Assembly (NCBI RefSeq): GCF_003852425.1
Contig: NZ_QAJN01000001.1
Span: 695,987-759,986 of the forward strand
Source of the DNA: Paucibacter sp. KBW04
Lineage (GTDB): Bacteria; Pseudomonadota; Gammaproteobacteria; Burkholderiales; Burkholderiaceae_C
DNA: 64,000 bases
Direction: 5' to 3'
Part shown: positions 1 to 64,000 of the stretch, one piece after another
How positions within the stretch are numbered: the stretch's first letter is position 1
How the letters are laid out: each line of letters starts with the position of its first letter
Notes under the pieces: generated by a model
What the model was told of the DNA's origin: nothing
Seen by the model: the letters and a program-made list of their open reading frames with translations, nothing else
Database searches by the model: none
Made by a program: the position numbers and the translations under genes

Positions 1-528
1 TACCCGCTCCAGATGCAGCATCCAGTTGGAGCTGAGCGCGGCGGTGAGGTGGGGCATCAGGATCTGCTTGGTGCGGCGCTCATGCTCGGTGAAGGGCGGC
101 TTGCCTTCGCAGCGGTAGAGCGAAAGAAAAGCCATCAGATTGAGCTCAGGCAGCAAGGTGACGGTGCACAAACAGCTGGTGATGCCGAAACGCGCCATCA
201 AGGAGGCCAGGCCGGGTGAGCTTTGCACGGCCTTGCGGCCGAAGTTCACGCTGCGGCCCGGCGTCGCCATGACGGCGGCGGCCAGGGTGTCTTCATCCTT
301 GATCTCATCCCAGAGCGAGGGGTAGAAAGCCGGCAGGCGGTAGGGCAGGGAGGCGTGAATCTCCAGCGGGCCATCAGGGGGCTGAGAGGCCATGCCCCAC
401 CAGGCGGCGTCGAAGTCAAAGCGCGCGCTCAGCGCGTCCAAAGCCAGGCGCTGAAAGGTCTGTATCGGCGCCAGATGGGCGAGACGGTACAGCTCCAACA
501 AGGTCTTGCCAAAGGTTTCGGTGTTCAT
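1..528 (-). CDS. LuxR-type transcriptional regulator, N-terminal part (cut by window edge)
   Basis: An open frame on the minus strand starts at ATG 526-528 and stays open to base 1, so only the first 176 residues are visible and the C-terminus is missing. The visible part is a soluble alpha/beta domain without signal peptide or membrane segment. It ends in a stretch resembling the pre-HTH part of LuxR regulators that carry a GAF-like sensor domain (...PFTEHERRTKQILMPHLTAAL...). The HTH itself would lie outside the window, so the family call is an inference. It lies 84 bp downstream of the DMFase large-subunit gene on the same strand and is a plausible local regulator of that amide operon. Confidence 0.6.
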   Translation of the reverse strand, partial: MNTETFGKTLLELYRLAHLAPIQTFQRLALDALSARFDFDAAWWGMASQPPDGPLEIHASLPYRLPAFYPSLWDEIKDEDTLAAAVMATPGRSVNFGRKAVQSSPGLASLMARFGITSCLCTVTLLPELNLMAFLSLYRCEGKPPFTEHERRTKQILMPHLTAALSSNWMLHLERV

Positions 529-612
529 ACGGCCCCGAATTGAGCAGAAGGCTCGCTCGCTATTGAAGCGAAGAAGCGTCGATCAGACCATCCAAGTTTT
601 CGCCTAGCTTTG

Positions 613-2937
613 CTAGCGCCAGAGCTTCTCGTCCGCGATGTACTCCGTGCCCGGCAGCGGCCCGGGCCGCATAAAGGCCCGCAAGACATTGCCCATGATG
701 CGAGAGATCTCGTTGTCAAAGCCCTGGCAGGGCAGGGCATGGCTCCAGGCGATGGAGCTGGGCGAGAACACGGCACCGTGGCCGGGGGTCGTGAAATAGA
801 CCAGGTCGCAGCGCACGCCGGGGTGTTGGGTGCCGCCCATGCCGGGGTGGTTGTACATGATCTCTTCCTGCACCAGGGGGTAGTTGTCGCTGAACTCCAG
901 CGAGCTGGCCAGGATGCGAGCATGCGGGGGTGAACCCAGGCTGAGGTCGTAGCGGTCAATCTCCACGCCGGCCGCGCCTCCACCGGCCAGGCCGAAGTCG
1001 CCGAAGACTTCTTTGTCAACGCCCTCAAAAATCCAGGCCACGCTTTTGTGCCAGGAGTCCGCCATGCGCCGGTAGGGGCGGGACTGGTCCATGCCCTCGC
1101 TGGCAAAGCCCGTGCCCACCAGCTTCTGCGGCGCGCGGCCGCGATGCCGCCACAGGCCGCTGCGCTCGCCCGTGCTGGCCAGATAGCTCTCGCCCGGCCG
1201 GCTCTGCCAGGCGCGCGAGCCGCTGTCCAGCTTGCGTACCTCCATCAGCCAGGGCTCATCGGCGCGGAAGCCCGTCACCCAGTAGTAACCATTGCCCGAC
1301 AAATACATGACCCGGCCGCCCTGAGCCAGATAGTCTTCGGTGCCGTCCAGCATGGCCTCGCTGTAGTACTCGGCATGGCTGCCGTTGATCACCACCGCAT
1401 AGGGCTGCAGGGCGGCGCTGCCTTCGGCATGCAGCTCAGCGTCGGTGAGCACTTCGTAGGCGATGTCTTGGTTTTCCAACCAGGCCACGATGGACAGATC
1501 GGCCGGGAACTGCCAGGGCCAGGCCACGCCGGGCATGCGGCATTTGGGCCGCATATTGATGATGGGCCGGCGCGAGGAGCTGAGGCTGCAGCCCTCGCCG
1601 TCGCGGTGATGGTCGTAGGCGCTCAGGCCAAAGGGCAGGCCGTCGCGGTAGTAGTCGATATCGCTGGGCTGAAAAATGGGCACAACCGAGGTGATGGACT
1701 GCACCGCATTGACCTCAAACGCCAGCTGGGCGTTGGCATAGGCCAGATAGCTGGTGGTCGGGATCAGCAAGGCGACCTTGGCTTTGGGCTGCTTGGCGCA
1801 GAGGAAAAAGGGCAGGTATTCCTCTACCGCTTGTTCACCCGTGCCGGCGGTCAGCTTGAAGGCATAGCAGCCGCTGCGCAGATCGCTTGGTGCCTCGAAG
1901 GCAAAGCTGGGCTGCCAGCGGCAGTCGGTCAAGGCGTCCTCATGGAACTCGATGGCGCCGTACTCTTGGGGTGCCAGGCGATAGCTGTCGTTGCGGCCCT
2001 TCCAGTTCCAGCCGGTCTGGCCGCGTATGGGGCGGTTGAAGCCCTGGGCATGCAGGCCCAAAGGGCCGACGTCCAAGACCTCGTCGCCAATGCCGTTGTC
2101 GCTCAGACCCAAGCTGGTGTCCCAACAGGCCAGGATTTGTTCGGGGCGCGGGCTGCCTCCGTCCACCAGATGCGCGAGCAAGGAAGCGTCGGCGATCTGC
2201 TGCAGCACGCCCGGCCGGTCGATCTTGCCGTTGAAGCATTGGCTGAAGAACTCACCCCGGGCGGGGTTGTGCTCATGGGCAGCGGCCAGCAAAAAGCCGC
2301 CCGCTGCGGCGCGAGGTTTGACCCGCATCGTCATCGACACATGGGAGTGCAGATCAATCGGGCAGACCCGCAGCGACAGGCGTGAGTTGTAGCGATTGGC
2401 CACCGGGATTTGATGCACGCTGGCCTGGCCTGTGCTCGGGTCGTAGCTGGCGGCCACAAAACACCAGATATGCGGCAGCATGGGCACCTCGGCGCAGACC
2501 GCGTCGACCCGCTCGCCATCGCCCAGCCACAGCTCCAGCAAGCCCTGGGCATTGATCCCCAAGGCCATGCCGCGCTGGCTGCTGACGCACCAGCGGCCCA
2601 AGATCACCTGGCGCCCGCCGCTGGGCAGGGTGGGCATCACAAAGCCAAACAAGGTGATGGGCCCCTCGCACAGATTCAGCGTGTCGCCGGGGTCTTGCAC
2701 CTGCAAGAAACTGCCTTGCTGGGTGTATTGGCGCTGCACCGGCCATTCGCGGTTGATGTTGCTGGGTAGCAGCTCTTCGATAAAGCCGGGGCCATCGGGG
2801 TGTTCATCGCCGTGGATCAGGCGCACCAGTTGGACCTTCACCCGCTCGGTGCCCTCGGCGCTGATGAAGGCCTGCACGGTTTGCCCGTTACGCAGGCTCA
2901 GGGGGTCGGTGTATCCGTGGAGTCGAATTTGGGCCAT
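613..2937 (-). CDS. dmfA2: N,N-dimethylformamidase-like large (catalytic) subunit
   Basis: This 774-residue protein matches the size of the DMFase large subunit (about 760 residues). In the known enzyme it hydrolyses DMF to dimethylamine and formate using a mononuclear iron held by two Tyr and one Glu. Here a concanavalin/LamG-like region (roughly 90-230) precedes the catalytic part. Tyr397/Tyr400 (SYLAYAN), Tyr441 (SAYDHH) and Glu523 (GSHAEYY) are candidate ligands. The Tyr400-Tyr441 distance of 41 residues equals that of Tyr399-Tyr440 in Paracoccus DMFase, and Glu523 is one residue off the reported Glu521 spacing. There is no signal peptide, so it is cytoplasmic. The gene starts 3 bp after the stop of the permease fusion that carries the small-subunit domain. 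The true substrate could be another small or N-substituted amide. Confidence 0.85.
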   Translation of the reverse strand: MAQIRLHGYTDPLSLRNGQTVQAFISAEGTERVKVQLVRLIHGDEHPDGPGFIEELLPSNINREWPVQRQYTQQGSFLQVQDPGDTLNLCEGPITLFGFVMPTLPSGGRQVILGRWCVSSQRGMALGINAQGLLELWLGDGERVDAVCAEVPMLPHIWCFVAASYDPSTGQASVHQIPVANRYNSRLSLRVCPIDLHSHVSMTMRVKPRAAAGGFLLAAAHEHNPARGEFFSQCFNGKIDRPGVLQQIADASLLAHLVDGGSPRPEQILACWDTSLGLSDNGIGDEVLDVGPLGLHAQGFNRPIRGQTGWNWKGRNDSYRLAPQEYGAIEFHEDALTDCRWQPSFAFEAPSDLRSGCYAFKLTAGTGEQAVEEYLPFFLCAKQPKAKVALLIPTTSYLAYANAQLAFEVNAVQSITSVVPIFQPSDIDYYRDGLPFGLSAYDHHRDGEGCSLSSSRRPIINMRPKCRMPGVAWPWQFPADLSIVAWLENQDIAYEVLTDAELHAEGSAALQPYAVVINGSHAEYYSEAMLDGTEDYLAQGGRVMYLSGNGYYWVTGFRADEPWLMEVRKLDSGSRAWQSRPGESYLASTGERSGLWRHRGRAPQKLVGTGFASEGMDQSRPYRRMADSWHKSVAWIFEGVDKEVFGDFGLAGGGAAGVEIDRYDLSLGSPPHARILASSLEFSDNYPLVQEEIMYNHPGMGGTQHPGVRCDLVYFTTPGHGAVFSPSSIAWSHALPCQGFDNEISRIMGNVLRAFMRPGPLPGTEYIADEKLWR

Positions 2938-2940
2938 GTC

Positions 2941-4476
2941 TTAGCTCTCCAGAAGGTCTTGGCAACGTTTGAGGAAGACCGCGTGGGTGGCGGCTTCGAT
3001 GGAGTCGTAATGCTTGTCGTCCACCAGACGGGGCGGCACGCCGCGTTGGCCGGACAGCGCGATCAAGCGGTAGCGCTTGAAGGCTTTTTTCTCCGACATC
3101 AGCGCGTATTTGTCCGTGATGGCGGCAAAGCGGAAGTAATGCAGCAAACGCGTCAGATCCTCGGCATGCTGGCCCCAGGGCAAGACGCGGTGTTCTTCCA
3201 GCACGGCGGGGGTGATCAAGCGCTTGAGGCCGTCGCGCTGGCGTTTGTCGTGGCTGCGCAAAGAAATCAAGGCCTTGTCGGCGATGGCAATCGCCTCCTC
3301 GGGCATCACCTCGCCGCCCGCCTCGCTGCGCATGGCGCGCGCCTCGCTCTGTTTTTTAAGGCGCCAGGCGCGGAACTGGGCACGCACGCCCATCAAGCCG
3401 GCACGGGTGTAAAGCACGGTGGCCAGCATCAGCGCGCCTATCAGCACCAGGCGCCAGGAGCCCCACTCGATCAGCAGCTTGTCCAGCATGACGACGATCA
3501 GGGTGCCGGCCACCGCGCCCTCGGCCGTGCCCAGGCCGCCAATGACGATCATGGCCAGCATCAGCAAGAGGTTGTCGATGCCGAATAGCGAGGGCGAGGC
3601 GCCCTGGAAATGCGCGGCGTAGATGCCGCCGATGGCGCCCAGGGCGCTGGACGAGATGATGAAGACCTGCAGCCGGGCGCGCCGCACATCGATGCCGCAG
3701 GCCTGGGCAAAGGCCTCTTGCTTCTCGGGTGCGCTGCGCAGCAAACGCCCCAGCCGCATGCCGTTGACCACCCGGTAGAGGCCCAAGGCCAAGAGCATCA
3801 CCGAGAAACAAACGACGTAACTCAGCAGCATGGCGCTCTGCTCGTCCAGGCCATCGGGCAGGTAGGAGGCGGCGCCAAACAAGCCGCCTGTGGCCGAGCC
3901 CAGGGCTTGCGATTGCACGACCGAGACCCGGCACAGCTCCACCAGGCCCAGGGTGAGCAAGGCGTAGTAAAAACCTTCCAGCCGCATGGCTGGCAGCGCG
4001 ATGATCAGCCCGAACAAGCCTCCGGTCGCCGCGCCCACGCCCACCATGCCCCACCAGGGCAGGCCAAACTCGATGGACAAATATGCACCGCAATAAGCCG
4101 CCGCACCCACGATGGCCAGGCTGGCCAGCGAGAAGATGCCCGCCGTGCCTATCACCAGCATCCAGACCAGATTGATGGCGGCGTAGAGGGCGAAGATGGC
4201 GGCGGCCGACAGAAGGCTGGCGCTCTCCAGCTGCAGGCCCAGCACAGGCGGCAAGATGGCCAGCAGGCCAAGCGCAGCCGCCCACCACAACGGGCGCTTG
4301 TCGAGGATGAGGATCTCGCGCGACAAGTCCTTGGGGTTGTAGCGGCCCTGGGTGAGCAAGAGGGTGCGGCGGCTGCCGGGGATGCGCCAGCGTGCCCACA
4401 GCTGCTCGCTATGGCCGCGCCAGCGCGGCCGCCAGTAGCGCGCGCCGACGCGATGTTTCTTGGCTGCGATGGCCAT
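2941..4476 (-). CDS. LivM-type ABC permease fused to a DMFase small-subunit domain
   Basis: One continuous 511-residue frame carries two proteins that are normally separate. Residues about 65-360 are a multi-pass LivM-type branched-chain/urea/amide permease with the cytoplasmic loop GMRLGRLLRSAPEKQEAFA. Its N-terminal cytoplasmic extension of about 60 residues is longer than usual. After a basic linker (about 366-390), residues about 391-511 resemble the 15-kDa DMFase small subunit, notably LLHYFRF, KYALMSEKKAFKRYR and EAATHAVFLKR near the C-terminus. That homology is judged from memory of the family. The next gene downstream encodes the cognate large subunit. An in-frame ATG (3304-3306, residue 391) at the domain junction has GGCGAGG just upstream and could also yield a free small subunit. 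No stop or frame change lies between the domains. Confidence 0.82.
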   Translation of the reverse strand: MAIAAKKHRVGARYWRPRWRGHSEQLWARWRIPGSRRTLLLTQGRYNPKDLSREILILDKRPLWWAAALGLLAILPPVLGLQLESASLLSAAAIFALYAAINLVWMLVIGTAGIFSLASLAIVGAAAYCGAYLSIEFGLPWWGMVGVGAATGGLFGLIIALPAMRLEGFYYALLTLGLVELCRVSVVQSQALGSATGGLFGAASYLPDGLDEQSAMLLSYVVCFSVMLLALGLYRVVNGMRLGRLLRSAPEKQEAFAQACGIDVRRARLQVFIISSSALGAIGGIYAAHFQGASPSLFGIDNLLLMLAMIVIGGLGTAEGAVAGTLIVVMLDKLLIEWGSWRLVLIGALMLATVLYTRAGLMGVRAQFRAWRLKKQSEARAMRSEAGGEVMPEEAIAIADKALISLRSHDKRQRDGLKRLITPAVLEEHRVLPWGQHAEDLTRLLHYFRFAAITDKYALMSEKKAFKRYRLIALSGQRGVPPRLVDDKHYDSIEAATHAVFLKRCQDLLES

Positions 4477-4482
4477 GGTTTT

Positions 4483-5355
4483 TTACTCCCGCGTATGGTC
4501 GAGCAGACCGCCCAGGCCCCGGGGGCGCAGCAGCAGCACGGCGATGATGAAAAGAAACTGGGTGATCAAGACGTATTGACCGCCCAGCAAGGCGCCGGTG
4601 AGGGCTTCGATCACGCCCACCAGCACGGCGGCGGCCACCGCGCCCGGCACCGAGCCCAGGCCACCGGCCAGGGCCACGATCAGCCCCTTCACCAGCGGCG
4701 TGGTGCCGGCATAAGGGCTGACGAAATAGGTTTGCGACAGCAAGACCGCCGCCATGCCCGCCAGGCCTCCCGTCACCGCCATCACCAGCAAGGCGGTGCG
4801 GCGCACGCCGATGCCGACCAGGGCCGCGCCCTCGGGGTTTTGCATCATGGCGCGCACCTGCAAGCCCATGCGGCTGCGCGTCATCCAGAGCAGGGTCAGG
4901 CCCATCAGCAAAAGCGCGCAGGCGATGGTACCGGCCTTGTCGGCCGGAATGCCGCCCCAAGCCCCCGCGCCAAACAGAGGCGGCAGGCTGCGCGCGCTGG
5001 GCCCGAAGGCGGTTTGCAAACCCTGGATGCCCAGCAGATTGATGGCCAGGGTGGCCACCATGCCGCGCATCACGAAGTTAGGCTTTTCGTGCAATGGGAT
5101 GAAGGCAATGGCGCAGATCAGCAGGCCGCAGAGCGCGCCGACCGCCAAGCCACCGGCCATCACCAGCCAGGGGTTGCTGCTCAGATAACTGGCCACCAGC
5201 CAGGCGCCATAGCCGGCGGTGGCAAAGCTGAAGCCATGCGCCATATTTACCAGGCCCAGGCTGGCAAACACGATGGAGACGCCCAGCGCCAGGAGCGCAT
5301 AGATGCAAGACAGATTGAGGGCCGAGAGGGCGATGAAGCTGAGGTCGGTGCTCAT
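4483..5355 (-). CDS. LivH-type ABC transporter permease
   Basis: The 290-residue polytopic inner-membrane protein belongs to the branched-chain amino acid/urea/amide permease family. Its N-terminus (LSCIYALLALGVSIVFASLGLVN) and the MAHGFSFATAGYGA stretch are typical of LivH/UrtB proteins. The loop RSRMGLQVRAMMQNPEGAALVGI is the expected ATPase-coupling region, and the KGLIVALAGGLGSVPGA segment is conserved in the family. It should pair with the LivM-DMFase fusion encoded 6 bp downstream. Substrate identity cannot be read from the permease; the downstream amidase suggests a small amide. Confidence 0.88.
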   Translation of the reverse strand: MSTDLSFIALSALNLSCIYALLALGVSIVFASLGLVNMAHGFSFATAGYGAWLVASYLSSNPWLVMAGGLAVGALCGLLICAIAFIPLHEKPNFVMRGMVATLAINLLGIQGLQTAFGPSARSLPPLFGAGAWGGIPADKAGTIACALLLMGLTLLWMTRSRMGLQVRAMMQNPEGAALVGIGVRRTALLVMAVTGGLAGMAAVLLSQTYFVSPYAGTTPLVKGLIVALAGGLGSVPGAVAAAVLVGVIEALTGALLGGQYVLITQFLFIIAVLLLRPRGLGGLLDHTRE

Positions 5356-5400
5356 GGGGAATCCTTTGACGCGCGTGTCGTCGTAAATGAGGCGGCCATC

Positions 5401-6105
5401 TCAGGCGCTGCCCTTGAGTTGGCCGGCGTGCATGCCCAAGACCCGGTCCACCCGGCCACTCAGCAGGGCCAGGTTTTGCTCGGCGATCACCAGGGCCCCG
5501 GCACCCAGCTCCAGGCTGAGCAAGGCATCGACGATGCTGCGGCTGATCTTGGGCGCCAGGCCTAGCGAGGGCTCGTCCACCAGATAGAGCTTGGCCGGCG
5601 TCATCAGGCCGCGCGCCAGCGAGACCATGCGGCGCTCGCCGCCCGACAGGCTGCCCACCGGCGACTTGATCAGCTTTTGCAGGGGCGCGAACAGGGCCAG
5701 CAACTCCTCTTGACGGCGCCGGCGCTGGCGCCAGGCCTGGGCGGTGAAGGCGCCGCAGTCCAGGTGCTGGGCCACCGTCAGGCCGGGAAAGATGGCGTCG
5801 CCCTGCGGCATATGGGCCAGGCCCATGCGGACGATTTTGTGGGTCATGCGGCCCGCGCCGCCGCTGCGCACGCGGCCGACCTCCACCCCGCCCAGACGGA
5901 TCGAGCCGCGCTGCCAGTCGGTGAGGCCGCTGATGGCGCGAAACAAGGTGGACTTGCCATGGCCGTTCAGCCCCACCAGGGCGACCTTCTCGCCCGCCGT
6001 GACGGCAAAGTCCAGATCGTGCAGCACCGTCAAGGGCCCGTAGCCGGCCGATAGATTGCGCACCTGCAAAATGCCTTCGCTCGCGTGCATGGGCTTGTTG
6101 TTCAT
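5401..6105 (-). CDS. LivF-type ABC transporter ATP-binding protein
   Basis: A 234-residue ABC ATPase with Walker A GLNGHGKST (from residue 45), Q-loop Gln101, an intact signature LSGGERR (from residue 153) and Walker B LYLVDEPSLGLAP with Asp177/Glu178. The LGLAP extension after Walker B is typical of LivF proteins. Its ATG overlaps the stop codon of the livG-like gene (positions 6102-6105), implying translational coupling. It should form a heterodimer with that partner, whose signature motif is degenerate, so this subunit supplies the only canonical signature in the pair. Confidence 0.9.
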   Translation of the reverse strand: MNNKPMHASEGILQVRNLSAGYGPLTVLHDLDFAVTAGEKVALVGLNGHGKSTLFRAISGLTDWQRGSIRLGGVEVGRVRSGGAGRMTHKIVRMGLAHMPQGDAIFPGLTVAQHLDCGAFTAQAWRQRRRRQEELLALFAPLQKLIKSPVGSLSGGERRMVSLARGLMTPAKLYLVDEPSLGLAPKISRSIVDALLSLELGAGALVIAEQNLALLSGRVDRVLGMHAGQLKGSA

Positions 6106-6845
6106 GCGGCCTCCGCTTCAAAGTAGGCCGCGCGCACCCGGGGTTCTTGAAACACCTGTTCGGGCAGGCCGTCGGCAATCAGCTCGCCCCCGTCCAGCAC
6201 CACCACCCGACCCGCCAGGGCGGCCAGCAGCTCCAGCCGGTGCTCGACCAGCAGCACGGCGACCTGCAGCTCCTGGGCGACATAGCGCAGGATGCCGTCG
6301 ATGGCGTCGATCTCGGCATTGATCAGGCCAGCGGCCGGCTCGTCCATCAGCAAGACCTTGGGCTTGCGCATCAAGAGGCAGGCCAGCAGCAGACGCCTTC
6401 GGTCCAGCGCGCCCAGCGAGCCCGCCAGGGCGGCGGGCCGCCAGGCCAGGCCCACCTGATGGGCCGCCCATTCGGCATCGTGGGCGCTCAGGAATGGCCG
6501 ATAGGCTTGGCGTGCGGCCCTGAAGACCTCGCCCAGGCTCAGGTGTTCGGGCACCACCGGGCTTTGGTAGGTGCGGCCTATGCCGAGTCGGGCGCGGGCA
6601 TGCAAGGGCAGGCGGGTCAGCTCGGTCTCGCCCAAGAACACCTGGCCGCGGCTGGGCCGCAGGCGGCCGCTGAGGATCTCGAACAAGGTCGTCTTGCCCG
6701 CGCCATTGGGCCCCACCACGCCCAGCACCTCGCCGGCCTGGGCGGCCAGGGAGATGTTCTTCAAGACCTCCCGGCTGCCAAAGGCGTGGCCGATAGCCCG
6801 GCAGCTGAACAGGGCCGGGCCTGGCTTCAAGCTCGCAGCGCTCAT
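6102..6845 (-). CDS. LivG-type ABC transporter ATP-binding protein with degenerate signature
   Basis: A 247-residue ABC ATPase with Walker A GPNGAGKTT (from residue 45), Q-loop RTYQ (Gln94), Walker B VLLMDEPAAGL (Asp168/Glu169) and H-loop His202. The position of the LSGGQ signature instead reads SLGALDRRRLLLA (about 143-155), without the Ser-Gly-Gly core. If the heterodimer assembles in the usual way, the composite site made of this signature and the LivF Walker A would be weakened, giving an asymmetric ATPase. The gene begins 1 bp after the stop of the binding-protein gene and overlaps the next gene by 4 bp, so all are in one operon. Confidence 0.88.
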   Translation of the reverse strand: MSAASLKPGPALFSCRAIGHAFGSREVLKNISLAAQAGEVLGVVGPNGAGKTTLFEILSGRLRPSRGQVFLGETELTRLPLHARARLGIGRTYQSPVVPEHLSLGEVFRAARQAYRPFLSAHDAEWAAHQVGLAWRPAALAGSLGALDRRRLLLACLLMRKPKVLLMDEPAAGLINAEIDAIDGILRYVAQELQVAVLLVEHRLELLAALAGRVVVLDGGELIADGLPEQVFQEPRVRAAYFEAEAA

Positions 6846-6846
6846 C

Positions 6847-8139
6847 TCATTTCATCCATGGCGCGGCCTTGAAGCCGGACTGCTTGAGCGCGTCCGGCGC
6901 GATGATGCGGTGCTGGCCGCCCTGCACCTGGTAGAAGAGCTGGGCAATGCCTTCCTCGGGCTTGCTGACCTCTAGCGGATAGTTCAGCGGCGCCTGGTTG
7001 GCGTTGTCAAAACGGTAGAAGCCGTTGACGCCGCGGTACTTCAGCTGGCGCAGTGCAGCGTTGACGGCCTTGAAGTCCTCGGGGGCGGCCTTGTTCCAGG
7101 CCTGGGCCAAGAGCTGGACCGCGTCATAGCCGCCGCCGGTGTAGACCAGGCCCATCACGCCGCCCTTGGCTAGGTATTCGGCCTGGTATTGATCGCGGAA
7201 AGTCTGGCCTTGCTTGTCGGCATATGCGCCATAGACGGTGCCCCACACAAAGCCCTCGGCGGCCGCACCAGCCAGGTTGAGGAACTCGGGTTGCGAGGGG
7301 CCGTACTGCAGATAGACCAGGGCGCCGGGCAGGGGGTTGGCGGCGAACTGCTTGGCAAAAGCGGCCAGCTCGGCGGCCACCCAGTGATTGACCATCACGA
7401 TGCCGGCGCCGGTGTTCTTGATGTCTTGCAGCACCGGGCCCCAGTCCTGCACCGGGAACTGGATCTGGGTGATCTTGGCGACTTCGTATTTGCCCCGGGC
7501 CTTGAACTGCTCGGCCGCCGCCTTCGTGATGTTCTGCGTGTAGGCGATCTGCTCGGTGATGATGTGGACCTTTCGGTTCACCGGCTTCCAGCTGCCATGG
7601 GCCTCCAGCTGCTCGCAGAACAGGGGGAAGCCCGCGCCGTAGAACGTCTCCGGCGGATCGATCTGGTAGATGTGGCCGTACTGGGCCGGGTTCTTGCGCA
7701 CCAGGTCCAGCGAGGCCTGCTGGGTATTGCCGTGCAGATAGGGCGCTTTGTAATTGGCCACCGTGGCCATGGCCGGCACGGGGATCAGGACGAAGGGCGA
7801 GACGATGGCCTGCACCTTGGCGTCGACGATTTTGCGCAAGGCTGCTTGCGTGCCTTCGGGCGTCAGCAGGTCGATGTCCACCACCCGCAGGGTCAAGGGG
7901 CGGCCCTTGATGCCACCGGCCGCATTGATCTGCTTGAGCGCCAGCTGGGCGCCCTTGAGGAAGTCGGCATGGTCGGCCACCCCGGCCGGCCCGCTTTGCG
8001 CAATCGGCATGCCGATGGTGATGGGCGTTTTGTCCTGGGCTTGGGCCCAGCCGGGCAAGACGGCGGCGGCCGCTGTGCTGGCCAGGCCTTGAAGCAGTTG
8101 GCGTCGACGTTGTGCATTAGCGCTGGATCGATGGGACAT
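6847..8139 (-). CDS. Periplasmic amide/amino-acid-type substrate-binding protein (Peripla_BP_6, Tat signal)
   Basis: The 430-residue protein starts at ATG 8137-8139, chosen because AGGAG stands just upstream and the product then begins with a twin-arginine signal (QRRRQLLQGLASTAAAAVLPGWAQAQ). The frame extends further upstream but without a comparable site. The mature protein starts with the typical Liv/Urt/AmiC-like strand TPITIGMPIAQSGPAG and has the two-lobed Peripla_BP_6 layout. As first gene of the operon it should deliver the ligand to the LivH/LivM membrane pair. Use of Tat export suggests folding before export. Ligand specificity is not visible; the DMFase subunits downstream suggest a small amide. 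Confidence 0.85.
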   Translation of the reverse strand: MSHRSSANAQRRRQLLQGLASTAAAAVLPGWAQAQDKTPITIGMPIAQSGPAGVADHADFLKGAQLALKQINAAGGIKGRPLTLRVVDIDLLTPEGTQAALRKIVDAKVQAIVSPFVLIPVPAMATVANYKAPYLHGNTQQASLDLVRKNPAQYGHIYQIDPPETFYGAGFPLFCEQLEAHGSWKPVNRKVHIITEQIAYTQNITKAAAEQFKARGKYEVAKITQIQFPVQDWGPVLQDIKNTGAGIVMVNHWVAAELAAFAKQFAANPLPGALVYLQYGPSQPEFLNLAGAAAEGFVWGTVYGAYADKQGQTFRDQYQAEYLAKGGVMGLVYTGGGYDAVQLLAQAWNKAAPEDFKAVNAALRQLKYRGVNGFYRFDNANQAPLNYPLEVSKPEEGIAQLFYQVQGGQHRIIAPDALKQSGFKAAPWMK

Positions 8140-8455
8140 GGGAGCTCCTGTTGAGGGGAAAGGGCAGCGCAGTCTAGGAATCTGGCGCGCTTTGCAACAC
8201 CGTCCCAATGCACCAAGGGGAAGTCCTGGGCTGGTGCATCTGCATCAGGTGAAAACCCCTATCCCTCGCTTTGCATGCGGCTTTGCACTGACAAAAAGCC
8301 CTGGTGCAGATGGCCCTGGTGCAAATGGAGGAGGTGCAACTGAACGATGGGTGGTAGCCGCAGCGCTGCCTAGCATCCGCCAGCTCTTGAGCCAAGGCAT
8401 TCGATGCCAAGGGCTCAAGAACTCCTCTCGCACATGTCCAAAAACGGAGACCTCC
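8140..8455. promoter_or_regulatory. Divergent intergenic region with tandem 15-bp direct repeats
   Basis: This 316-bp gap separates two divergent genes. Two 15-mers, CCCTGGTGCAGATGG (8299-8313) and CCCTGGTGCAAATGG (8314-8328), are adjacent and differ at one base. A third degenerate unit, AGGAGGTGCAACTGA (8329-8343), keeps the 15-bp phase, and a further TGGTGCA lies at 8232-8238. Separately, GCTTTGCA occurs three times (8189-8196, 8268-8275, 8280-8287). The arrangement suggests binding sites for a regulator of the amide operon and/or the outer-membrane transporter. No gene is supported here. Confidence 0.5.
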
Positions 8456-9358
8456 ATGACTCAGTCCACCCGCTTGCCCATACGCCCGCTTCCTTCTGCA
8501 GCGGTCCAGCTGTCCGCCCTGATTGGCGGCCTCGCCTTGGCCGCCAGTTCGGCCCAGGCTCTTGAAGCCCATCCGGGCGATGCGGTCGCACCGCCGCCCG
8601 GCATGGGTCTGGTCGGCCTGTATGCGATTCACACCGACTTGGGGCCGCTGCGGGTGCAGGGGCAGACGGTGGAAGGGCCCAAGGCCAGGGCCGATGTGGG
8701 CTTGCTGCGCTTGTTCTATGCCACCCGGCTGGGCAATGTGCAGATCAATCCGCAGATGGTGATCCCCTTCGGCCGCGTCGCGGGCCAAGGCACGCTCGCA
8801 GGTCTGGAGAGCGCCAGCGGTATTGGTGATGTCAGCCTGCTGGCCTCGGTGATGCTGGTGCAGGATGCGGCCTCGCGCAGCTCCGTCTATCTGATGCCTG
8901 GCGTGACCTTCAAGACCGGGGCTTACGAGCCCTTGAAGCTGTCCCTCGGCGAGAACCGCAACAAGTTCGTGCTGCAACTGGGAGGGCAAACCGGCCTGGG
9001 CAAGGACTGGATCGTCGATGGCTATCTGGACCTCACCGCCTATGGTGATAACGATCGCAATGCCGCCGGTGCCTTGAGCCAAAAGCCGCTGCTGACCTTG
9101 CAGAGTTTTTTGCGCTATGCCCTCGCACCGGGCAGCGAGTTGGCCTTTGGTTTGCGGCATTTCACCGGCGCCGAAACCTCGCTGGCCGGCGTGGCGCAAC
9201 ACGACGGCCAGAGCCGCACCAGCTTCTTGCTCAACGGCTCGCATTGGCTGTCGGACGGCAAGACCCAGCTGATGTTCAACTGGGGCCGCGACCTGAACAC
9301 CGAGAACGGTTTCAAGGCCACGAGCAACTTTGAGTTGCGCGCCATTCGCTTGTTCTAA
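8456..9358 (+). CDS. Outer-membrane transporter, phenol-degradation meta-pathway family
   Basis: The frame is longer, but ATG 8456 is preferred because GGAG precedes it and a signal peptide follows (LSALIGGLALAASSAQALEA). The 300-residue product resembles the Phenol_MetA_deg/SphA-like beta-barrel family. These proteins are encoded beside catabolic genes for aromatics and are thought to pass hydrophobic substrates across the outer membrane. Visible features are the MGLVGLYAIHTDLGPLRV start, the LMPGVTFKTGAY central strand and a C-terminus ending in aromatic Phe (LRAIRLF), as expected for a barrel. It is divergent from the amide operon and upstream of the amine dehydrogenase cluster, so it could serve either. 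Confidence 0.65.
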   Translation: MTQSTRLPIRPLPSAAVQLSALIGGLALAASSAQALEAHPGDAVAPPPGMGLVGLYAIHTDLGPLRVQGQTVEGPKARADVGLLRLFYATRLGNVQINPQMVIPFGRVAGQGTLAGLESASGIGDVSLLASVMLVQDAASRSSVYLMPGVTFKTGAYEPLKLSLGENRNKFVLQLGGQTGLGKDWIVDGYLDLTAYGDNDRNAAGALSQKPLLTLQSFLRYALAPGSELAFGLRHFTGAETSLAGVAQHDGQSRTSFLLNGSHWLSDGKTQLMFNWGRDLNTENGFKATSNFELRAIRLF

Positions 9359-9493
9359 AGCCCGCGTTTCCCGCCTCGCACTGGGTCGCGGCAAGCTCTG
9401 GGGCTGCGCGCCGCTTCGGCTCTGTGAAGGGCCGAAAGGTCGATGAACACTGCGCAAAGTCTCGTCCAGGGGTTTTCCCCTGCGAACTGCGTT

Positions 9494-9519
9494 CTTGCCG
9501 AAACGTGATATGCGGCAAG
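9494..9519. promoter_or_regulatory. Inverted repeat upstream of the amine dehydrogenase operon
   Basis: CTTGCCG and CGGCAAG form perfect 7-bp arms around a 12-bp spacer, ending about 76 bp before the aauB start. A second hairpin, CAGGGG-TTTT-CCCCTG, lies at 9467-9482. The first has the geometry of a dimeric regulator operator. The second could be a weak terminator for the upstream gene, although no T run follows. Function is inferred from position only. Confidence 0.35.
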
Positions 9520-9595
9520 CCCTGCGGCTTCCAAACTGCGACCCAATCGCTCTCGCCGGTATGTCATCGGCGCTGTCCTTGGAAGGATTTGGATC

Positions 9596-10786
9596 ATGCC
9601 CATGCCCCCCGTGCCGCCCCGGCGTCCCCGCCTTCTCGCGCCCTTGCTCATGAGTCTCTCAGTCGCTGCGGCCACGGCAGCGACCCCCGCCGCCTTGCCG
9701 CCCGAGTTGCCGCCCGAAACGTTGAGCACCTCGACCCTGGATGCCGCCCAGCAAGCCCGCGTCTATGTGGCCGATGTCTCCATCGCCCATATCCACGACG
9801 GCCGCATCCGCATCTACGACCCCCGCGATGCCAAGTTTCTGGGCACCATCTCGACCGGCTATGTGGGCAACTTCACCCTCAGCCCCAAGCGCGATGAACT
9901 CTATGTCGCCACCAGCTTTCTCTCGCGCGGTGTGCATGGCGAGCGCCTCGATGTGCTGGAGATCCATGACACCAATGCCCTGACCGTCAAGGGCGAGATC
10001 CTCTTGCCGCCGCGCCGTGCCCAGGCCCTGACCTATCGCGGCCTGGTGCGGACCAGCGCCAACGGCCGCTTTGTGCTGGTGCAAAACGCCACGCCCGCCA
10101 CCTCGATCACGGTGGTTGATCTGCAAGAGCGCAAGGCCGTGGCCGAGGTGCAAACCCCCGGCTGCTGGGGCTTGCTGCCCGCCGCCAGCCATGCGACGCG
10201 CTTTTCCATGCTGTGCGGCGACGGCAAGGTGGCCACCGTCACCCTGGACGAGCAAGGCCAGGTGGCCGATCGCCAGCTCAGCGAGAAGTTGTTTGATGCC
10301 GATGCCGACGCCTGGTTCCACCATGCGGAGCAGATCGGCGATCGCTATTGGTTTGTCTCCTTCAAAGGCACTTTGACCGAGCTGGATCTGGGCGGCCCGG
10401 CCGCGCGGGTCAGGGCCAAGACGGACTTGGTTCAAGGCTTGAAAGGCGGTTGGCGTCCGGGTGGCTACCAGCTGTTCGCGGTCCATCCCGATGGCCGCTA
10501 TGCCGTCGTCGCCATGCATGACAAGGGCGTCGAGGGTTCGCACAAACGACCCGCCACCGAGCTGTGGACCTTTGATCTGCAGACTGGCAAGCGGGTGGCC
10601 AAGGCGCCCGGCCTGGGCACGGCGGCCATGACCTTCTCTCGCAATGGCCAGCGCCTGCACACCCTCAGCGGGGTCAACGGCGAGATGCGCAGCTGGCAAT
10701 GGCCGCAGGCCGGTGTGACGCCCAAATTGCTGAGCGTGGTCAAGCGGGCCGGGGAGAGTGCCTTGCTGCTTGAGACGCAGGACTGA
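9596..10786 (+). CDS. aauB: Aromatic amine dehydrogenase large subunit
   Basis: The 396-residue exported protein is of the MauB/AauB family, the seven-bladed beta-propeller heavy chain of TTQ-dependent amine dehydrogenases. A signal peptide (LLMSLSVAAATAATPAALP) is followed by RVYVADVSIAHIHDGRIRIYD and LGTISTGYVGNFTLSPKRDELYVA, characteristic first-blade sequences. Further propeller strands run to the end. An AAGGA site lies upstream of ATG 9596. The order large subunit, E, D, small subunit follows in the same direction, as in the aau and mau operons. The product should act in the periplasm with the small subunit encoded at 12020 to oxidise primary amines to aldehydes and ammonia. Confidence 0.9.
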   Translation: MPMPPVPPRRPRLLAPLLMSLSVAAATAATPAALPPELPPETLSTSTLDAAQQARVYVADVSIAHIHDGRIRIYDPRDAKFLGTISTGYVGNFTLSPKRDELYVATSFLSRGVHGERLDVLEIHDTNALTVKGEILLPPRRAQALTYRGLVRTSANGRFVLVQNATPATSITVVDLQERKAVAEVQTPGCWGLLPAASHATRFSMLCGDGKVATVTLDEQGQVADRQLSEKLFDADADAWFHHAEQIGDRYWFVSFKGTLTELDLGGPAARVRAKTDLVQGLKGGWRPGGYQLFAVHPDGRYAVVAMHDKGVEGSHKRPATELWTFDLQTGKRVAKAPGLGTAAMTFSRNGQRLHTLSGVNGEMRSWQWPQAGVTPKLLSVVKRAGESALLLETQD

Positions 10787-10794
10787 GCAAGATC

Positions 10795-11373
10795 ATGTGG
10801 AACGCTTCTTCCTCTTCGACCGCGCTGCTGGATCCGCTCCTGGTGTGGATCGCGGCGGCCCTGATCGCCACCTTGTTCGCCCATGCGGCCCTGGCCAAGT
10901 TTGGGGACCTCGATCTGTTTGAGCAGCATCTGGCGGCCTATGGCGCGGCCCGTCTGCCCCTGGGCTTGCAAACCCTGTTGAGCCGTTTGATCCCCAGCCT
11001 GGAGCTTTTGACCGCCGTGCTGAGCCTGAGCCCCGCTCGCAGCCTGGGGGCGGGCCTGGCCTTGCTCCTGCTGCTGAGCTATGCCGCGCTGATGGCCTGG
11101 CATCGCCTGCAGCGTCACAGCCTGGACTGTGGTTGCGGTGGGGCGCCGCTGCCGGTCTCCTGGCTGCTGGTGGGGCGCAATGTGGCCCTGGCCCTGCTGG
11201 CCTGGCTGGCCACTGGAACCGACAGCGGGCGCGCGCTGGGCCTGGCCGATTTCGCCGTGCTGGTGGGCAGTCTGGTCTTGGCCTTGCCCTTGTACGCCGC
11301 CTTCAACCAGGTCTTGCGCCACCCCCTGGCGCGCCGCCTGCCCCCTGCGGGCCATCGCGGCCACGCCCATTGA
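10795..11373 (+). CDS. aauE: MauE/AauE-family membrane protein for amine dehydrogenase maturation
   Basis: The 192-residue integral membrane protein has about four or five hydrophobic helices. A DoxX-like first helix (ALIATLFAHAALAKFGDLDLFEQHLAAYGA) and a conserved LDCGCGG stretch in the middle are typical of MauE-type proteins. These are thought to work with MauD in export, disulfide formation or stability of the cysteine-rich small subunit; the Cys pair in CGCGG may take part in redox transfer. It starts 8 bp after aauB and lies between the two structural genes, as in the aau operon of Alcaligenes faecalis. Confidence 0.85.
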   Translation: MWNASSSSTALLDPLLVWIAAALIATLFAHAALAKFGDLDLFEQHLAAYGAARLPLGLQTLLSRLIPSLELLTAVLSLSPARSLGAGLALLLLLSYAALMAWHRLQRHSLDCGCGGAPLPVSWLLVGRNVALALLAWLATGTDSGRALGLADFAVLVGSLVLALPLYAAFNQVLRHPLARRLPPAGHRGHAH

Positions 11374-11403
11374 CGCCTCTTTTTTGCTGACGGAGTTCAT
11401 GCG

Positions 11404-11991
11404 ATGAATGCAATCACTATTTCCCTGCTGCTCTTGTGGCTGGCCGTGCTGGCCCTGGGCCTGATGTTGTGGGCCTTGTCCCGCCAGGTCGGTGTGCTGT
11501 TTGAGCGGGTGGCGCCCATGGGCGCCCTGGTGACCGACTCGGGCCCGCCTATCGGTTCACCTAGCCCGCAATTTGCGCTGACCGGCATCCAATCCGAGCC
11601 GGTAAACCTGGGCGGCGCTCAAGCCACGCCCACCCTGGTTTTCTTTCTGGCGCCCACCTGCCCGGTGTGCAAAAAGCTGATCCCGGTGCTCAAGGCCTTG
11701 ATGCGCGACGAAGGCCGGCAATTGCGGGTGGTGCTGGCCAGCGATGGCGATGCCGATCACCTGGGCTTTGTGCGCGAGCAAGGTTTGCAAGCCATGCCTT
11801 ATGTGGTGTCCAGCGAGCTGGGTATGGGCTACCGGGTTTCACGCCTGCCCTATGCCGTCTTGCTGGACGCCCAGGGCCTGGTGGCGGCCAAGGGCTTGGT
11901 CAATTCGCGTGAGCAGCTCGACAGCCTGCTCAATGCCCACGATATGCATATGCCCACCATCCAGCAATACCTCACAGGCAAGCCGGCCTGA
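11404..11991 (+). CDS. aauD: MauD/AauD-family thioredoxin-like maturation protein
   Basis: The 195-residue protein has one N-terminal membrane anchor (residues about 5-25) and a periplasmic thioredoxin-like domain with the redox motif CPVC (Cys86, Cys89) in FFLAPTCPVCKKLIPVLKA. A cis-Pro-type loop is visible at RLPYAVLLD. MauD proteins are required for correct disulfides in the TTQ-bearing small subunit, which here carries 14 cysteines. The gene sits directly upstream of the small-subunit gene. Confidence 0.88.
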   Translation: MNAITISLLLLWLAVLALGLMLWALSRQVGVLFERVAPMGALVTDSGPPIGSPSPQFALTGIQSEPVNLGGAQATPTLVFFLAPTCPVCKKLIPVLKALMRDEGRQLRVVLASDGDADHLGFVREQGLQAMPYVVSSELGMGYRVSRLPYAVLLDAQGLVAAKGLVNSREQLDSLLNAHDMHMPTIQQYLTGKPA

Positions 11992-12019
11992 GCCCACAGC
12001 CGACTACAGGAGAACTCTC

Positions 12020-12574
12020 ATGCAATGGCTGACCGATTTGATTGACAAGAAAACCGAGAAACGCCTGCGCCAAGTGGCCCACAGCCAGGGCCGGCGCAGC
12101 CTGCTGGGCCGCCTGGGCGTGGCGCTGGTGGGTGGGGCCGTCTTGCCCATGCTGCCGTTTGACCGCAGCGGTCAATTTGCTGGCAGCGCCCAGGCGGCGG
12201 AGCTGCCCAAGGGCGGCAAGGCCAAGCTGGCGGCCAATCAGGACCCGACCCAGTGCGAGTACTGGCGCTACTGCGCTTTCGACGGCTATTTATGCACCTG
12301 CTGCGGCGGCAGCCTGACCCAATGCCCACCGGGGGCCGAGGCCTCCAAGGTCAGCTGGGTGGGCACCTGCATGAATCCGGCCGACGGCCGCCACTACTTG
12401 GTTTCCTACAACGACTGCTGCGGCAAGAGCGCCTGCGGCGAATGCCTTTGCAATAACAACGAGGGCGAGCGGCCGGGCTACCGCCTGGGCATCCATAACG
12501 ACATCAATTGGTGCATGGCCAATACCAGCCCCATGTTCCATTGCACCACCTCCATCATCGTCGGGGTGGCCTGA
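12020..12574 (+). CDS. aauA: Aromatic amine dehydrogenase small subunit (TTQ-bearing)
   Basis: The 184-residue protein starts at ATG 12020 behind CAGGAGAA. It has a long twin-arginine leader (GRRSLLGRLGVALVGGAVLP) followed by a Cys-rich mature domain. Trp113 (SWVGTC) and Trp164 (DINWCMAN) are 51 residues apart, the spacing of the TTQ tryptophans W109/W160 in AADH. Asp132 (YNDCC) corresponds to catalytic Asp128, with the same 19-residue offset. The mature part has 14 cysteines, the number I recall for AADH, against 12 in methylamine dehydrogenase; this and the C-terminus FHCTTSIIVGVA favour the aromatic amine enzyme. Likely substrates are phenylethylamine, tyramine or related amines. Confidence 0.92.
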   Translation: MQWLTDLIDKKTEKRLRQVAHSQGRRSLLGRLGVALVGGAVLPMLPFDRSGQFAGSAQAAELPKGGKAKLAANQDPTQCEYWRYCAFDGYLCTCCGGSLTQCPPGAEASKVSWVGTCMNPADGRHYLVSYNDCCGKSACGECLCNNNEGERPGYRLGIHNDINWCMANTSPMFHCTTSIIVGVA

Positions 12575-12576
12575 GC

Positions 12577-13011
12577 ATGAAGCGCGGCTTGCTTGTTTTG
12601 ATGCTCAGCGCAGCTGCTGTTGCGCAGGCGGCCGATGGCCAGGCCTTGTTCGCCCAGCATTGCGCCACCTGCCACCAGGCCGATGCCTCCGGCACCGTGG
12701 GCCTGGCACCGCCGCTCAAGGGCGGGCATTGGCAGCGCCTGGGGGCGGACAAGGACTATCTGCCCTCGGTCTTGCTGCATGGCTTGTCGGGCCGCATCCA
12801 GGTGGAGGGCCAGGTGTTCTCCGGCCTGATGCCCGCCTTCGGCCCGCAGCTGGACGATGCGAGCCTGGCCGCCATCGCCACCCATTTGCGCGGCTTGCAG
12901 GCCCAGCCCGAGCCGCAGGCCCTCAGCGCCGAGCAGTTCAAGCAATTGCGCGCGCAGCCCGGCAACCCGGCTCAAACGCGCCAGCGTCGCCAGCAAATCT
13001 TGGGTAGCTGA
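12577..13011 (+). CDS. Periplasmic monohaem cytochrome c
   Basis: Taking ATG 12577, 2 bp after the aauA stop, gives a 144-residue protein with signal peptide MKRGLLVLMLSAAAVAQA. There is one haem-binding CATCH (Cys29, Cys32, His33) and a likely axial Met85 in GLMPAFG, i.e. class I cytochrome c. A monohaem cytochrome gene (orf-2) follows aauA in Alcaligenes faecalis as well. It is a plausible electron acceptor for the dehydrogenase, since no azurin or amicyanin gene is present here. Confidence 0.85.
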   Translation: MKRGLLVLMLSAAAVAQAADGQALFAQHCATCHQADASGTVGLAPPLKGGHWQRLGADKDYLPSVLLHGLSGRIQVEGQVFSGLMPAFGPQLDDASLAAIATHLRGLQAQPEPQALSAEQFKQLRAQPGNPAQTRQRRQQILGS

Positions 13012-13016
13012 AGATC

Positions 13017-13490
13017 ATGAAGCTCTTGTGCGCCATCTTCTTTCTGCTCCTGCTGTGCTCGGTGGCCAAGGCCGAGGGCATGGGTCGACAGGTGGTGCCG
13101 CAGGCCGCCACGCCTGCCGCGCCCAGCAGCAGCGCGCGCAGCCTGTTTGTCTTGCGCTGTGCTGGCTGCCATGGCATGGATGGCTCAGGTTCCAAACTAG
13201 GCCTGGTGCCCGATATGCGCCGCCTGGGCAACTTCCTGCGCCTGGAGGGCGGGCGCGAGTTTCTGATTCAGGTGCCAGGGGTGATGGGCTCGGGCCTCGA
13301 TGACGCGCAGGTCGCGGCGGTCAGCAACTGGCTGCTGGCCACGGTGGCCAAGGACTCGGTGCCGGCCGAGCACAAGCCCTATACGGCCGAAGAAATCACC
13401 CGCTTGCGTGCCAAACCCCTGGTGGACGTGGCCGCAGCCCGCCAGGCCCTGGTGGCACAGGGGCAGGCCTTGGGCATCACCATCGACTGA
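13017..13490 (+). CDS. Second periplasmic monohaem cytochrome c
   Basis: A 157-residue exported protein (signal peptide about residues 1-19) with a single CAGCH (Cys48, Cys51, His52) and a possible axial Met at GVMGSG (Met90). It begins 5 bp after the preceding cytochrome gene. The pair could form an electron relay from amine dehydrogenase to the terminal oxidase. With one haem motif it cannot be a MauG-type dihaem enzyme. Confidence 0.82.
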   Translation: MKLLCAIFFLLLLCSVAKAEGMGRQVVPQAATPAAPSSSARSLFVLRCAGCHGMDGSGSKLGLVPDMRRLGNFLRLEGGREFLIQVPGVMGSGLDDAQVAAVSNWLLATVAKDSVPAEHKPYTAEEITRLRAKPLVDVAAARQALVAQGQALGITID

Positions 13491-13559
13491 GCTTGCTATC
13501 GCCGGATCACGCGGCGGGAATGACGCTCGCTTCTTTTGACCTCCAACAGGTAAACCACC

Positions 13560-14948
13560 ATGCATGCGAAAAAGAACAAGTCTGCTGCGCAGCGCAAGCT
13601 GCATCTGCACCTCCCTGTTTGGGCTTTGCTGGCCGCCGCGGCCATCCCAAGCCAAGCCGCCGGCCCCGAGGCCCTGGGCAAGGAGCTGACGCCCATGGGG
13701 GCGGAGCGCGCCGCCAGCAAGGACGGCCTGGTGCCCGCCTGGACGGGTGGCGATATGAAGGCCCCGGCCGGCTGGAAGCCAGGCCAGGCAAGACCTGACC
13801 CCTATGCCGCCGACAAGCTCTTGTTCAGCATCGACGCCAGCAATGCCGACAAGTACAAGGACCGCCTGAGCGAAGGCCAAATGGCCTTGCTCAAGACCAT
13901 CAAGGGCTACCGCATGGATGTGTACCCCACGCGGCGTAGCTGCGGCTACCCCGAGGCGGTCTACGAGAACACCCGCAAGAACGCCGGCGGTGGCGCCAAG
14001 CTGGCCGCCAATGGTTTTGATCTGGACAAGGCCTTGAGCGGCGGCGCGCCTTTCCCCATCCCCGCCAACGGGGCCGAGGCGATGTGGAACCACAAGCTGC
14101 GCTGGCTGGGGGAAGGGCGCATCGAGCGCTATTCCACCGTCTTCTCGGACAGCAGCGGGGGCAAATTCGTGCCCCTGGTGCAGAACCAATGGACCTCGAC
14201 GCCGGCCGGCAATCTGGCCGGCAAGCCCATCACCGAGGGCGAGGGCGTGGAGTACCGCCTGCTCAACGAGGTGGTGACGCCGCCGGCCCGCACCGGCGAG
14301 CTGATCCTGCTGCATTACTCGCTCAACAAGGACAACGACGCCTGGCTCTACTTCCCCGGCCAGCGCCGAGTGCGGCGCGCGCCCACCTTCTCCTACGACA
14401 ACCCGGTGCCGGGCTATGAAAACCTGCTGGCCGTGGACCAATACCCCATGTTCGGCGGTCGCCTGGACCGCTATGACTGGAAGTTAATGGGTAAGCAGGA
14501 GATGGTCGTGCCCTACAACACCTTCCGCTTCAATGACCAGAACAAAAAACTGGAGGAGGTGTTCGGTGCCGACTCGCCCAAGCGTGAGCTGATCCGCTAC
14601 GAAACCCACCGGGTCTGGAAGATCGAGGCCACCGTCAAGCCGGGCCAGCGCCACACCTTCCCCAAGCGGGTGATCTATCTGGACGAGGACACCTGGATGA
14701 TGCTCTCGGCCGATCTTTACGACGCCCAGGGAAAGGTCTGGCGGGTGCAGGAGTCCTACCCCTATGTGGCCTGGGAGTTGCCGGCCTGCGTCTACCAAGG
14801 CTATGTGGGTTATGACCTCAATGTGGGCCGCTATATGGCGGACAACATGCCGCAGAGCGGCACGACGGACTGGCTGGCCGGGCGCGAAGGGCGCATCGAT
14901 GCCAACAAATTCAACTCCGATGAACTGCGCCGCGCCGGTGGCCGTTGA
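13560..14948 (+). CDS. DUF1329-family envelope protein (LolA/LolB-like fold)
   Basis: The 462-residue exported protein has signal peptide LPVWALLAAAAIPSQAA. The family hallmarks are visible: an N-terminal ELTPMGAERAASKDGLVPAWTGG stretch, a central YSLNKDNDAWLYFPGQRRVRRAP segment and FGGRLDRYDWKLMGKQEM further on. DUF1329 proteins are distant relatives of outer-membrane lipoprotein-sorting proteins and regularly accompany DUF1302 and MMPL genes. They are thought to handle hydrophobic molecules in the periplasm, but the precise role is unknown. It starts 69 bp after the cytochrome gene and probably belongs to the same transcript. Confidence 0.82.
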   Translation: MHAKKNKSAAQRKLHLHLPVWALLAAAAIPSQAAGPEALGKELTPMGAERAASKDGLVPAWTGGDMKAPAGWKPGQARPDPYAADKLLFSIDASNADKYKDRLSEGQMALLKTIKGYRMDVYPTRRSCGYPEAVYENTRKNAGGGAKLAANGFDLDKALSGGAPFPIPANGAEAMWNHKLRWLGEGRIERYSTVFSDSSGGKFVPLVQNQWTSTPAGNLAGKPITEGEGVEYRLLNEVVTPPARTGELILLHYSLNKDNDAWLYFPGQRRVRRAPTFSYDNPVPGYENLLAVDQYPMFGGRLDRYDWKLMGKQEMVVPYNTFRFNDQNKKLEEVFGADSPKRELIRYETHRVWKIEATVKPGQRHTFPKRVIYLDEDTWMMLSADLYDAQGKVWRVQESYPYVAWELPACVYQGYVGYDLNVGRYMADNMPQSGTTDWLAGREGRIDANKFNSDELRRAGGR

Positions 14949-14963
14949 AGAAGGAGGCAGAGC

Positions 14964-16739
14964 ATGAAAACACCCCACAGCTTCAAGCAACATCGCCTGG
15001 CCGCCGCTCTGGCGCTGGCCTTGATCGGCACGCAGGCACTGGCCGTCAGCACGACGACCGAGAACGGCACGGTGATCGACTTCAGCTCCACCCTGTCCTT
15101 CGGCGCCCAGGTCCGCCTCAAATCGCCCAACCCCCAAGCCCTGGGCAATGACAACGGTGGCAATGTGCCCACCAGCGCGCCCTTGGGCTCCTTGATCAAC
15201 GGCCCGGGCAATAACGCGGCCGCCAATCCGGACTTCAACTTTCTCAATAGTGACGACGGCAATCTCAACTACCGCCGCGGCGACATCGTCTCGGCGCCGC
15301 TGAAGGGCACGCATGAGCTGGGCGTGAAGACGACCGACGGTTGGCGTGTGCTCTTGCGCGGCAGCTGGGTGCTGGACCCACAGGCGGCGCAGACCCGCCG
15401 CACCGAGCTCTCCAGCGAGGCCAAGGGCATCGCCGTCCACAACTTCACCTTGCTGGACGCCTGGGTGTCCAAGGACTTCCGCTGGCTGGACGACAAGGCC
15501 GCGACGGTGCGCCTGGGCAATCAGGTGCTGAGCTGGGGTGAAGACATCTTCATCATCGGCGGCATCAACCAGACCAATGCGCTGGACCTGCGCAAGCTGC
15601 ACACCCCCGGCACCCAGGTCAAGGAAATTCTGCGGCCCGCACCCATGCTGAGCCTCAACACCGCCTTGAGCCGCAGCCTGAGCATGGAGGCTTACTACCA
15701 GTTCGGCTGGAATGCCTATCGCTTCGACCCGGTGGGCACCTTCTTCTCCACCGCCGATGTGGTCGGGGCCGGCCAGCGGCCTGCCTACATCCCCAGCTCG
15801 GTCTTGGGCTGCCCGGCCAGCGCGCCTTGCGGTGACCATGGCACGGCGATTCAGCCGGGCCTGAATGTGGTGGGTTTTGAGGCCGACCACGAGCCGCCCC
15901 AGGGCAAGCAATACGGTCTGGCCCTGCGCTTCAAGCCGCAGGCCCTGGACACCGAGTTCTCCTTCTACTACCAGCGCTATCACGACAAGCTGCCCTTCAC
16001 CACCTTGTTCACCGACCCGGCCTATGCCGCGCAGAACGTGGCCAATATCGGTTACTACAACGAGTATGGGCAGAACAAAGACCTGTTCGGCTTTTCCTTC
16101 AACACCAAGGCCGGGCCCATCGCCCTGGGCGGTGAGCTGTCCTACCGCCCCAAGGACTCGGTGGCCATCGATGGCAGCGTGCCGCTCTCGGGCCGCTACA
16201 GCATCTTTGACCCCGCCAATGCCGATGCCAAGGGCCGTGCAACGGTGCGCGGTTTTGTCGAGGAGAAAAAGATCCAGGCCCATCTCACTGGCTTGTATTT
16301 CACCGAGGTCAATTCACCCATGGGCGCCCTGGTCAAGGCCTTGGGCGCGGCCGAGGGCACGGTCTTGGCCGAGGTGGCCGTTACCCATTACCCGAACTTG
16401 AAGACCAGCGAGATCCCCTATCTGGTCTTCCCCACCTATGCCTCGCCGGACAAGACCTCCTGGGGCTATGCGATGGAGTTTGATCTGAGCTACCCGCATA
16501 TCTGGGGCAGCGACTGGAATCTGACCCAATCCACGGTCTTCACCCATGACGTCAAAGGCGTCTCGCCCAATACCTTGCCATTCTTGGAAGGTCGCAAATC
16601 GCTGTTCCTGGGTCTCTTGTTCGACAAGGGTTCGGAGTGGAAATGGCAGCTGGGCTACACCGCCTTCTTCGGCGGTGGCCAGGCGAATCTGCTGCGGGAT
16701 AGGGACAACATCGCCACCAGCCTTTCATTTAACTTTTGA
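14964..16739 (+). CDS. DUF1302-family outer-membrane protein
   Basis: The 591-residue protein has a signal peptide (LAAALALALIGTQALA) followed by GTVIDFSSTLSFGAQVRLKS, the usual DUF1302 start. It has alternating beta-strand character and a C-terminal Phe (LSFNF), indicating a beta-barrel. The segment RLGNQVLSWGEDIFIIGGINQTNALDLRK is the most characteristic family motif. DUF1302 proteins co-occur with DUF1329 and MMPL transporters and are proposed to move hydrophobic compounds across the outer membrane. It begins 15 bp after the DUF1329 gene. Confidence 0.82.
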   Translation: MKTPHSFKQHRLAAALALALIGTQALAVSTTTENGTVIDFSSTLSFGAQVRLKSPNPQALGNDNGGNVPTSAPLGSLINGPGNNAAANPDFNFLNSDDGNLNYRRGDIVSAPLKGTHELGVKTTDGWRVLLRGSWVLDPQAAQTRRTELSSEAKGIAVHNFTLLDAWVSKDFRWLDDKAATVRLGNQVLSWGEDIFIIGGINQTNALDLRKLHTPGTQVKEILRPAPMLSLNTALSRSLSMEAYYQFGWNAYRFDPVGTFFSTADVVGAGQRPAYIPSSVLGCPASAPCGDHGTAIQPGLNVVGFEADHEPPQGKQYGLALRFKPQALDTEFSFYYQRYHDKLPFTTLFTDPAYAAQNVANIGYYNEYGQNKDLFGFSFNTKAGPIALGGELSYRPKDSVAIDGSVPLSGRYSIFDPANADAKGRATVRGFVEEKKIQAHLTGLYFTEVNSPMGALVKALGAAEGTVLAEVAVTHYPNLKTSEIPYLVFPTYASPDKTSWGYAMEFDLSYPHIWGSDWNLTQSTVFTHDVKGVSPNTLPFLEGRKSLFLGLLFDKGSEWKWQLGYTAFFGGGQANLLRDRDNIATSLSFNF

Positions 16740-16759
16740 GTGGCCAGGCCCCCATCTCC

Positions 16760-19120
16760 ATGCTGAATCAATTCGTCCACGCCTGCGAACGCCTCTTCTT
16801 CGGCCATCGCCGCGCCTTGCTGGCCCTGCTGGCCCTGATCACCGTGGTGATGGGGGTGTTCGCCCTGAGGCTGCATATGACGGCGGGCTTTGGCAAGCAG
16901 CTGCCGCTAGGCCATGAGTACACCGACACCTTTCTCAAGCACAAGGATCAGCTCTTCGGCGCTAACCGCCTGATCATCGTCGTCCATGCCCGCAAAGGCG
17001 AGATCTGGCGGCCGGCCGTCTTGCAACGCCTCAACGAGGTGACGCAGGCCTTGCTCTATCTGCCGGGGGTGGATAGACGCTCGGTCACCTCGCTGTGGAC
17101 TCCCAACACCCGGGTGATGCAGGTGACCGAGCAGGGTTATGAGGCCCACGATGTGATCGGCGGCGATGTCACGCCCGAGAAGCTGGACGCCGCCACCATG
17201 GCTCGCATCCGCGACAACGTGATCCAGGGCGGCTATGTGGGCAGCCTGGTGGCCAGCGATTTCTCCGGCGCCATGGTGACGGCCGACTTGCTGGACATCG
17301 ACCCCAAGACCAAGCTCGCCACCGACTACATTGCGCTCGGCCCGCAGATCGAGCGTGAGCTGCGCGCCAAGTTCGAGGACGCCGAGGTCGAGATCCAGAT
17401 CATCGGCTTTGCCAAGCAGATCAGCGATATCGCCGAGGGCGCCCAAGGCGTGCTGGCCTTCTTTGCTCTGGCTTTTGTGCTGACGGCTTTGGCCGTGTTC
17501 TGGTACTGCCGCTCCTGGGCCTTCACGGCCGTGGCCCTGTCTTGCTCCCTGGTCTCGCTGATCTGGCAGTTCGGAACCCTGCATCTGCTGGGTTATGGCC
17601 TGGACCCTTTGGCCGTGCTCGTGCCTTTTCTGGTGTTTGCCATCGGCGTCTCGCATGGGGTGCAGCAGATCAATGCCATAGGCCGCGAGGTGGGAGCAGG
17701 GCGCTCGGTGTTCGAGGCCTCAAAAGCCAGCTTCGGCAGCTTGCTGGTGCCCGGCACCATGGCCTTGATCACGGCCTTTGTGGGCTTTGCCACGCTGATG
17801 CTGATCCCCATCCCTGCGATCCGCGAGCTGGCCATCACCGCCTCGCTGGGCGTGGCCTACAAAATCGTCACCAATCTGATCATGCTGCCGGTGCTTGCTT
17901 CGTACGTGCGGCTGGACGCGGCTTACGGCCCGCGCACCCAGGCCTTGCGCCAGCGACGCGAGCATGGCATCCAGGTCTTGGCCCGGGTGGCCGAGCCGCG
18001 CATCGCGCGCTGGGTGGTCTTGGCCGGCTTGGTTCTGTTCGCCTTGGCTGTATGGAACAGCCGCGATCGCCATATCGGCTATGTGCAGCCCGGCGCGCCC
18101 GAGCTGCGTGACAGTGCCCGCTACAACCTCGATGCCTTGAGCATCGCCGCCAAATTCTCGGTCGGCCTGGACGTGCTGACCGTCGTCAACGAGACCGCGC
18201 CCGACAGCTGCTACGACTATCGCAAGATGGCCTATATCGACAGCCTGGCCTGGGAGCTGGCGAATACCGAGGGGGTGATAGGTACCACCAGCCTGCCGGC
18301 CCTGGTCAAGCTGGGGGCCATGGGATTCAACGAGGGCAATCCCAAATGGGGCGAGCTGCCGCGCGACGCGCGCTCAATGGCCAGCTTTATCGGCCTGGTG
18401 GGCGAGGGCTCGGGGCTGTATGACCCGCGCTGCACCGTGCTGCCCATCAATGTCTATCTGGCCGACCACAAGGCCGAGACCATCAAGCGCGCCGTGCAGG
18501 TGGTCAAGAACTTCCGCGCGAATGAAAAGACCGAGGGCGTCAATGTGCGTCTGGCCAGTGGCAATGCCGGCGTGCAGGCCGCCACCAACGAGGTGCTGGA
18601 GGCCACCGAGCTGCCGATGATGCTGTACGTCTACGCCACCATCGTCGCCCTGGTCTTCCTGACCTACCGCGACTGGCGCGCTGTGCTGGCCTGCTGCCTG
18701 CCCCTGACCGTGGCCACTTTTGTGGGCTACTGGTTTATGAAGACTTTGAACATCGGCCTGACGGTGGCCACCCTGCCGGTGATGGTGCTGGCCGTGGGCA
18801 TAGGCGTGGACTACGCCTTCTACATCTACAACCGCTTGCAGATGTATCTCTCCGAGGGCATGGCCATCGTGCCCGCCTTCCGCCTGGCGCTGACCGAGAC
18901 CGGCATCGCCACCGTGTTCACCGCGCTGACGCTGTCGGTGGGGGTGGCGACCTGGGTGTTTTCACCGCTGAAGTTCCAGGCCGATATGGGCTTGCTGCTG
19001 GCCTTTATGTTCATGCTGAATATGGTGATGGCCATCACCCTGCTGCCGGCCCTGGCCGTCTGCATCGACCTGCTGCTGCCGCGCCGCGGCCCGGTTCCCA
19101 AGCCTTTGATGGTGCATTGA
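16760..19120 (+). CDS. MMPL/RND-family transporter
   Basis: The 786-residue inner-membrane protein has the RND layout: helix 1 near the N-terminus, a large periplasmic loop, five or more helices, then the same pattern again. The second half has AVGIGVDYAFYIYNRLQ, the Asp-containing MMPL motif. In the equivalent position of the first half, AIGVSHGVQQINA lacks the Asp, so proton coupling may rely on one half. ATG 16760 is chosen; an in-frame TTG at 16736 overlapping the previous stop is the alternative. It probably forms a trans-envelope route with DUF1302 and DUF1329. Confidence 0.82.
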   Translation: MLNQFVHACERLFFGHRRALLALLALITVVMGVFALRLHMTAGFGKQLPLGHEYTDTFLKHKDQLFGANRLIIVVHARKGEIWRPAVLQRLNEVTQALLYLPGVDRRSVTSLWTPNTRVMQVTEQGYEAHDVIGGDVTPEKLDAATMARIRDNVIQGGYVGSLVASDFSGAMVTADLLDIDPKTKLATDYIALGPQIERELRAKFEDAEVEIQIIGFAKQISDIAEGAQGVLAFFALAFVLTALAVFWYCRSWAFTAVALSCSLVSLIWQFGTLHLLGYGLDPLAVLVPFLVFAIGVSHGVQQINAIGREVGAGRSVFEASKASFGSLLVPGTMALITAFVGFATLMLIPIPAIRELAITASLGVAYKIVTNLIMLPVLASYVRLDAAYGPRTQALRQRREHGIQVLARVAEPRIARWVVLAGLVLFALAVWNSRDRHIGYVQPGAPELRDSARYNLDALSIAAKFSVGLDVLTVVNETAPDSCYDYRKMAYIDSLAWELANTEGVIGTTSLPALVKLGAMGFNEGNPKWGELPRDARSMASFIGLVGEGSGLYDPRCTVLPINVYLADHKAETIKRAVQVVKNFRANEKTEGVNVRLASGNAGVQAATNEVLEATELPMMLYVYATIVALVFLTYRDWRAVLACCLPLTVATFVGYWFMKTLNIGLTVATLPVMVLAVGIGVDYAFYIYNRLQMYLSEGMAIVPAFRLALTETGIATVFTALTLSVGVATWVFSPLKFQADMGLLLAFMFMLNMVMAITLLPALAVCIDLLLPRRGPVPKPLMVH

Positions 19121-19121
19121 T

Positions 19122-20096
19122 ATGACTCAGCCTAAGCAATCTCAAGGGCTCTCGCGCCGCGCCTGCCTGGGCTTGGCCGCTGCGGCCTTGTTGCCGCAAG
19201 CCCCAGCCGCCGGGGAGCTGGCCCTGCATCGCCCCCTGGCCGCGCGCAGCACTTGCCTGGATGTCTGCCAGGCCGGTACCCGCCTGGTGACCGTGGGCGA
19301 GCGGGGTCATGTCTTGCTCTCTGACGACCAGGGCCAGCATTGGCGGCAAGCGCGCAGCGTGCCCACCCGCACGATTTTGACGGCGGTGCATGCGGTCGAT
19401 GCGCAGCGTCTGGTGGCGGCAGGCCATGGCGGCTTGATTCTGAGTTCCAGCGATGCGGGTGAGAACTGGCGGGTGGCGGCCGGCTCGGCCACGGGGCCGG
19501 ATACCTTGCTGGCCATTCGCCTGGAGGCCGATGGTGTCGGCCTGGCCGTGGGCGGCTTTGGCTATGCCTTGCGCACGCTGGATGGTGGCGCTACGTGGAA
19601 GCGGGTCGAACTGCTCAGCGGCGAGGCGGGCGAGCGGCATTTCAACCGCATCTTTGTCTCGACTCGCGGCACCTGGCTGATCGCGGCCGAAGGGGGTCAG
19701 GTCTTGCGCAGCGAGAACCGAGGCGAGCACTGGTCCGCCGTGGTCACGCCGTATCAAGGCTCTTTGTGGAGCGGCCTGGCCTTGAGCGAGGGCACGCTGC
19801 TGGCCTGCGGCATGCGAGGCAATCTGCTGCGCAGCGTGGATGACGGCCTGACTTGGCGCCACATCGCCATGGCCGCCGCGGGCGCAGGTTCGCTGACCGG
19901 GCTGACCCTGCTGGCCGATCACAGCCCCTTGCTGGTGGGCTTGGACGGCAGCTTGCTGCGCGGCAATGTGAGCGGCGAGCAGTTCAAGTTTCAGCGCCTG
20001 GAGGACAGGCCCAGCCTGAGTGGGGCCCTGGCCTTGGCCGATGGGCAGGTGCTTTTGATCGGCAATGGCGGGCCGCGTCTCTACCACCCGATTTGA
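19122..20096 (+). CDS. YCF48-type/BNR-repeat exported protein
   Basis: A 324-residue protein with an Arg-containing leader (GLSRRACLGLAAAALLPQAPAA) and recurrent BNR-like repeats such as LLSDDQGQHWRQA, ILSSSDAGENWRVA, LRTLDGGATWKRV, LRSENRGEHWSAV and LRSVDDGLTWRHI. These form a beta-propeller related to the photosystem II assembly factor YCF48/HCF136. It follows the MMPL gene by one base, and such genes are usual partners of MMPL/DUF1302/DUF1329 sets, perhaps as periplasmic assembly factor. Direct function in this bacterium is unknown. Confidence 0.8.
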   Translation: MTQPKQSQGLSRRACLGLAAAALLPQAPAAGELALHRPLAARSTCLDVCQAGTRLVTVGERGHVLLSDDQGQHWRQARSVPTRTILTAVHAVDAQRLVAAGHGGLILSSSDAGENWRVAAGSATGPDTLLAIRLEADGVGLAVGGFGYALRTLDGGATWKRVELLSGEAGERHFNRIFVSTRGTWLIAAEGGQVLRSENRGEHWSAVVTPYQGSLWSGLALSEGTLLACGMRGNLLRSVDDGLTWRHIAMAAAGAGSLTGLTLLADHSPLLVGLDGSLLRGNVSGEQFKFQRLEDRPSLSGALALADGQVLLIGNGGPRLYHPI

Positions 20097-20204
20097 GTGC
20101 CCATCGCTGAAACCCGCAATGGACAAAGACCGGGTGAGTGGTGGAATGGTCCAGGGAGTTCGAAAACAACATGCACCAAAAGCAGTTCAAGAGGTTCATG
20201 AGCA

Positions 20205-21161
20205 ATGGCAGTTCAAGTTTCCGAACACCAGTCAAAGGATGTTGACGATCAGGCCAAGGCCTTGAATGGCTGGCATCAGAGTTATGAGCAGCTGGGCGCA
20301 GGTCGCTTCAGCGGCTTTGCGCGCCAGATCGAGACGCCCGATGGTGTGCTGCTGCGCGAGATCACCAACCGTAGCCTGCGCGAGCACATCAGCCCGCCCA
20401 AAGACCATATCGCCATCGCCTTGCCGCTGCGGGTGGACCCGGGGGCGGTGTTCGCCGGGCGGCCGTTGGAGGCCAATTCCCTGGTGTTCCTGAACAGCGA
20501 GCAGGAGTACGACCTGGTCAGCACTGGCATGCTCGATCTGGTCGGCTTGTGCGTCTCCCGCGAGATGGTGGCGCGCAGCCTGCCGCCCGCCAAACTGGCC
20601 TGGTTGGACAAGGCCGAGCGTGAGCGCAGCATGGTGCTGAATGCCGACATCGCGCAGGATGTGCGCAGCTTGCTGCAAGTGTTGAATCAACAGTCAGTGG
20701 ATCCCGAAGCCCTGGGCGGCAATGACAGTGTGGGCCGAGCCCTGAGCCACACGGTGGCCATGGCCATGAGCAGCGACGGCATCGAGCTGACGGCGGTGGT
20801 GCCGCGGCGGGCCGATACCCGCATGAAGGTGGTCAACCGGGCGGTGGACTTTATGCGTGCCAATCTACACAACGATATCGGCGTGGCCGAGATCTGCGCC
20901 GCCGCCTGCACCAGCCGGCGCAGCCTGCAGTACTGTTTTGAAGAGTTCCTGCGCTGCACCCCGCAAGCCTATCTGCGCGCCTTGCGTTTGAACGAGGCGC
21001 GGCGCACGCTCAAGCTCAGTGCCGATCAACCCATCACCAGTGTGGCGACCACCCTGGGCTTCAGCAGTGCCAGCCACTTCACCCGGCATTACCGGCTGAT
21101 GTTTGAGGAGCTACCTTCGGAGACGCTCAAGTTCAATAGCTGCATGCCTGGCCGCTTGTGA
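20205..21161 (+). CDS. AraC-family transcriptional regulator
   Basis: The 318-residue protein has an N-terminal effector-type domain (about 1-215) and a C-terminal double HTH of the AraC family. The HTH shows VAEICAAACTSRRSLQYCFEEFLRCTPQAYLRALRLNEARRTL followed by ITSVATTLGFSSASHFTRHYRLMFEELPS. The N-terminal region resembles that of EutR/AraC_binding_2-like regulators of amine or alcohol metabolism. It stands in the same direction after the YCF48 gene and before the CoA ligase, so the amine/aldehyde locus is its probable target. Confidence 0.85.
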   Translation: MAVQVSEHQSKDVDDQAKALNGWHQSYEQLGAGRFSGFARQIETPDGVLLREITNRSLREHISPPKDHIAIALPLRVDPGAVFAGRPLEANSLVFLNSEQEYDLVSTGMLDLVGLCVSREMVARSLPPAKLAWLDKAERERSMVLNADIAQDVRSLLQVLNQQSVDPEALGGNDSVGRALSHTVAMAMSSDGIELTAVVPRRADTRMKVVNRAVDFMRANLHNDIGVAEICAAACTSRRSLQYCFEEFLRCTPQAYLRALRLNEARRTLKLSADQPITSVATTLGFSSASHFTRHYRLMFEELPSETLKFNSCMPGRL

Positions 21162-21197
21162 GGCGGGCAGCGCGCAAAAAATCATGGAGGACGGACG

Positions 21198-22925
21198 ATG
21201 AATGAACCAAGCCCTGGCGCGGCCCAAGAAGCCGCAAGGCCGGCCCCGCCGACGCTGTCCTGGGTGCGCGGCAGCACCGAACAGCCCTTGTCGGAGCGCA
21301 CCGTGTTTCAGCTGCTGGCCAGCGCCGCCCAGCAGTGGCCCGAGCGCGAGGCCGTGGTGTTTGTGGAGCAAGGCCTGCGCTGGACCTGGCGCGAGCTGCT
21401 GGCCCAGGTGGAGATGGCGGCGGCCGGCTTTTGGCGCCTGGGCGTGCGCAAGGGCGACCGGGTGGGTATCTGGTCCCCCAACCGGTCCGAGTGGTTGATC
21501 ACCCAGTTCGCCACCGCCCGCTTGGGCGCGATCCTGGTCAGCATCAACCCGGCTTACCGCCTGGCCGAGCTGGAGTACGCGCTCAACAAGGTGGGCGTCA
21601 GCGTGCTCGTCAGTGCCGCCGCCTTCAAGAGCAGCAACTATCTGGGCATGTTGCAAAACCTGGGTGTGGGGAACGCCGCGGGTGGTGTGAGTACTGGCGG
21701 CGGCACCCGCCTGCCGCAGCTGCGCCTGGTGATACGCCTGGGCGAGGAACCCACGGCCGCCATGCTTAACTGGTCCAGCGTGATCGAGCTGGGCGCCAGC
21801 CATCTGCTGGAGCTGCCGGAGGAGGCGGCCCTGCAATGCCGCGATCCCATCAATATCCAGTTCACCAGCGGCACCACCGGCGCGCCCAAGGGCGCCACGC
21901 TGACGCATAGAAACATCGTCAACAACGCCAGCGCGGTGGCAGCCTGCATGCGTTTGAGCGAGCAAGACAGCTTGTGCATCCCCGTGCCGCTGTACCACTG
22001 CTTTGGCATGGTCCTGGCCGTGCTGGCCTGCACCAGCCGGGGCGCCAAAATGGTGTTTCCGGGCGAGGGCTTTGAGCCTCGCGCGACCTTGGCGGCGGTG
22101 CAGGCTGAAGCCTGCACCGCCTTGCACGGTGTGCCCACCATGTTCATCGCCGAGCTAGGCCTGCCCGACTTCGCCAGCTTTGATCTGGCCAGCCTGCGCA
22201 CCGGCATCATGGCGGGCGCCCCCTGTCCGATCGAGATCATGCGCAGGGTGCAGACCGATATGCATATGCAGGAGGTCACCATCGCCTACGGCATGACGGA
22301 GACCAGCCCGGTGTCCTTCCAAAGCGCGGTGGACGATCCGCTGGAGAAGCGCGTCACGACGGTGGGCCGCATCCTGCCGCATCTGGAGGTCAAGATCGTC
22401 GACGAGCTGGGTCAGGTCTTGCCACGCGGCCAGACCGGCGAGCTCTGCACCCGCGGCTACTCGGTCATGCTGGGCTATTGGAATGATGAGGAGCGCACGG
22501 CCGATGCCGTCGTGGAGGGCTGGATGCACACGGGCGACCTGGCCACGCTGGACGAGGAGGGCTATTGCAATATCGTCGGCCGGCTCAAGGACATGGTGAT
22601 ACGCGGCGGCGAGAACATCTACCCGCGCGAGATCGAGGAGTTCTTGTTCCGCCACCCCAAGGTGGCCGCTGTGCAGGTGTTTGGCGTGCCTGACAGCCGC
22701 TACGGCGAGGAGTTATGCGCCTGGGTCATCACCCGGCCGGGCCAGTCCTGCACCGAGGACGAGCTGCGCGAGTTCTGCCGCGACCAGATCGCGCATTACA
22801 AGCAGCCGCGCTATATCCGCTTTGTCGATGAGCTGCCCATCACCGTCACCGGCAAGGTGCAGAAGTTTGTGATGCGCGACGCCATGATGAAGGAGCTGGG
22901 CCTGCAGGTGGCGGCCAATGCCTGA
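21198..22925 (+). CDS. AMP-forming acyl/aryl-CoA synthetase
   Basis: The 575-residue member of the ANL superfamily has the phosphate-binding loop [16 protein letters not shown] (from residue 222), [17 protein letters not shown], the hinge [21 protein letters not shown] and catalytic Lys553 (TVTGKVQKF). The sequence resembles medium-chain fatty acid and aryl-propionyl type ligases (FadD-like), so the acid substrate cannot be fixed. In context it could activate the acid formed from an amine-derived aldehyde. A GGAGG site lies ahead of ATG 21198. The gene overlaps the following regulator by 8 bp. Confidence 0.85.
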
Positions 22926-24111
22926 GCCCGGCGGCAAGCCTGGTGACGGCCTGCCGCCCCAACCCTTTTTCGCCAGCCCGGCCCAGCGCATGGCGCGGGC
23001 GCGTGAGGTGTTTTTCGAACAGGGCCAGAGCCCCGGCGGCTTGGTGCAGCAAGAGGTGCTGCAGTCCTGGCATCGCTGCCTACGCGCAGGCCTGGAGCCT
23101 GAGCAGTCCCTGCAGCCCGAACCGGTCAGCGCCCTGCGCCTGGACAGCGCGCTGCGCCGCAGCCGCTTGCTCATCAAGGCGGCAGCGCCCGAGATGCAGC
23201 AGCTGGAGCAGGCCTTGGACGGCACGGCCTGCCGCATTCTGCTCGTCGACGCCGAGGGCTTGGTGCTGCGCAAGGGCCAGGGCCAGCGGGCCGAGGGTGC
23301 CGAGCGAGCCCAGGCCTCGGTGCTGGGCGCCGTGGCACGCCTGGGCGTCAATGTGTCGGAGGCCGCGCTGGGCACCAATGCCCCGGCCCTGGTGCTGCGC
23401 AGCGGCCGGGCTTGCAGCGTCACGGCGGGCGAGCATTTCTTCAGCGGCATCGCGCCCTTGCATTGCACGGCCGCGCCCATCCACGATGCCCAGGGCCGGT
23501 TGGCCGGGGCCTTGAATCTGGCGGTGGACACGCGTTCGGGCGGCTTCCGCTTCGAGCCCGCGGCCCTGGTGGGCATGGTGGCCGCAGCGATCGAGAATCG
23601 CCTGCTGTGCGCCCAGTCGCAAGCCTTGATCGTGCTGGAGTTCCAGCTCAGCCGCGAGGGCCTGGGCTCGGCCTTCAGCGCCCTGGCCGGGGTCAGCCCC
23701 GAGGGGCAGGTGCTCTGGCTGAATGCGGTGGCCCAGAGCCTGAGTGGCGGGCCGGCCGAGGGCGGGGTGGCCGTGGAGGGTTTGTTGGGTCTCAGCGCCG
23801 CGCGCCTGCGCGCCATGCTGGGCGCAGCGCCTTGCCAGGTCTTGCTGCCCAACGGCTTGCGCCTGTGGATGCGGGCCAGCCTGGGGCCGGGCACGAGATT
23901 GGCGGCCCAGGAAGAACTGGCGGTTGCGCCAGCGCCGGTCGCGCACCCGGCTGTGTGTGTTGAAGAGGCACCGGCCCGCTTGCTGGATCGCAACCGCGAG
24001 CTGATTCTGGCGACGGTGGCCCAATGCGGCGGCAATATCAGCCTGGCGGCTCAGCGCCTGGGAATTTCGCGCGGGCGGATCTATCGTCAGTTGACGACTC
24101 AGCCACCGGCT

Positions 24112-24126
<15 letters not shown>
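22918..24126 (+). CDS. GAF-Fis regulator of the AcoR type without an AAA+ domain
   Basis: The 402-residue protein starts like AcoR/DhaR regulators ([17 protein letters not shown]), then has a GAF domain (about 70-220, with [13 protein letters not shown] and [30 protein letters not shown]), a short PAS-like region and a C-terminal Fis-type HTH ([22 protein letters not shown]). The central sigma-54 activation domain is absent: no Walker A, no GAFTGA loop, and the total length is too short for it. It may therefore act as a sigma-70 regulator or an antagonist. It overlaps the CoA-ligase gene by 8 bp and the convergent kinase gene by 15 bp. Confidence 0.82.
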
Positions 24127-27042
<2,916 letters not shown>

Positions 27043-27102
27043 GCGAGCAGATCAGGGCGTGGAGCTGTCGTGGGCCTGTGCGAGTATGCCAAGCAAAGTC
27101 GG

Positions 27103-27207
27103 CTAGGCCCGCTGGCCTGGCCTGCGGCCGGCTTGGGTAAGCCGAATTCTTGTCTTTTGGACCCGGTGTGCCGCCTTGGGCGCGGCGGTGACGAGCAGCT
27201 TGTCCAT
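27103..27207 (-). CDS. Possible 34-residue basic small ORF upstream of the kinase
   Basis: ATG at 27205-27207 is preceded by AGGAG at a suitable distance and opens a 34-codon frame ending at TAG 27103-27105. The predicted peptide is strongly basic (MDKLLVTAAPKAAHRVQ...). It lies 60 bp upstream of the kinase start on the same strand, where the kinase itself has no clear ribosome site, so it might be a leader peptide. It could equally be a chance frame in GC-rich DNA; I recognise no family. Confidence 0.25.
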   Translation of the reverse strand: MDKLLVTAAPKAAHRVQKTRIRLTQAGRRPGQRA

Positions 27208-27387
27208 GCGAACTCCTGATGACATTCGGGCGAAAACGGCCGCGCCGAGCCTGGTTAGATGCATTGTCTGCCGCCAAGTGTCACACAGGCTAACTCTCTT
27301 TGTCAGCGTGCAATGTTGACGCTTGACGACGAAACAAGGCTGTCAAGCCCTGCTTGCCGGCAGTTCGTGCAAGTCTGCACAAAGCAA

Positions 27388-27404
27388 TGTTCCGGCATGG
27401 AACA
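27388..27404. promoter_or_regulatory. TGTTCC-N5-GGAACA operator-like dyad
   Basis: A perfect 6-bp inverted repeat with a 5-bp spacer, about 280 bp upstream of the aldehyde dehydrogenase start. The geometry fits a dimeric HTH regulator, for example the Fis-type protein encoded at 22918. The regulator assignment is a guess from proximity. Confidence 0.35.
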
Positions 27405-27474
27405 AAAAACCTCGGTGTAAGTCCTAGGGCTGCGGGCCTGGTCGCCGATCTTTAGCCTTGGCTGTGTCGCTGGC

Positions 27475-27643
27475 CTAGGAGTCTGCGCGGCAGAAGGCGT
27501 CGATAGCGAGAAGTGGCCCCAGCGAGACCAGTTTGCGCTGGATTTGCAGTCCCATAGCCCGGCTATGGGGCAAAAAGCCGGTGCGAAATGGGCCGCTGCG
27601 GCCACTTCGCAGCCGACGTCTCTTCTGCCGCGCAGACTCCTAG
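27475..27643. repeat. 169-bp near-palindromic element
   Basis: The outer 22 bases of each end (27475-27496 and 27622-27643) are perfect inverted repeats. Inner matches include GAAGTGGCC (27510-27518) with GGCCACTTC (27600-27608) and a centre of CCCATAGCC-C-GGCTATGGG (27551-27569). Arms of about 84 bp align over their whole length with a few mismatches and small gaps. TCGCTG/CAGCGA (27467-27472, 27644-27649) may extend it. No ORF or target duplication is evident. It could be a MITE-like or REP/BIME-like element, or a very long regulatory hairpin in the 5' leader of the downstream gene. Confidence 0.75.
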
Positions 27644-27681
27644 CAGCGATCCATTCCAGACCCACCAAGGACGAGCCCATC

Positions 27682-29190
27682 ATGAACTTAGCCGACATCC
27701 AGCATCTGCTGACCGAACGCAGCGCGGCCTTTCTGGCCCGCGGCACCCACGGCCTTTTTATCAACGGTGCCTGGCAGCCCGCCCAAAGCGGCCAGACCTT
27801 TGCCAGCATCAACCCGGCCAGCGAGGAGCTGATCGCCCAAGTGGCCAGCGCCGGCCCCGCGGACGTGGACCGCGCCGTGCGTGCCGCCCGCGCCGCTTTT
27901 GACGAGGGCCCCTGGGGCAAGATGCGGCCGGTGCAGCGCCAGCGCTTGATGCTCAAGCTGGCCGATTTGATCGAAGACCATGCCCAGACCCTGGCCGAGC
28001 TGGAGTCCATAGACAACGGCAAATCGGCCGCCATCGCCCAGGCGGTGGACATGGCCTTGGTGGTGGACTTCTTCCGCTATATGGCCGGATGGGCCACCAA
28101 GATCGAGGGCAGCACGACGGAACATTCGATTCCCTACGCCTTGCAGGCCGAGTTCGTCACCTACACCCGGCGCGAGGCGGTGGGCGTGGTGGCCGCCATC
28201 GTGCCCTGGAACTTCCCCCTGCTGGTGGCGGCCTGGAAGCTCGGCCCGGCACTGGCGGCCGGCTGCACCGTGGTGCTCAAGCCGGCCGAGCAGACACCGC
28301 TGACGGCGCTTTACCTGGCGGAGCTGATCACCGAGGCGGGCTTCCCACCTGGCGTGGTCAATATCATCACCGGCGACGGCCCCGGCACCGGCGCACCCCT
28401 GGTTCGTCACCCCGGCGTCAACAAGATCAGCTTCACCGGCTCCACCGAGGTGGGCAAGCTGATCGGCCATGCCTCGGTCGACAATATGAGCCGCTTCACG
28501 CTGGAGTTGGGCGGTAAATCCCCCGTCATCGTGCTGGATGACTGCGACCCCGCCGTGGCCGCCGCTGGCGCAGCCAACGCCATCTTCTTCAACCACGGCC
28601 AGGTCTGCTGCGCCGGCTCGCGCCTCTTCGTGCACAAAAAGATGTTCGACCGGGTGGTGGGAGACATCGCCCAGATCGCCGCCGCCATGCCCTTGGGCCA
28701 TGGCTTTGACCCGGCGGCCCAGATGGGCCCCCTGGTTTCGCGTGAGCAGATGGAGCGGGTCTGCGGCTATATCGACATCGGCCGCAGTCAAGGCGCTAGC
28801 GTGGTAGCCGGCGGTGGGCGGCAGGGCGACAAGGGCTTCTTCGTCAAACCCACGGTGCTGGCCGATGTGAGCCGCGAGCACCGGGTGGCGCAGGAAGAAA
28901 TCTTCGGCCCGGTGCTGGTGGCCATGCCTTACGACGATATCGATCAGGTCGCCGCCTGGGCCAATGACTCGCCCTATGGCTTGGGTGCCAGCATCTGGTC
29001 CAACAATCTGTCCAAGGTCCATCGCTTGATCCCCAAGATCAAGGCCGGCACCGTCTGGGTCAACTGCCACAGCGCCCTGGATCCCAGCATGCCTTTCGGT
29101 GGCTATAAACAGTCAGGAATTGGCAGGGATATGGGGCGGGCCTCCTTGGACGCGTATCTGGAGACCAAGTCCGTTTTCATGGCCATCTAA
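27682..29190 (+). CDS. NAD(P)-dependent aldehyde dehydrogenase, phenylacetaldehyde-type
   Basis: Choosing ATG 27682 (AAGGACGA upstream) gives 502 residues, the usual ALDH length; the open frame upstream lies within the palindrome and is not expected to be translated. Catalytic Glu275 (LELGGKSP) and Cys309 (NHGQVCCAGSR) are 34 residues apart as in ALDH2. The PWNFP motif and FTGSTEVGK are intact. The QVCCAGSR active site and overall sequence resemble phenylacetaldehyde dehydrogenase (FeaB/StyD type), which would fit oxidation of the aldehyde made by the aromatic amine dehydrogenase, though the gene is separated from that operon by the kinase. Confidence 0.85.
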   Translation: MNLADIQHLLTERSAAFLARGTHGLFINGAWQPAQSGQTFASINPASEELIAQVASAGPADVDRAVRAARAAFDEGPWGKMRPVQRQRLMLKLADLIEDHAQTLAELESIDNGKSAAIAQAVDMALVVDFFRYMAGWATKIEGSTTEHSIPYALQAEFVTYTRREAVGVVAAIVPWNFPLLVAAWKLGPALAAGCTVVLKPAEQTPLTALYLAELITEAGFPPGVVNIITGDGPGTGAPLVRHPGVNKISFTGSTEVGKLIGHASVDNMSRFTLELGGKSPVIVLDDCDPAVAAAGAANAIFFNHGQVCCAGSRLFVHKKMFDRVVGDIAQIAAAMPLGHGFDPAAQMGPLVSREQMERVCGYIDIGRSQGASVVAGGGRQGDKGFFVKPTVLADVSREHRVAQEEIFGPVLVAMPYDDIDQVAAWANDSPYGLGASIWSNNLSKVHRLIPKIKAGTVWVNCHSALDPSMPFGGYKQSGIGRDMGRASLDAYLETKSVFMAI

Positions 29191-29326
29191 GTTTGCTTCG
29201 CGCCCGCCGGCCCGACCGCTTGAGCCGGCCCGGCGGGTTTGTTTGTGCGCATACCGATAGAATGCCCGGCGAAACTTTGTATCGCTTGTCTATCTGTTTT
29301 TTGTCTGCACTCACACTGAAGGAAAA

Positions 29327-29839
29327 ATGAATATGGCCGCCTCCGAACAACAAGACGACAGCCAACGCGCCGCACTCTGGATCGTGGGCCTGGTGGTGGC
29401 CGCTGTGCTGCTGGTGCTGCTGGGCCGTGTGGTCTTCAATCAGCTGCACCACGCCAAGGCGCCCGTCGCTCAGGGCGCGGTGGTCGAAGAAGAGGTGGTG
29501 CTGATCGACGTACCCCTGAGCGGCGATCTGGTCGGCACCGTGTTCTTCGCTGTTGCCGAGTCCGCCGTCCCGGCCGAAGCCGGCACCGATCTGGCCAAGG
29601 CGGTCGTGATCCTGGCGGCCGCCCCGACGCGCAAGATCGTTATCGCCGGCTTCCACGATGCCAGCGGCGACCCGCTGAAGAACGCCGCCCTGGCCAAGGC
29701 CCGCGCCATCGCCGCCCGCGAGGCTTTGAAGGCCGCCGGCATCGATGCCGCCCGCCTGCAACTGCGCAAGCCCGAATCCGCCCTGGCCGACGGCCCGTCC
29801 GAGCAGGCGCGGCGGGTGGAGATTCGATTGGTGGATTGA
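29327..29839 (+). CDS. OmpA-like domain protein with N-terminal membrane anchor
   Basis: A 170-residue protein with one transmembrane helix (about residues 15-38) followed by a periplasmic domain resembling the OmpA C-terminal peptidoglycan-binding fold. VGTVFFAVAESAVPAEAGTDLAKAV, IVIAGFHDASGD and the final SEQARRVEIRLV correspond to its conserved blocks. GAAGGA precedes the ATG at 29327. It is a single-gene unit with its own terminator at 29887. A role in linking membrane and peptidoglycan is inferred from the family. Confidence 0.72.
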   Translation: MNMAASEQQDDSQRAALWIVGLVVAAVLLVLLGRVVFNQLHHAKAPVAQGAVVEEEVVLIDVPLSGDLVGTVFFAVAESAVPAEAGTDLAKAVVILAAAPTRKIVIAGFHDASGDPLKNAALAKARAIAAREALKAAGIDAARLQLRKPESALADGPSEQARRVEIRLVD

Positions 29840-29886
29840 GCGCCTTGAATCGACTTGCCCGACTGGCGAGTTGAGCAATCAGAAAG

Positions 29887-29909
29887 AACCGCCTGAAGGC
29901 GGTTTTTTT
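29887..29909 (+). terminator. Rho-independent terminator
   Basis: AACCGCC-TGAA-GGCGGTT forms a perfect 7-bp stem with a tetraloop followed by seven T residues. It ends the OmpA-like gene 47 bp downstream of its stop. Confidence 0.9.
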
Positions 29910-30118
29910 CTGCGCGAGTATTCATGCTGACCTTTGGGTGGCAGTCAAATTAGCTGAGTAATATTTCCGTTATGTCTGCGGGGAATGCTGTTCGCACGGA
30001 CGCCCCGGTACGTCGAATAACATCCCGCCTCCCCGGATAGTTGCTCGAACTTTTGTTGAGTGGCATGTTGGATTTCCTTCAGGAGGTGTCCGGGTAATTT
30101 CAAACTTCGAACAAAAAA

Positions 30119-30490
30119 ATGCGAACTAAGAATGTAGTTTTGACGGTTGCAATGGTTGCGGCCGCTTTGCTGTCCGGTTGTGGCGGGGGTGGCGATAGCC
30201 AAGAAGATGGACCGAACGTGGTCTTTAGCGAATCACGATCTCTCAGCGATGGCGCATACCTCTCCATCCCACTCAATTCAGGTAACTACTACGCTGAAGT
30301 GACGGGGAGTGTGAATGGCATTGCTGTGGAGTGGGTAGGCGGCGTGAATTGTGCCAAGACCGCCGAGGTCAAGGCTTATACGGGTCATTGCACGCTGACT
30401 CAAAAGGGTCAGTTGATCATCAAGAACCCTTCCACTTTTGGCCTTGGTCCGGATGAAATTTCCACGATTCGAGTTTCTGTCGTGCGCTAA
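30119..30490 (+). CDS. Small predicted lipoprotein of unknown function
   Basis: The 123-residue protein has a lipoprotein signal (MVAAALLSGCGGGG), so Cys would be lipidated and the protein anchored in the envelope. The mature part contains two further cysteines (VNCAKT, GHCTLT) that could form a disulfide. No family was recognised. The ATG has no good ribosome site; AGGAGG stands 36-42 bp upstream instead, ahead of GTG TCC GGG TAA. The gene and its upstream region are visibly less GC-rich than the neighbours, suggesting recent acquisition. Confidence 0.6.
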   Translation: MRTKNVVLTVAMVAAALLSGCGGGGDSQEDGPNVVFSESRSLSDGAYLSIPLNSGNYYAEVTGSVNGIAVEWVGGVNCAKTAEVKAYTGHCTLTQKGQLIIKNPSTFGLGPDEISTIRVSVVR

Positions 30491-30556
30491 TTTCTAGTAT
30501 CCAAGCTCGTGCCCGCGAACTTTCACAGTCAACCGTTTTCCCCGTTTCAGAGTCTT

Positions 30557-30991
30557 ATGAAAAAACTACTTCTTACTACAGTCTTGGCCTTGAATTTGGT
30601 GGGCTGCGCATCCGTGAAGATGGGCGATCCGCACCAAGACATTGAGGCGAAGCGCTTCATCGCTCCCAAGGATGCAGCAGCCGTTTATGTGTACCGAAAT
30701 GAGACCATGGGCGCGGCGGTCGGTATGGAAGTGCTGGTTGACGGCAAGTTGGTAGGCAAGACCGGCGCGAATACCTTTGTCTACAAGGAACTCGCGCCAG
30801 GCAAGCACACCATTCAATCGGTGGCCGAGAACACCGACGCACTCGAAATCGATGCCAAACCTGGTGTTCTTTACTACATCTGGCAAGAGGTCAAGATGGG
30901 CGTGATGTATGCCCGTACCAAGCTACATTTGGTGGATGAGGCTAGGGGAAAAAAGGGCGTGTCGGAAACGAAGTTGGTTGAAAGCAAGTGA
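30557..30991 (+). CDS. DUF2846-like lipoprotein
   Basis: Starting at ATG 30557 gives a 144-residue protein with a clear lipobox (TTVLALNLVGCAS). The pattern AAVYVYRNETMGAAVGMEVLVDGKLVGKTGANTFVYKELAPGKHTI is typical of DUF2846 proteins, small envelope lipoproteins with a PEGA-like beta domain. Molecular function is not known. It lies 66 bp after the preceding lipoprotein gene, shares its lower GC and ends at a strong terminator. Confidence 0.72.
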   Translation: MKKLLLTTVLALNLVGCASVKMGDPHQDIEAKRFIAPKDAAAVYVYRNETMGAAVGMEVLVDGKLVGKTGANTFVYKELAPGKHTIQSVAENTDALEIDAKPGVLYYIWQEVKMGVMYARTKLHLVDEARGKKGVSETKLVESK

Positions 30992-31069
30992 TCAAGCAAT
31001 TTCAGTCGTTTGGACGGAAGGCCGGGTGAGTCGAATCGAAACCGAACACTGATTGAGCCATTTTTGGTA

Positions 31070-31097
31070 AGAGCCGCCGCTAGAGCGGCTCTTTTTC
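31070..31097. terminator. Rho-independent terminator between convergent genes
   Basis: AGAGCCGC and GCGGCTCT pair around a 7-nt loop and are followed by CTTTTTCTTTT on the plus strand. It ends the lipoprotein gene. The stop of the convergent selD gene is 9 bp away, but the minus-strand side has only a weak U-run equivalent. Confidence 0.85.
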
Positions 31098-31105
31098 TTT
31101 TCGAG

Positions 31106-32191
31106 CTAGTTTTTGATGAGTAAGCGTGACCGGTGTTCTTGCTTGATGGTCGTCCGGCCAACCACCCGCGCTCGCTCAAAGCCATGCTTGGCAAACACCC
31201 CCATCACCTCGTCCAAAGCCTCCGGCGCGCAACTCACCAGCAAGCCGCCGCTGGTCTGCGGGTCGCTCAGCAAGGCTTGCGCGGTGGCCGGCAGGCCGTC
31301 GGCCAGCGCGATCTCATGGCCGTAAGCAGCCCAGTTGCGGCCCGATGCCCCGGTCACAAAGCCCTGTTCCGCCAATTCACTAACGCCGGGCAAGAGCGGC
31401 ACCTGGCTCCAGTCAATCTCTACCGTGAGACCCGAGCCGCGAGCCAGCTCCAGTGCATGACCGGCCAGGCCGAAGCCGGTCACATCGGTCAAGGCATGCA
31501 CGCCGGGCAGGGCGGCCAGGTCGGGGCCGGGGGTGTTGAGTTGGGTGGTGCTGGCAATCATCTGGGCATAGCCCTCGGCGCTCAGCTGCTCCTTCTTCAA
31601 GGCGGCGGACATGACGCCCACGCCCAGCGGCTTGCCCAAGATCAGCACATCGCCGGCGCGGGCATCGGCATTGCGTTTGACACGATCGGGGTGAACCAGG
31701 CCCAGGGCAACCAGGCCGTAGATGGGCTCGACCGAATCGATGGTGTGGCCGCCCGCGATCGGGATGCCGGCGGCCCGGCAGACCGAGGCGCCGCCTTCCA
31801 GAATGCGGCCAATCGTGGCGGTGGACAGCACATTGATGGGCATGCCCACCAGGGCCAAGGCCATGATGGGGCGGCCGCCCATGGCGTAGACATCGCTGAT
31901 GGCATTGGTGGCGGCGATGCGGCCGAAGTCGTAGGGGTCATCGACGATGGGCATGAAGAAGTCCGTCGTCGCGATCAGGGCTTGCTCGTCGTTGAGGCGG
32001 TAGACGGCGGCGTCGTCGGCCGTTTCAATCCCCACCATCAGTTCGGGTGGGATGGGCAGGGCGGCCGTGCCCTTGAGAATCTCCGACAAGACACCTGGCG
32101 CAATCTTGCAGCCGCAGCCGCCGCCGTGGGACAGGGAACTCAGGCGGGGTTCGGCCTTGGCCGGGGTGGCGGTGGATTTAATTTCGCTCAT
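31106..32191 (-). CDS. selD: Selenide, water dikinase (selenophosphate synthase)
   Basis: The 361-residue enzyme starts at ATG 32189-32191. It makes selenophosphate from selenide and ATP for selenocysteine or 2-selenouridine synthesis. The active site is visible as GGGCGCK (Cys26, Cys28, Lys29), matching E. coli Cys17, Cys19 and Lys20, so this is the Cys form, not the Sec form. TTDFFMPIVDDPYDFGRIAATNAISDVYAMGG and LSDPQTSGGLL are conserved SelD blocks. It is divergent from a PhnD-like transporter operon of the kind found beside selD. Confidence 0.95.
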   Translation of the reverse strand: MSEIKSTATPAKAEPRLSSLSHGGGCGCKIAPGVLSEILKGTAALPIPPELMVGIETADDAAVYRLNDEQALIATTDFFMPIVDDPYDFGRIAATNAISDVYAMGGRPIMALALVGMPINVLSTATIGRILEGGASVCRAAGIPIAGGHTIDSVEPIYGLVALGLVHPDRVKRNADARAGDVLILGKPLGVGVMSAALKKEQLSAEGYAQMIASTTQLNTPGPDLAALPGVHALTDVTGFGLAGHALELARGSGLTVEIDWSQVPLLPGVSELAEQGFVTGASGRNWAAYGHEIALADGLPATAQALLSDPQTSGGLLVSCAPEALDEVMGVFAKHGFERARVVGRTTIKQEHRSRLLIKN

Positions 32192-32335
32192 GGTGTGGGG
32201 CCGGGTGGCGCAGGTCGGTTTGTTTGGGAAAATGTAGCAGTTGCTGCCTGGCCTCTGGCCCAGGCCAAGGCGTTTTGCAGGGCGGCTTTCGCCCAAGTCA
32301 ATGCTTTCAATCCCACCATCCCATCAAGGAGTGTC

Positions 32336-33247
32336 ATGACCCAAGCCTCGCCCCGATTCAAGGACATCTCGGCCCGTCGTCGTCTGCTGTCTGGCGCTTT
32401 CGCATCCAGTCTGGCACTCGCGGCTCTGAGCGCCGGTCTGCTGCCTCGCGCCGCTTTGGCGCAGGCCCCGGTCTTCCGCGTCACCGCCATTCCCGACGAG
32501 TCGCCGACCGAATTGGCACGCAAGGCCGCACCCTTGGTCAAGTATCTGGAAGCGCAGTTGGGCGTGAAGGTCGAGTTCACTCCGGTCAGCGACTATGCCG
32601 CCGCCGTCGAGGCCTTGGTCAATAAAAAGGTCGATCTGGCCTGGTTTGGCGGCTTCACCTTTGTGCAAGCCCATGTGCGCTCCGGCGGCAAGATCCTGCC
32701 CCTGGTGCAGCGCGAGGAGGACACGAAATTCCGCTCCGTCTTCATCACGGCCGAGCCCAGCATCAAGAGCCTAGCTGATCTGAAGGGCCGCGATGTGTCC
32801 TTCGGTTCCGCCAGCTCCACCTCGGGCCACTTGATGCCGCGCAGTTTCATCCTGCAGGCCGGCCTGAACCCGGAGCGCGATTTCCGGCGCGTGGCTTTCA
32901 GCGGCGCGCATGACGCCACCATTGCCGCCGTGGCCGCTGGCAAGGTGCAGGCGGGTGCGCTGAATATCTCGGTGTGGGAAAAGTTCGTGACCGAGAAGAA
33001 GGTGGACACCGAGCGCGTCAAGGTTTTCTACACCACCCCGGCTTACTTTGATTACAACTGGTCGGTGCACGCCGATATGCCGGCCGCCCAGCGCGAAAAG
33101 CTCAGCCGTGCCTTCCTGAGCCTCACGCGCGACACCGAGCAAGGCCGCGAGATTCTGGACTTGCAGCGCGCCACCCGCTTCATCCCTAGCCAGGTGGATA
33201 ACTACAAGGGCATCGAAGCCGCAGCCCGCAGCGCCTCTTTGCTCTGA
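32336..33247 (+). CDS. PhnD-like periplasmic binding protein, putative selenium-oxyanion transporter
   Basis: The 303-residue protein starts at ATG 32336 behind AAGGAG and has an RRR-containing signal (ARRRLLSGAFASSLALAALSAG). The mature part has the PhnD/phosphonate-binding fold: IPDESPTELARKAAPLVKYLE, VDLAWFGGFTFVQA and the VSFGSASSTSGHLMPRSFI ligand loop. Phosphonate-type binding proteins encoded next to selD form a recognised subfamily annotated as putative selenate ABC transporter proteins. The divergent selD here fits that. Phosphonate or phosphite cannot be excluded from the sequence, but no phn catabolic genes are nearby. Confidence 0.8.
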   Translation: MTQASPRFKDISARRRLLSGAFASSLALAALSAGLLPRAALAQAPVFRVTAIPDESPTELARKAAPLVKYLEAQLGVKVEFTPVSDYAAAVEALVNKKVDLAWFGGFTFVQAHVRSGGKILPLVQREEDTKFRSVFITAEPSIKSLADLKGRDVSFGSASSTSGHLMPRSFILQAGLNPERDFRRVAFSGAHDATIAAVAAGKVQAGALNISVWEKFVTEKKVDTERVKVFYTTPAYFDYNWSVHADMPAAQREKLSRAFLSLTRDTEQGREILDLQRATRFIPSQVDNYKGIEAAARSASLL

Positions 33248-33260
33248 GTGCTGGTCGCCC

Positions 33261-34076
33261 ATGCTTGAACTGAAGGCGCTCTGCGCCGCCCCGGCCGGCG
33301 CGCCCGCCGATGTGCTCAAAGGCATTGATCTGCGCGTAGCTGCGGGCGAGCAGCTGGCCTTGATCGGCCCCTCGGGTGCCGGCAAGACGAGCTTGCTGCA
33401 GGTGCTGGCCGCTGCGCTCAAGCCGCGCAGCGGTAGCTTGGCGATCGCGGCTCAAGCGCCCTGGCGTTTGTCGGCGGCGGATCTGCGGGCCTTGCGCGCG
33501 CAGATCTTTCTGGCCCCGCAGACGCCGCCTCTGCCGCCGCGCCAGCGGGTGGTGACGGCCGTGCTGGCCGCCCGCCTGCCGGCCTGGGGCTTGCTGCGCA
33601 GCCTGCGCTCGCTCATGGCCCCGGTCGATCTGGCCGAGGTGCAGGCGGCCTTGGCGCGTTTTGATCTGGCGGGCAAATTGTTTGAGCGGGTTGACCGGCT
33701 CTCCGGCGGCGAACGCCAACGTGTGGCCCTGGCCCGGGCCTGGCTGAGCCCGGCCCGGCTGTGGCTGGTGGACGAGCCGCTGTCGGCCCTGGACCCGCAG
33801 CGTGCGGTGCAAGCTTTGCAAGCCCTGATTGATGAGGCACAGGCGCGCAGGGTGACCTTGATCGCCTCGCTACACCATGTGGAGCTGGCATTGGCGCATT
33901 TCCCTCGTATCGTCGGCCTGCGCGAGGGTCAGGTCTTGTTCGACCTGCCCGCGGCCGAGGTCAGCCCGGCTCATCTGCGTGAGCTTTATGCCCAGCATGA
34001 AGACGAGCTTTTGGCCACGCCGCCCGTGCCGAACCAGGCGGAGCCGGTGGCGTCGATTGTTTACCCCTGCCGATGA
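33261..34076 (+). CDS. PhnC-like ABC transporter ATP-binding protein
   Basis: A 271-residue ATPase with Walker A IGPSGAGKTS (from residue 35), signature LSGGERQR, Walker B LWLVDEPLSALDP and an H-loop in SLHHVE. It starts 13 bp after the binding-protein gene and overlaps the first permease gene by 4 bp. It should energise import by the two permeases that follow. Confidence 0.88.
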   Translation: MLELKALCAAPAGAPADVLKGIDLRVAAGEQLALIGPSGAGKTSLLQVLAAALKPRSGSLAIAAQAPWRLSAADLRALRAQIFLAPQTPPLPPRQRVVTAVLAARLPAWGLLRSLRSLMAPVDLAEVQAALARFDLAGKLFERVDRLSGGERQRVALARAWLSPARLWLVDEPLSALDPQRAVQALQALIDEAQARRVTLIASLHHVELALAHFPRIVGLREGQVLFDLPAAEVSPAHLRELYAQHEDELLATPPVPNQAEPVASIVYPCR

Positions 34077-34921
34077 GCCGCGCCCCCGCGTCCACCTTGC
34101 GCACAAAGCCGCATTTGCGTGACCCGGCATGGCAGGGCCGGGTGCTCAGCCTTAGCCTGGGCCTGCTGCTGCTATGGCCCATGCTGCAGCTGAGCGAGTT
34201 CAAGCCCTGGCTGCTGTTGACGCCCGAGAACTTGGCTGTCACCGGCCGTTTTGTTGGCGCCTTTTTCCCGCCGGCCCACAGCGCCGAGTTCTTGACGATG
34301 TTGGCGCGTGAGGCCTGGCGCACTGTGGCCATGGCCACCGCTGGCCTGGCCTTGGGCCTGGTCTTGGCCGTGCCCCTGGCCTTGGCGGCGACACGGGTCT
34401 TGTCGGTGTCCGCGCTGAGTGGTCGCATGGGCCGCTTGGCGTCGGCTGGGCGGGCGCTGGTGCGCGGTCTGCTGGTGATTTTGCGCAGCGTGCCCGAGCT
34501 GGTTTGGGCCCTGATTTTTGTCCGAGTGGTGGGCCTAGGCCCCACGGCCGGGGTGCTCGCGATTGCGCTGAGCTATGCCGGCATGCTCGGCAAGGTCTAT
34601 GCCGAGGTGCTGGAAAGTGGCGACGCCGTGCCTGCCCAGGCGCTGCTGCGCCAAGGCGCCGGCCGCTTGCAAGTCTTTTTCTACGCCTTGCTGCCGCAGA
34701 ACGCGGCCGAGCTGAGCTCCTACACCGTCTACCGCTGGGAATGCGCGATCCGCTCCTCCGTGGTGTTAGGCATGGTGGGTGCGGGCGGCCTGGGTCAGCA
34801 GCTGGACTCGGCCATGAAGATGTTCAATGGCGGCGAGGTCTCGGCCATCTTGATCGTGTTTGTCTTGTTGGTGGCGCTGGCCGATGGCCTGGGAGTTCTC
34901 TTGCGCAGGAGTTTGGGATGA
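34073..34921 (+). CDS. PhnE-like ABC transporter permease (first copy)
   Basis: A 282-residue polytopic membrane protein with the binding-protein-dependent permease signature in YALLPQNAAELSSYTVYRWECAIRSSVVLGMVGAGGLGQQL. This contains the PhnE-type EAA loop. The N-terminal half has LSEFKPWLLLTPENLAVTGRFVGAFFPP, a block repeated in the second permease. It overlaps both neighbours by 4 bp (ATGA junctions). Confidence 0.87.
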   Translation: MSRAPASTLRTKPHLRDPAWQGRVLSLSLGLLLLWPMLQLSEFKPWLLLTPENLAVTGRFVGAFFPPAHSAEFLTMLAREAWRTVAMATAGLALGLVLAVPLALAATRVLSVSALSGRMGRLASAGRALVRGLLVILRSVPELVWALIFVRVVGLGPTAGVLAIALSYAGMLGKVYAEVLESGDAVPAQALLRQGAGRLQVFFYALLPQNAAELSSYTVYRWECAIRSSVVLGMVGAGGLGQQLDSAMKMFNGGEVSAILIVFVLLVALADGLGVLLRRSLG

Positions 34922-35724
34922 CAAGGCCCATCGTGATGCCCGCTGCCTTGCGACGCGCGCGTTTGCAAGGCCTGCTGCTGGTATTGGCCTTGCTGGGACT
35001 GGTCGTGGCCAGTTTCATCAGCCTGGATCTGCAGTGGGGCCAGATGTTCTCGACCGAATCCGCAGCCAGCATGGGCCGCTTTGTGGGTGAGTTTTTCCCG
35101 CCCGATCTGAGCCCCGAGTTCTTGCGCCGAGTCGCTTGGGCCGGGGCCGAGACCCTGGCCATGTCGGCCCTGGGCACGTTCTTGGCGGCCGTGGCCGGCC
35201 TGGCCCTGGCCCTGCCTGCGGCTCGTGCGCCGGGTCAGCGCCAGGCCATGCTGCGTCGACCGGCACGCTGGCTCTTGAATTTGCTGCGCTCCATCCCCGA
35301 GCTGGTTTGGGCCAGCCTTCTACTTATTGCCGCGGGCTTAGGGCCCATGGCCGGCACCTTGGCCCTGGCCTTGCATACCAGCGGCGTGCTGGGTCGCTTG
35401 TTTGCCGATGCCTTGGAGAACGCGCCCACCGCCTCGGCCCTGGCCTTGCGCGCCCAGGGTTCGGGCCGTTTGCAGGTGTTCTTCTACGCCAGCCTGCCCG
35501 AGGTCCTGCCCCAGCTGATCAGCTACAGCCTGTACCGCTGGGAAAACAATATCCGCGCCGCCGCCGTGCTAGGTGTGGTGGGCGCGGGCGGCTTGGGGCA
35601 GATGCTGTCCTTCCATCTGAGCCTGTTTCAAATGGGCAAGACGGCCACCCTGGTGGGCGCCATGCTGATCTTGGTGCTGCTGGTGGATGGGGCGAGCGAT
35701 AGGCTGCGCAGGGCTTTGGCTTGA
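34918..35724 (+). CDS. PhnE-like ABC transporter permease (second copy)
   Basis: The 268-residue permease is chosen to start at ATG 34918, overlapping the stop of the first permease; the open frame extends upstream inside that gene. The FYASLPEVLPQLISYSLYRWENNIRAAAVLGVVGAGGLGQML segment is the EAA-type loop. It aligns with the first copy throughout, including GRFVGEFFPPDLSPEFLRR, so the two arose by duplication and probably form a heterodimer. Confidence 0.87.
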   Translation: MTRPIVMPAALRRARLQGLLLVLALLGLVVASFISLDLQWGQMFSTESAASMGRFVGEFFPPDLSPEFLRRVAWAGAETLAMSALGTFLAAVAGLALALPAARAPGQRQAMLRRPARWLLNLLRSIPELVWASLLLIAAGLGPMAGTLALALHTSGVLGRLFADALENAPTASALALRAQGSGRLQVFFYASLPEVLPQLISYSLYRWENNIRAAAVLGVVGAGGLGQMLSFHLSLFQMGKTATLVGAMLILVLLVDGASDRLRRALA

Positions 35725-35893
35725 ACGTCCTCGCGTAAGCGCAAGGGCGGTGCTGGCCCGATGCCCATCTTCCGCATAAGCCATGAGCGCCGGCGGACCG
35801 CTTTCGCTCATGTCCTCCGGCTTCGCCTCCCCCTTTACTTCGCTACAGCGATCCACCGGCACTCATGGCCAGATCGTTCTTTCGCAACGAAGC

Positions 35894-36898
35894 TCAGCCA
35901 GCTGCCTTCACCGGCCGCGTCGGCGGCGGCCCGCCGCAGAGTTCGGTGCGGCCCGGGTTGTGCACATACCAGCCGCCTCGGTTGCGGCGTGCATCCAGGA
36001 TTTGTGACCAGCTCTTGCTGTCGGTGCGCATCACCTGCAGGGCAGGGCGCTCTTGCGGCGGCATGTCGGCTAGCAAGCGAGTGGCCTTGATTTCTACCCG
36101 CTGCTCGGGCTTCTCGTAAAAGCCCATGTTTGGGCCGCCGCGCGGCAGGCTGGCCAGCAGGTCCATGCCCTTGAGCACGCGGCCCACCACGGTGATGTTG
36201 AGGTCCAGGGCGCGTGGGGCCTGGCCGATGATGGCGTAAAGCTCGGCCCCGGTGCTGGAGTCCACCGCGTCATTGCGGCCCGCACCCACCATGCCGTAGC
36301 AATGGGCCAGCCATGCCTTGTTTTGCTTGGGTGCCGCGGCGACCGGGAAGCCGTCCACAAAGCCGGTGACGGGCGCCCAGGGGTCGGTTTCGGCCAGACG
36401 GGTCAGTGGCAGGCCTCGGTAGGCGATGTTGAACTCGGCCGGCAGCTTGGCCGCGGCCGCGCCTAGGCTGCGGGCTTTGGCGGGGTCATCGCCGTTCGGG
36501 TCGCCCCATTGCGTGACGAAATTGTCTTGCACCCGCACGATGGCCAGGCCATCGTAAAAACCTTGCTGGGCCAGCTTGCGGATATTGGCCACATGCTTGG
36601 GCGCGAAGCGGGGCGCCAGCTCGATCAAGACCTGACCCTGGGGCAGCTCCATGACCAGGGTGTTTTGCGGATCCAAATCACGCCAATCACCATCGGGCGC
36701 GTGGGCAATCACCTCGGCCGTGGTTTGGGGCTTGGGCTTGGCCCCTGCTTTGGCTGCATGTGCTGGGGCAGACATCGCGAGCAAAAGGGCGCAGCTGAGA
36801 GCAGCGCTGAGTGCAAGCCTTGGGGCGCTCAAGCTGGTGGTCAAGCGGGCGCTGAAGCGGGCGGGAAGCAATGCGTTGGCGGCATGAGATTTGTGCAT
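35894..36898 (-). CDS. Periplasmic cyclophilin-type peptidylprolyl isomerase
   Basis: Taking ATG 36896-36898, with AAGGAG upstream, gives 334 residues with a signal peptide ([22 protein letters not shown]). The cyclophilin core includes [56 protein letters not shown], a YGMVGAG segment and [13 protein letters not shown]. It is longer than PpiA owing to an insert in the middle and a C-terminal tail of about 50 residues. It should assist folding of exported proteins. Confidence 0.85.
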
Positions 36899-37077
36899 GA
36901 AGCTGGGTCTCCTTTGGGGTGGCAGCATATAGCTTTTGCGCCTAACGCCGTCTTCCATGGCCTGGGTGGGGCGAGCTCAGGGTAGAGTGGGCGATCGTTT
37001 GAATTCATGGTCAAGGTCGAAGGCGAGCGAATTTTGCTCGACCCCGTTCGCCGCGCCGGATATTTTTTGGAGAACCC

Positions 37078-40017
37078 ATGCACGCCGGCCGGAAAATTTC
37101 CTTCCAGTTGCTGATCGCGACCTTGTTTGTCGGGCTCACCCTGTTGGTGGCTCTGGTCTTGGGCCTGGTGCTGTTTCACCGGCTTGACCTGATGACTTTG
37201 AATGAGGCCGAGTTGCGTTTTGAAGCGCTGGGCCAAAGGACGGCAGGGGCGGCGCGTGCCATGCTCAAGCCAGGCAAGGATCAGGTGGAAGCGCTGGCAC
37301 AGACGCGTTTGGCCCAAGCCCAAACGCTGCCGGAGCGACTCCACTTTGTGCCCTATCTGGCGGCGATGTTGAGCAGCAACAGCATGAGTAGCGCGAGCTA
37401 TATCGCCTATCCCAGTGGTGAGTTCTTTTTGCTGAGAAAGTGGCAGGAAACAGCCGCCTTGGAGGCCTTGCTGGCGCCGCCGCCCCAGACCGTTTGGGTG
37501 GCGCAGAGTTCCAGCCTGGAGCGAGGCAAACGCGTGGGGCGCTTCCACTACTTCAGCCAGGATTTGCAGCTGATCGGCGAGCGGGAGTCTGCGGACTACC
37601 AGTTCGACCCGCGTGAACGGCCCTGGTATCAGGCGGCCATGGCGCACACGGACGGCAGGGCCCGTGCGATCACTCCCTATCAGTTTTCTTCATCGGGTCG
37701 CTTGGGCTTGACCTTCTCGGTGCAGGTCGAGCGCAGCGGCGTGGTCGCGGGCAGCGATATTCGCCTGAGTGCCCTGGGCGATTTGCTGGCTCAAAACCAG
37801 GTCTCTCCTTCGACCCGAACCGCTTTGCTGGGCGCCGATGGCAGCGTGCTGACCTTGCAAAAAGGCAGGGACTTGGCCCTGGAGCCCGCGCTGATCAAAG
37901 ACGGACAGGGCTTGGGCCGTTTGCCCAGGCTGGAAGAGTTGGACGCGCCGATCTTGCAGCAGCTGCTGACGCATTTTGCGGTGGGCCAAAGCGAGAGTTT
38001 GGAGTTTCAAGAGCAGAGCTGGATAGGCATGAAGCAGGAGCTCATCCTGCCTGACACCCCGCCCTTGACCTTGCTGATCGCCAGCCCGCAGCGGGAGCTG
38101 TTGGCGGAGCTGGCGCAGCTGCGCAGGCATTCGTTCTGGCTGACTATAGCCGTGCTACTGCCCTTGTTGGGCTTGGTTTATCTGGCCTCGCGCTCGCTCG
38201 CGCGGCCGGTGCGGCAACTCAGTGCCGAGGCCCAGCAAATTCAAAACTTCGAGTTTGATAAGCCGGTGGAAGTTCGGTCCTCCATCACCGAGATTCAAGA
38301 ACTGGCCGACTCGATGAGCGGCATGAAGTCGACCATCCAGTCCTTTATCCAGATCTCCACCAACTTGGCGTCCGAGGGCAATTTCGACCGCTTGCTGAGC
38401 TTGGTGCTCAGTGAGGTGGCCGAGACGGCCGAGGCCAAAGGTGGGGCGATTTATCTGCATGATCCCGGCAGCGCAAGCTTGCAGCCTGCCCATGCCTATC
38501 TGCATGGCCAGGGTCAGCTGAGTATCGAGAATTTGCGTGCTTTGCAGCTGGGTGATGAGGCCCTGCCTTGGCTCATGCTTGCTTTGCAAAGCAGCCATGT
38601 GTTTCGACTGAGCCCGCAAGAGTTCACGCAACAATTCGGGCGAGAAAGCGCCGAGACCCAGACCCAGAGCCTGATTGCCTTGCCCTTGCGGGATCGCCAA
38701 GCGAGCCTGGTGGGCTTGCTCGTCCTGCCTCTCAGCGAAGCCCATGTCGACCCCGGCAAGAAGGCATTGCTGGAAGCGATCGCGGGCACGGCGGCCGTGG
38801 CCATCGAGAGCCGGCGCCTGATTGAGGAGCAAAGGCGATTGCTGGAGGCCTTCATCCAGCTGCTGGCGGGCGCCATCGATGCCAAGAGCCCCTACACCGG
38901 CGGGCATTGCCAGCGTGTGCCTGAGCTGACCAAGCTGCTGGCGCGTGCGGCCTGCGAAGCCAAGACCGGGCCCTTCGCGGAATTTCAGCTGGGCGAAAGC
39001 GAATGGGAAACCCTGCACCTGGCCGCTTGGCTGCATGACTGCGGCAAGATCACAACGCCCGAGTACGTGGTGGACAAGGCCACCAAGCTGGAGACGATTT
39101 ACGACCGTATTCACGAGCTGCGCATGCGCTTCGAGGTGCTCAAGCGCGATGCCGAACTGACCTATTGGCAGGCCCTGCAGCGGGGCGAAGAGGAGGGCGC
39201 GCTGCGGGCTCGGCTGCAGGCCGACTTGGCCGACTTGGACGCCGACTTCGCCTTCGTCGCCAGCTGCAACCAGGGCGGTGAGTTCATGGACGAGGCCAAG
39301 GTCGCGCGTTTGCAGACCATCGCTGCGCGCACATGGCGGCGCACCTTGTCGGACCGATTGGGCATCTCGCATGAAGAGGCCTTGCGCCGCCAAGCCCAGG
39401 CCGAAGCTCCCTTGCCCGTGGACGAGCCCTTGCTGGCCGACCAGCCCTGGCATCTGCTGCCACGCAGCGAGGCCGAGCGCCTTCCCGCCGACAACCCCTG
39501 GGGCTTCAAGCTGCAGTGCCCCGAGTTCCTCTACAACCGCGGCGAGCTCTACAACCTGAGCGTGGCACGCGGCACCTTGTCCGCCGAGGAGCGTTACAAG
39601 ATTAACGAGCACATCATCCAGACCATCAAGATGTTGGAGGGCCTGCCGCTGCCACGCCACCTGGCGGCGGTGCCCGAAATTGCCGGCGGCCATCACGAAA
39701 AAATGGACGGCAGCGGCTACCCCAAGGGCTTGGCGAGACAGCATTTGAGCCTGCCCGCTCGCATGCTGGCGATTGCCGACATCTTCGAGGCCTTGACCGC
39801 CGATGACCGGCCTTACAAGCGCGGCAAGACCTTGTCAGAGGCGCTGCGCATCATGGGCTTTATGTGCAAGGACCAGCATATCGACGCCGATCTGTTTGCG
39901 CTGTTCTTGCAGTCCGGCGTCTATCTGGACTATGCCCAGCGCTATATGAAGCCCGAGGCCATCGATGCGGTGGATATCGCGCCGTTTCTGCTGATCTGTG
40001 AGCAGATGAAGGCTTGA
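37078..40017 (+). CDS. Cache-GAF-HD-GYP signalling protein
   Basis: The 979-residue protein has a helix at about 10-33, a periplasmic Cache-like sensor region (about 40-345, with FDPRERPWYQAAM), a second helix (about 352-370), a HAMP-like segment, a GAF domain (about 430-575) and an HD-GYP domain. The HD pair is His653-Asp654 (LHDCGKI) and the GYP part is HHEKMDGSGYPKGL (from 872). About 200 residues separate the two motifs, far more than in compact HD-GYP domains. Metal ligands appear intact, so cyclic-di-GMP hydrolysis is likely. TTGGAG precedes the start. Confidence 0.87.
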   Translation: MHAGRKISFQLLIATLFVGLTLLVALVLGLVLFHRLDLMTLNEAELRFEALGQRTAGAARAMLKPGKDQVEALAQTRLAQAQTLPERLHFVPYLAAMLSSNSMSSASYIAYPSGEFFLLRKWQETAALEALLAPPPQTVWVAQSSSLERGKRVGRFHYFSQDLQLIGERESADYQFDPRERPWYQAAMAHTDGRARAITPYQFSSSGRLGLTFSVQVERSGVVAGSDIRLSALGDLLAQNQVSPSTRTALLGADGSVLTLQKGRDLALEPALIKDGQGLGRLPRLEELDAPILQQLLTHFAVGQSESLEFQEQSWIGMKQELILPDTPPLTLLIASPQRELLAELAQLRRHSFWLTIAVLLPLLGLVYLASRSLARPVRQLSAEAQQIQNFEFDKPVEVRSSITEIQELADSMSGMKSTIQSFIQISTNLASEGNFDRLLSLVLSEVAETAEAKGGAIYLHDPGSASLQPAHAYLHGQGQLSIENLRALQLGDEALPWLMLALQSSHVFRLSPQEFTQQFGRESAETQTQSLIALPLRDRQASLVGLLVLPLSEAHVDPGKKALLEAIAGTAAVAIESRRLIEEQRRLLEAFIQLLAGAIDAKSPYTGGHCQRVPELTKLLARAACEAKTGPFAEFQLGESEWETLHLAAWLHDCGKITTPEYVVDKATKLETIYDRIHELRMRFEVLKRDAELTYWQALQRGEEEGALRARLQADLADLDADFAFVASCNQGGEFMDEAKVARLQTIAARTWRRTLSDRLGISHEEALRRQAQAEAPLPVDEPLLADQPWHLLPRSEAERLPADNPWGFKLQCPEFLYNRGELYNLSVARGTLSAEERYKINEHIIQTIKMLEGLPLPRHLAAVPEIAGGHHEKMDGSGYPKGLARQHLSLPARMLAIADIFEALTADDRPYKRGKTLSEALRIMGFMCKDQHIDADLFALFLQSGVYLDYAQRYMKPEAIDAVDIAPFLLICEQMKA

Positions 40018-40060
40018 GCAGCTTCGGGCTGGCTGCGACAGGCATTGCCTACAATGCCCC

Positions 40061-43000
40061 ATGGCTTTTGTACATCTGCGCACCCACACCGAATTTTCCG
40101 TCGTCGACGGGACTCTGAGAACCGATGATGCGGCCTCTGCAGCCGCCAAAGATGGCCAGGTGGCCCTGGGTCTGACCGACCTCGCCAATATGTTTGGCGC
40201 CATCAAGTTCTACAACGCTTGCCGCAAAAAAGGCGTCAAGCCCATTCTGGGCGCGGACTGCTGGCTGGAGCCCGAGGGCTCGGACAAGAATCCCTCGCGC
40301 TTTTTGCTGCTGGTGCAGAACAAGCAGGGCTATCTGAATATCTGCGAGCTGCTCTCGCGTGCCTGGATTCAGAACGTGCAGCGCAACCAGGCCTGCTTGA
40401 AGTGGGAATGGCTGCGTGAACTGAACGAGGGCTTGATCTGCCTCTCGGGCGCACAGTTCGGCGGTCTGGGCGCAGCCCTGCTGGCGGGCGATAAGCCGCG
40501 TGCCCTGGATTGGGCGCGGCGCTTCAGCGACATCTTCCCGAATCGTTTTTACATCGAGCTGCAACGCGCCGGTCTGGCCGGCCAAGAGGCCTTGGTGCAG
40601 GCCAGCGTGCCCTTTGCTGCAGACTTAGGCCTGCCAGTGGTGGCCACTCACCCGATTCAATTCTTGGGCGAAGAAGATTTCGAGGCGCATGAGGCGCGGG
40701 TCTGCGTGGCCGAGGGCGAGACCCTGGGCAACCCCAAGCGCATCAAGCGCTTTGTGCCGGGCCAGTATTTCCGCAGCCAGGCCGATATGGAGGCGCTGTT
40801 CGCCGACATCCCCTCGGCCATCGCCAACACCGTGGAGATCGCCAAGCGCTGCTCCATCAGCCTGGTGCTGGGCAAACCGCAGCTGCCCAACTTCCCCACG
40901 CCGATTCTGGAAGACGGCACGCCCATGCCCATGGAGCAGTACTTCCGCCAGCTCTCCTTCGAGGGCTTGGAAGACCGCCTCAAGCTGCTTTACCCCGATG
41001 AAGCCAAGCGCGACGCCGAGCGGCCGCGTTATGTGGAGCGCTTGGAATTTGAGCTGAACACCATCATCAAGATGGGTTTCCCCGGCTACTTCCTGATCGT
41101 GGGCGACTTCATCAAGTGGGCCAAGAACAATGGCTGCCCGGTGGGCCCGGGCCGGGGTTCGGGCGCGGGCTCACTCGTGGCCTATGTGCTCTTGATTACC
41201 GACCTGGACCCACTCCAATACAACCTGCTGTTCGAGCGCTTCCTGAACCCGGAGCGGGTGTCCATGCCCGACTTCGACATCGACTTCTGCCAGGGCAATC
41301 GCGACCGGGTGATCGATTACGTCAAGCGCAAATACGGCCTGCCCGCGGTGAGCCAGATCGCCACCTTTGGCACCATGGCCGCCAAGGCGGCCTTGCGCGA
41401 TATCGGCCGGGTGCTGGGCATGGGCTATGGCCAGGTGGACAGCATCGCCAAGCTCATCCCCGCGCCACCGGGTAAGACGGTGACCCTGGCCAAGCTGCCG
41501 GAGAACTTCGACCCCGCCAAGGAGAAGATGATTTACGCCCGCCACGAGGCGCCGGAGCTGGATGAGCGGGAGCAGCAGGAAGAAGAAGTGGCCGAGCTGC
41601 TCAAGCTGGCCGCCCGGGTGGAAGGCATGGTGCGCAATATCGGCATGCATGCGGGCGGCGTGCTGATCGCGCCCGGCAAGATCACCGACTTTTGCCCGCA
41701 GTACCAACAGCCGGGCTCGACCAGCGCGGTGAGCCAGTACGACAAGGACGACGTCGAAGCCATCGGCCTGGTGAAGTTCGACTTCTTGGGCCTGGCCACG
41801 CTGACGATTTTGGAGCTGGCCAAGGATTTCATCGTCGCCCGCTACCCCGAGCAAAAGAACTTCGCCTTCGAGACCATCCCGCTGGATGACAGGCGCACCT
41901 ACAAGCTCTTCTCGGACGGCCTGACGGAAAGCGTGTTCCAGTTTGAATCCCCCGGCATGCAGCGAATGTTGAAGGACGCCAAGCCCTCGCGCCTGGAAGA
42001 TCTGATCGCCCTGAACGCGCTCTACCGCCCGGGCCCCATGGACCTGATCCCCACTTTTGTGGCGCGCAAGCATGGCAAGGAAGTGGTGGAGTACCCGCAC
42101 CCCCTGACCGAGCCGGTGCTGGCCGAGACCTACGGCATCATGGTCTACCAGGAGCAGGTGATGCAGACGGCCCAGGTGCTGGGCGGCTACAGCCTCGGCG
42201 GCGCGGACATGTTGCGCCGTGCCATGGGCAAGAAAAAAGCCGAGGAGATGGCCGAGCACCGCGCCATCTTCCGCAAGGGCGCGGCCGTCAACGGCCTGAA
42301 CGAGGCCCAGGCGGACGAGGTCTTCGACTTGATGGAGAAGTTCGCGGGCTACGGCTTTAACAAATCGCACGCCGCTGCTTACTCGCTGCTGGCCTATCAC
42401 ACGGGTTGGTTGAAGGTGCATTTCGCGGCCGAGTTCTTCGCCGCGAACATGACCATTGAAATGGACGACACCGACAAGCTCAAGGTCTTGTTGAATGACG
42501 CCAAGCTCTTCGGCATCGAGTTCGAGCCGCCCAACGTCAACCTCGGTGTGCACCGCTTCGAGCCCATCATGCCGGGCGATGGCGTGTTCCCGCACTGGGT
42601 GGCACCGGCTGCCGGTGCACGGCCCAAACGCATCAATTACGGCCTGGGTGCCATCAAGGGCACGGGCAAGGGCGCGATCGATTCCATCGTGGCGGTGCGC
42701 CAAAAGGGCGGGCCCTTCAAGAGCTTCTTCGACTTCTGCTCCCGCATCGACCGCAAGGCCTGCAACAAACGGGTGGTGGAGGCCTTGATCAAGGCCGGGG
42801 CTTTTGACAGCCTGGAGCCCGATCGCGCCCGCCTCTTGGCCAGCGTGGCGCGCGGCTACACCCATGCCGAGACCTTGGAGGCGAATGCCGATCAGGGCGG
42901 TCTGTTCGACTTTGGGGATTCACACGCGTCCAGCACGGCCGAGCCCGATCTGGTGGACGCCAAGCCCTGGAGCATCAAGGAGCGGTTGACGCTGGAGAAA

Positions 43001-43690
43001 ACAGCCATCGGCTTTTACCTCAGCGGCCATATGTTTGACCAAAGCGGGGACGAGGTACGCCGCATGGTCAAGCTGCGCATCGCCAACTGCACCGACATCC
43101 GCGAGCCGGTGATGGTGGCCGGCATCGTCAGCGATCTGCGCATCATCAACGGCAACCGTGGCCGTGTGGCCATCTTCAAGCTGGACGATAAGAGCGATCA
43201 GATCGAATGCGTGGCCAATGAGGAGCTGCTCAATGCCAACAAGGATTTGCTGGTCGACGACGAGCTGCTGATCCTGCAAGGCAAGGTGCAGATGGATCGC
43301 TTCTCGGGTGGCTTCCGCATGAACGTGCAGGCCGTCTGGGATCTGGCCGGTGCGCGGGCGCGTTATGGCAAGCATTTCTATGTGCCGGTGCGCGAGCAGC
43401 TGCCCGCGCTGCAGGAGATCGTCCAACAATGGCCAGCCAAACAGCTGAGCACCGAGAACGGCACCCAGCGCCTGGGCCTGAAGATGATCACCCATCACTT
43501 CCTCTCGGGCGAGCAGGCCGGGGCGGAGTTCAAGATCGAGCTGGGTGAGGACAGCCGCTTCTGGCCTTGCGACGAGGCCTTGGAGCGTCTGGCCCAGATC
43601 ACCGGCCAGCCGGCGGTGGCAGCCAAGCCCGGCCAAGCGGCCAAGCCGGCACAGGCGGGGGGCTATATCGCTTTTGAATCGGGCGGCTGA
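40061..43690 (+). CDS. dnaE: DNA polymerase III alpha subunit
   Basis: The 1209-residue replicative polymerase has an N-terminal PHP domain (FVHLRTHTEFSVVDGTLR) and the C-family catalytic aspartates Asp404 and Asp406 (MPDFDIDFC) and Asp574 (VKFDFLG). GPGRGSGAGSLVAY precedes the catalytic loop. The C-terminal part has HhH and OB-fold regions (ADQIECVANEELL-like block, VAGIVSDLR). Its length is close to E. coli DnaE (1160), so it is the DnaE1 type and not the shorter DnaE2. Confidence 0.97.
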   Translation: MAFVHLRTHTEFSVVDGTLRTDDAASAAAKDGQVALGLTDLANMFGAIKFYNACRKKGVKPILGADCWLEPEGSDKNPSRFLLLVQNKQGYLNICELLSRAWIQNVQRNQACLKWEWLRELNEGLICLSGAQFGGLGAALLAGDKPRALDWARRFSDIFPNRFYIELQRAGLAGQEALVQASVPFAADLGLPVVATHPIQFLGEEDFEAHEARVCVAEGETLGNPKRIKRFVPGQYFRSQADMEALFADIPSAIANTVEIAKRCSISLVLGKPQLPNFPTPILEDGTPMPMEQYFRQLSFEGLEDRLKLLYPDEAKRDAERPRYVERLEFELNTIIKMGFPGYFLIVGDFIKWAKNNGCPVGPGRGSGAGSLVAYVLLITDLDPLQYNLLFERFLNPERVSMPDFDIDFCQGNRDRVIDYVKRKYGLPAVSQIATFGTMAAKAALRDIGRVLGMGYGQVDSIAKLIPAPPGKTVTLAKLPENFDPAKEKMIYARHEAPELDEREQQEEEVAELLKLAARVEGMVRNIGMHAGGVLIAPGKITDFCPQYQQPGSTSAVSQYDKDDVEAIGLVKFDFLGLATLTILELAKDFIVARYPEQKNFAFETIPLDDRRTYKLFSDGLTESVFQFESPGMQRMLKDAKPSRLEDLIALNALYRPGPMDLIPTFVARKHGKEVVEYPHPLTEPVLAETYGIMVYQEQVMQTAQVLGGYSLGGADMLRRAMGKKKAEEMAEHRAIFRKGAAVNGLNEAQADEVFDLMEKFAGYGFNKSHAAAYSLLAYHTGWLKVHFAAEFFAANMTIEMDDTDKLKVLLNDAKLFGIEFEPPNVNLGVHRFEPIMPGDGVFPHWVAPAAGARPKRINYGLGAIKGTGKGAIDSIVAVRQKGGPFKSFFDFCSRIDRKACNKRVVEALIKAGAFDSLEPDRARLLASVARGYTHAETLEANADQGGLFDFGDSHASSTAEPDLVDAKPWSIKERLTLEKTAIGFYLSGHMFDQSGDEVRRMVKLRIANCTDIREPVMVAGIVSDLRIINGNRGRVAIFKLDDKSDQIECVANEELLNANKDLLVDDELLILQGKVQMDRFSGGFRMNVQAVWDLAGARARYGKHFYVPVREQLPALQEIVQQWPAKQLSTENGTQRLGLKMITHHFLSGEQAGAEFKIELGEDSRFWPCDEALERLAQITGQPAVAAKPGQAAKPAQAGGYIAFESGG

Positions 43691-43752
43691 TCGAGACGCG
43701 GCTTGGGTCGGCTTGAAGTCAGGGTCAACAGACGGAGCAGGAGGCATAGCAG

Positions 43753-44589
43753 ATGATCACGATAGTCAGTGCGTTTTTTGACATCGGCCGTGCCAACTGG
43801 AGTGCTTACTCGCGCTCGGTCGACACCTATTTCAAGAACTTCTCCCGGCTTTGTGCGCTGGAGAACGATGTAGTCTTGTTCACCGAGTCACGCCACCGCG
43901 AGCGCTTGGAAGCCTTGCAGCGCAGCAAGCCCAATTTGACCGTCTATTACCAGGACGATTTGTTCGAGCGCCATGCGCCCATGCTGGCGCGCATCGAGCA
44001 GATCCAACAGAGCGAGAGCTTTCGGGAGGGCATTCAAGACCCCAGCTGCCCCGAGTACAACTCGCCCAAATACGTCTTGATCAATTACCTGAAGAGCCGC
44101 TTTTGCGTGGAGGCGATTGAGCGCCTGCAGCTGAGCTGCCCCCGGGTCGCTTGGATCGATTTCGGCTATCTGCGCAAAAACCGCCAGCTGCCGGTGTCCC
44201 TGCGCTGGGACTACCCCTTCGAGGACAAGATCCATCTCTTCAGCCTCAAGCCCTATGGCGCCGACGTGGACATCGTCCACGCCATCAAGCACAACACGGT
44301 TTTCATCCAGGGCTGTCATATCGTGGCTTCGCGGCAGAAATGGGCCTTGATGGCCGAGCTGATGGAGCAGGCGTATCACTCGCTGGAACAGCGTGATCTG
44401 ATCGACGACGATCAAACCCTGCTCTTGATGGCCAGCCTGAGCGCCCCCGAGCAGTTTGTTGTGCGCCCGGCGCTGATTGAAGCCAAGCTGGATTGGTTTT
44501 TTATCTTCCGCCGCTACAACCGCTTTGAACAAGAACTCTCCCTGCTGGACCGGCTGAAGTTCGCCGTCCGCAAGCTGGGCCTGCCTTGA
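43753..44589 (+). CDS. WlaTC/HtrL-family putative glycosyltransferase
   Basis: The 278-residue cytoplasmic protein starts with ITIVSAFFDIGRANW and has PKYVLINYLKSRFCVEAI, VAWIDFGYLRK and QGCHIVASRQKW, the blocks of the HtrL/YibB/WlaTC family. Members are found in LPS and capsule loci and are presumed glycosyltransferases. The WIDFGY stretch takes the place of the DxD motif. It is a single gene between dnaE and the patatin gene with no clear operon partner, close to the glycosyltransferase region further right. Confidence 0.78.
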   Translation: MITIVSAFFDIGRANWSAYSRSVDTYFKNFSRLCALENDVVLFTESRHRERLEALQRSKPNLTVYYQDDLFERHAPMLARIEQIQQSESFREGIQDPSCPEYNSPKYVLINYLKSRFCVEAIERLQLSCPRVAWIDFGYLRKNRQLPVSLRWDYPFEDKIHLFSLKPYGADVDIVHAIKHNTVFIQGCHIVASRQKWALMAELMEQAYHSLEQRDLIDDDQTLLLMASLSAPEQFVVRPALIEAKLDWFFIFRRYNRFEQELSLLDRLKFAVRKLGLP

Positions 44590-44726
44590 GCCGCCGTAGC
44601 CTACCCTGGCCGCGGAATACTGATCGAACAGGCAGGACTGTCGCTTTGTTGGCGACTTCCCCCTTACTTCTTGTGCTTTACCGCTTGTTACATCGGCGAT
44701 GATGCGACGCAAAGTGTTGCTTCGCC

Positions 44727-46034
44727 ATGCCCGAGCTTCAATCGCCGCCTCCTCTCACCGCCAGCCCTCCGTCCACCGGTCTGATCCTGACCGGCGGCGG
44801 TGCGCGCGCGGCCTATCAGGTGGGGGTGTTGGCGGCCGTGGCGCAGTTGCGGCGCGATGCCGGGGTGGGAGGCAATGCCGGCGGCAACCCGTTTCCCATC
44901 ATCGCCGGCACTTCAGCAGGCGCCATCAATGCCGGCACCCTGGCTTGTTATGCCGACGACTTCGACTCCGCCGTCGACGGCCTGGTGCATCTGTGGCAGA
45001 ACCTGCACGTCGAGAACATCTACTGCGCCGACGCCTTTGGGGTGATACGCACCGGCGCCCGCTGGATGACGATGATGAGCCTGGGTTGGGCGGTGGCGCG
45101 CTGGCGGCGCACCCGGCCGCGCAGCTTGCTGGACAACTCACCGCTGGGCGAGTTGCTGCGCCGCTGGATACGCATGGACCGGGTGGACGCCATGCTGGAG
45201 GCGGGTCATATGCGGGCCTTGGCCATCAGCGGCTCCAGCTACACCTCGGGTCAGCACGTGACGTTTTATCAGACCCACAATGACATCAAGCCCTGGCTGC
45301 GCTCGCAGCGCATCGCCGTGCCGACGCAGATGACGGTGGAGCATTTGCTGGCGTCCTCGGCCATTCCCTTCATCTTCCCGGCCGAGCAGCTGGATTTGGA
45401 TGGCCATCGTGAGTGGTTTGGCGACGGCTCCATGCGCCAAAGCGCGCCCATCTCGCCCGCCGTCCATCTGGGCGCCGATCGGGTGCTGGTGATTGGCGCG
45501 GGCCGTATGCATGAGCCCGCCGAGGAGCAGCAGCGGCGCGTGCTGGTCGAGGGCGCGCCCAGCATGGCCCAAATCGCTGGCCATGCCTTGTCCAATATTT
45601 TTCTGGATGCGCTGGCGGTGGATGTGGAGCGCTTGCAACGCATCAACAACACCTTATCCCTGCTGCCAGCCGCGGCGCGCAGTGCCACGCCTCTGCGCCC
45701 CATCGATGTGCTGGTGATCGCGCCCAGCCGCCGCCTCGACGAGTTGGCGGCCGAGCATCAAGGCAGCCTGCCGCCCGCCATCAAGGGCTTGTTGCGCAGC
45801 GTGGGTGTGGCGGGTGAGGGCAAGGGCGCCAGTGGCTCGGCCTTGACCAGCTATCTCTTGTTTGAACCCTCGTTCACCAATGAGTTGATCAATCTGGGCA
45901 TGAGCGACACCTTGGCCAGGCGCACCGAGGTGCAGAACTTTTTCGGCTGGCCGACTCAGCCGCCCCAGGTGGATGCCGCCGCCATGCGCAAGCGGCGTGG
46001 CGGCTTTACTGAGACGGCGCCGGCTGCGCTTTAA
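44727..46034 (+). CDS. Patatin-like phospholipase
   Basis: The 435-residue protein has the complete Ser-Asp dyad of patatins: oxyanion loop TGGGARAAYQ (from residue 22), nucleophile Ser63 in GTSAGAINAG, and Asp in WFGDGSMRQ. There is no signal peptide. A C-terminal extension beyond the catalytic domain is typical of the bacterial patatins annotated in Burkholderiales. It should hydrolyse acyl ester bonds in lipids; the physiological substrate is unknown. Confidence 0.87.
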   Translation: MPELQSPPPLTASPPSTGLILTGGGARAAYQVGVLAAVAQLRRDAGVGGNAGGNPFPIIAGTSAGAINAGTLACYADDFDSAVDGLVHLWQNLHVENIYCADAFGVIRTGARWMTMMSLGWAVARWRRTRPRSLLDNSPLGELLRRWIRMDRVDAMLEAGHMRALAISGSSYTSGQHVTFYQTHNDIKPWLRSQRIAVPTQMTVEHLLASSAIPFIFPAEQLDLDGHREWFGDGSMRQSAPISPAVHLGADRVLVIGAGRMHEPAEEQQRRVLVEGAPSMAQIAGHALSNIFLDALAVDVERLQRINNTLSLLPAAARSATPLRPIDVLVIAPSRRLDELAAEHQGSLPPAIKGLLRSVGVAGEGKGASGSALTSYLLFEPSFTNELINLGMSDTLARRTEVQNFFGWPTQPPQVDAAAMRKRRGGFTETAPAAL

Positions 46035-46071
46035 ATCAGCGCTGTCTTTTCGACCCTTGGGGGCGGGGCCG

Positions 46072-47160
46072 TCAATCCTTGCCTTGAATGGCGAACAGTG
46101 CGTCCTCTTGCTTTTGATCCGAGCCGGCGGTGCAGCGCTTGACCCAGTGTTGAAGCTTTGCCGCGCGCCACCACCAGCCACGCCCTCGGTAGGCCTTCAG
46201 CAGGCTGGGAATCGGCAGCGGTATGGATTGTGCAAACTGAGCCAGGTAAAGCGGCAAGCGTTCGTGCGCGCCTAGCTTCCCCGCCTGACGGCAGGCGCTG
46301 AGAAAAAATCCAGCAGAAAAAAAGGCGCAGGCGAACGCGGTCTCAGCATCCAGGTCAGAGGGCAGCCGGCGCGGAAGCCCTAGCAAGGACTGCATCATGT
46401 CGTCGTTCTTGGCCAAACCCGAGCCAGCCAGAATGCTGCCAGGGCGTTTGCGGTAGCCGATCCAGACCTCGGGGGCGTAGAAGTAGCTGCGGGCTCGGCT
46501 CAGCAGTTCCGGCATCATGGCAACATCTTCGAAGCAGCGCCCGACAGGGAATTGAAAACCCTCGGCGATCAGCTGGCGCCGGAAGATCTTGGTCCAGAGA
46601 TGAACTTGTCCACTCGCGAAGACGCCTCGGGTGAGTTGAATCTGCACCTCGCCGACGCTGCCCTTTTTCAGCGCAAAGCTCTTGACATGAAGCTCACCGC
46701 GCAGGCGGTGTTTGAGTTTCATGGCCGGCCTAACAATCTTGAAGTCGCAAAGCACCATATCGACAGCACGCTGATCCAGGATCTCGCGCAGACGCGCGAT
46801 AGCGCCGGGCAGCATGATGTCGTCTGAGTCAAGGAACCAGATGTACTCGCCGCGGGCCGATTGAATGAGGCTGTTTCGAGCGGCGCCGATGCCGCTGTTT
46901 TGCGGGTGAGTCAACACACGCAAACGCCCCTCATGAGCCTGATTCCATTGAGTCAACAAGTCGGAGGAGGCGTCCGTCGATGCGTCATCGACCACCACGA
47001 TTTCAACCCCGTCCAAGGCCTGGTTTGCAACCGAATTCAGGCACTCAAGCAGATAGGGCTCGACGTTGTAGACGGGGATCAGAATGCTCAGCCACGGGCG
47101 CTCGACCGTGCAAGAGGATGTCGTTGATGGGGCCTGGTTTGGCAGGGTTGAGAGCCTCAT
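46072..47160 (-). CDS. Family 2 glycosyltransferase (GT-A fold)
   Basis: The 362-residue protein starts with WLSILIPVYNVEPYLLECLNSVANQ, the nucleotide-sugar binding strand of GT2 enzymes. It has VVVDDASTDAS and the metal-binding WFLDSDDIMLPG. The C-terminal 120 residues contain basic patches (YRGRGWWWRAAK) that suggest membrane association. It is a paralogue of the enzyme encoded at 50654-51676, which shares the KIFRR/KIVRR, FEDVA/FEDLA and YRKRPGSIL/YRQRPGSIL blocks. Role in surface polysaccharide is inferred. Confidence 0.85.
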   Translation of the reverse strand: MRLSTLPNQAPSTTSSCTVERPWLSILIPVYNVEPYLLECLNSVANQALDGVEIVVVDDASTDASSDLLTQWNQAHEGRLRVLTHPQNSGIGAARNSLIQSARGEYIWFLDSDDIMLPGAIARLREILDQRAVDMVLCDFKIVRPAMKLKHRLRGELHVKSFALKKGSVGEVQIQLTRGVFASGQVHLWTKIFRRQLIAEGFQFPVGRCFEDVAMMPELLSRARSYFYAPEVWIGYRKRPGSILAGSGLAKNDDMMQSLLGLPRRLPSDLDAETAFACAFFSAGFFLSACRQAGKLGAHERLPLYLAQFAQSIPLPIPSLLKAYRGRGWWWRAAKLQHWVKRCTAGSDQKQEDALFAIQGKD

Positions 47161-47746
47161 ATCGCGTGCTTTGAATCAGGTTGGGGAGCAGGCCGGCACT
47201 CGTCTTGCCGGCCTCTTTGTGCGGACATCCCGGGCTCGTGGGTATGCAAGAAGGGGAGCTTCTGTTCTTGACCCCATCCAGCGACTTGCAAAACCTCTTT
47301 GGTGGGCTGGATGCGCTGATTGGATTGGGGTCTGCAGAAGAATCGGTGGCTTGAAATTGACGCCTAAATAATGAGTTAGTTAGGCGTTAAAGGCTAAGCT
47401 GATTGGCATGATTTGACTTGGAGGCGGAGACGCTCTGCTTGAGTTGCCACTGCTCAAGCGTCTTGCTGCCTAAGCAGGCGAACTATGGCTCTTGTGCCGC
47501 CTCCCCGAGCGGGGATTAGGAACATCTTGTGCGATGTGTGAGCCTATCGTTTGGGGCGCTTGGCATCGGGCGCGTCGGCCCAACTAGGGTGAGGAAGTTC
47601 GGCAGGAACACAAGACGAAACTAGGTGCCAGTTGGGCTGAGCCTGAAGTGGAAGAGCAGGACGACTTCGCTCCTGTTTGGACGAAGTCGCCTCTTGTGCG
47701 TGGCGCTTCCCCTGGCTTCGACCTGGGTGAGCTATGCCGGAGGTTT
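47161..47746. other. 586-bp noncoding region rich in inverted repeats
   Basis: No convincing gene is present. Visible dyads are GGCCGGCA-N7-TGCCGGCC (47191-47213), CATCCAGC/GCTGGATG (47275-47313), ACGCCTAA-N12-TTAGGCGT (47360-47387), GCTTGAG-N9-CTCAAGC (47437-47459) and CGACTTCG-N12-CGAAGTCG (47662-47689). The middle part (about 47340-47420) is clearly AT-richer than its surroundings. It may contain the promoter of the glycosyltransferase gene on the left, the 3' end of the msbA transcript on the right, or an unrecognised RNA. None of these can be settled by eye. Confidence 0.45.
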
Positions 47747-49486
47747 TCACTCGCCGTTCTGCGCCCTCACCATGGCCGCATAAGCGCCGTCGCTCGCCAG
47801 CAAGGCACTGTGCGTGCCGCTCTCCAGCACCCGGCCTTGGCTCATCACATGGATGGTGTCGGCCGCACGTATGGTGGACAGGCGGTGGGCAATGACGATC
47901 AAGGTTTTGCGACCCTGCCATTGCTCCAGGGCTTGCTGCACGGCGCGCTCGCTCTCGGTGTCCAGGGCCGAGGTGGCCTCATCAAACACCCAGATGGGCG
48001 CGTCGCGGTACAGCGCCCGGGCAATGGCCAGGCGCTGGCGCTGGCCGCCACTGAGCTTGCTGCCATTGGCGCCCACCACCGTTTCCAGGCCTTGCGGCAG
48101 CTCTTGCACAAAGTCCCACAAATGGGCTGCGCGCAGGGCTTGTTCCAGGCGGGCGTCGTCGCGGGGCTGGGCGTAGGCGATGTTGTTGGCCACCGAGGCG
48201 TCGAACAGCACGATGTCTTGCGAGACAACGGCGAACTGCTGGCGCAGATTGGCCTTCTTCAGTTCATGGATGGGCACACCATCGAGCAAGACCTGACCCT
48301 TCTGGGGCTCGCCGAAGGCCAGCAGCAGATGGATGATGGAGCTCTTGCCTGCGCCCGAGCTGCCCACCAAGGCGGTGGTCTGGCCGGCCTTGAACTGGAT
48401 GTTCAGTCCGTTCAGCGCGGGGCGCTCGGCGTCGGGGTACTGCAGCATCACATCGCGCATCTCGATCTCGCCGCGCACCTTGTCCAGCGTGCGGCTGCCG
48501 TTGTCGGGCTCGCGCGGCATGTCCATCAGGCTCAGGCAGCCACGGGCGATCACCATGGCGCTGGTGATGGGTGGCATCAGGTCGCTCAAGTGCCGCAGGC
48601 GCGAGGTCAAGAGCAGCAAGGCGGTGACGAAGGCGGCGAACTCGCCCACGCCGGTCTGGTTCTGGCGCGCTTGCAGCAAGGCCAGGCAGATGATGACCGA
48701 GAGGCCCACGCTGGCCACCAGCTGAGACAGCGGTTGGCTGAGGGCTGCCGCGGTCGTTGTCTTCATCGCATTGCCTTGCACGTCTTTGGCAAGAGCGCCG
48801 AAGGCGGCGCGCTCGTAGTCGGCCGCGTCAAAGGTGCGCACCACGCGCCAAGCGCGGGTCACATCGTCCACCTTGTTGACCAGGTGGAGCTGCGCATCGT
48901 AGGTGCGGGTTCCCATGGCGCGCACGCGCTGGTTGATCTTGCGAACCACCAAGGCCATCAGCGGTGTGGTGATCAGGGACAAAAGCGTGAGCTGCCAGTT
49001 CAGGTAAAAAAGGTAGCCCAGCATGGCGATGGCAGGCAAGCCGTCGCGCAGGACGCTCAGCGCGCTATTGCCGACCAAGCTCATGATCTGCTGCGGGTCG
49101 TTGACGACCTTGGTGACGGCCGTGCCCGGTTGCAAGCTGGTGAAGACGCGGGAATCGGCCCGCAAAAGCGAGTCCAACAAGGCGGCGCGGAAGTCCATCA
49201 CGCTGCGCCACAGCGTCCAGTTGAACATGTATTGGCCGGCGAAACTGCAGGCCCCGCGCAAGGCAAACAAGCCAATCAGGGTGACGGGCACCCACCAGAT
49301 GCTGAAGGAATTTTTTGTGAAGCCGTCGCTGAAGACCAGATTGATCAGCTTGGGGATCAGGGGTTCGGTGACTGCCGCGCCGATATAGGCCAGGACGGTC
49401 AGCAGCGCACCCATGCGATAGGGTTTGACGAAGCCAGCCAAACGGCGGGCAATTGGCTTGAAATCGGACGCTTGTTCATCACTCAT
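47747..49486 (-). CDS. msbA: MsbA-type lipid A / polysaccharide export ABC transporter
   Basis: The 579-residue half-transporter has a fused membrane and ATPase layout: six helices in residues about 20-310, then Walker A VGSSGAGKSS, signature LSGGQRQR, Walker B IWVFDEATSALD and H-loop IAHRLST. Length and the N-terminal FKPIARRLAGFVKPYRMG agree with betaproteobacterial MsbA, which flips lipid A-core across the inner membrane. The glycosyltransferase and lapAB genes nearby support this. Its start is only 38 bp from the divergent GT4 gene. Confidence 0.87.
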   Translation of the reverse strand: MSDEQASDFKPIARRLAGFVKPYRMGALLTVLAYIGAAVTEPLIPKLINLVFSDGFTKNSFSIWWVPVTLIGLFALRGACSFAGQYMFNWTLWRSVMDFRAALLDSLLRADSRVFTSLQPGTAVTKVVNDPQQIMSLVGNSALSVLRDGLPAIAMLGYLFYLNWQLTLLSLITTPLMALVVRKINQRVRAMGTRTYDAQLHLVNKVDDVTRAWRVVRTFDAADYERAAFGALAKDVQGNAMKTTTAAALSQPLSQLVASVGLSVIICLALLQARQNQTGVGEFAAFVTALLLLTSRLRHLSDLMPPITSAMVIARGCLSLMDMPREPDNGSRTLDKVRGEIEMRDVMLQYPDAERPALNGLNIQFKAGQTTALVGSSGAGKSSIIHLLLAFGEPQKGQVLLDGVPIHELKKANLRQQFAVVSQDIVLFDASVANNIAYAQPRDDARLEQALRAAHLWDFVQELPQGLETVVGANGSKLSGGQRQRLAIARALYRDAPIWVFDEATSALDTESERAVQQALEQWQGRKTLIVIAHRLSTIRAADTIHVMSQGRVLESGTHSALLASDGAYAAMVRAQNGE

Positions 49487-49524
49487 AGCCTGCCATTGTC
49501 GCCGCTGTTTCTATACTGCCCGGC

Positions 49525-50664
49525 ATGAGGAAAAGCGTGGAAAACAACGAGCGAAGAGATGACACCTTGACCAGATCCGAGGCGCCGCGGGTGCTGCACT
49601 TCGTGACGGGCGGTTTTTCGGGGGCGACGCAGGTGGCGATTGATCTGTGCTTGGCCTCTTTGCAGACCGGCCGCATCGCGCCGCTGCTGGTGCTGCGCCG
49701 CAAACGCAATACCGACAAGGTGCGGGTTCAGGCCTTGCGCGACAAGGGCTTGCAGGTTTGGGTGGTGCCGGGTTGGTCACATCTGGCCACGCTGTGGGCG
49801 CTGCGGCGCTTGTGCTTGGCCTTGCGGCCACGGGTGATGGTGGCGCATGGCTTCCCCGAGCATCTGCTGGGCCGTTGGGCCGCGCTATGGGCGGGCGTGT
49901 CGGTGCTGACCCAGGTGGAACACAATAGCCGCGAGCGCTACAGCGCCTGGCGGCTCTGGCAGGCCCGCCGATTGGCGCCCTACAGCGCCAAATTGATTGG
50001 CGTGTCGGAAGGCGTGCGGCAGCGCCTACTGCAGTTGGGTATGCCGGCGGCCAAGACTCTGGCGATTCCTAATGGGATTGATCTGCGGCGCTTCGAGGCA
50101 GCGCAAGGCAAGCCTTTTGCGGCACGTTTGCCGCAGCTGGTGATGTCGGCCCGCTTTGCGCGCCAGAAAGACCATCTGACCCTGATCCGTGCCCTGCACC
50201 TGCTGCGTCAGCAAGACCTGGCACCTAAGCTCAAGCTAGGCGGGGCGGGCAAGGCTTCTTACCGCAAAGCGGCGGAGGATTTGGTCCGGCAACTGGGTCT
50301 GCAAGACCAGGTCGAGTTCCTGGGCCACTACGGCCAAATGCCCCAGCTTTTGATGGACTCGCAGATCTGCGTGCTCGCCACCCATTACGAAGGCATGCCC
50401 CTGGCCTTGGTGGAGGGCATGGCAGCGGGCTGTGCCTGTGTGGCCTCGGATGTGGTGGGTGTCAGCGAGGTGCTCGCCCAGGGCGAGACTGGATTCCTGG
50501 TGCCCGAGGGCGATGCCCAGGCCTTGGCCGATGTGCTGGGCCGCCTGCTGCGCGAAGCCGGTCTGGCCGAGCGACTGGGCCGGGCTGCGCGCGAGCGAGC
50601 CTTGGCCGAGCATGGCATGCCGCTGATGATTCAGCGTTACGAGGATTTGCTGCTCAGCCTGTAG
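49525..50664 (+). CDS. Family 4 glycosyltransferase (GT-B fold)
   Basis: The 379-residue enzyme has RVLHFVTGGFSGATQVAIDLC at the N-terminal domain and, in the C-terminal domain, PQLVMSARFARQKDHLTLIRAL, VEFLGHYGQMPQLL and the EGMPLALVEGMAAGCACVASDVVGVSEVL donor-binding region of GT4. The E(x7)E-type pair lies in the last stretch. It is transcribed opposite to its neighbours and overlaps the next gene tail to tail by 11 bp. A role in LPS core or O-antigen assembly is inferred. Confidence 0.85.
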   Translation: MRKSVENNERRDDTLTRSEAPRVLHFVTGGFSGATQVAIDLCLASLQTGRIAPLLVLRRKRNTDKVRVQALRDKGLQVWVVPGWSHLATLWALRRLCLALRPRVMVAHGFPEHLLGRWAALWAGVSVLTQVEHNSRERYSAWRLWQARRLAPYSAKLIGVSEGVRQRLLQLGMPAAKTLAIPNGIDLRRFEAAQGKPFAARLPQLVMSARFARQKDHLTLIRALHLLRQQDLAPKLKLGGAGKASYRKAAEDLVRQLGLQDQVEFLGHYGQMPQLLMDSQICVLATHYEGMPLALVEGMAAGCACVASDVVGVSEVLAQGETGFLVPEGDAQALADVLGRLLREAGLAERLGRAARERALAEHGMPLMIQRYEDLLLSL

Positions 50665-51676
50665 CTCGGTTGAGCCAGTAGCGCAGCTGCAAGAAGCGCA
50701 AGAGTCGCCCGGTCTTGAGGTAGCTGCGCAGCAGTTCCTGCGGCGCGATCGGCGAGCTAGCGGCAAACTGCCGGGCGAAGCGCTTCAAGGCCTTGCCTGC
50801 GTCTGCATCGCGCAGCTTTGTGCGGCGCTTGCAGACCCGCACAAAGGTTCGGGCGCAGAAGTGCGCGATCAGGAGCAGACCTTGGGGGCTGAAGCTCAGA
50901 CCTGGCGCTCGCAAGGCCTTGGGCAAGCCCACCAGGGCGCTCATCCAGTCTTCTAGTTTGCTGGCGTTCAGGCTGCTGAGAATGCTGCCGGGCCGCTGGC
51001 GATAAGCCATCCAGACTTCGTTCACATGCATCCAGCGCTGGGCGGTGAGGGCCAGGCGCGGGTAGACGGCCAAGTCTTCAAAGGCTTTGCCTACGGGGAA
51101 GCGCAAGTCCTGCGGCCAGGCCGCCCGCCGCACGATCTTGGTCCAGGCATGGAATTGGCCTTGCGCAAACATGCCGGTCAGCAAGGCCTCGGTGTCGGTC
51201 TGCAGGCTGTTGGAGGGGCCGGCAAAGGTGGAGACATGGGCGTACTTGGGCTTGGACTGTGTCTGGCCGTCGTCAAAAGAGCGGAAGTCGCACAGCAGCA
51301 AATCGAGGCCTTGGGTTGCCGGGCCTTCGATCAAGGCCTTGAGGCGGGGCAGCACACCGGGTTCCATCAAATCATCGGGGTCGACGCACCAGACGTAGCT
51401 GCCCTGCGCCGCTGCCAGGCCCGTGTTGCGGGCAGCGCTGAGGCCCTGGTTCTGTGCATGGCGGATCAGGCGAATTTGCTGAGGATGGCGGGCCTGCAGG
51501 GCTTCGATCAGCGCGGACGATGCATCGGGCGATGCGTCGTCGACGAAGATCAGCTCCACGCCTTCATCGGCCTGTTGGAGGATGGAGTCGGCACAGGCTT
51601 GAAGATAGGCCTCGACTTTATAGACGGGCAGGATCAGGCTTAGCCAAGGAGCGGCCTGCGCGGGCATGCTTGTCAT
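50654..51676 (-). CDS. Family 2 glycosyltransferase (GT-A fold), second copy
   Basis: A 340-residue GT2 enzyme with WLSLILPVYKVEAYLQACADSILQQ, FVDDASPDASS and the metal-binding WCVDPDDLMEPG. It is similar along its length to the enzyme at 46072-47160, so the pair are paralogues. Its start overlaps the end of the gene encoded upstream (51673-51676), indicating an operon with the two following sugar-transferase genes on the minus strand. Confidence 0.85.
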   Translation of the reverse strand: MTSMPAQAAPWLSLILPVYKVEAYLQACADSILQQADEGVELIFVDDASPDASSALIEALQARHPQQIRLIRHAQNQGLSAARNTGLAAAQGSYVWCVDPDDLMEPGVLPRLKALIEGPATQGLDLLLCDFRSFDDGQTQSKPKYAHVSTFAGPSNSLQTDTEALLTGMFAQGQFHAWTKIVRRAAWPQDLRFPVGKAFEDLAVYPRLALTAQRWMHVNEVWMAYRQRPGSILSSLNASKLEDWMSALVGLPKALRAPGLSFSPQGLLLIAHFCARTFVRVCKRRTKLRDADAGKALKRFARQFAASSPIAPQELLRSYLKTGRLLRFLQLRYWLNRATG

Positions 51677-52653
51677 CGTGTCAGTTTGAGCAGTCGGGCC
51701 AAGGCGCTTGAGCGTATCCAGCGGCCCTTGGCCAAGCCTTGTTCCACCACCCGGCGGTCATTGCCGCGCAGCTTGATCAGCACCGGCAAGCGGGCCGGGC
51801 AGGGCATGAGGGCCAGACGGGCGAAGAGGTGGCGCTTGCGCCAGCCAACGGCGGCGTGGAAGCCCAGTGCAGAGTCCTCGGCGCGCAACAGGCTCAGGCG
51901 GTATTGTTCGGGCGCCAGATCCAGCAGATCGGAGGCGGCCATATGCATCAGCAGATAGCACTGAAAGTCCGGGGTCAGGTTTTGCGCGACCCGCTCCAAG
52001 CGGCCTTGTTCGCGCAGACGCTGCAGATTGGCCTCGGCTCCCAGAGCCAAGACCTCGTCAAAGGCCTGGGCCAGGGCGACGACAAAGGGGCTGGCGGGCA
52101 CGGCGGCCATGAACCAATTCTCGATCAGGGGCAGCGCGGGGCGCGTGCTTGAGCTGTCGAGATAAAAGCCTATGTACTCGGCCTGGGTGCGGGCGCGCTG
52201 TTCGTGCACCCAGGACAGATCGCGGCACAAGACCGTGGAAGCATCCATCCAGATGCCGCCATGGCGGGCCAATAACTGCACGCGGAGCCAGTCGGCCTGG
52301 CGATAGGCGGGCAGGCCGTCAAAGCCGGCGGCCAAGCTGTCGGCGTCAATCCATTGAAGCAGGCTGCGGCGATTCAGCAGGCGCAACTCATGGTCCGGCG
52401 CTTGATCGCGCCAGTTTTGCAGGCATTGCTGGATCAGCGGTGGTGGTGCACCGGGCTCCCAATAGCTCCAGATGATGCGCGGGATGCTGGTCTGAAGCTC
52501 GGGCGCATTGGCGCCTATCAGGCATTCCTGCGCCCGTTCGGGCACTTTGGCAAAGGCCACGCGAGCCAGTTCACGCAGCAGCAGAAGCAGAACCAGCAGG
52601 CCTAGGCCTAGCAGGCCCAGGCTCAGCATGAGCGGCCAGGAAGGGCTTGCCAT
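51673..52653 (-). CDS. Capsular-polysaccharide-type glycosyltransferase with DxD-like region
   Basis: The 326-residue protein has an N-terminal membrane anchor (LSLGLLGLGLLVLLLLLRE) followed by a GT32/Caps_synth-like domain: IPRIIWSYWEPGAPPPLIQQCLQNWR and AYRQADWLRVQLLARHGGIWMDAST, where the last Asp stands for the metal site. It lies between two other transferase genes with a 4-bp overlap on one side and an 8-bp gap on the other. The transferred sugar is unknown. Confidence 0.78.
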   Translation of the reverse strand: MASPSWPLMLSLGLLGLGLLVLLLLLRELARVAFAKVPERAQECLIGANAPELQTSIPRIIWSYWEPGAPPPLIQQCLQNWRDQAPDHELRLLNRRSLLQWIDADSLAAGFDGLPAYRQADWLRVQLLARHGGIWMDASTVLCRDLSWVHEQRARTQAEYIGFYLDSSSTRPALPLIENWFMAAVPASPFVVALAQAFDEVLALGAEANLQRLREQGRLERVAQNLTPDFQCYLLMHMAASDLLDLAPEQYRLSLLRAEDSALGFHAAVGWRKRHLFARLALMPCPARLPVLIKLRGNDRRVVEQGLAKGRWIRSSALARLLKLTR

Positions 52654-52661
52654 GGGCTTGA

Positions 52662-53390
52662 TTACTCCCGCCAGTGGTCAGCGATCCAGCGGGCCGGCCG
52701 CGCATGCCGCCAATTGCCGTTGTTTCGGCCGGCCAGGGCGTCGGGCGGGTTCATCACGCCGTGGAAGATCAGGATTCGGGCACCCTTGGGGATGAAGGGG
52801 TCGCGCCAGAAGCTGCTGGGCCACCAAGGAATGCAGTGGTATTTGTAGCTGGCGCACCAGCTGCTGTCCCAGTACTGCAGCTTGCCCTGTTTGTGCAGCA
52901 CATCGCTCAAAAAGGCTTGCTCGTTGCGGAATTCGGCCTTGGCCTTGGCCTGGTTCTCACGGAACTGCTGCAAGACATCGGCATGCGCGCCCAGGGTGAA
53001 GCGGTAGACCGAGGAGTTGCCGGTGATGCGCCAGGGGCGCTTCCAGTCGTGAATAATCAGGAACTCACCCGGCACTTCAAAAAAAGGTGTGATGTCGTCG
53101 GTGATGACCACATCCAGATCCAGGAAGAGCGCGGTGCCGCGCAGGCCGTGCAAGTCGGCCTCGAAGGTGGTCAGCTTCTTCCAGCCCCGCTCCGGCTCGC
53201 CATTTGGCAGGGTCAGCTCGGGGATGGGCAGGCATTGCACCTCGTCGCGAATGCCCTCCGTGCGATCGGTCAGGCAGACGAATTTGAACTCGCCCTTGAG
53301 ATGCCGGCGCACCATAGCGTAGAGACGGTTGACGTACTCGGGGCCGTACTTGGTACCCCATTTCATGCAGAGGATGACGCGCTCGTCCAT
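52662..53390 (-). CDS. Putative glycosyltransferase (GT-A/GT8-like)
   Basis: The 242-residue protein starts ERVILCMKWGTKYGPEYVNRLYAMVRRHL and has a DxD motif in ALFLDLDVVITDDI. KWGTKYGPEYVNRLY and IFHGVMNPPD near the C-terminus are seen in a family of small LPS-associated transferases. No membrane segment is present. It starts 12 bp after lapB, so the transferase genes probably belong to the lapAB transcript. Confidence 0.75.
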   Translation of the reverse strand: MDERVILCMKWGTKYGPEYVNRLYAMVRRHLKGEFKFVCLTDRTEGIRDEVQCLPIPELTLPNGEPERGWKKLTTFEADLHGLRGTALFLDLDVVITDDITPFFEVPGEFLIIHDWKRPWRITGNSSVYRFTLGAHADVLQQFRENQAKAKAEFRNEQAFLSDVLHKQGKLQYWDSSWCASYKYHCIPWWPSSFWRDPFIPKGARILIFHGVMNPPDALAGRNNGNWRHARPARWIADHWRE

Positions 53391-53402
53391 GCTTGTTCTT
53401 CT

Positions 53403-54551
53403 TTACAGTTCTTCTACGTGACGGGGCGGATAGGTGTCCCAATTCAGGCAGCCAGGGCATTGCCAGAAATAGTGTTGGGCCTCGAAGCCGCAGGCGGCAC
53501 AGCGGTAGCGCTGCAGAGGCCGCGCGGCGCGATCCAGGGCGCTACCGACCAAGGGGGCCTCGGCCTCGCTGAGCTGGCTGCCACTCACGGCCAGCAGATT
53601 GCGGGCCGCCGACAGGCTGGGCTGCTCGCGCAGATGTTCGGCCAGGCGCTGGCGTTGCTGGGCGGCGGCGGGCTCCAGCTTGGCGATCGCGGCCAGCAGA
53701 TGCAGACCCGGCGTGCGTTGGTACTGGCTGCTCAAGGTGGCCAAGGCGCGCTCGGTGGCGCCGCAGGCTAAAGCGGCCTCGGCGTAGTCTTTTGCGACCA
53801 GATTGAAGGCTTCCGGGTTCAGGGCCAGCAACTCGGCATAGGCATTCATCGCGGCCTCGGCCTGGCCGGCCCGGGCCAGCATCTGGCCGCCCAGCACATG
53901 GGCTCGGGCGGCTTGGGGTGCGGCCTCTCTCGCTTCGCGCAGCAAGGCTTGTGCCTCCTCGGTCTGGGCACGGGCTTGCGCTTCCAGGGCCAGCTCGCAC
54001 AGGTAATGCGCCACTCGGGTCGCAAACGAGGCAGTGCCGCTGAGCTCCAGGTGGCGGGCCACGTCCACTGCCTTGCGCCAGTCACGCGAGCGCTCGAACA
54101 GGGAAAGGAGTGCCAGCTCGGCCTCGTGTTCAAACGCCGTGCCGCGCAGGGCCGAGAAGGCCTCTTCTGCGCGGTCAAACAAGCCGGCCTTGAAGAAGTC
54201 CTGTGCCAAGGCGTGCTGGGCGCGATCGCGCTCGCTGCGGGGCAGATCGCCGCGTTGCAACAGATGCTGGTGCACCCGCACGGCGCGCTCGTACTCGCCG
54301 CGGCGGCGGAATAGATTGCCCAGGGCGAAATGCAGCTCCGAGGTGTCGGGGTCGTTTTGGACGGCTTCGATGAAGGCGTCGATGGCCTTGTCCTGCTGCT
54401 CGTTGAGCAACAGGTTCAGGCCTTTGAAATAGGCTTTGGGGGCATCGCGCTGTTCGCGCTTCCACTGCCGGGTGTCGAGCTTGGAGGCCAGCCAACCCAG
54501 GGCGAAAGCGGCCGGCAGGACGAAGAGCAGCCAGCGGGGATCAAATTCCAT
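53403..54551 (-). CDS. lapB: Lipopolysaccharide assembly protein B
   Basis: The 382-residue protein has a short N-terminal membrane anchor (WLLFVLPAAFALGWLAS), a series of TPR helices (about 35-330) and a C-terminal rubredoxin-like metal site with Cys351, Cys354, Cys365 and Cys368. This is the LapB/YciM architecture. In E. coli LapB recruits FtsH to degrade LpxC and so balances LPS synthesis. Its start overlaps the end of lapA by 11 bp. Confidence 0.93.
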   Translation of the reverse strand: MEFDPRWLLFVLPAAFALGWLASKLDTRQWKREQRDAPKAYFKGLNLLLNEQQDKAIDAFIEAVQNDPDTSELHFALGNLFRRRGEYERAVRVHQHLLQRGDLPRSERDRAQHALAQDFFKAGLFDRAEEAFSALRGTAFEHEAELALLSLFERSRDWRKAVDVARHLELSGTASFATRVAHYLCELALEAQARAQTEEAQALLREAREAAPQAARAHVLGGQMLARAGQAEAAMNAYAELLALNPEAFNLVAKDYAEAALACGATERALATLSSQYQRTPGLHLLAAIAKLEPAAAQQRQRLAEHLREQPSLSAARNLLAVSGSQLSEAEAPLVGSALDRAARPLQRYRCAACGFEAQHYFWQCPGCLNWDTYPPRHVEEL

Positions 54552-54834
54552 CGTGTATCACGGCAGGGGGCTGGGGCTCATTGCTGCTGCCCGCCGGGCT
54601 CGTCTCGGGTGCGGCACGCTTGGCTTGGGCGCGGTGTTTCCACCAGGCCGGCACCATGGCCAAGACGCCGAGGGCGCAACCGAAACCGAAGGCGGTGAGC
54701 ACGACGATCACCAGGGGCGCGCGCCACTCATGACCGAAGAACCAGCGCACATCGACCTCGTGGCTGTTGTTCAGCGCAAAAGCAAAGAGCGTGAAGAAGA
54801 GGAAGGCTCGAAAAAGCCAGATGAAGATGCGCAT
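54541..54834 (-). CDS. lapA: Lipopolysaccharide assembly protein A domain protein
   Basis: A 97-residue inner-membrane protein with two helices (about 3-20 and 41-64) and the DUF1049/LapA pattern FALNNSHEVDVRWFFG. The lapA-lapB pair following ihfB is conserved in many beta- and gammaproteobacteria. The C-terminal tail is short and polar. Confidence 0.9.
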   Translation of the reverse strand: MRIFIWLFRAFLFFTLFAFALNNSHEVDVRWFFGHEWRAPLVIVVLTAFGFGCALGVLAMVPAWWKHRAQAKRAAPETSPAGSSNEPQPPAVIHDGI

Positions 54835-54915
54835 GGTGTCAGCATTCTAAGCCGGGGCAACCATGGTCGAGCGAGGCCGGGCTGGCCTGGCAGCCCAAGC
54901 TCGCAAATGCGAGTC

Positions 54916-55230
54916 TCAAGCGTCTTGGGGCGCGGCAGCGGCTGCACCGCCCTTGGCATCGACGGCCTCGCGCAAGGCCTTGCCGGGCTTGAAGTGGGGC
55001 ACCAGCTTTTCGGGGATCAAGACCTGCTCGCCGCTGCGTGGGTTGCGGCCCATGCGAGGCGGGCGTCGATTGACCTGGAAGCTGCCGAAGCCACGAATTT
55101 CGATGCGGTGGCCGCGCGCCAGGGCATCGGACATGGCGTCCAGAATCGTTTTGACGGCGAACTCGGTGTCGCGCTGGGCCAATTGGCCAAAGCGGTCAGA
55201 CAGCAAAGCAACCAGGTCGGAGCGGGTCAT
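54916..55230 (-). CDS. ihfB: Integration host factor beta subunit
   Basis: Start at ATG 55228-55230 gives 104 residues beginning [17 protein letters not shown], the normal IhfB start; the frame extends upstream into the rpsA terminator without meaning. The DNA-bending beta-arm shows [10 protein letters not shown] and [18 protein letters not shown], with the intercalating Pro in place. The C-terminal tail [12 protein letters not shown] is a little longer than in E. coli. rpsA-ihfB order is conserved. Confidence 0.95.
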
Positions 55231-55319
55231 GTTCTTGGGTTCGGTGCGGTTGTTTGGGCGCGAGGTCTTGCGTAAAACATCAGGGCGGAAATTCTTTACG
55301 CAATGCCTGGAGCCGATTG

Positions 55320-55354
55320 AAAAGGGCTCGCACTTGGAAGTGACGAGCCCTTTT
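55320..55354 (-). terminator. Long hairpin between rpsA and ihfB
   Basis: AAAAGGGCTCG pairs with CGAGCCCTTTT, and CACTT-GG-AAGTG continues the stem, leaving one unpaired A. Read on the minus strand it ends in TTTT. It is 66 bp after the rpsA stop and 90 bp before ihfB, so it can end the rpsA transcript or attenuate read-through into ihfB. Confidence 0.85.
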
Positions 55355-55419
55355 GAGCGAGGCGAGATTAGCACAGTGAACAGGCCGCAAAGCCTGTTCA
55401 TCCTGCCATTTCGGCCTGA

Positions 55420-57129
55420 TTAGCCTTGGTTGTCCAGCTTGGCGCGCAGCAGGGCGCCCAGGCTGGTCGTGCCGGCGCTTTCGCGCTCGGCAGTAGCGCT
55501 CAGGCGCTGCATGGCTTCTTGGTTGTCGGCGTTGTCCTTGGCCTTGATCGACAGCTGAATATTGCGGGTCTTGCGATCCACATTCACGATCAGGGCGGAG
55601 ACTTCGTCGCCTTCCTTCAGCACATTGCGAGCGTCTTCGACGCGGTCGCGGCTGATTTCCGAAGCGCGCAGATAGCCCAGCACTTCGTCGGCCAGTTCGA
55701 TCTCGGCGCCACGGGCGTCAACAGTCTTGACCTTGCCGGTCACCGTCATGCCGCGGTCATTGACCGTGGTGTAGGTGGTGAAGGGGTCGCTGTCCAGCTG
55801 CTTGATGCCCAGGGAGATGCGCTCGCGCTCAACGTCCACGGCCAGCACCAGGGCTTCGACTTCTTGGCCCTTCTTGAAGTTGCGCACGGCAGCTTCGCCG
55901 GTTTCGTTCCACGACAGGTCAGACAGGTGCACCAGGCCGTCGATGCCTTGAGCCAGGCCAACGAACACGCCGAAGTCGGTGATCGACTTGACGGGGCCCT
56001 TGACGCGGTCGCCGCGCTTGACGGTTTCAGCGAAATCTTCCCAAGGATTGGCCTTGCACTGCTTCATGCCCAGGGAGATGCGACGCTTGTCTTCGTCGAT
56101 TTCCAGGACCATGACTTCGACTTCGTCGCCCAGGGTGACCAGCTTGGAAGGAGCAACGTTCTTGTTGGTCCAGTCCATTTCGGACACGTGCACCAGACCT
56201 TCGATGCCGGGTTCGATCTCAACGAATGCGCCGTAGTCAGCGATGTTGGTGATCTTGCCGAACAGGCGGGTGCTGGTGGGGTAACGACGAGCAACGCCGA
56301 ACCAAGGATCGTCGCCCAGCTGCTTCAGACCCAGCGAAACGCGGTTCTTCTCAGCATCGAACTTCAGGATCTTGGCGGTCAGTTCCTGACCAACCGTGAC
56401 CACTTCGCTCGGGTGACGGACACGGCGCCATGCCATGTCGGTGATGTGCAGCAGGCCGTCGATGCCGCCCAGGTCCACGAAGGCACCGTATTCGGTGATG
56501 TTCTTGACCACGCCTTGAACGATGGCGCCTTCGGCCAGCGTTTCCAGCAGCTTGGCGCGCTCTTCGCCCATCGAAGCTTCAACCACAGCACGACGCGACA
56601 ACACGACGTTGTTGCGCTTGCGGTCCAGCTTGATGACCTTGAACTCCATGGTCTTGCCTTCGTACGGGCTCATGTCCTTGACCGGACGGGTGTCCAGCAG
56701 GGAACCCGGCAGGAAGGCGCGGATGCCGTTGACCAGCACGGTCAGGCCGCCCTTGACCTTGCCCGACACGGTACCGGTCACGAAGTCGCCCGACTCCAGT
56801 GCGGTTTCCAGCGACAGCCACGAGGCCAGACGCTTGGCCTTGTCGCGCGACAGGATGGTGTCGCCGTAGCCGTTTTCGATGGCGTCAATCGCCACGGAAA
56901 CGAAGTCGCCGATTTGAACTTCCAGTTCGCCCTGGTCGTTCTTGAATTCTTCGATTGGCACGTAGGCTTCAGACTTGAGGCCGGCGTTCACAACCACAAA
57001 GCTGTGCTCAACGCGCACGACTTCGGCCGAGATCACTTCACCGGCGCGCAGGTCGGAGCGCTGCAGCGACTCCTCGAACATGGCGGCAAAAGAGTCGGGA
57101 GCGAAGGCTGCGGTTTGGGTTTGGGACAT
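55420..57129 (-). CDS. rpsA: 30S ribosomal protein S1
   Basis: Start at ATG 57127-57129 with AGGAAACC upstream gives 569 residues, close to the 557 of E. coli. Six S1/OB-fold repeats are visible, for instance [63 protein letters not shown] and [31 protein letters not shown]. The protein binds mRNA at the 30S subunit and is essential for initiation on structured messages. The open frame continues 54 codons upstream, but that is not typical of S1. Confidence 0.97.
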
Positions 57130-57287
57130 GAGGTTTCCTGGACCTGCTGCAACAAGCGTTTGTTCGCAGGCGGTGGGTGCAAGGCGCGGGAGCGCTTTGC
57201 GGGTTAGGTTGTTGACAGCGCCCGGGCGGAGAGCCTGGGCGACGTTTTTGGGCTTTGGATGATCTCCTGGGCCCGGCCTTGCAACGC

Positions 57288-59375
57288 TCAACGCTGAGCG
57301 CCAAAAGGCCTGGTTTCAGCCCACCAAGACAACACCAAATTCACTGATTGCTCAATGGTTTGGGCCGAGTTGTCGAGCATCCGCGCATCTTGCGCAGGGT
57401 GTAGGGGCGATGCCGCGCGGCTCTTATCCCGCGCGTCACGCGCCTCCAAATCTTGACGCAAGCTCACGATATTAGCCGAAATCCCCTTGGAAATCAATTG
57501 CTTATGGCGCCGCTCGGCCCGCGTTGCCGCGCTGGCCGTGAGGAAAACCTTGAGCTCGGCATCGGGAAATACATCGGTGCCCATATCGCGCCCATCGGCC
57601 ACCAGGCCGGGCAGGCGGCGGAAATTGAGCTGCAATTGATTGAGCGCGGCGCGCACCGGCGGGTGGGCCGCCACCTGGGAGGCCATCAAGCCGGTGGCCT
57701 CGCGGCGCAGGTCCTCGCTGATGTCTTCTTCGTCCAGCCAGACATGGCCGTTCTTGAAGCTCAGATTGAGTTGGGCAGCCACGGCGGCCACGGCCTCGCC
57801 GTCGTCCAGATCAACCTCGCCTCGGTGGGCCGCCAGGGCGCAGGCGCGGTAGAGCGAGCCGGAGTCCAGGATCACATAGCCCAGGGCATGGGCGATCTGG
57901 TCCGCCAGCGTGCCCTTGCCGGAGGCGGTGGGGCCGTCGATGGTGATGACGGGGATGTCTTCGCGGCGCGCCTCCACCACCTCGAACAGGGTTTCGAAAT
58001 AGTCGGGGAAGGTCTTGGCCACGCATTGCGGGTCCAGGATGCGCACCGGCACGGCGGTGTCGGCGGGTTGCGTGTCGCTGCGGCTGGCTTGCGGATCGGG
58101 GTGGTTTTTGATGCGCTGGGGCGAGCGATCACTCAGCAACCCGTTGAAGGCGGCCAGCGAGAAGCACATGGCCATGCGATGGTCGTCATAGGTGTGAATG
58201 CTGGCGGCCTGCCAGGCGCGCAGGGGCTGCACGCGCAGCCAGTCCGGGCCTTCCTCGACTTCGGCGCCTAGCTTGCGCAGTTCGGTGCACATGGCGCTGA
58301 TGCGATCGGTTTCCTTGACTCGCCAGCTGGCGATATTTCGCAGCGTCGTGGGGCCGTCGGCGTACAAGCCCATCACGGCCAGGGTCATGGCGGCGTCGGG
58401 AATGTGGTTGCAGTCCAGATCGATGCCACGCAGCGGCCAGGCGCCGCGCCGTACTTCCAGCCAGTTCGGGCCGGTTTCGACCAAGGCGCCCATGGCCTGC
58501 GCGGCCTCGACAAAGCGCACATCGCCCTGCAAGCTGGTCTGCCCCACGCCCTCGATGCGCAGCGCCTCATCGCTGGCCGCGATGGCGCCCAAAGCGATGA
58601 AGTAGGAGGCCGAGGAGGCGTCGCCCTCCACATGCAGATCACCGGGTGAGCGATAGCTTGAGCCCGCAGGGATGGTGAAGCGCTGCCAGCCCTCGCGCTG
58701 CACTTGGATGCCAAAGCGCTCCAGCAGGGCCAGGGTGATGTGGATATAGGGCTTGGAGATCAGCTCGCCGATGACTTCGATCACCACATCCTGATTCTCA
58801 GCCACCAGGGGCAGGGCCAGCAGCAAGGCGGTGAGGAATTGGCTGGAGACATCGCCGCGCACCTTGACCGGCTGACCCAGTTTGAGCGTGGAGGGGCCCT
58901 TGAGCTTGAGCGGCGGATAGCCCTCCTGGCCCAGGCAGTCAATCTCGCAGCCCAGTAGGCGCAGGGAGTCCACCAGGTCGCCGATCGGGCGCTCGTGCAT
59001 GCGCGGCACGCCGCTCAACTCGAATTCACCGCCTTGGCTGGCGGCCAGCAAGGCCAGTGCGGCTGTCAGCGGCCGCATGGCGGTGCCGGCATTGCCGAGG
59101 AAAAGCTGAGCCTGACGGGTTTGGAATTGCCCACCAACGCCGGTGACATGCAGCACGCCAGCGTGGTCGGTCTTGAGCTGGCAGCCCAGGGTCTTGAGCG
59201 AGGCCAGCATCACGGCCGTGTCATCGGAGTCCAGCAAATCGTGGACGGCTGTCGTTCCCTCGGAGAGGCCGGCCAGCAGCAGCACCCGATTGGAGATGCT
59301 TTTGGAGCCCGGCAGGCGCACCGTGCCAGCGGCGCTGCGCAAGGGGGGGAGGTCGAGGAAGGGAATCTTGAACAT
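57288..59375 (-). CDS. aroA-cmk: Fused EPSP synthase and cytidylate kinase
   Basis: The 695-residue protein joins EPSP synthase (about 1-450) and CMP kinase (about 475-695). EPSPS motifs are [23 protein letters not shown] (class I type), SWRVKETDR and YDDHRMAM; the kinase P-loop is [10 protein letters not shown]. The last EPSPS strand is interrupted after AAFNG by roughly 30 polar residues ([20 protein letters not shown]...) before [20 protein letters not shown] 59375 is chosen from the usual MFKIPFLDL start; an in-frame TTG 12 bp upstream is possible. Such fusions occur in other Burkholderiales. It links shikimate and pyrimidine nucleotide metabolism only by co-production. Confidence 0.93.
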
Positions 59376-59450
59376 GGGGGAGGGCAATTCAGTAAAGATG
59401 CGGCCGAGGCACAGGCCTGGCGCCGCAAGAGGAGCAGGGCAGTGCCTGGC

Positions 59451-60347
59451 TTACTTGGCTTGGCGAGGCGTGCCGATTTGACCCATCTGCCCCATCTGCC
59501 ACTGGCCGCGGGCATCGGAGATCAGGCGGATGCGTGCCTCCAGGGCGGCGGCATCGTCGGATTTGAGCAGGGTCTCCAGCGCGTCCAGGGTCTGGCGAAA
59601 TCGTTGCGACTGCACCAAGACCTCGGCCTTGTTGGCCATCAGAATATCGCGCCAGACAGCCGGGTCGCCGGCCGCGATGCGGGTGAAGTCGCGAAAGCCG
59701 GGGCCGGCCAGGCTGAGGAAGTCGCGCCCGGCGGGCTGAGTCGCCACCGATTGGAAAAATGCGAAGGCCAAGAGATGGGGCAGATGGCTCACGGCGGCAA
59801 AAGCGGCATCGTGATTCTTGGGCGACATCTTCAGCACTTGCGCGCCCAGATTGGCCCAGACATCGGTGGCGCGTTGCACGGCCTGGGCCGAGGTTTCGGC
59901 CAGGGGGGTCAGGATAACGGTGCGGCCTTGGTAAAGGCTGGCGTCGGCGTGCTGGACGCCACCAGTTTCTTTGCCCGCGATAGGGTGGGCCGGCACAAAG
60001 CTGGGCAGGCGATCGCCCAAGGCTCGGCGAGCCGCGTCCACCACATCACATTTGGTGGAGCCCACATCCATCAGCAGCACCTGCGGGCCGACCAGATGGC
60101 GAATGGCCTTCAGCGTCGATTCGGTGGCGGACACCGGCACGGCCAGCAAGACGATGTCGGAGCCGGAGACGGCCAGCAGGGCCGAGTCGGCCGCCACATC
60201 GATGACGCCCATGCGCCTGGCGGCCTCGGTGGTGGAGGGCGATTTGCTATAGCCCACCACATGCTTGACCAGGCCGGCCTTCTTCATCGCCAGGGCGAAA
60301 GATCCGCCCATCAGGCCGCAGCCGATCACGCCCAGTTGCTTGAACAT
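59451..60347 (-). CDS. tyrA: Prephenate dehydrogenase
   Basis: The 298-residue NAD-dependent enzyme of tyrosine synthesis has the Rossmann start LGVIGCGLMGGSFALAMKKAG, the VGSTK motif and the catalytic His in PAHPIAGKETGG. It has no fused chorismate mutase or ACT domain, so it is the monofunctional form. It lies 15 bp after pheA in the same operon. Confidence 0.93.
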   Translation of the reverse strand: MFKQLGVIGCGLMGGSFALAMKKAGLVKHVVGYSKSPSTTEAARRMGVIDVAADSALLAVSGSDIVLLAVPVSATESTLKAIRHLVGPQVLLMDVGSTKCDVVDAARRALGDRLPSFVPAHPIAGKETGGVQHADASLYQGRTVILTPLAETSAQAVQRATDVWANLGAQVLKMSPKNHDAAFAAVSHLPHLLAFAFFQSVATQPAGRDFLSLAGPGFRDFTRIAAGDPAVWRDILMANKAEVLVQSQRFRQTLDALETLLKSDDAAALEARIRLISDARGQWQMGQMGQIGTPRQAK

Positions 60348-60362
60348 AAGCTGATTCCGTCC

Positions 60363-61481
60363 TCAAGCTTTCAGGGGGTAGGCGCCGATGATTTTGAAGA
60401 AGGCGCACAACTCGCGCAGTTCGGCCAGGGCTGCCGCCACATGGGGCTGCGAGGGGTGGCCGTCCAGATCGATGTAGAAATAGTAATCCCATTGGCCGGT
60501 ACGGGCGGGGCGTGATTCCAGTCGCGTCATCGAGACGCCATGCGTCTTCAGCGGCACCAGCAAATCATGCATGGCGCCGGGGCGATTCGGCACCGAGACG
60601 ATCAGGCTGGTGCAGTCGCGGCCCGAGGCCGGCGGCGTGGCCATGGTCTGGGGCAGGGTGATGACGGCAAAACGGGTGCGGTTATAGGCCTCGTCCTGCA
60701 CCGCATGGGCCACGATGTGCAGACCGAACAAGGTGGAGGCGCGCTCGCTGGCGATGGCAGCCCAGGCCGGATTGCTGGCCGCCAGGCGGGCACCCTCGGC
60801 ATTGCTGGAGACGGCGCGGCGCTCGGCGTCCGGCAGATGTTTGTTGAGCCAGTTTTGGCATTGGGCCAGCGCCTGTGGATGGGCCAGCACCGCTTCGATG
60901 CCTTGCAAGGAATTCTCTTTCCGCATCAGGTTGTGGCGGATCAAGAGGCTGACCTCGCCCACCACATGGGTGGGGGTGTGCAAAAACAGATCCAGCGAGC
61001 GGGTCACCACCCCCTCGGTCATATTCTCGACGCCCACCACGCCGTATTGGGCGCTGCCGCTGGCGGTGGCGTGGAAGACCTCGTCAAAGCTGGCGCAGTA
61101 GATCAGGTCCGCCGCGCCGCCAAAGTACTCGATCGCGGCCTGCTCACAGAAAGTACCCACCGGGCCCAGCACGGCCACGCGCTGGGGCGACTCAAGAGCC
61201 AAGCAGGCCGACATGATCTCGCGCCAGATGGCGGCCACATGCTCGGCCTTGAGCGGGCCGGGGTTGGCGGTCTTGATCTTCTCGATCACCTGGGCCACGC
61301 GGTCGGGGCGGAAGAAGGGCGTGCCTTCGCGGCGCTTGACCTCACCCACCTGCTCGGCCACATGGGCGCGGCGATTCAAGAGATCCAGCAATTGCTGGTC
61401 CAGCGCGTCGATTTGATCGCGCAAGCCCAAAAGTTCCGGTGCCGCCGCAGGGGCGGGCGTGCCGGCCGGGATGTCAGCCAT
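60363..61481 (-). CDS. pheA: Bifunctional chorismate mutase / prephenate dehydratase (P-protein)
   Basis: With ATG 61479-61481 the protein has 372 residues. An AroQ chorismate mutase domain ([37 protein letters not shown]) is followed by the dehydratase domain ([34 protein letters not shown], and the TRF of the active site) and a C-terminal ACT domain for phenylalanine feedback ([36 protein letters not shown]). The start overlaps the serC stop by 8 bp, implying coupling. An upstream in-frame TTG is less likely. Confidence 0.95.
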
Positions 61482-62595
61482 ATTGAGCCTCAAAGTCCTT
61501 CAAGTACGCCACCAGGGCTTGCACGCCCTCCAGTGGCATCGCGTTATAGATCGATGCACGCATGCCGCCCACCGACTTGTGGCCTTTGAGTTGCAGCAGA
61601 TTGCGCGCCTTCGCTCCATCCAGGAAGGCACTCGTGAGTTGCGGCGTGTTGTACTCGCCGCGCAGATAAAAGGGGATGTTCATGCGCGAGCGGGCATTGG
61701 CCGCGACGCGGTTTTCAAACAGATTCGAAGCGTCCAGCGCGCCGTAGAGCAGCTGGGCCTTGTCGATATTTCGCTGCTCGATGGCGGCCACGCCGGTCTT
61801 GCCGGCATAGCTGAAGCGCTTGAGCCACTGAAACACCAGGCCGGCCACATAAATAGAGAAAGTGGGCGGGGTGTTGTACATGGACTGAGCAGCCGCCACG
61901 GTCTTGTAGTCAAAGGCCGAGGGGCAGATGGGCAGGGCATGGCCCAGCAAATCGTCGCGCACGAACACCAGGGTCAGGCCGGCGGGGCCGATGTTTTTTT
62001 GCGCGCCGCCAAAAGCCAGGCCCACCTTGGACCAGTCGATGCTGCGCGAGAGCTGGTGCGACGAGCAGTCGATCACCAGCGGCGCCTGGCTGCCCAGGGC
62101 CTTCAGGTCGGGCAACTCGTGGAACTCGACGCCATCAATCGTTTCATTGCTGCAGACATGCACATAGGCAGCGTCGGCGCTGAGCTGCCAGCTCTCGGGC
62201 TTCGGCAACTCGGTGAATTTTGAGGCCGAGGCATCGGCCGCGATATTCACCGTGGCATAACGTTTAGCCTCGTCGGCGCTCTTCTTCGACCAGGAGCCGG
62301 TGACGATGGCGTCCACCTTGCCGCCGCGCGAGAGATTCATCGGCACGATGGCGTTCTCGGCCAGGCCGCCGCCCTGCATGAAGAGGATGCGGAAGTTGGC
62401 CGGCACCTGCAGCAGAGCACGCAAATCGCTCTCAGCCTCGGCGCAGATGCGGGTGAACTCGGGTCCGCGATGGCTCATTTCCATCACGCTCATGCCGCTG
62501 CCATGCCAGTCCAGCATCTCGGCAGCGACTTGATTCAGCACCTCTTCAGGCAGGGCCGCGGGGCCGGCGGAAAAATTGAAGGGGCGCTGAGTCAT
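61474..62595 (-). CDS. serC: Phosphoserine aminotransferase
   Basis: The 373-residue PLP enzyme of serine (and pyridoxal) synthesis starts [15 protein letters not shown]. The PLP lysine is in [14 protein letters not shown], and STW-type substrate contacts are seen at [27 protein letters not shown] is the family C-terminal block. The gene precedes pheA with overlap, the usual order in Burkholderiales. Confidence 0.95.
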
Positions 62596-62701
62596 GGGCT
62601 GGCTGCTTGGCAGATTGGACGGGACTGAATATCGAGCCGCCTCGGTACGTCCGCACAGAGCCGACGCGTCGAGGCGGGTTTTGCGCGTGTTGCTGGCTCG
62701 C

Positions 62702-63298
62702 TTACTTCTTGGCGGGCTTGGCGGCCGGCGCCGAGGAGGCGGCCGGTGGCGCGATGCCCAGATGCTTGCCCACGCTTTGTTGCAGGGCTTTGAAGCGGGT
62801 TTCCAAGGTCGGTGCGGTTTCGGCCAACAGCTTGTCGCCCAGGGCTTTTTGCAACTCGCCGTTGATCTGGCCGAACTTTTTGTAGACCGGCGATTCCAGC
62901 CATGCCAGCAGCTGCTTCAGCTCCTCTTCGCTGAATCGCTCATCCAGCAAGGTGCCCACGGTGCCGGGGGCGATCTTGATGGCCTTGTCCTTGATCATCG
63001 GCGCGTTGTCGTCGACGAACTTTTTGATGTCGGCTTCGATGGCCTTGGCCGTGGCTTCGCGCTTCTCGGCAGGCACTTGCTGCAAGGCCGCACCGGCACC
63101 TTGCATCAGATTGCCCAGGGGCTGCTGCATCAGGCTGCGCGCCAACTGGTCATAGCTCTGCGATTGCAGGGCCAGCAGCTTGGCGATCATTTCCTTCTTG
63201 GCCGGGGTGGCGGTCGACGCTGCAGTCTGGGCAAAGCTCAGATTGGCGCAAAGCACCAGCGCGGCCGCGGCCAGAAATTTCATGGGCTTGGTGTTCAT
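62702..63298 (-). CDS. DUF2059-family exported protein
   Basis: A 198-residue protein with signal peptide ([20 protein letters not shown]). Its helical DUF2059 domain shows [55 protein letters not shown]. The C-terminus is Ala/Pro/Lys rich. DUF2059 function is unknown; location between gyrA and serC is common in this order. Its ATG directly abuts the gyrA stop. Confidence 0.85.
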
Positions 63299-64000
63299 TT
63301 ATTCCTTGGAGGTGTCGTCGCTGTCGCTGACGTTGTCGGTGCCAGCGGCTTGGTCGTCGCCCGTGGCTTCGGTACTGCTGTTCTCATTGGCGTCGTTCTC
63401 GACGATGCGCTGCAGGCCCGAGAGCTTGGAGCCATCATCCAGAGCGATCAGGGTCACGCCTTGGGTGGCGCGGCCCAGTTCACGGATCTCCGAGACACGG
63501 GTGCGAACCAGCACGCCACGGTCGGTGATCAGCATGATCTCGTCGTCCGCATGCACCAGGGTGGCAGCCACCACGCGACCATTGCGCTCGGTCTGCTGGA
63601 TGGCAATCATGCCCTTGGTGCCACGGCCGTGGCGGGTGTACTCGGTGATGGCGGTACGCTTGCCAAAGCCGTTTTCGGTGGCGGTCAAAACGCTTTGGTT
63701 TTCGTCTTCGGCCACCAGCATGGCGATCAGGCGCTGCTCGGGTTCCAGCATCATGCCGCGCACGCCGCGGGCGGTGCGGCCCATGGGGCGCACATCGTCC
63801 TCGTCAAAGCGCACGGCCTTGCCGCCATCGCTGAACAACATCACATCGTGCTTGCCATCGGTCAGGGCGGCGCCGATCAGGTGATCGCCTTCGTCCAGGT
63901 CAACCGAGATGATGCCGGCCTTGCGCGGATTGCTGAAGTCCTTCAGCGAGGTCTTCTTGACCGTGCCCATGGCGGTGGCCATGAAGATGAAGTGATCCTC
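63299..64000 (-). CDS. gyrA: DNA gyrase subunit A, C-terminal part (cut by window edge)
   Basis: The last 233 residues of GyrA are visible; the frame remains open to base 64000, so the 5' end lies beyond the window. Repeating beta-pinwheel blades are seen (LMFATAMGTVKK-like start HFIFMATAMGTVKK, VMLFSDGGKAVRFDEDDVRPMGRTARGVRGM, IMLITDRGVLVRTRVSEIRELGRATQGV). The C-terminus is an acidic, Ser/Thr/Asn-rich tail (ENDANENSSTEATGDDQAAG), as in many gyrases. The wraps bind and bend DNA for negative supercoiling. Confidence 0.96.
   Translation of the reverse strand, partial: EDHFIFMATAMGTVKKTSLKDFSNPRKAGIISVDLDEGDHLIGAALTDGKHDVMLFSDGGKAVRFDEDDVRPMGRTARGVRGMMLEPEQRLIAMLVAEDENQSVLTATENGFGKRTAITEYTRHGRGTKGMIAIQQTERNGRVVAATLVHADDEIMLITDRGVLVRTRVSEIRELGRATQGVTLIALDDGSKLSGLQRIVENDANENSSTEATGDDQAAGTDNVSDSDDTSKE

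Follow-up and report, generated by a model that had tools for sequence, protein, structure and literature searches.

The window analysed in this study, a stretch of 64,000 nucleotides from Paucibacter sp. KBW04, carries on its reverse strand a single open reading frame that runs uninterrupted for 511 codons and joins a LivM/UrtC-type permease to a DMFase (dimethylformamidase) small-subunit domain (Table 1). The DMFase-like large subunit is encoded next, after a spacing of only 3 bp, and the remaining parts of an ABC importer precede the fusion gene on the same strand. A transporter and an enzyme part are held within one polypeptide, which makes the gene a transporter-enzyme fusion. The earlier note, made from the sequence alone, had described one frame, a LivM-type permease, a DMFase small-subunit domain and a large subunit 3 bp downstream, and each of these points stood up to the searches given below.

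Table 1. Features of the window around the fusion gene, with the evidence used for each
Feature	Coordinates	Strand	Evidence
Fusion gene, LivM/UrtC-type permease + DMFase small subunit, 511 aa	2941..4476 (incl. stop)	-	ORF, Pfam, PDB, model
Permease part, residues 61-356 (model helices)	3409..4296	-	Pfam match 89-353; AlphaFold2 model
Linker, residues 357-391 (helix 361-384, then loop; basic)	3304..3408	-	Model, alignment
Codon 391 (ATG), at which a free small subunit may start	3304..3306	-	Weak ribosome-binding site here
DMFase small-subunit domain, residues 392-511	2944..3303	-	PDB sequence and fold matches
DMFase-like large subunit, 774 aa	613..2937	-	6lvb_A match, Pfam DMFA2_C, iron-site alignment
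LivH/UrtB-type permease	4483..5355	-	Pfam/NCBIfam
ABC ATPase, UrtE/LivF-like	5401..6105	-	Pfam/NCBIfam
ABC ATPase, UrtD/LivG-like	6102..6845	-	Pfam/NCBIfam
Substrate-binding protein, Peripla_BP_6, weak Tat-signal match	6847..8139	-	Closest solved relative 3h5l_A, E 2e-57
LuxR-family-like regulator, cut by window edge, starts at 528	1..528	-	Similarity to L038 regulator
TTQ amine dehydrogenase cluster (heavy chain, MauE, MauD, light chain), divergent	9596..12574	+	Bit-score and NCBIfam comparison

With regard to the permease part, the match to the Pfam family BPD_transp_2 reached E 1.4e-25, and LivM and UrtC were the top NCBIfam models, both under their cut-offs. Searched alone against PDB, this part returned no match, and in a Foldseek comparison with PDB the permease part of the AlphaFold2 model displayed a weaker likeness to PsaC- and BtuC-like importers. 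Residues 1-60 of the fusion (4297-4476, reverse strand) form a long basic N-terminal extension with conserved motifs, which could be a second docking element.

For the C-terminal domain, residues 371-511 alone matched the DMFase small subunit 6lvb_B at E 6e-8, and a profile built from the C-terminal domains of 55 fused proteins had 6lvb_B as its sole PDB match (E 5.5e-17); Pfam and NCBIfam, searched up to E 1, gave nothing for this domain. AlphaFold2 modelling of the whole fusion with 55 fused proteins (pLDDT 87.4, pTM 0.79) produced a structure whose top PDB match in Foldseek was again 6lvb_B, with a TM of 0.82 by target length and an rmsd of 1.6 Å over 117 columns. The last 121 residues modelled alone gave the same fold (pLDDT 87.3), for which 6lvv_B and 6lvb_B were the only matches under E 0.001, and the four helices and two strands of the DMFase small subunit were read in the same order in both models. 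By sequence and predicted fold, this domain is a DMFase small subunit, and the profile search and the structure prediction that the earlier note had proposed as checks both recovered it, the latter for the fusion itself; chance similarity of the domain is ruled out by the profile and the fold match. In the window, the small subunit is not a separate chain, being in frame with LivM, and no second small-subunit copy was detected in the window genome.

The binding protein, the two BPD_transp_2 permeases and the two ATPases of one operon make up a LIV/urea (HAAT) importer. None of the importer subunits reaches the NCBIfam cut-off of a named LIV or urea subunit, so branched-chain amino acids or urea are unlikely to be the substrate. 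The order SBP-ATPase-ATPase-LivH-LivM::small-large was complete in 56 of 69 fused loci, and the 13 incomplete ones comprise 12 cut by contig ends and one (L056) with an ATPase in two frames. The LuxR-like gene at the window edge, whose visible part (1..528) had no Pfam or NCBIfam match, shares 41% identity over 174 residues with the LuxR (GerE) regulator beside the L038 fusion operon; among the 100 loci L037-L136, 21 have a relative of the latter, two of these loci belonging to one genome. A Phenol_MetA_deg family outer-membrane protein (8456-9358, forward strand), encoded divergently to the binding protein, could be the outer-membrane pore of the substrate. The TTQ cluster then continues (9596-13490, forward strand) with two small proteins with CxxCH haem motifs, seen by eye, and is followed on the same strand (13560-22925) by an ORF at 13560-14948, a DUF1302 protein, an MMPL/RND transporter, a YCF48/BNR-repeat protein, an AraC regulator and an acyl-CoA ligase; the RND and BNR proteins have relatives beside one other locus only (L127).

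The large subunit of the window matched 6lvb_A at E 5.5e-179 and Pfam DMFA2_C at E 1.2e-88. Its Y400, Y441, H521 and E523 align to Y399, Y440, H519 and E521 of the Paracoccus enzyme, and by this alignment it possesses the 2-Tyr-1-Glu iron site together with the catalytic His. A total of 101 large subunits were compared, and the equivalents of Y399, Y440, H519 and E521 were intact in all 91 found outside tandem loci. In the five loci that harbor large subunits in tandem, exactly one of them has lost an iron ligand in every case: the first in L120 and L121 (Y399F and H519R), and the second in L108 and L132 (Y440C) and in L142 (E521A). As some of these five loci are related on the tree, we count about three losses, of three different ligands. 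By this pattern, one of the two halves of the dimer may be structural, and a possible enzyme/pseudoenzyme heterodimer may be seen in each of the five loci. N547, which is not a ligand, is Asp in three unfused rows.

To describe the spread of the fusion, named genomes were scanned with the large-subunit alignment, and the nearest 80 of at least 573 relatives comprised 65 fused loci, 11 unfused loci and 4 cut by contig ends, a proportion that is biased toward fused loci because only those nearest the window's large subunit were kept. Two metagenome bins labelled Klebsiella pneumoniae (L082 and L112) and one record labelled Oceanobacillus (L109) are included in these numbers, but their labels look doubtful and they were not used to argue for the spread. 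The fused groups were Proteobacteria including SAR11, Actinomycetota and Desulfobacula, and the names in the scan list were Limnohabitans, Methyloversatilis, Rhodopseudomonas, Bradyrhizobium, Methylobacterium, Methylopila, Hansschlegelia, Hyphomicrobium, Roseovarius, Desulfobacula, SAR11 (Pelagibacteraceae) and actinomycete bins. Within the window's family, a small-subunit match was noticed in 3 of 250 genomes: the window's own, a single-contig genome of another genus that shares the fusion (G133), and a third whose small gene stands apart. DMFA2_C scored above its cut-off in 17 of 399 genomes of the window's order, and a near full-length fusion match was present in 3 of 398 genomes of a phylum-wide draw, the window's own included; overall, the fusion is rare. 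In another order, 15 of 397 genomes had a strong match to the L121 fusion, of which six (L161, L163, L166, L168, L173 and L175) were judged to be in our sample already and nine were new.

Plasmid records with the small subunit number 35, and in 24 of these it lies inside a gene called branched-chain amino acid permease; pAt of Agrobacterium is one plasmid example. Separate small genes occur in Paracoccus pAMI2, Methylobacterium DM1, Rhodococcus USK13 and the archaeon Halalkalicoccus. The stand-alone small subunit of Halalkalicoccus (L140, 7413-7955) is annotated as an inner-membrane translocator and matches 6lvb_B at 2.2e-8, its annotation having apparently been carried over from fused relatives. 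In one SAR11 locus (L096), LivM and the small subunit are in different frames, and we counted it as unfused. An AmiS/UreI family transporter (L145, 10499-11053) adjoins the unfused DMFase operon of Rhodococcus, a different amide route combined with the same enzyme.

A tree of 101 large subunits (72 fused, 23 free and 6 unlabelled), which is a quick tree with long-branch warnings, requires at least eight label changes. Its outermost labelled rows are free, including those of Paracoccus, Rhodococcus and Halalkalicoccus, and the fused rows constitute one large clade with some free rows inside. The fusion looks derived, since the outgroup DMFases are unfused; we read the tree as an early fusion with some later losses, and several gains are possible. 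The earlier note knew of no described example, and we likewise found no description of a DMFase joined with an ABC transporter in the open-access library searched, though the fusion itself is present well beyond the window genome; the accessible text of a SAR11 rhodopsin paper names dimethylformamidase in a gene cluster and does not mention the fusion there (PMC10308929).

The linker between the two parts is uniform. Residues 361-400 align gap-free in all 55 proteins, and the majority-residue level of the linker (357-391) is 0.71, comparable to the permease (0.68) and the small domain (0.70), with 0.57 for the N-terminal extension. Omega was below 0.36 in permease, linker and small domain in all 22 of the 24 cells (eight gene pairs) with a computable dS. 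Across the same 55 proteins, the 35-residue linker has a mean of 9.9 K+R against 3.7 D+E, and the 60-residue N-terminus 17.6 against 6.8. Because both stretches are strongly basic, the positive-inside rule places the C-terminus of the fusion in the cytoplasm, though by prediction only; the earlier note had regarded a periplasmic C-terminus as fatal to its reading, and the prediction goes the other way. No signal sequence was seen by eye in the large subunit. The central claim of the earlier note, that the fusion tethers an amide hydrolase to its importer, is strongly supported by the retention of the fusion over several classes and phyla, by the gap-free linker, by the identity of the domain in sequence and predicted fold, and by the partner encoded next door with an intact active site. 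The interpretation of the note is thus supported in part, docking, channelling and cleavage on import being putative.

A further property of the linker is that it may hold a start site. Of 72 fused genes, 32 have ATG at codon 390, 22 have it at codon 391 and four more have GTG at codon 391; for the genes without a separate small gene, 55 of 60 have ATG (51) or GTG (4) at codon 390/391. The codons ahead of this candidate start often read AAA GGA GGC GAG, a ribosome-binding site, and the mean ribosome-binding energy there was -10.5 kcal/mol (60 genes) as compared with -8.1 for synonymous shuffles, -1.8 for 774 other internal Met codons and -5.2 for 81 large-subunit starts. Although 55 of the 60 genes lay beyond the 5th percentile of the control, only 22 of 60 were singly at or below 0.05 against the shuffles, since the protein motif KGGE itself favours a ribosome-binding site. 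Five SAR11 genes, at 0.55-0.68, are indistinguishable from their shuffles, and the site of the window is weak (-6.2 against -6.3 in shuffles). The codon GGA is used at the first linker Gly in 34 of the 53 genes with Gly there, against 11% elsewhere in the same genes, and in none of the 12 genes with a separate small gene in the locus.

Such separate small-subunit genes are present in the loci of 12 of the 72 fused genes. Where the free small gene stands directly before the large subunit, ATG is missing at both 390 and 391 (8 of 8 loci), and where it stands before the second large subunit, three of four loci keep ATG; on the permease tree, this association between a separate gene and a lost start amounts to two or three independent events, which cannot reach significance. 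The nine new genomes of the other order added one with a free small gene and no ATG, six with ATG, of which two have weak sites and one (L174) is cut before any next gene, and two with TTG behind a strong site. In one clade of five fusions, consisting of four actinomycete records and one bacterium, neither an internal start nor a separate small gene was in view. Judging from these nucleotide signals, most relatives probably also make a free small subunit from the same gene; Methylopila and G133, which is akin to Limnohabitans, are among those that likely form an internal product, which is doubtful in the window organism because its site is weak. The fusion, which the earlier note had treated as the only source of the small subunit, hence does not appear to be so in most relatives, nor in the loci with a separate gene.

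Amine-handling genes are frequent among the neighbours. Relatives of the heavy and light chains of the window's TTQ cluster are located beside six other distinct loci, namely L037, L039 (L134 being from the same genome), L058, L059, L084 and L110, and copper amine oxidases are found beside two fused loci (L061 and L063) and two unfused loci (L140 and L145). A glutamate-synthase-like trio occurs in seven loci, five of them SAR11, and a type III glutamine synthetase adjoins all six SAR11 loci, scoring above its NCBIfam cut-off in L101; we take the trio and the synthetase to be a methylamine assimilation route. In L101, the fusion operon is flanked by a formate-tetrahydrofolate ligase (104-1276) on one side and the trio with the type III glutamine synthetase (12420-16677) on the other. 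The ligase was next to a fusion operon in this locus only, and the neighbours of L101 fit a release of formate and amine. The best match in the window genome to the type III glutamine synthetase of SAR11 is at 35%, which leaves that genome without a near relative of it. The neighbours differ between clades, yet three kinds of them consume amines, which points to an N-substituted amide yielding an amine as the substrate class.

Read by eye, the window's TTQ cluster had first been taken for a methylamine dehydrogenase, a reading made doubtful by its heavy chain, which scored 104.6 against the NCBIfam methylamine cut-off of 454.45. The heavy chain is nearer to aromatic amine dehydrogenase (232 vs 83 bits), the light chain does not separate the types (178 vs 173.5 bits), and the light chain and MauD narrowly pass the methylamine-type NCBIfam cut-offs. 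The amine set free by the amidase would probably be consumed by this cluster; as TTQ amine dehydrogenases are enzymes of the periplasm, it would first need to get back out of the cytoplasm in the window organism. Membership in the DMFase family does not by itself give the substrate, because a homologue, the AceAB acetamiprid amidase of Pigmentiphaga, acts on other compounds; it is a two-subunit enzyme that, according to the accessible text, is not active on DMF (PMC11573777).

Published work on the Paracoccus DMFase, in the text accessible to us, offers a structural basis for the tether: the large subunit alone is inactive and requires the small subunit for activity, the N-terminal helix of the small subunit is wedged between two large subunits, and the iron site is entered between the large and the small subunit (PMC7686228). 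With the entrance between the subunits and the small subunit tied to LivM, the entrance should be brought to the importer. In the mechanism that we infer, a LIV/urea-type ABC importer would bring in an N-substituted amide, the cytoplasmic C-terminus of LivM would carry the small subunit of a DMFase-like iron amidase, the large subunit, next in the operon, would dock on this tethered small subunit, and the linker of constant length would hold the active-site entrance close to the membrane. The known DMFase is alpha2beta2, against an importer with one LivM and one LivH, which would allow one tethered small subunit; this mismatch is the reason why most relatives would make a second, free copy, from the internal start in the linker or, in some clades, from a separate gene. 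The product would be an asymmetric enzyme with one half tethered and one free, or, where no free small subunit is made, one enzyme that could bridge two importers. The benefit could be that a scarce or leaky substrate is caught before it diffuses away. We consider this importer-tethered asymmetric amidase, taken as a whole, the probable explanation, with fair confidence.

Several other explanations were weighed against it. That the apparent fusion arises from a frameshift, a sequencing error or chance similarity is improbable in the extreme: it recurs in 65 of the 80 named loci and in single-contig genomes, and its C-terminal domain agrees with 6lvb_B in profile and fold. A sequencing error at the junction, in particular, which the earlier note had feared, is excluded because the same fusion exists in a single-contig genome of another genus of the family as well as in those 65 loci, the very search in other genomes that it had recommended. 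A far stronger contender, to which we give not quite an even chance, is that the tether operates without channelling, the fusion serving to co-localise the enzyme or to couple its amount or assembly to the importer, so that the substrate mixes with the cytoplasm before cleavage. The conserved covalent link would be predicted by either reading, the facing of enzyme entrance and importer exit is putative only, and the same active site serves unfused relatives that have no importer: neither Paracoccus pAMI2 nor Methylobacterium DM1 shows a LIV importer in the stretch seen around its unfused DMFase, so a DMFase does not need the tether, and 11 of the 80 near relatives are also unfused. Against this stand the constant length of the linker and its conservation, equal to that of the folded parts, which is more than a loose tether needs.

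It is also conceivable, though we regard it as unlikely, that the arrangement is one of gene economy, in which internal initiation supplies the small subunit mainly in free form, the joined protein being a tolerated or minor product. The strong internal ribosome-binding sites and start codons of most relatives, as well as the separate small genes in the loci of 12 of 72 fused genes, agree with such an explanation. However, the joined form is kept in frame, gap-free and under purifying selection even in those 12 loci, where it was free to decay, the same conservation is displayed by fusions without an internal start, and the window's own internal site is weak. Less likely still is a sensor or brake, in which the amidase, through the tethered small subunit, would monitor or control the importer instead of taking over its substrate. 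Regulatory domains are known at the cytoplasmic ends of other ABC importers, and the ligand-less large subunits of the tandem loci could be regulatory, but all 91 large subunits outside tandem pairs keep their catalytic residues. Returning to the tethered amidase, its widest version is one that we put forward only tentatively and hold to be somewhat doubtful: a single gene would yield both a permease-tethered and a free small subunit, the asymmetric amidase on one importer would cleave the cargo at entry, and the tandem-large lineages would combine one catalytic with one ligand-less large subunit, from soil methylotrophs to ocean SAR11.

Handover from an importer to an enzyme is hard to test as the contacts are usually transient, and here several groups of bacteria have made the contact covalent, their natural variants (unfused, fused-plus-free and tandem-large) providing a ready comparison set. 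A single gene from which one enzyme subunit is made both tethered and free would moreover be a simple route to an asymmetric complex. Since the genes are called branched-chain amino acid permeases, as in 24 of the 35 plasmid records, an amide-uptake system seems to be hidden under a wrong label, and this mislabelling extends to SAR11, which is among the most abundant bacteria of the ocean.

Comparatively, the system shares the large subunit (E 5.5e-179), the small-subunit fold, the iron ligands and the catalytic His with the Paracoccus DMFase (dmfA1-dmfA2; PDB 6lvb), and a LuxR-type regulator adjoins both, as the accessible text reports for Paracoccus (PMC4543880); on pAMI2, however, the small subunit is a separate soluble protein. 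With the LIV/urea (HAAT) importers it has all five parts in common, namely the binding protein, two permeases and two ATPases, but here LivM bears an enzyme subunit at its C-terminus and the scores fall below the cut-offs of the named subunits. AceAB is likewise a two-subunit DMFase homologue, whose accessible description mentions no fusion (PMC11573777). The internal start resembles that of the Cas11 small subunits, where translation also begins at an in-frame start within a larger cas gene and yields its C-terminal part on its own (PMC11899642, accessible text), although Cas11 belongs to a CRISPR complex without a membrane protein and the internal product here is only predicted. Transporter-enzyme fusions are already known as a kind, and the nearest known principle is LplT-Aas, a lysophospholipid transporter and an acyltransferase that are fused in some bacteria, in which a transporter is likewise in one frame with an enzyme acting on its cargo and for which the accessible text proposes substrate tunnelling (PMC11416262); it unites an MFS flippase with a whole enzyme, whereas the present fusion joins an ABC importer to a non-catalytic subunit.
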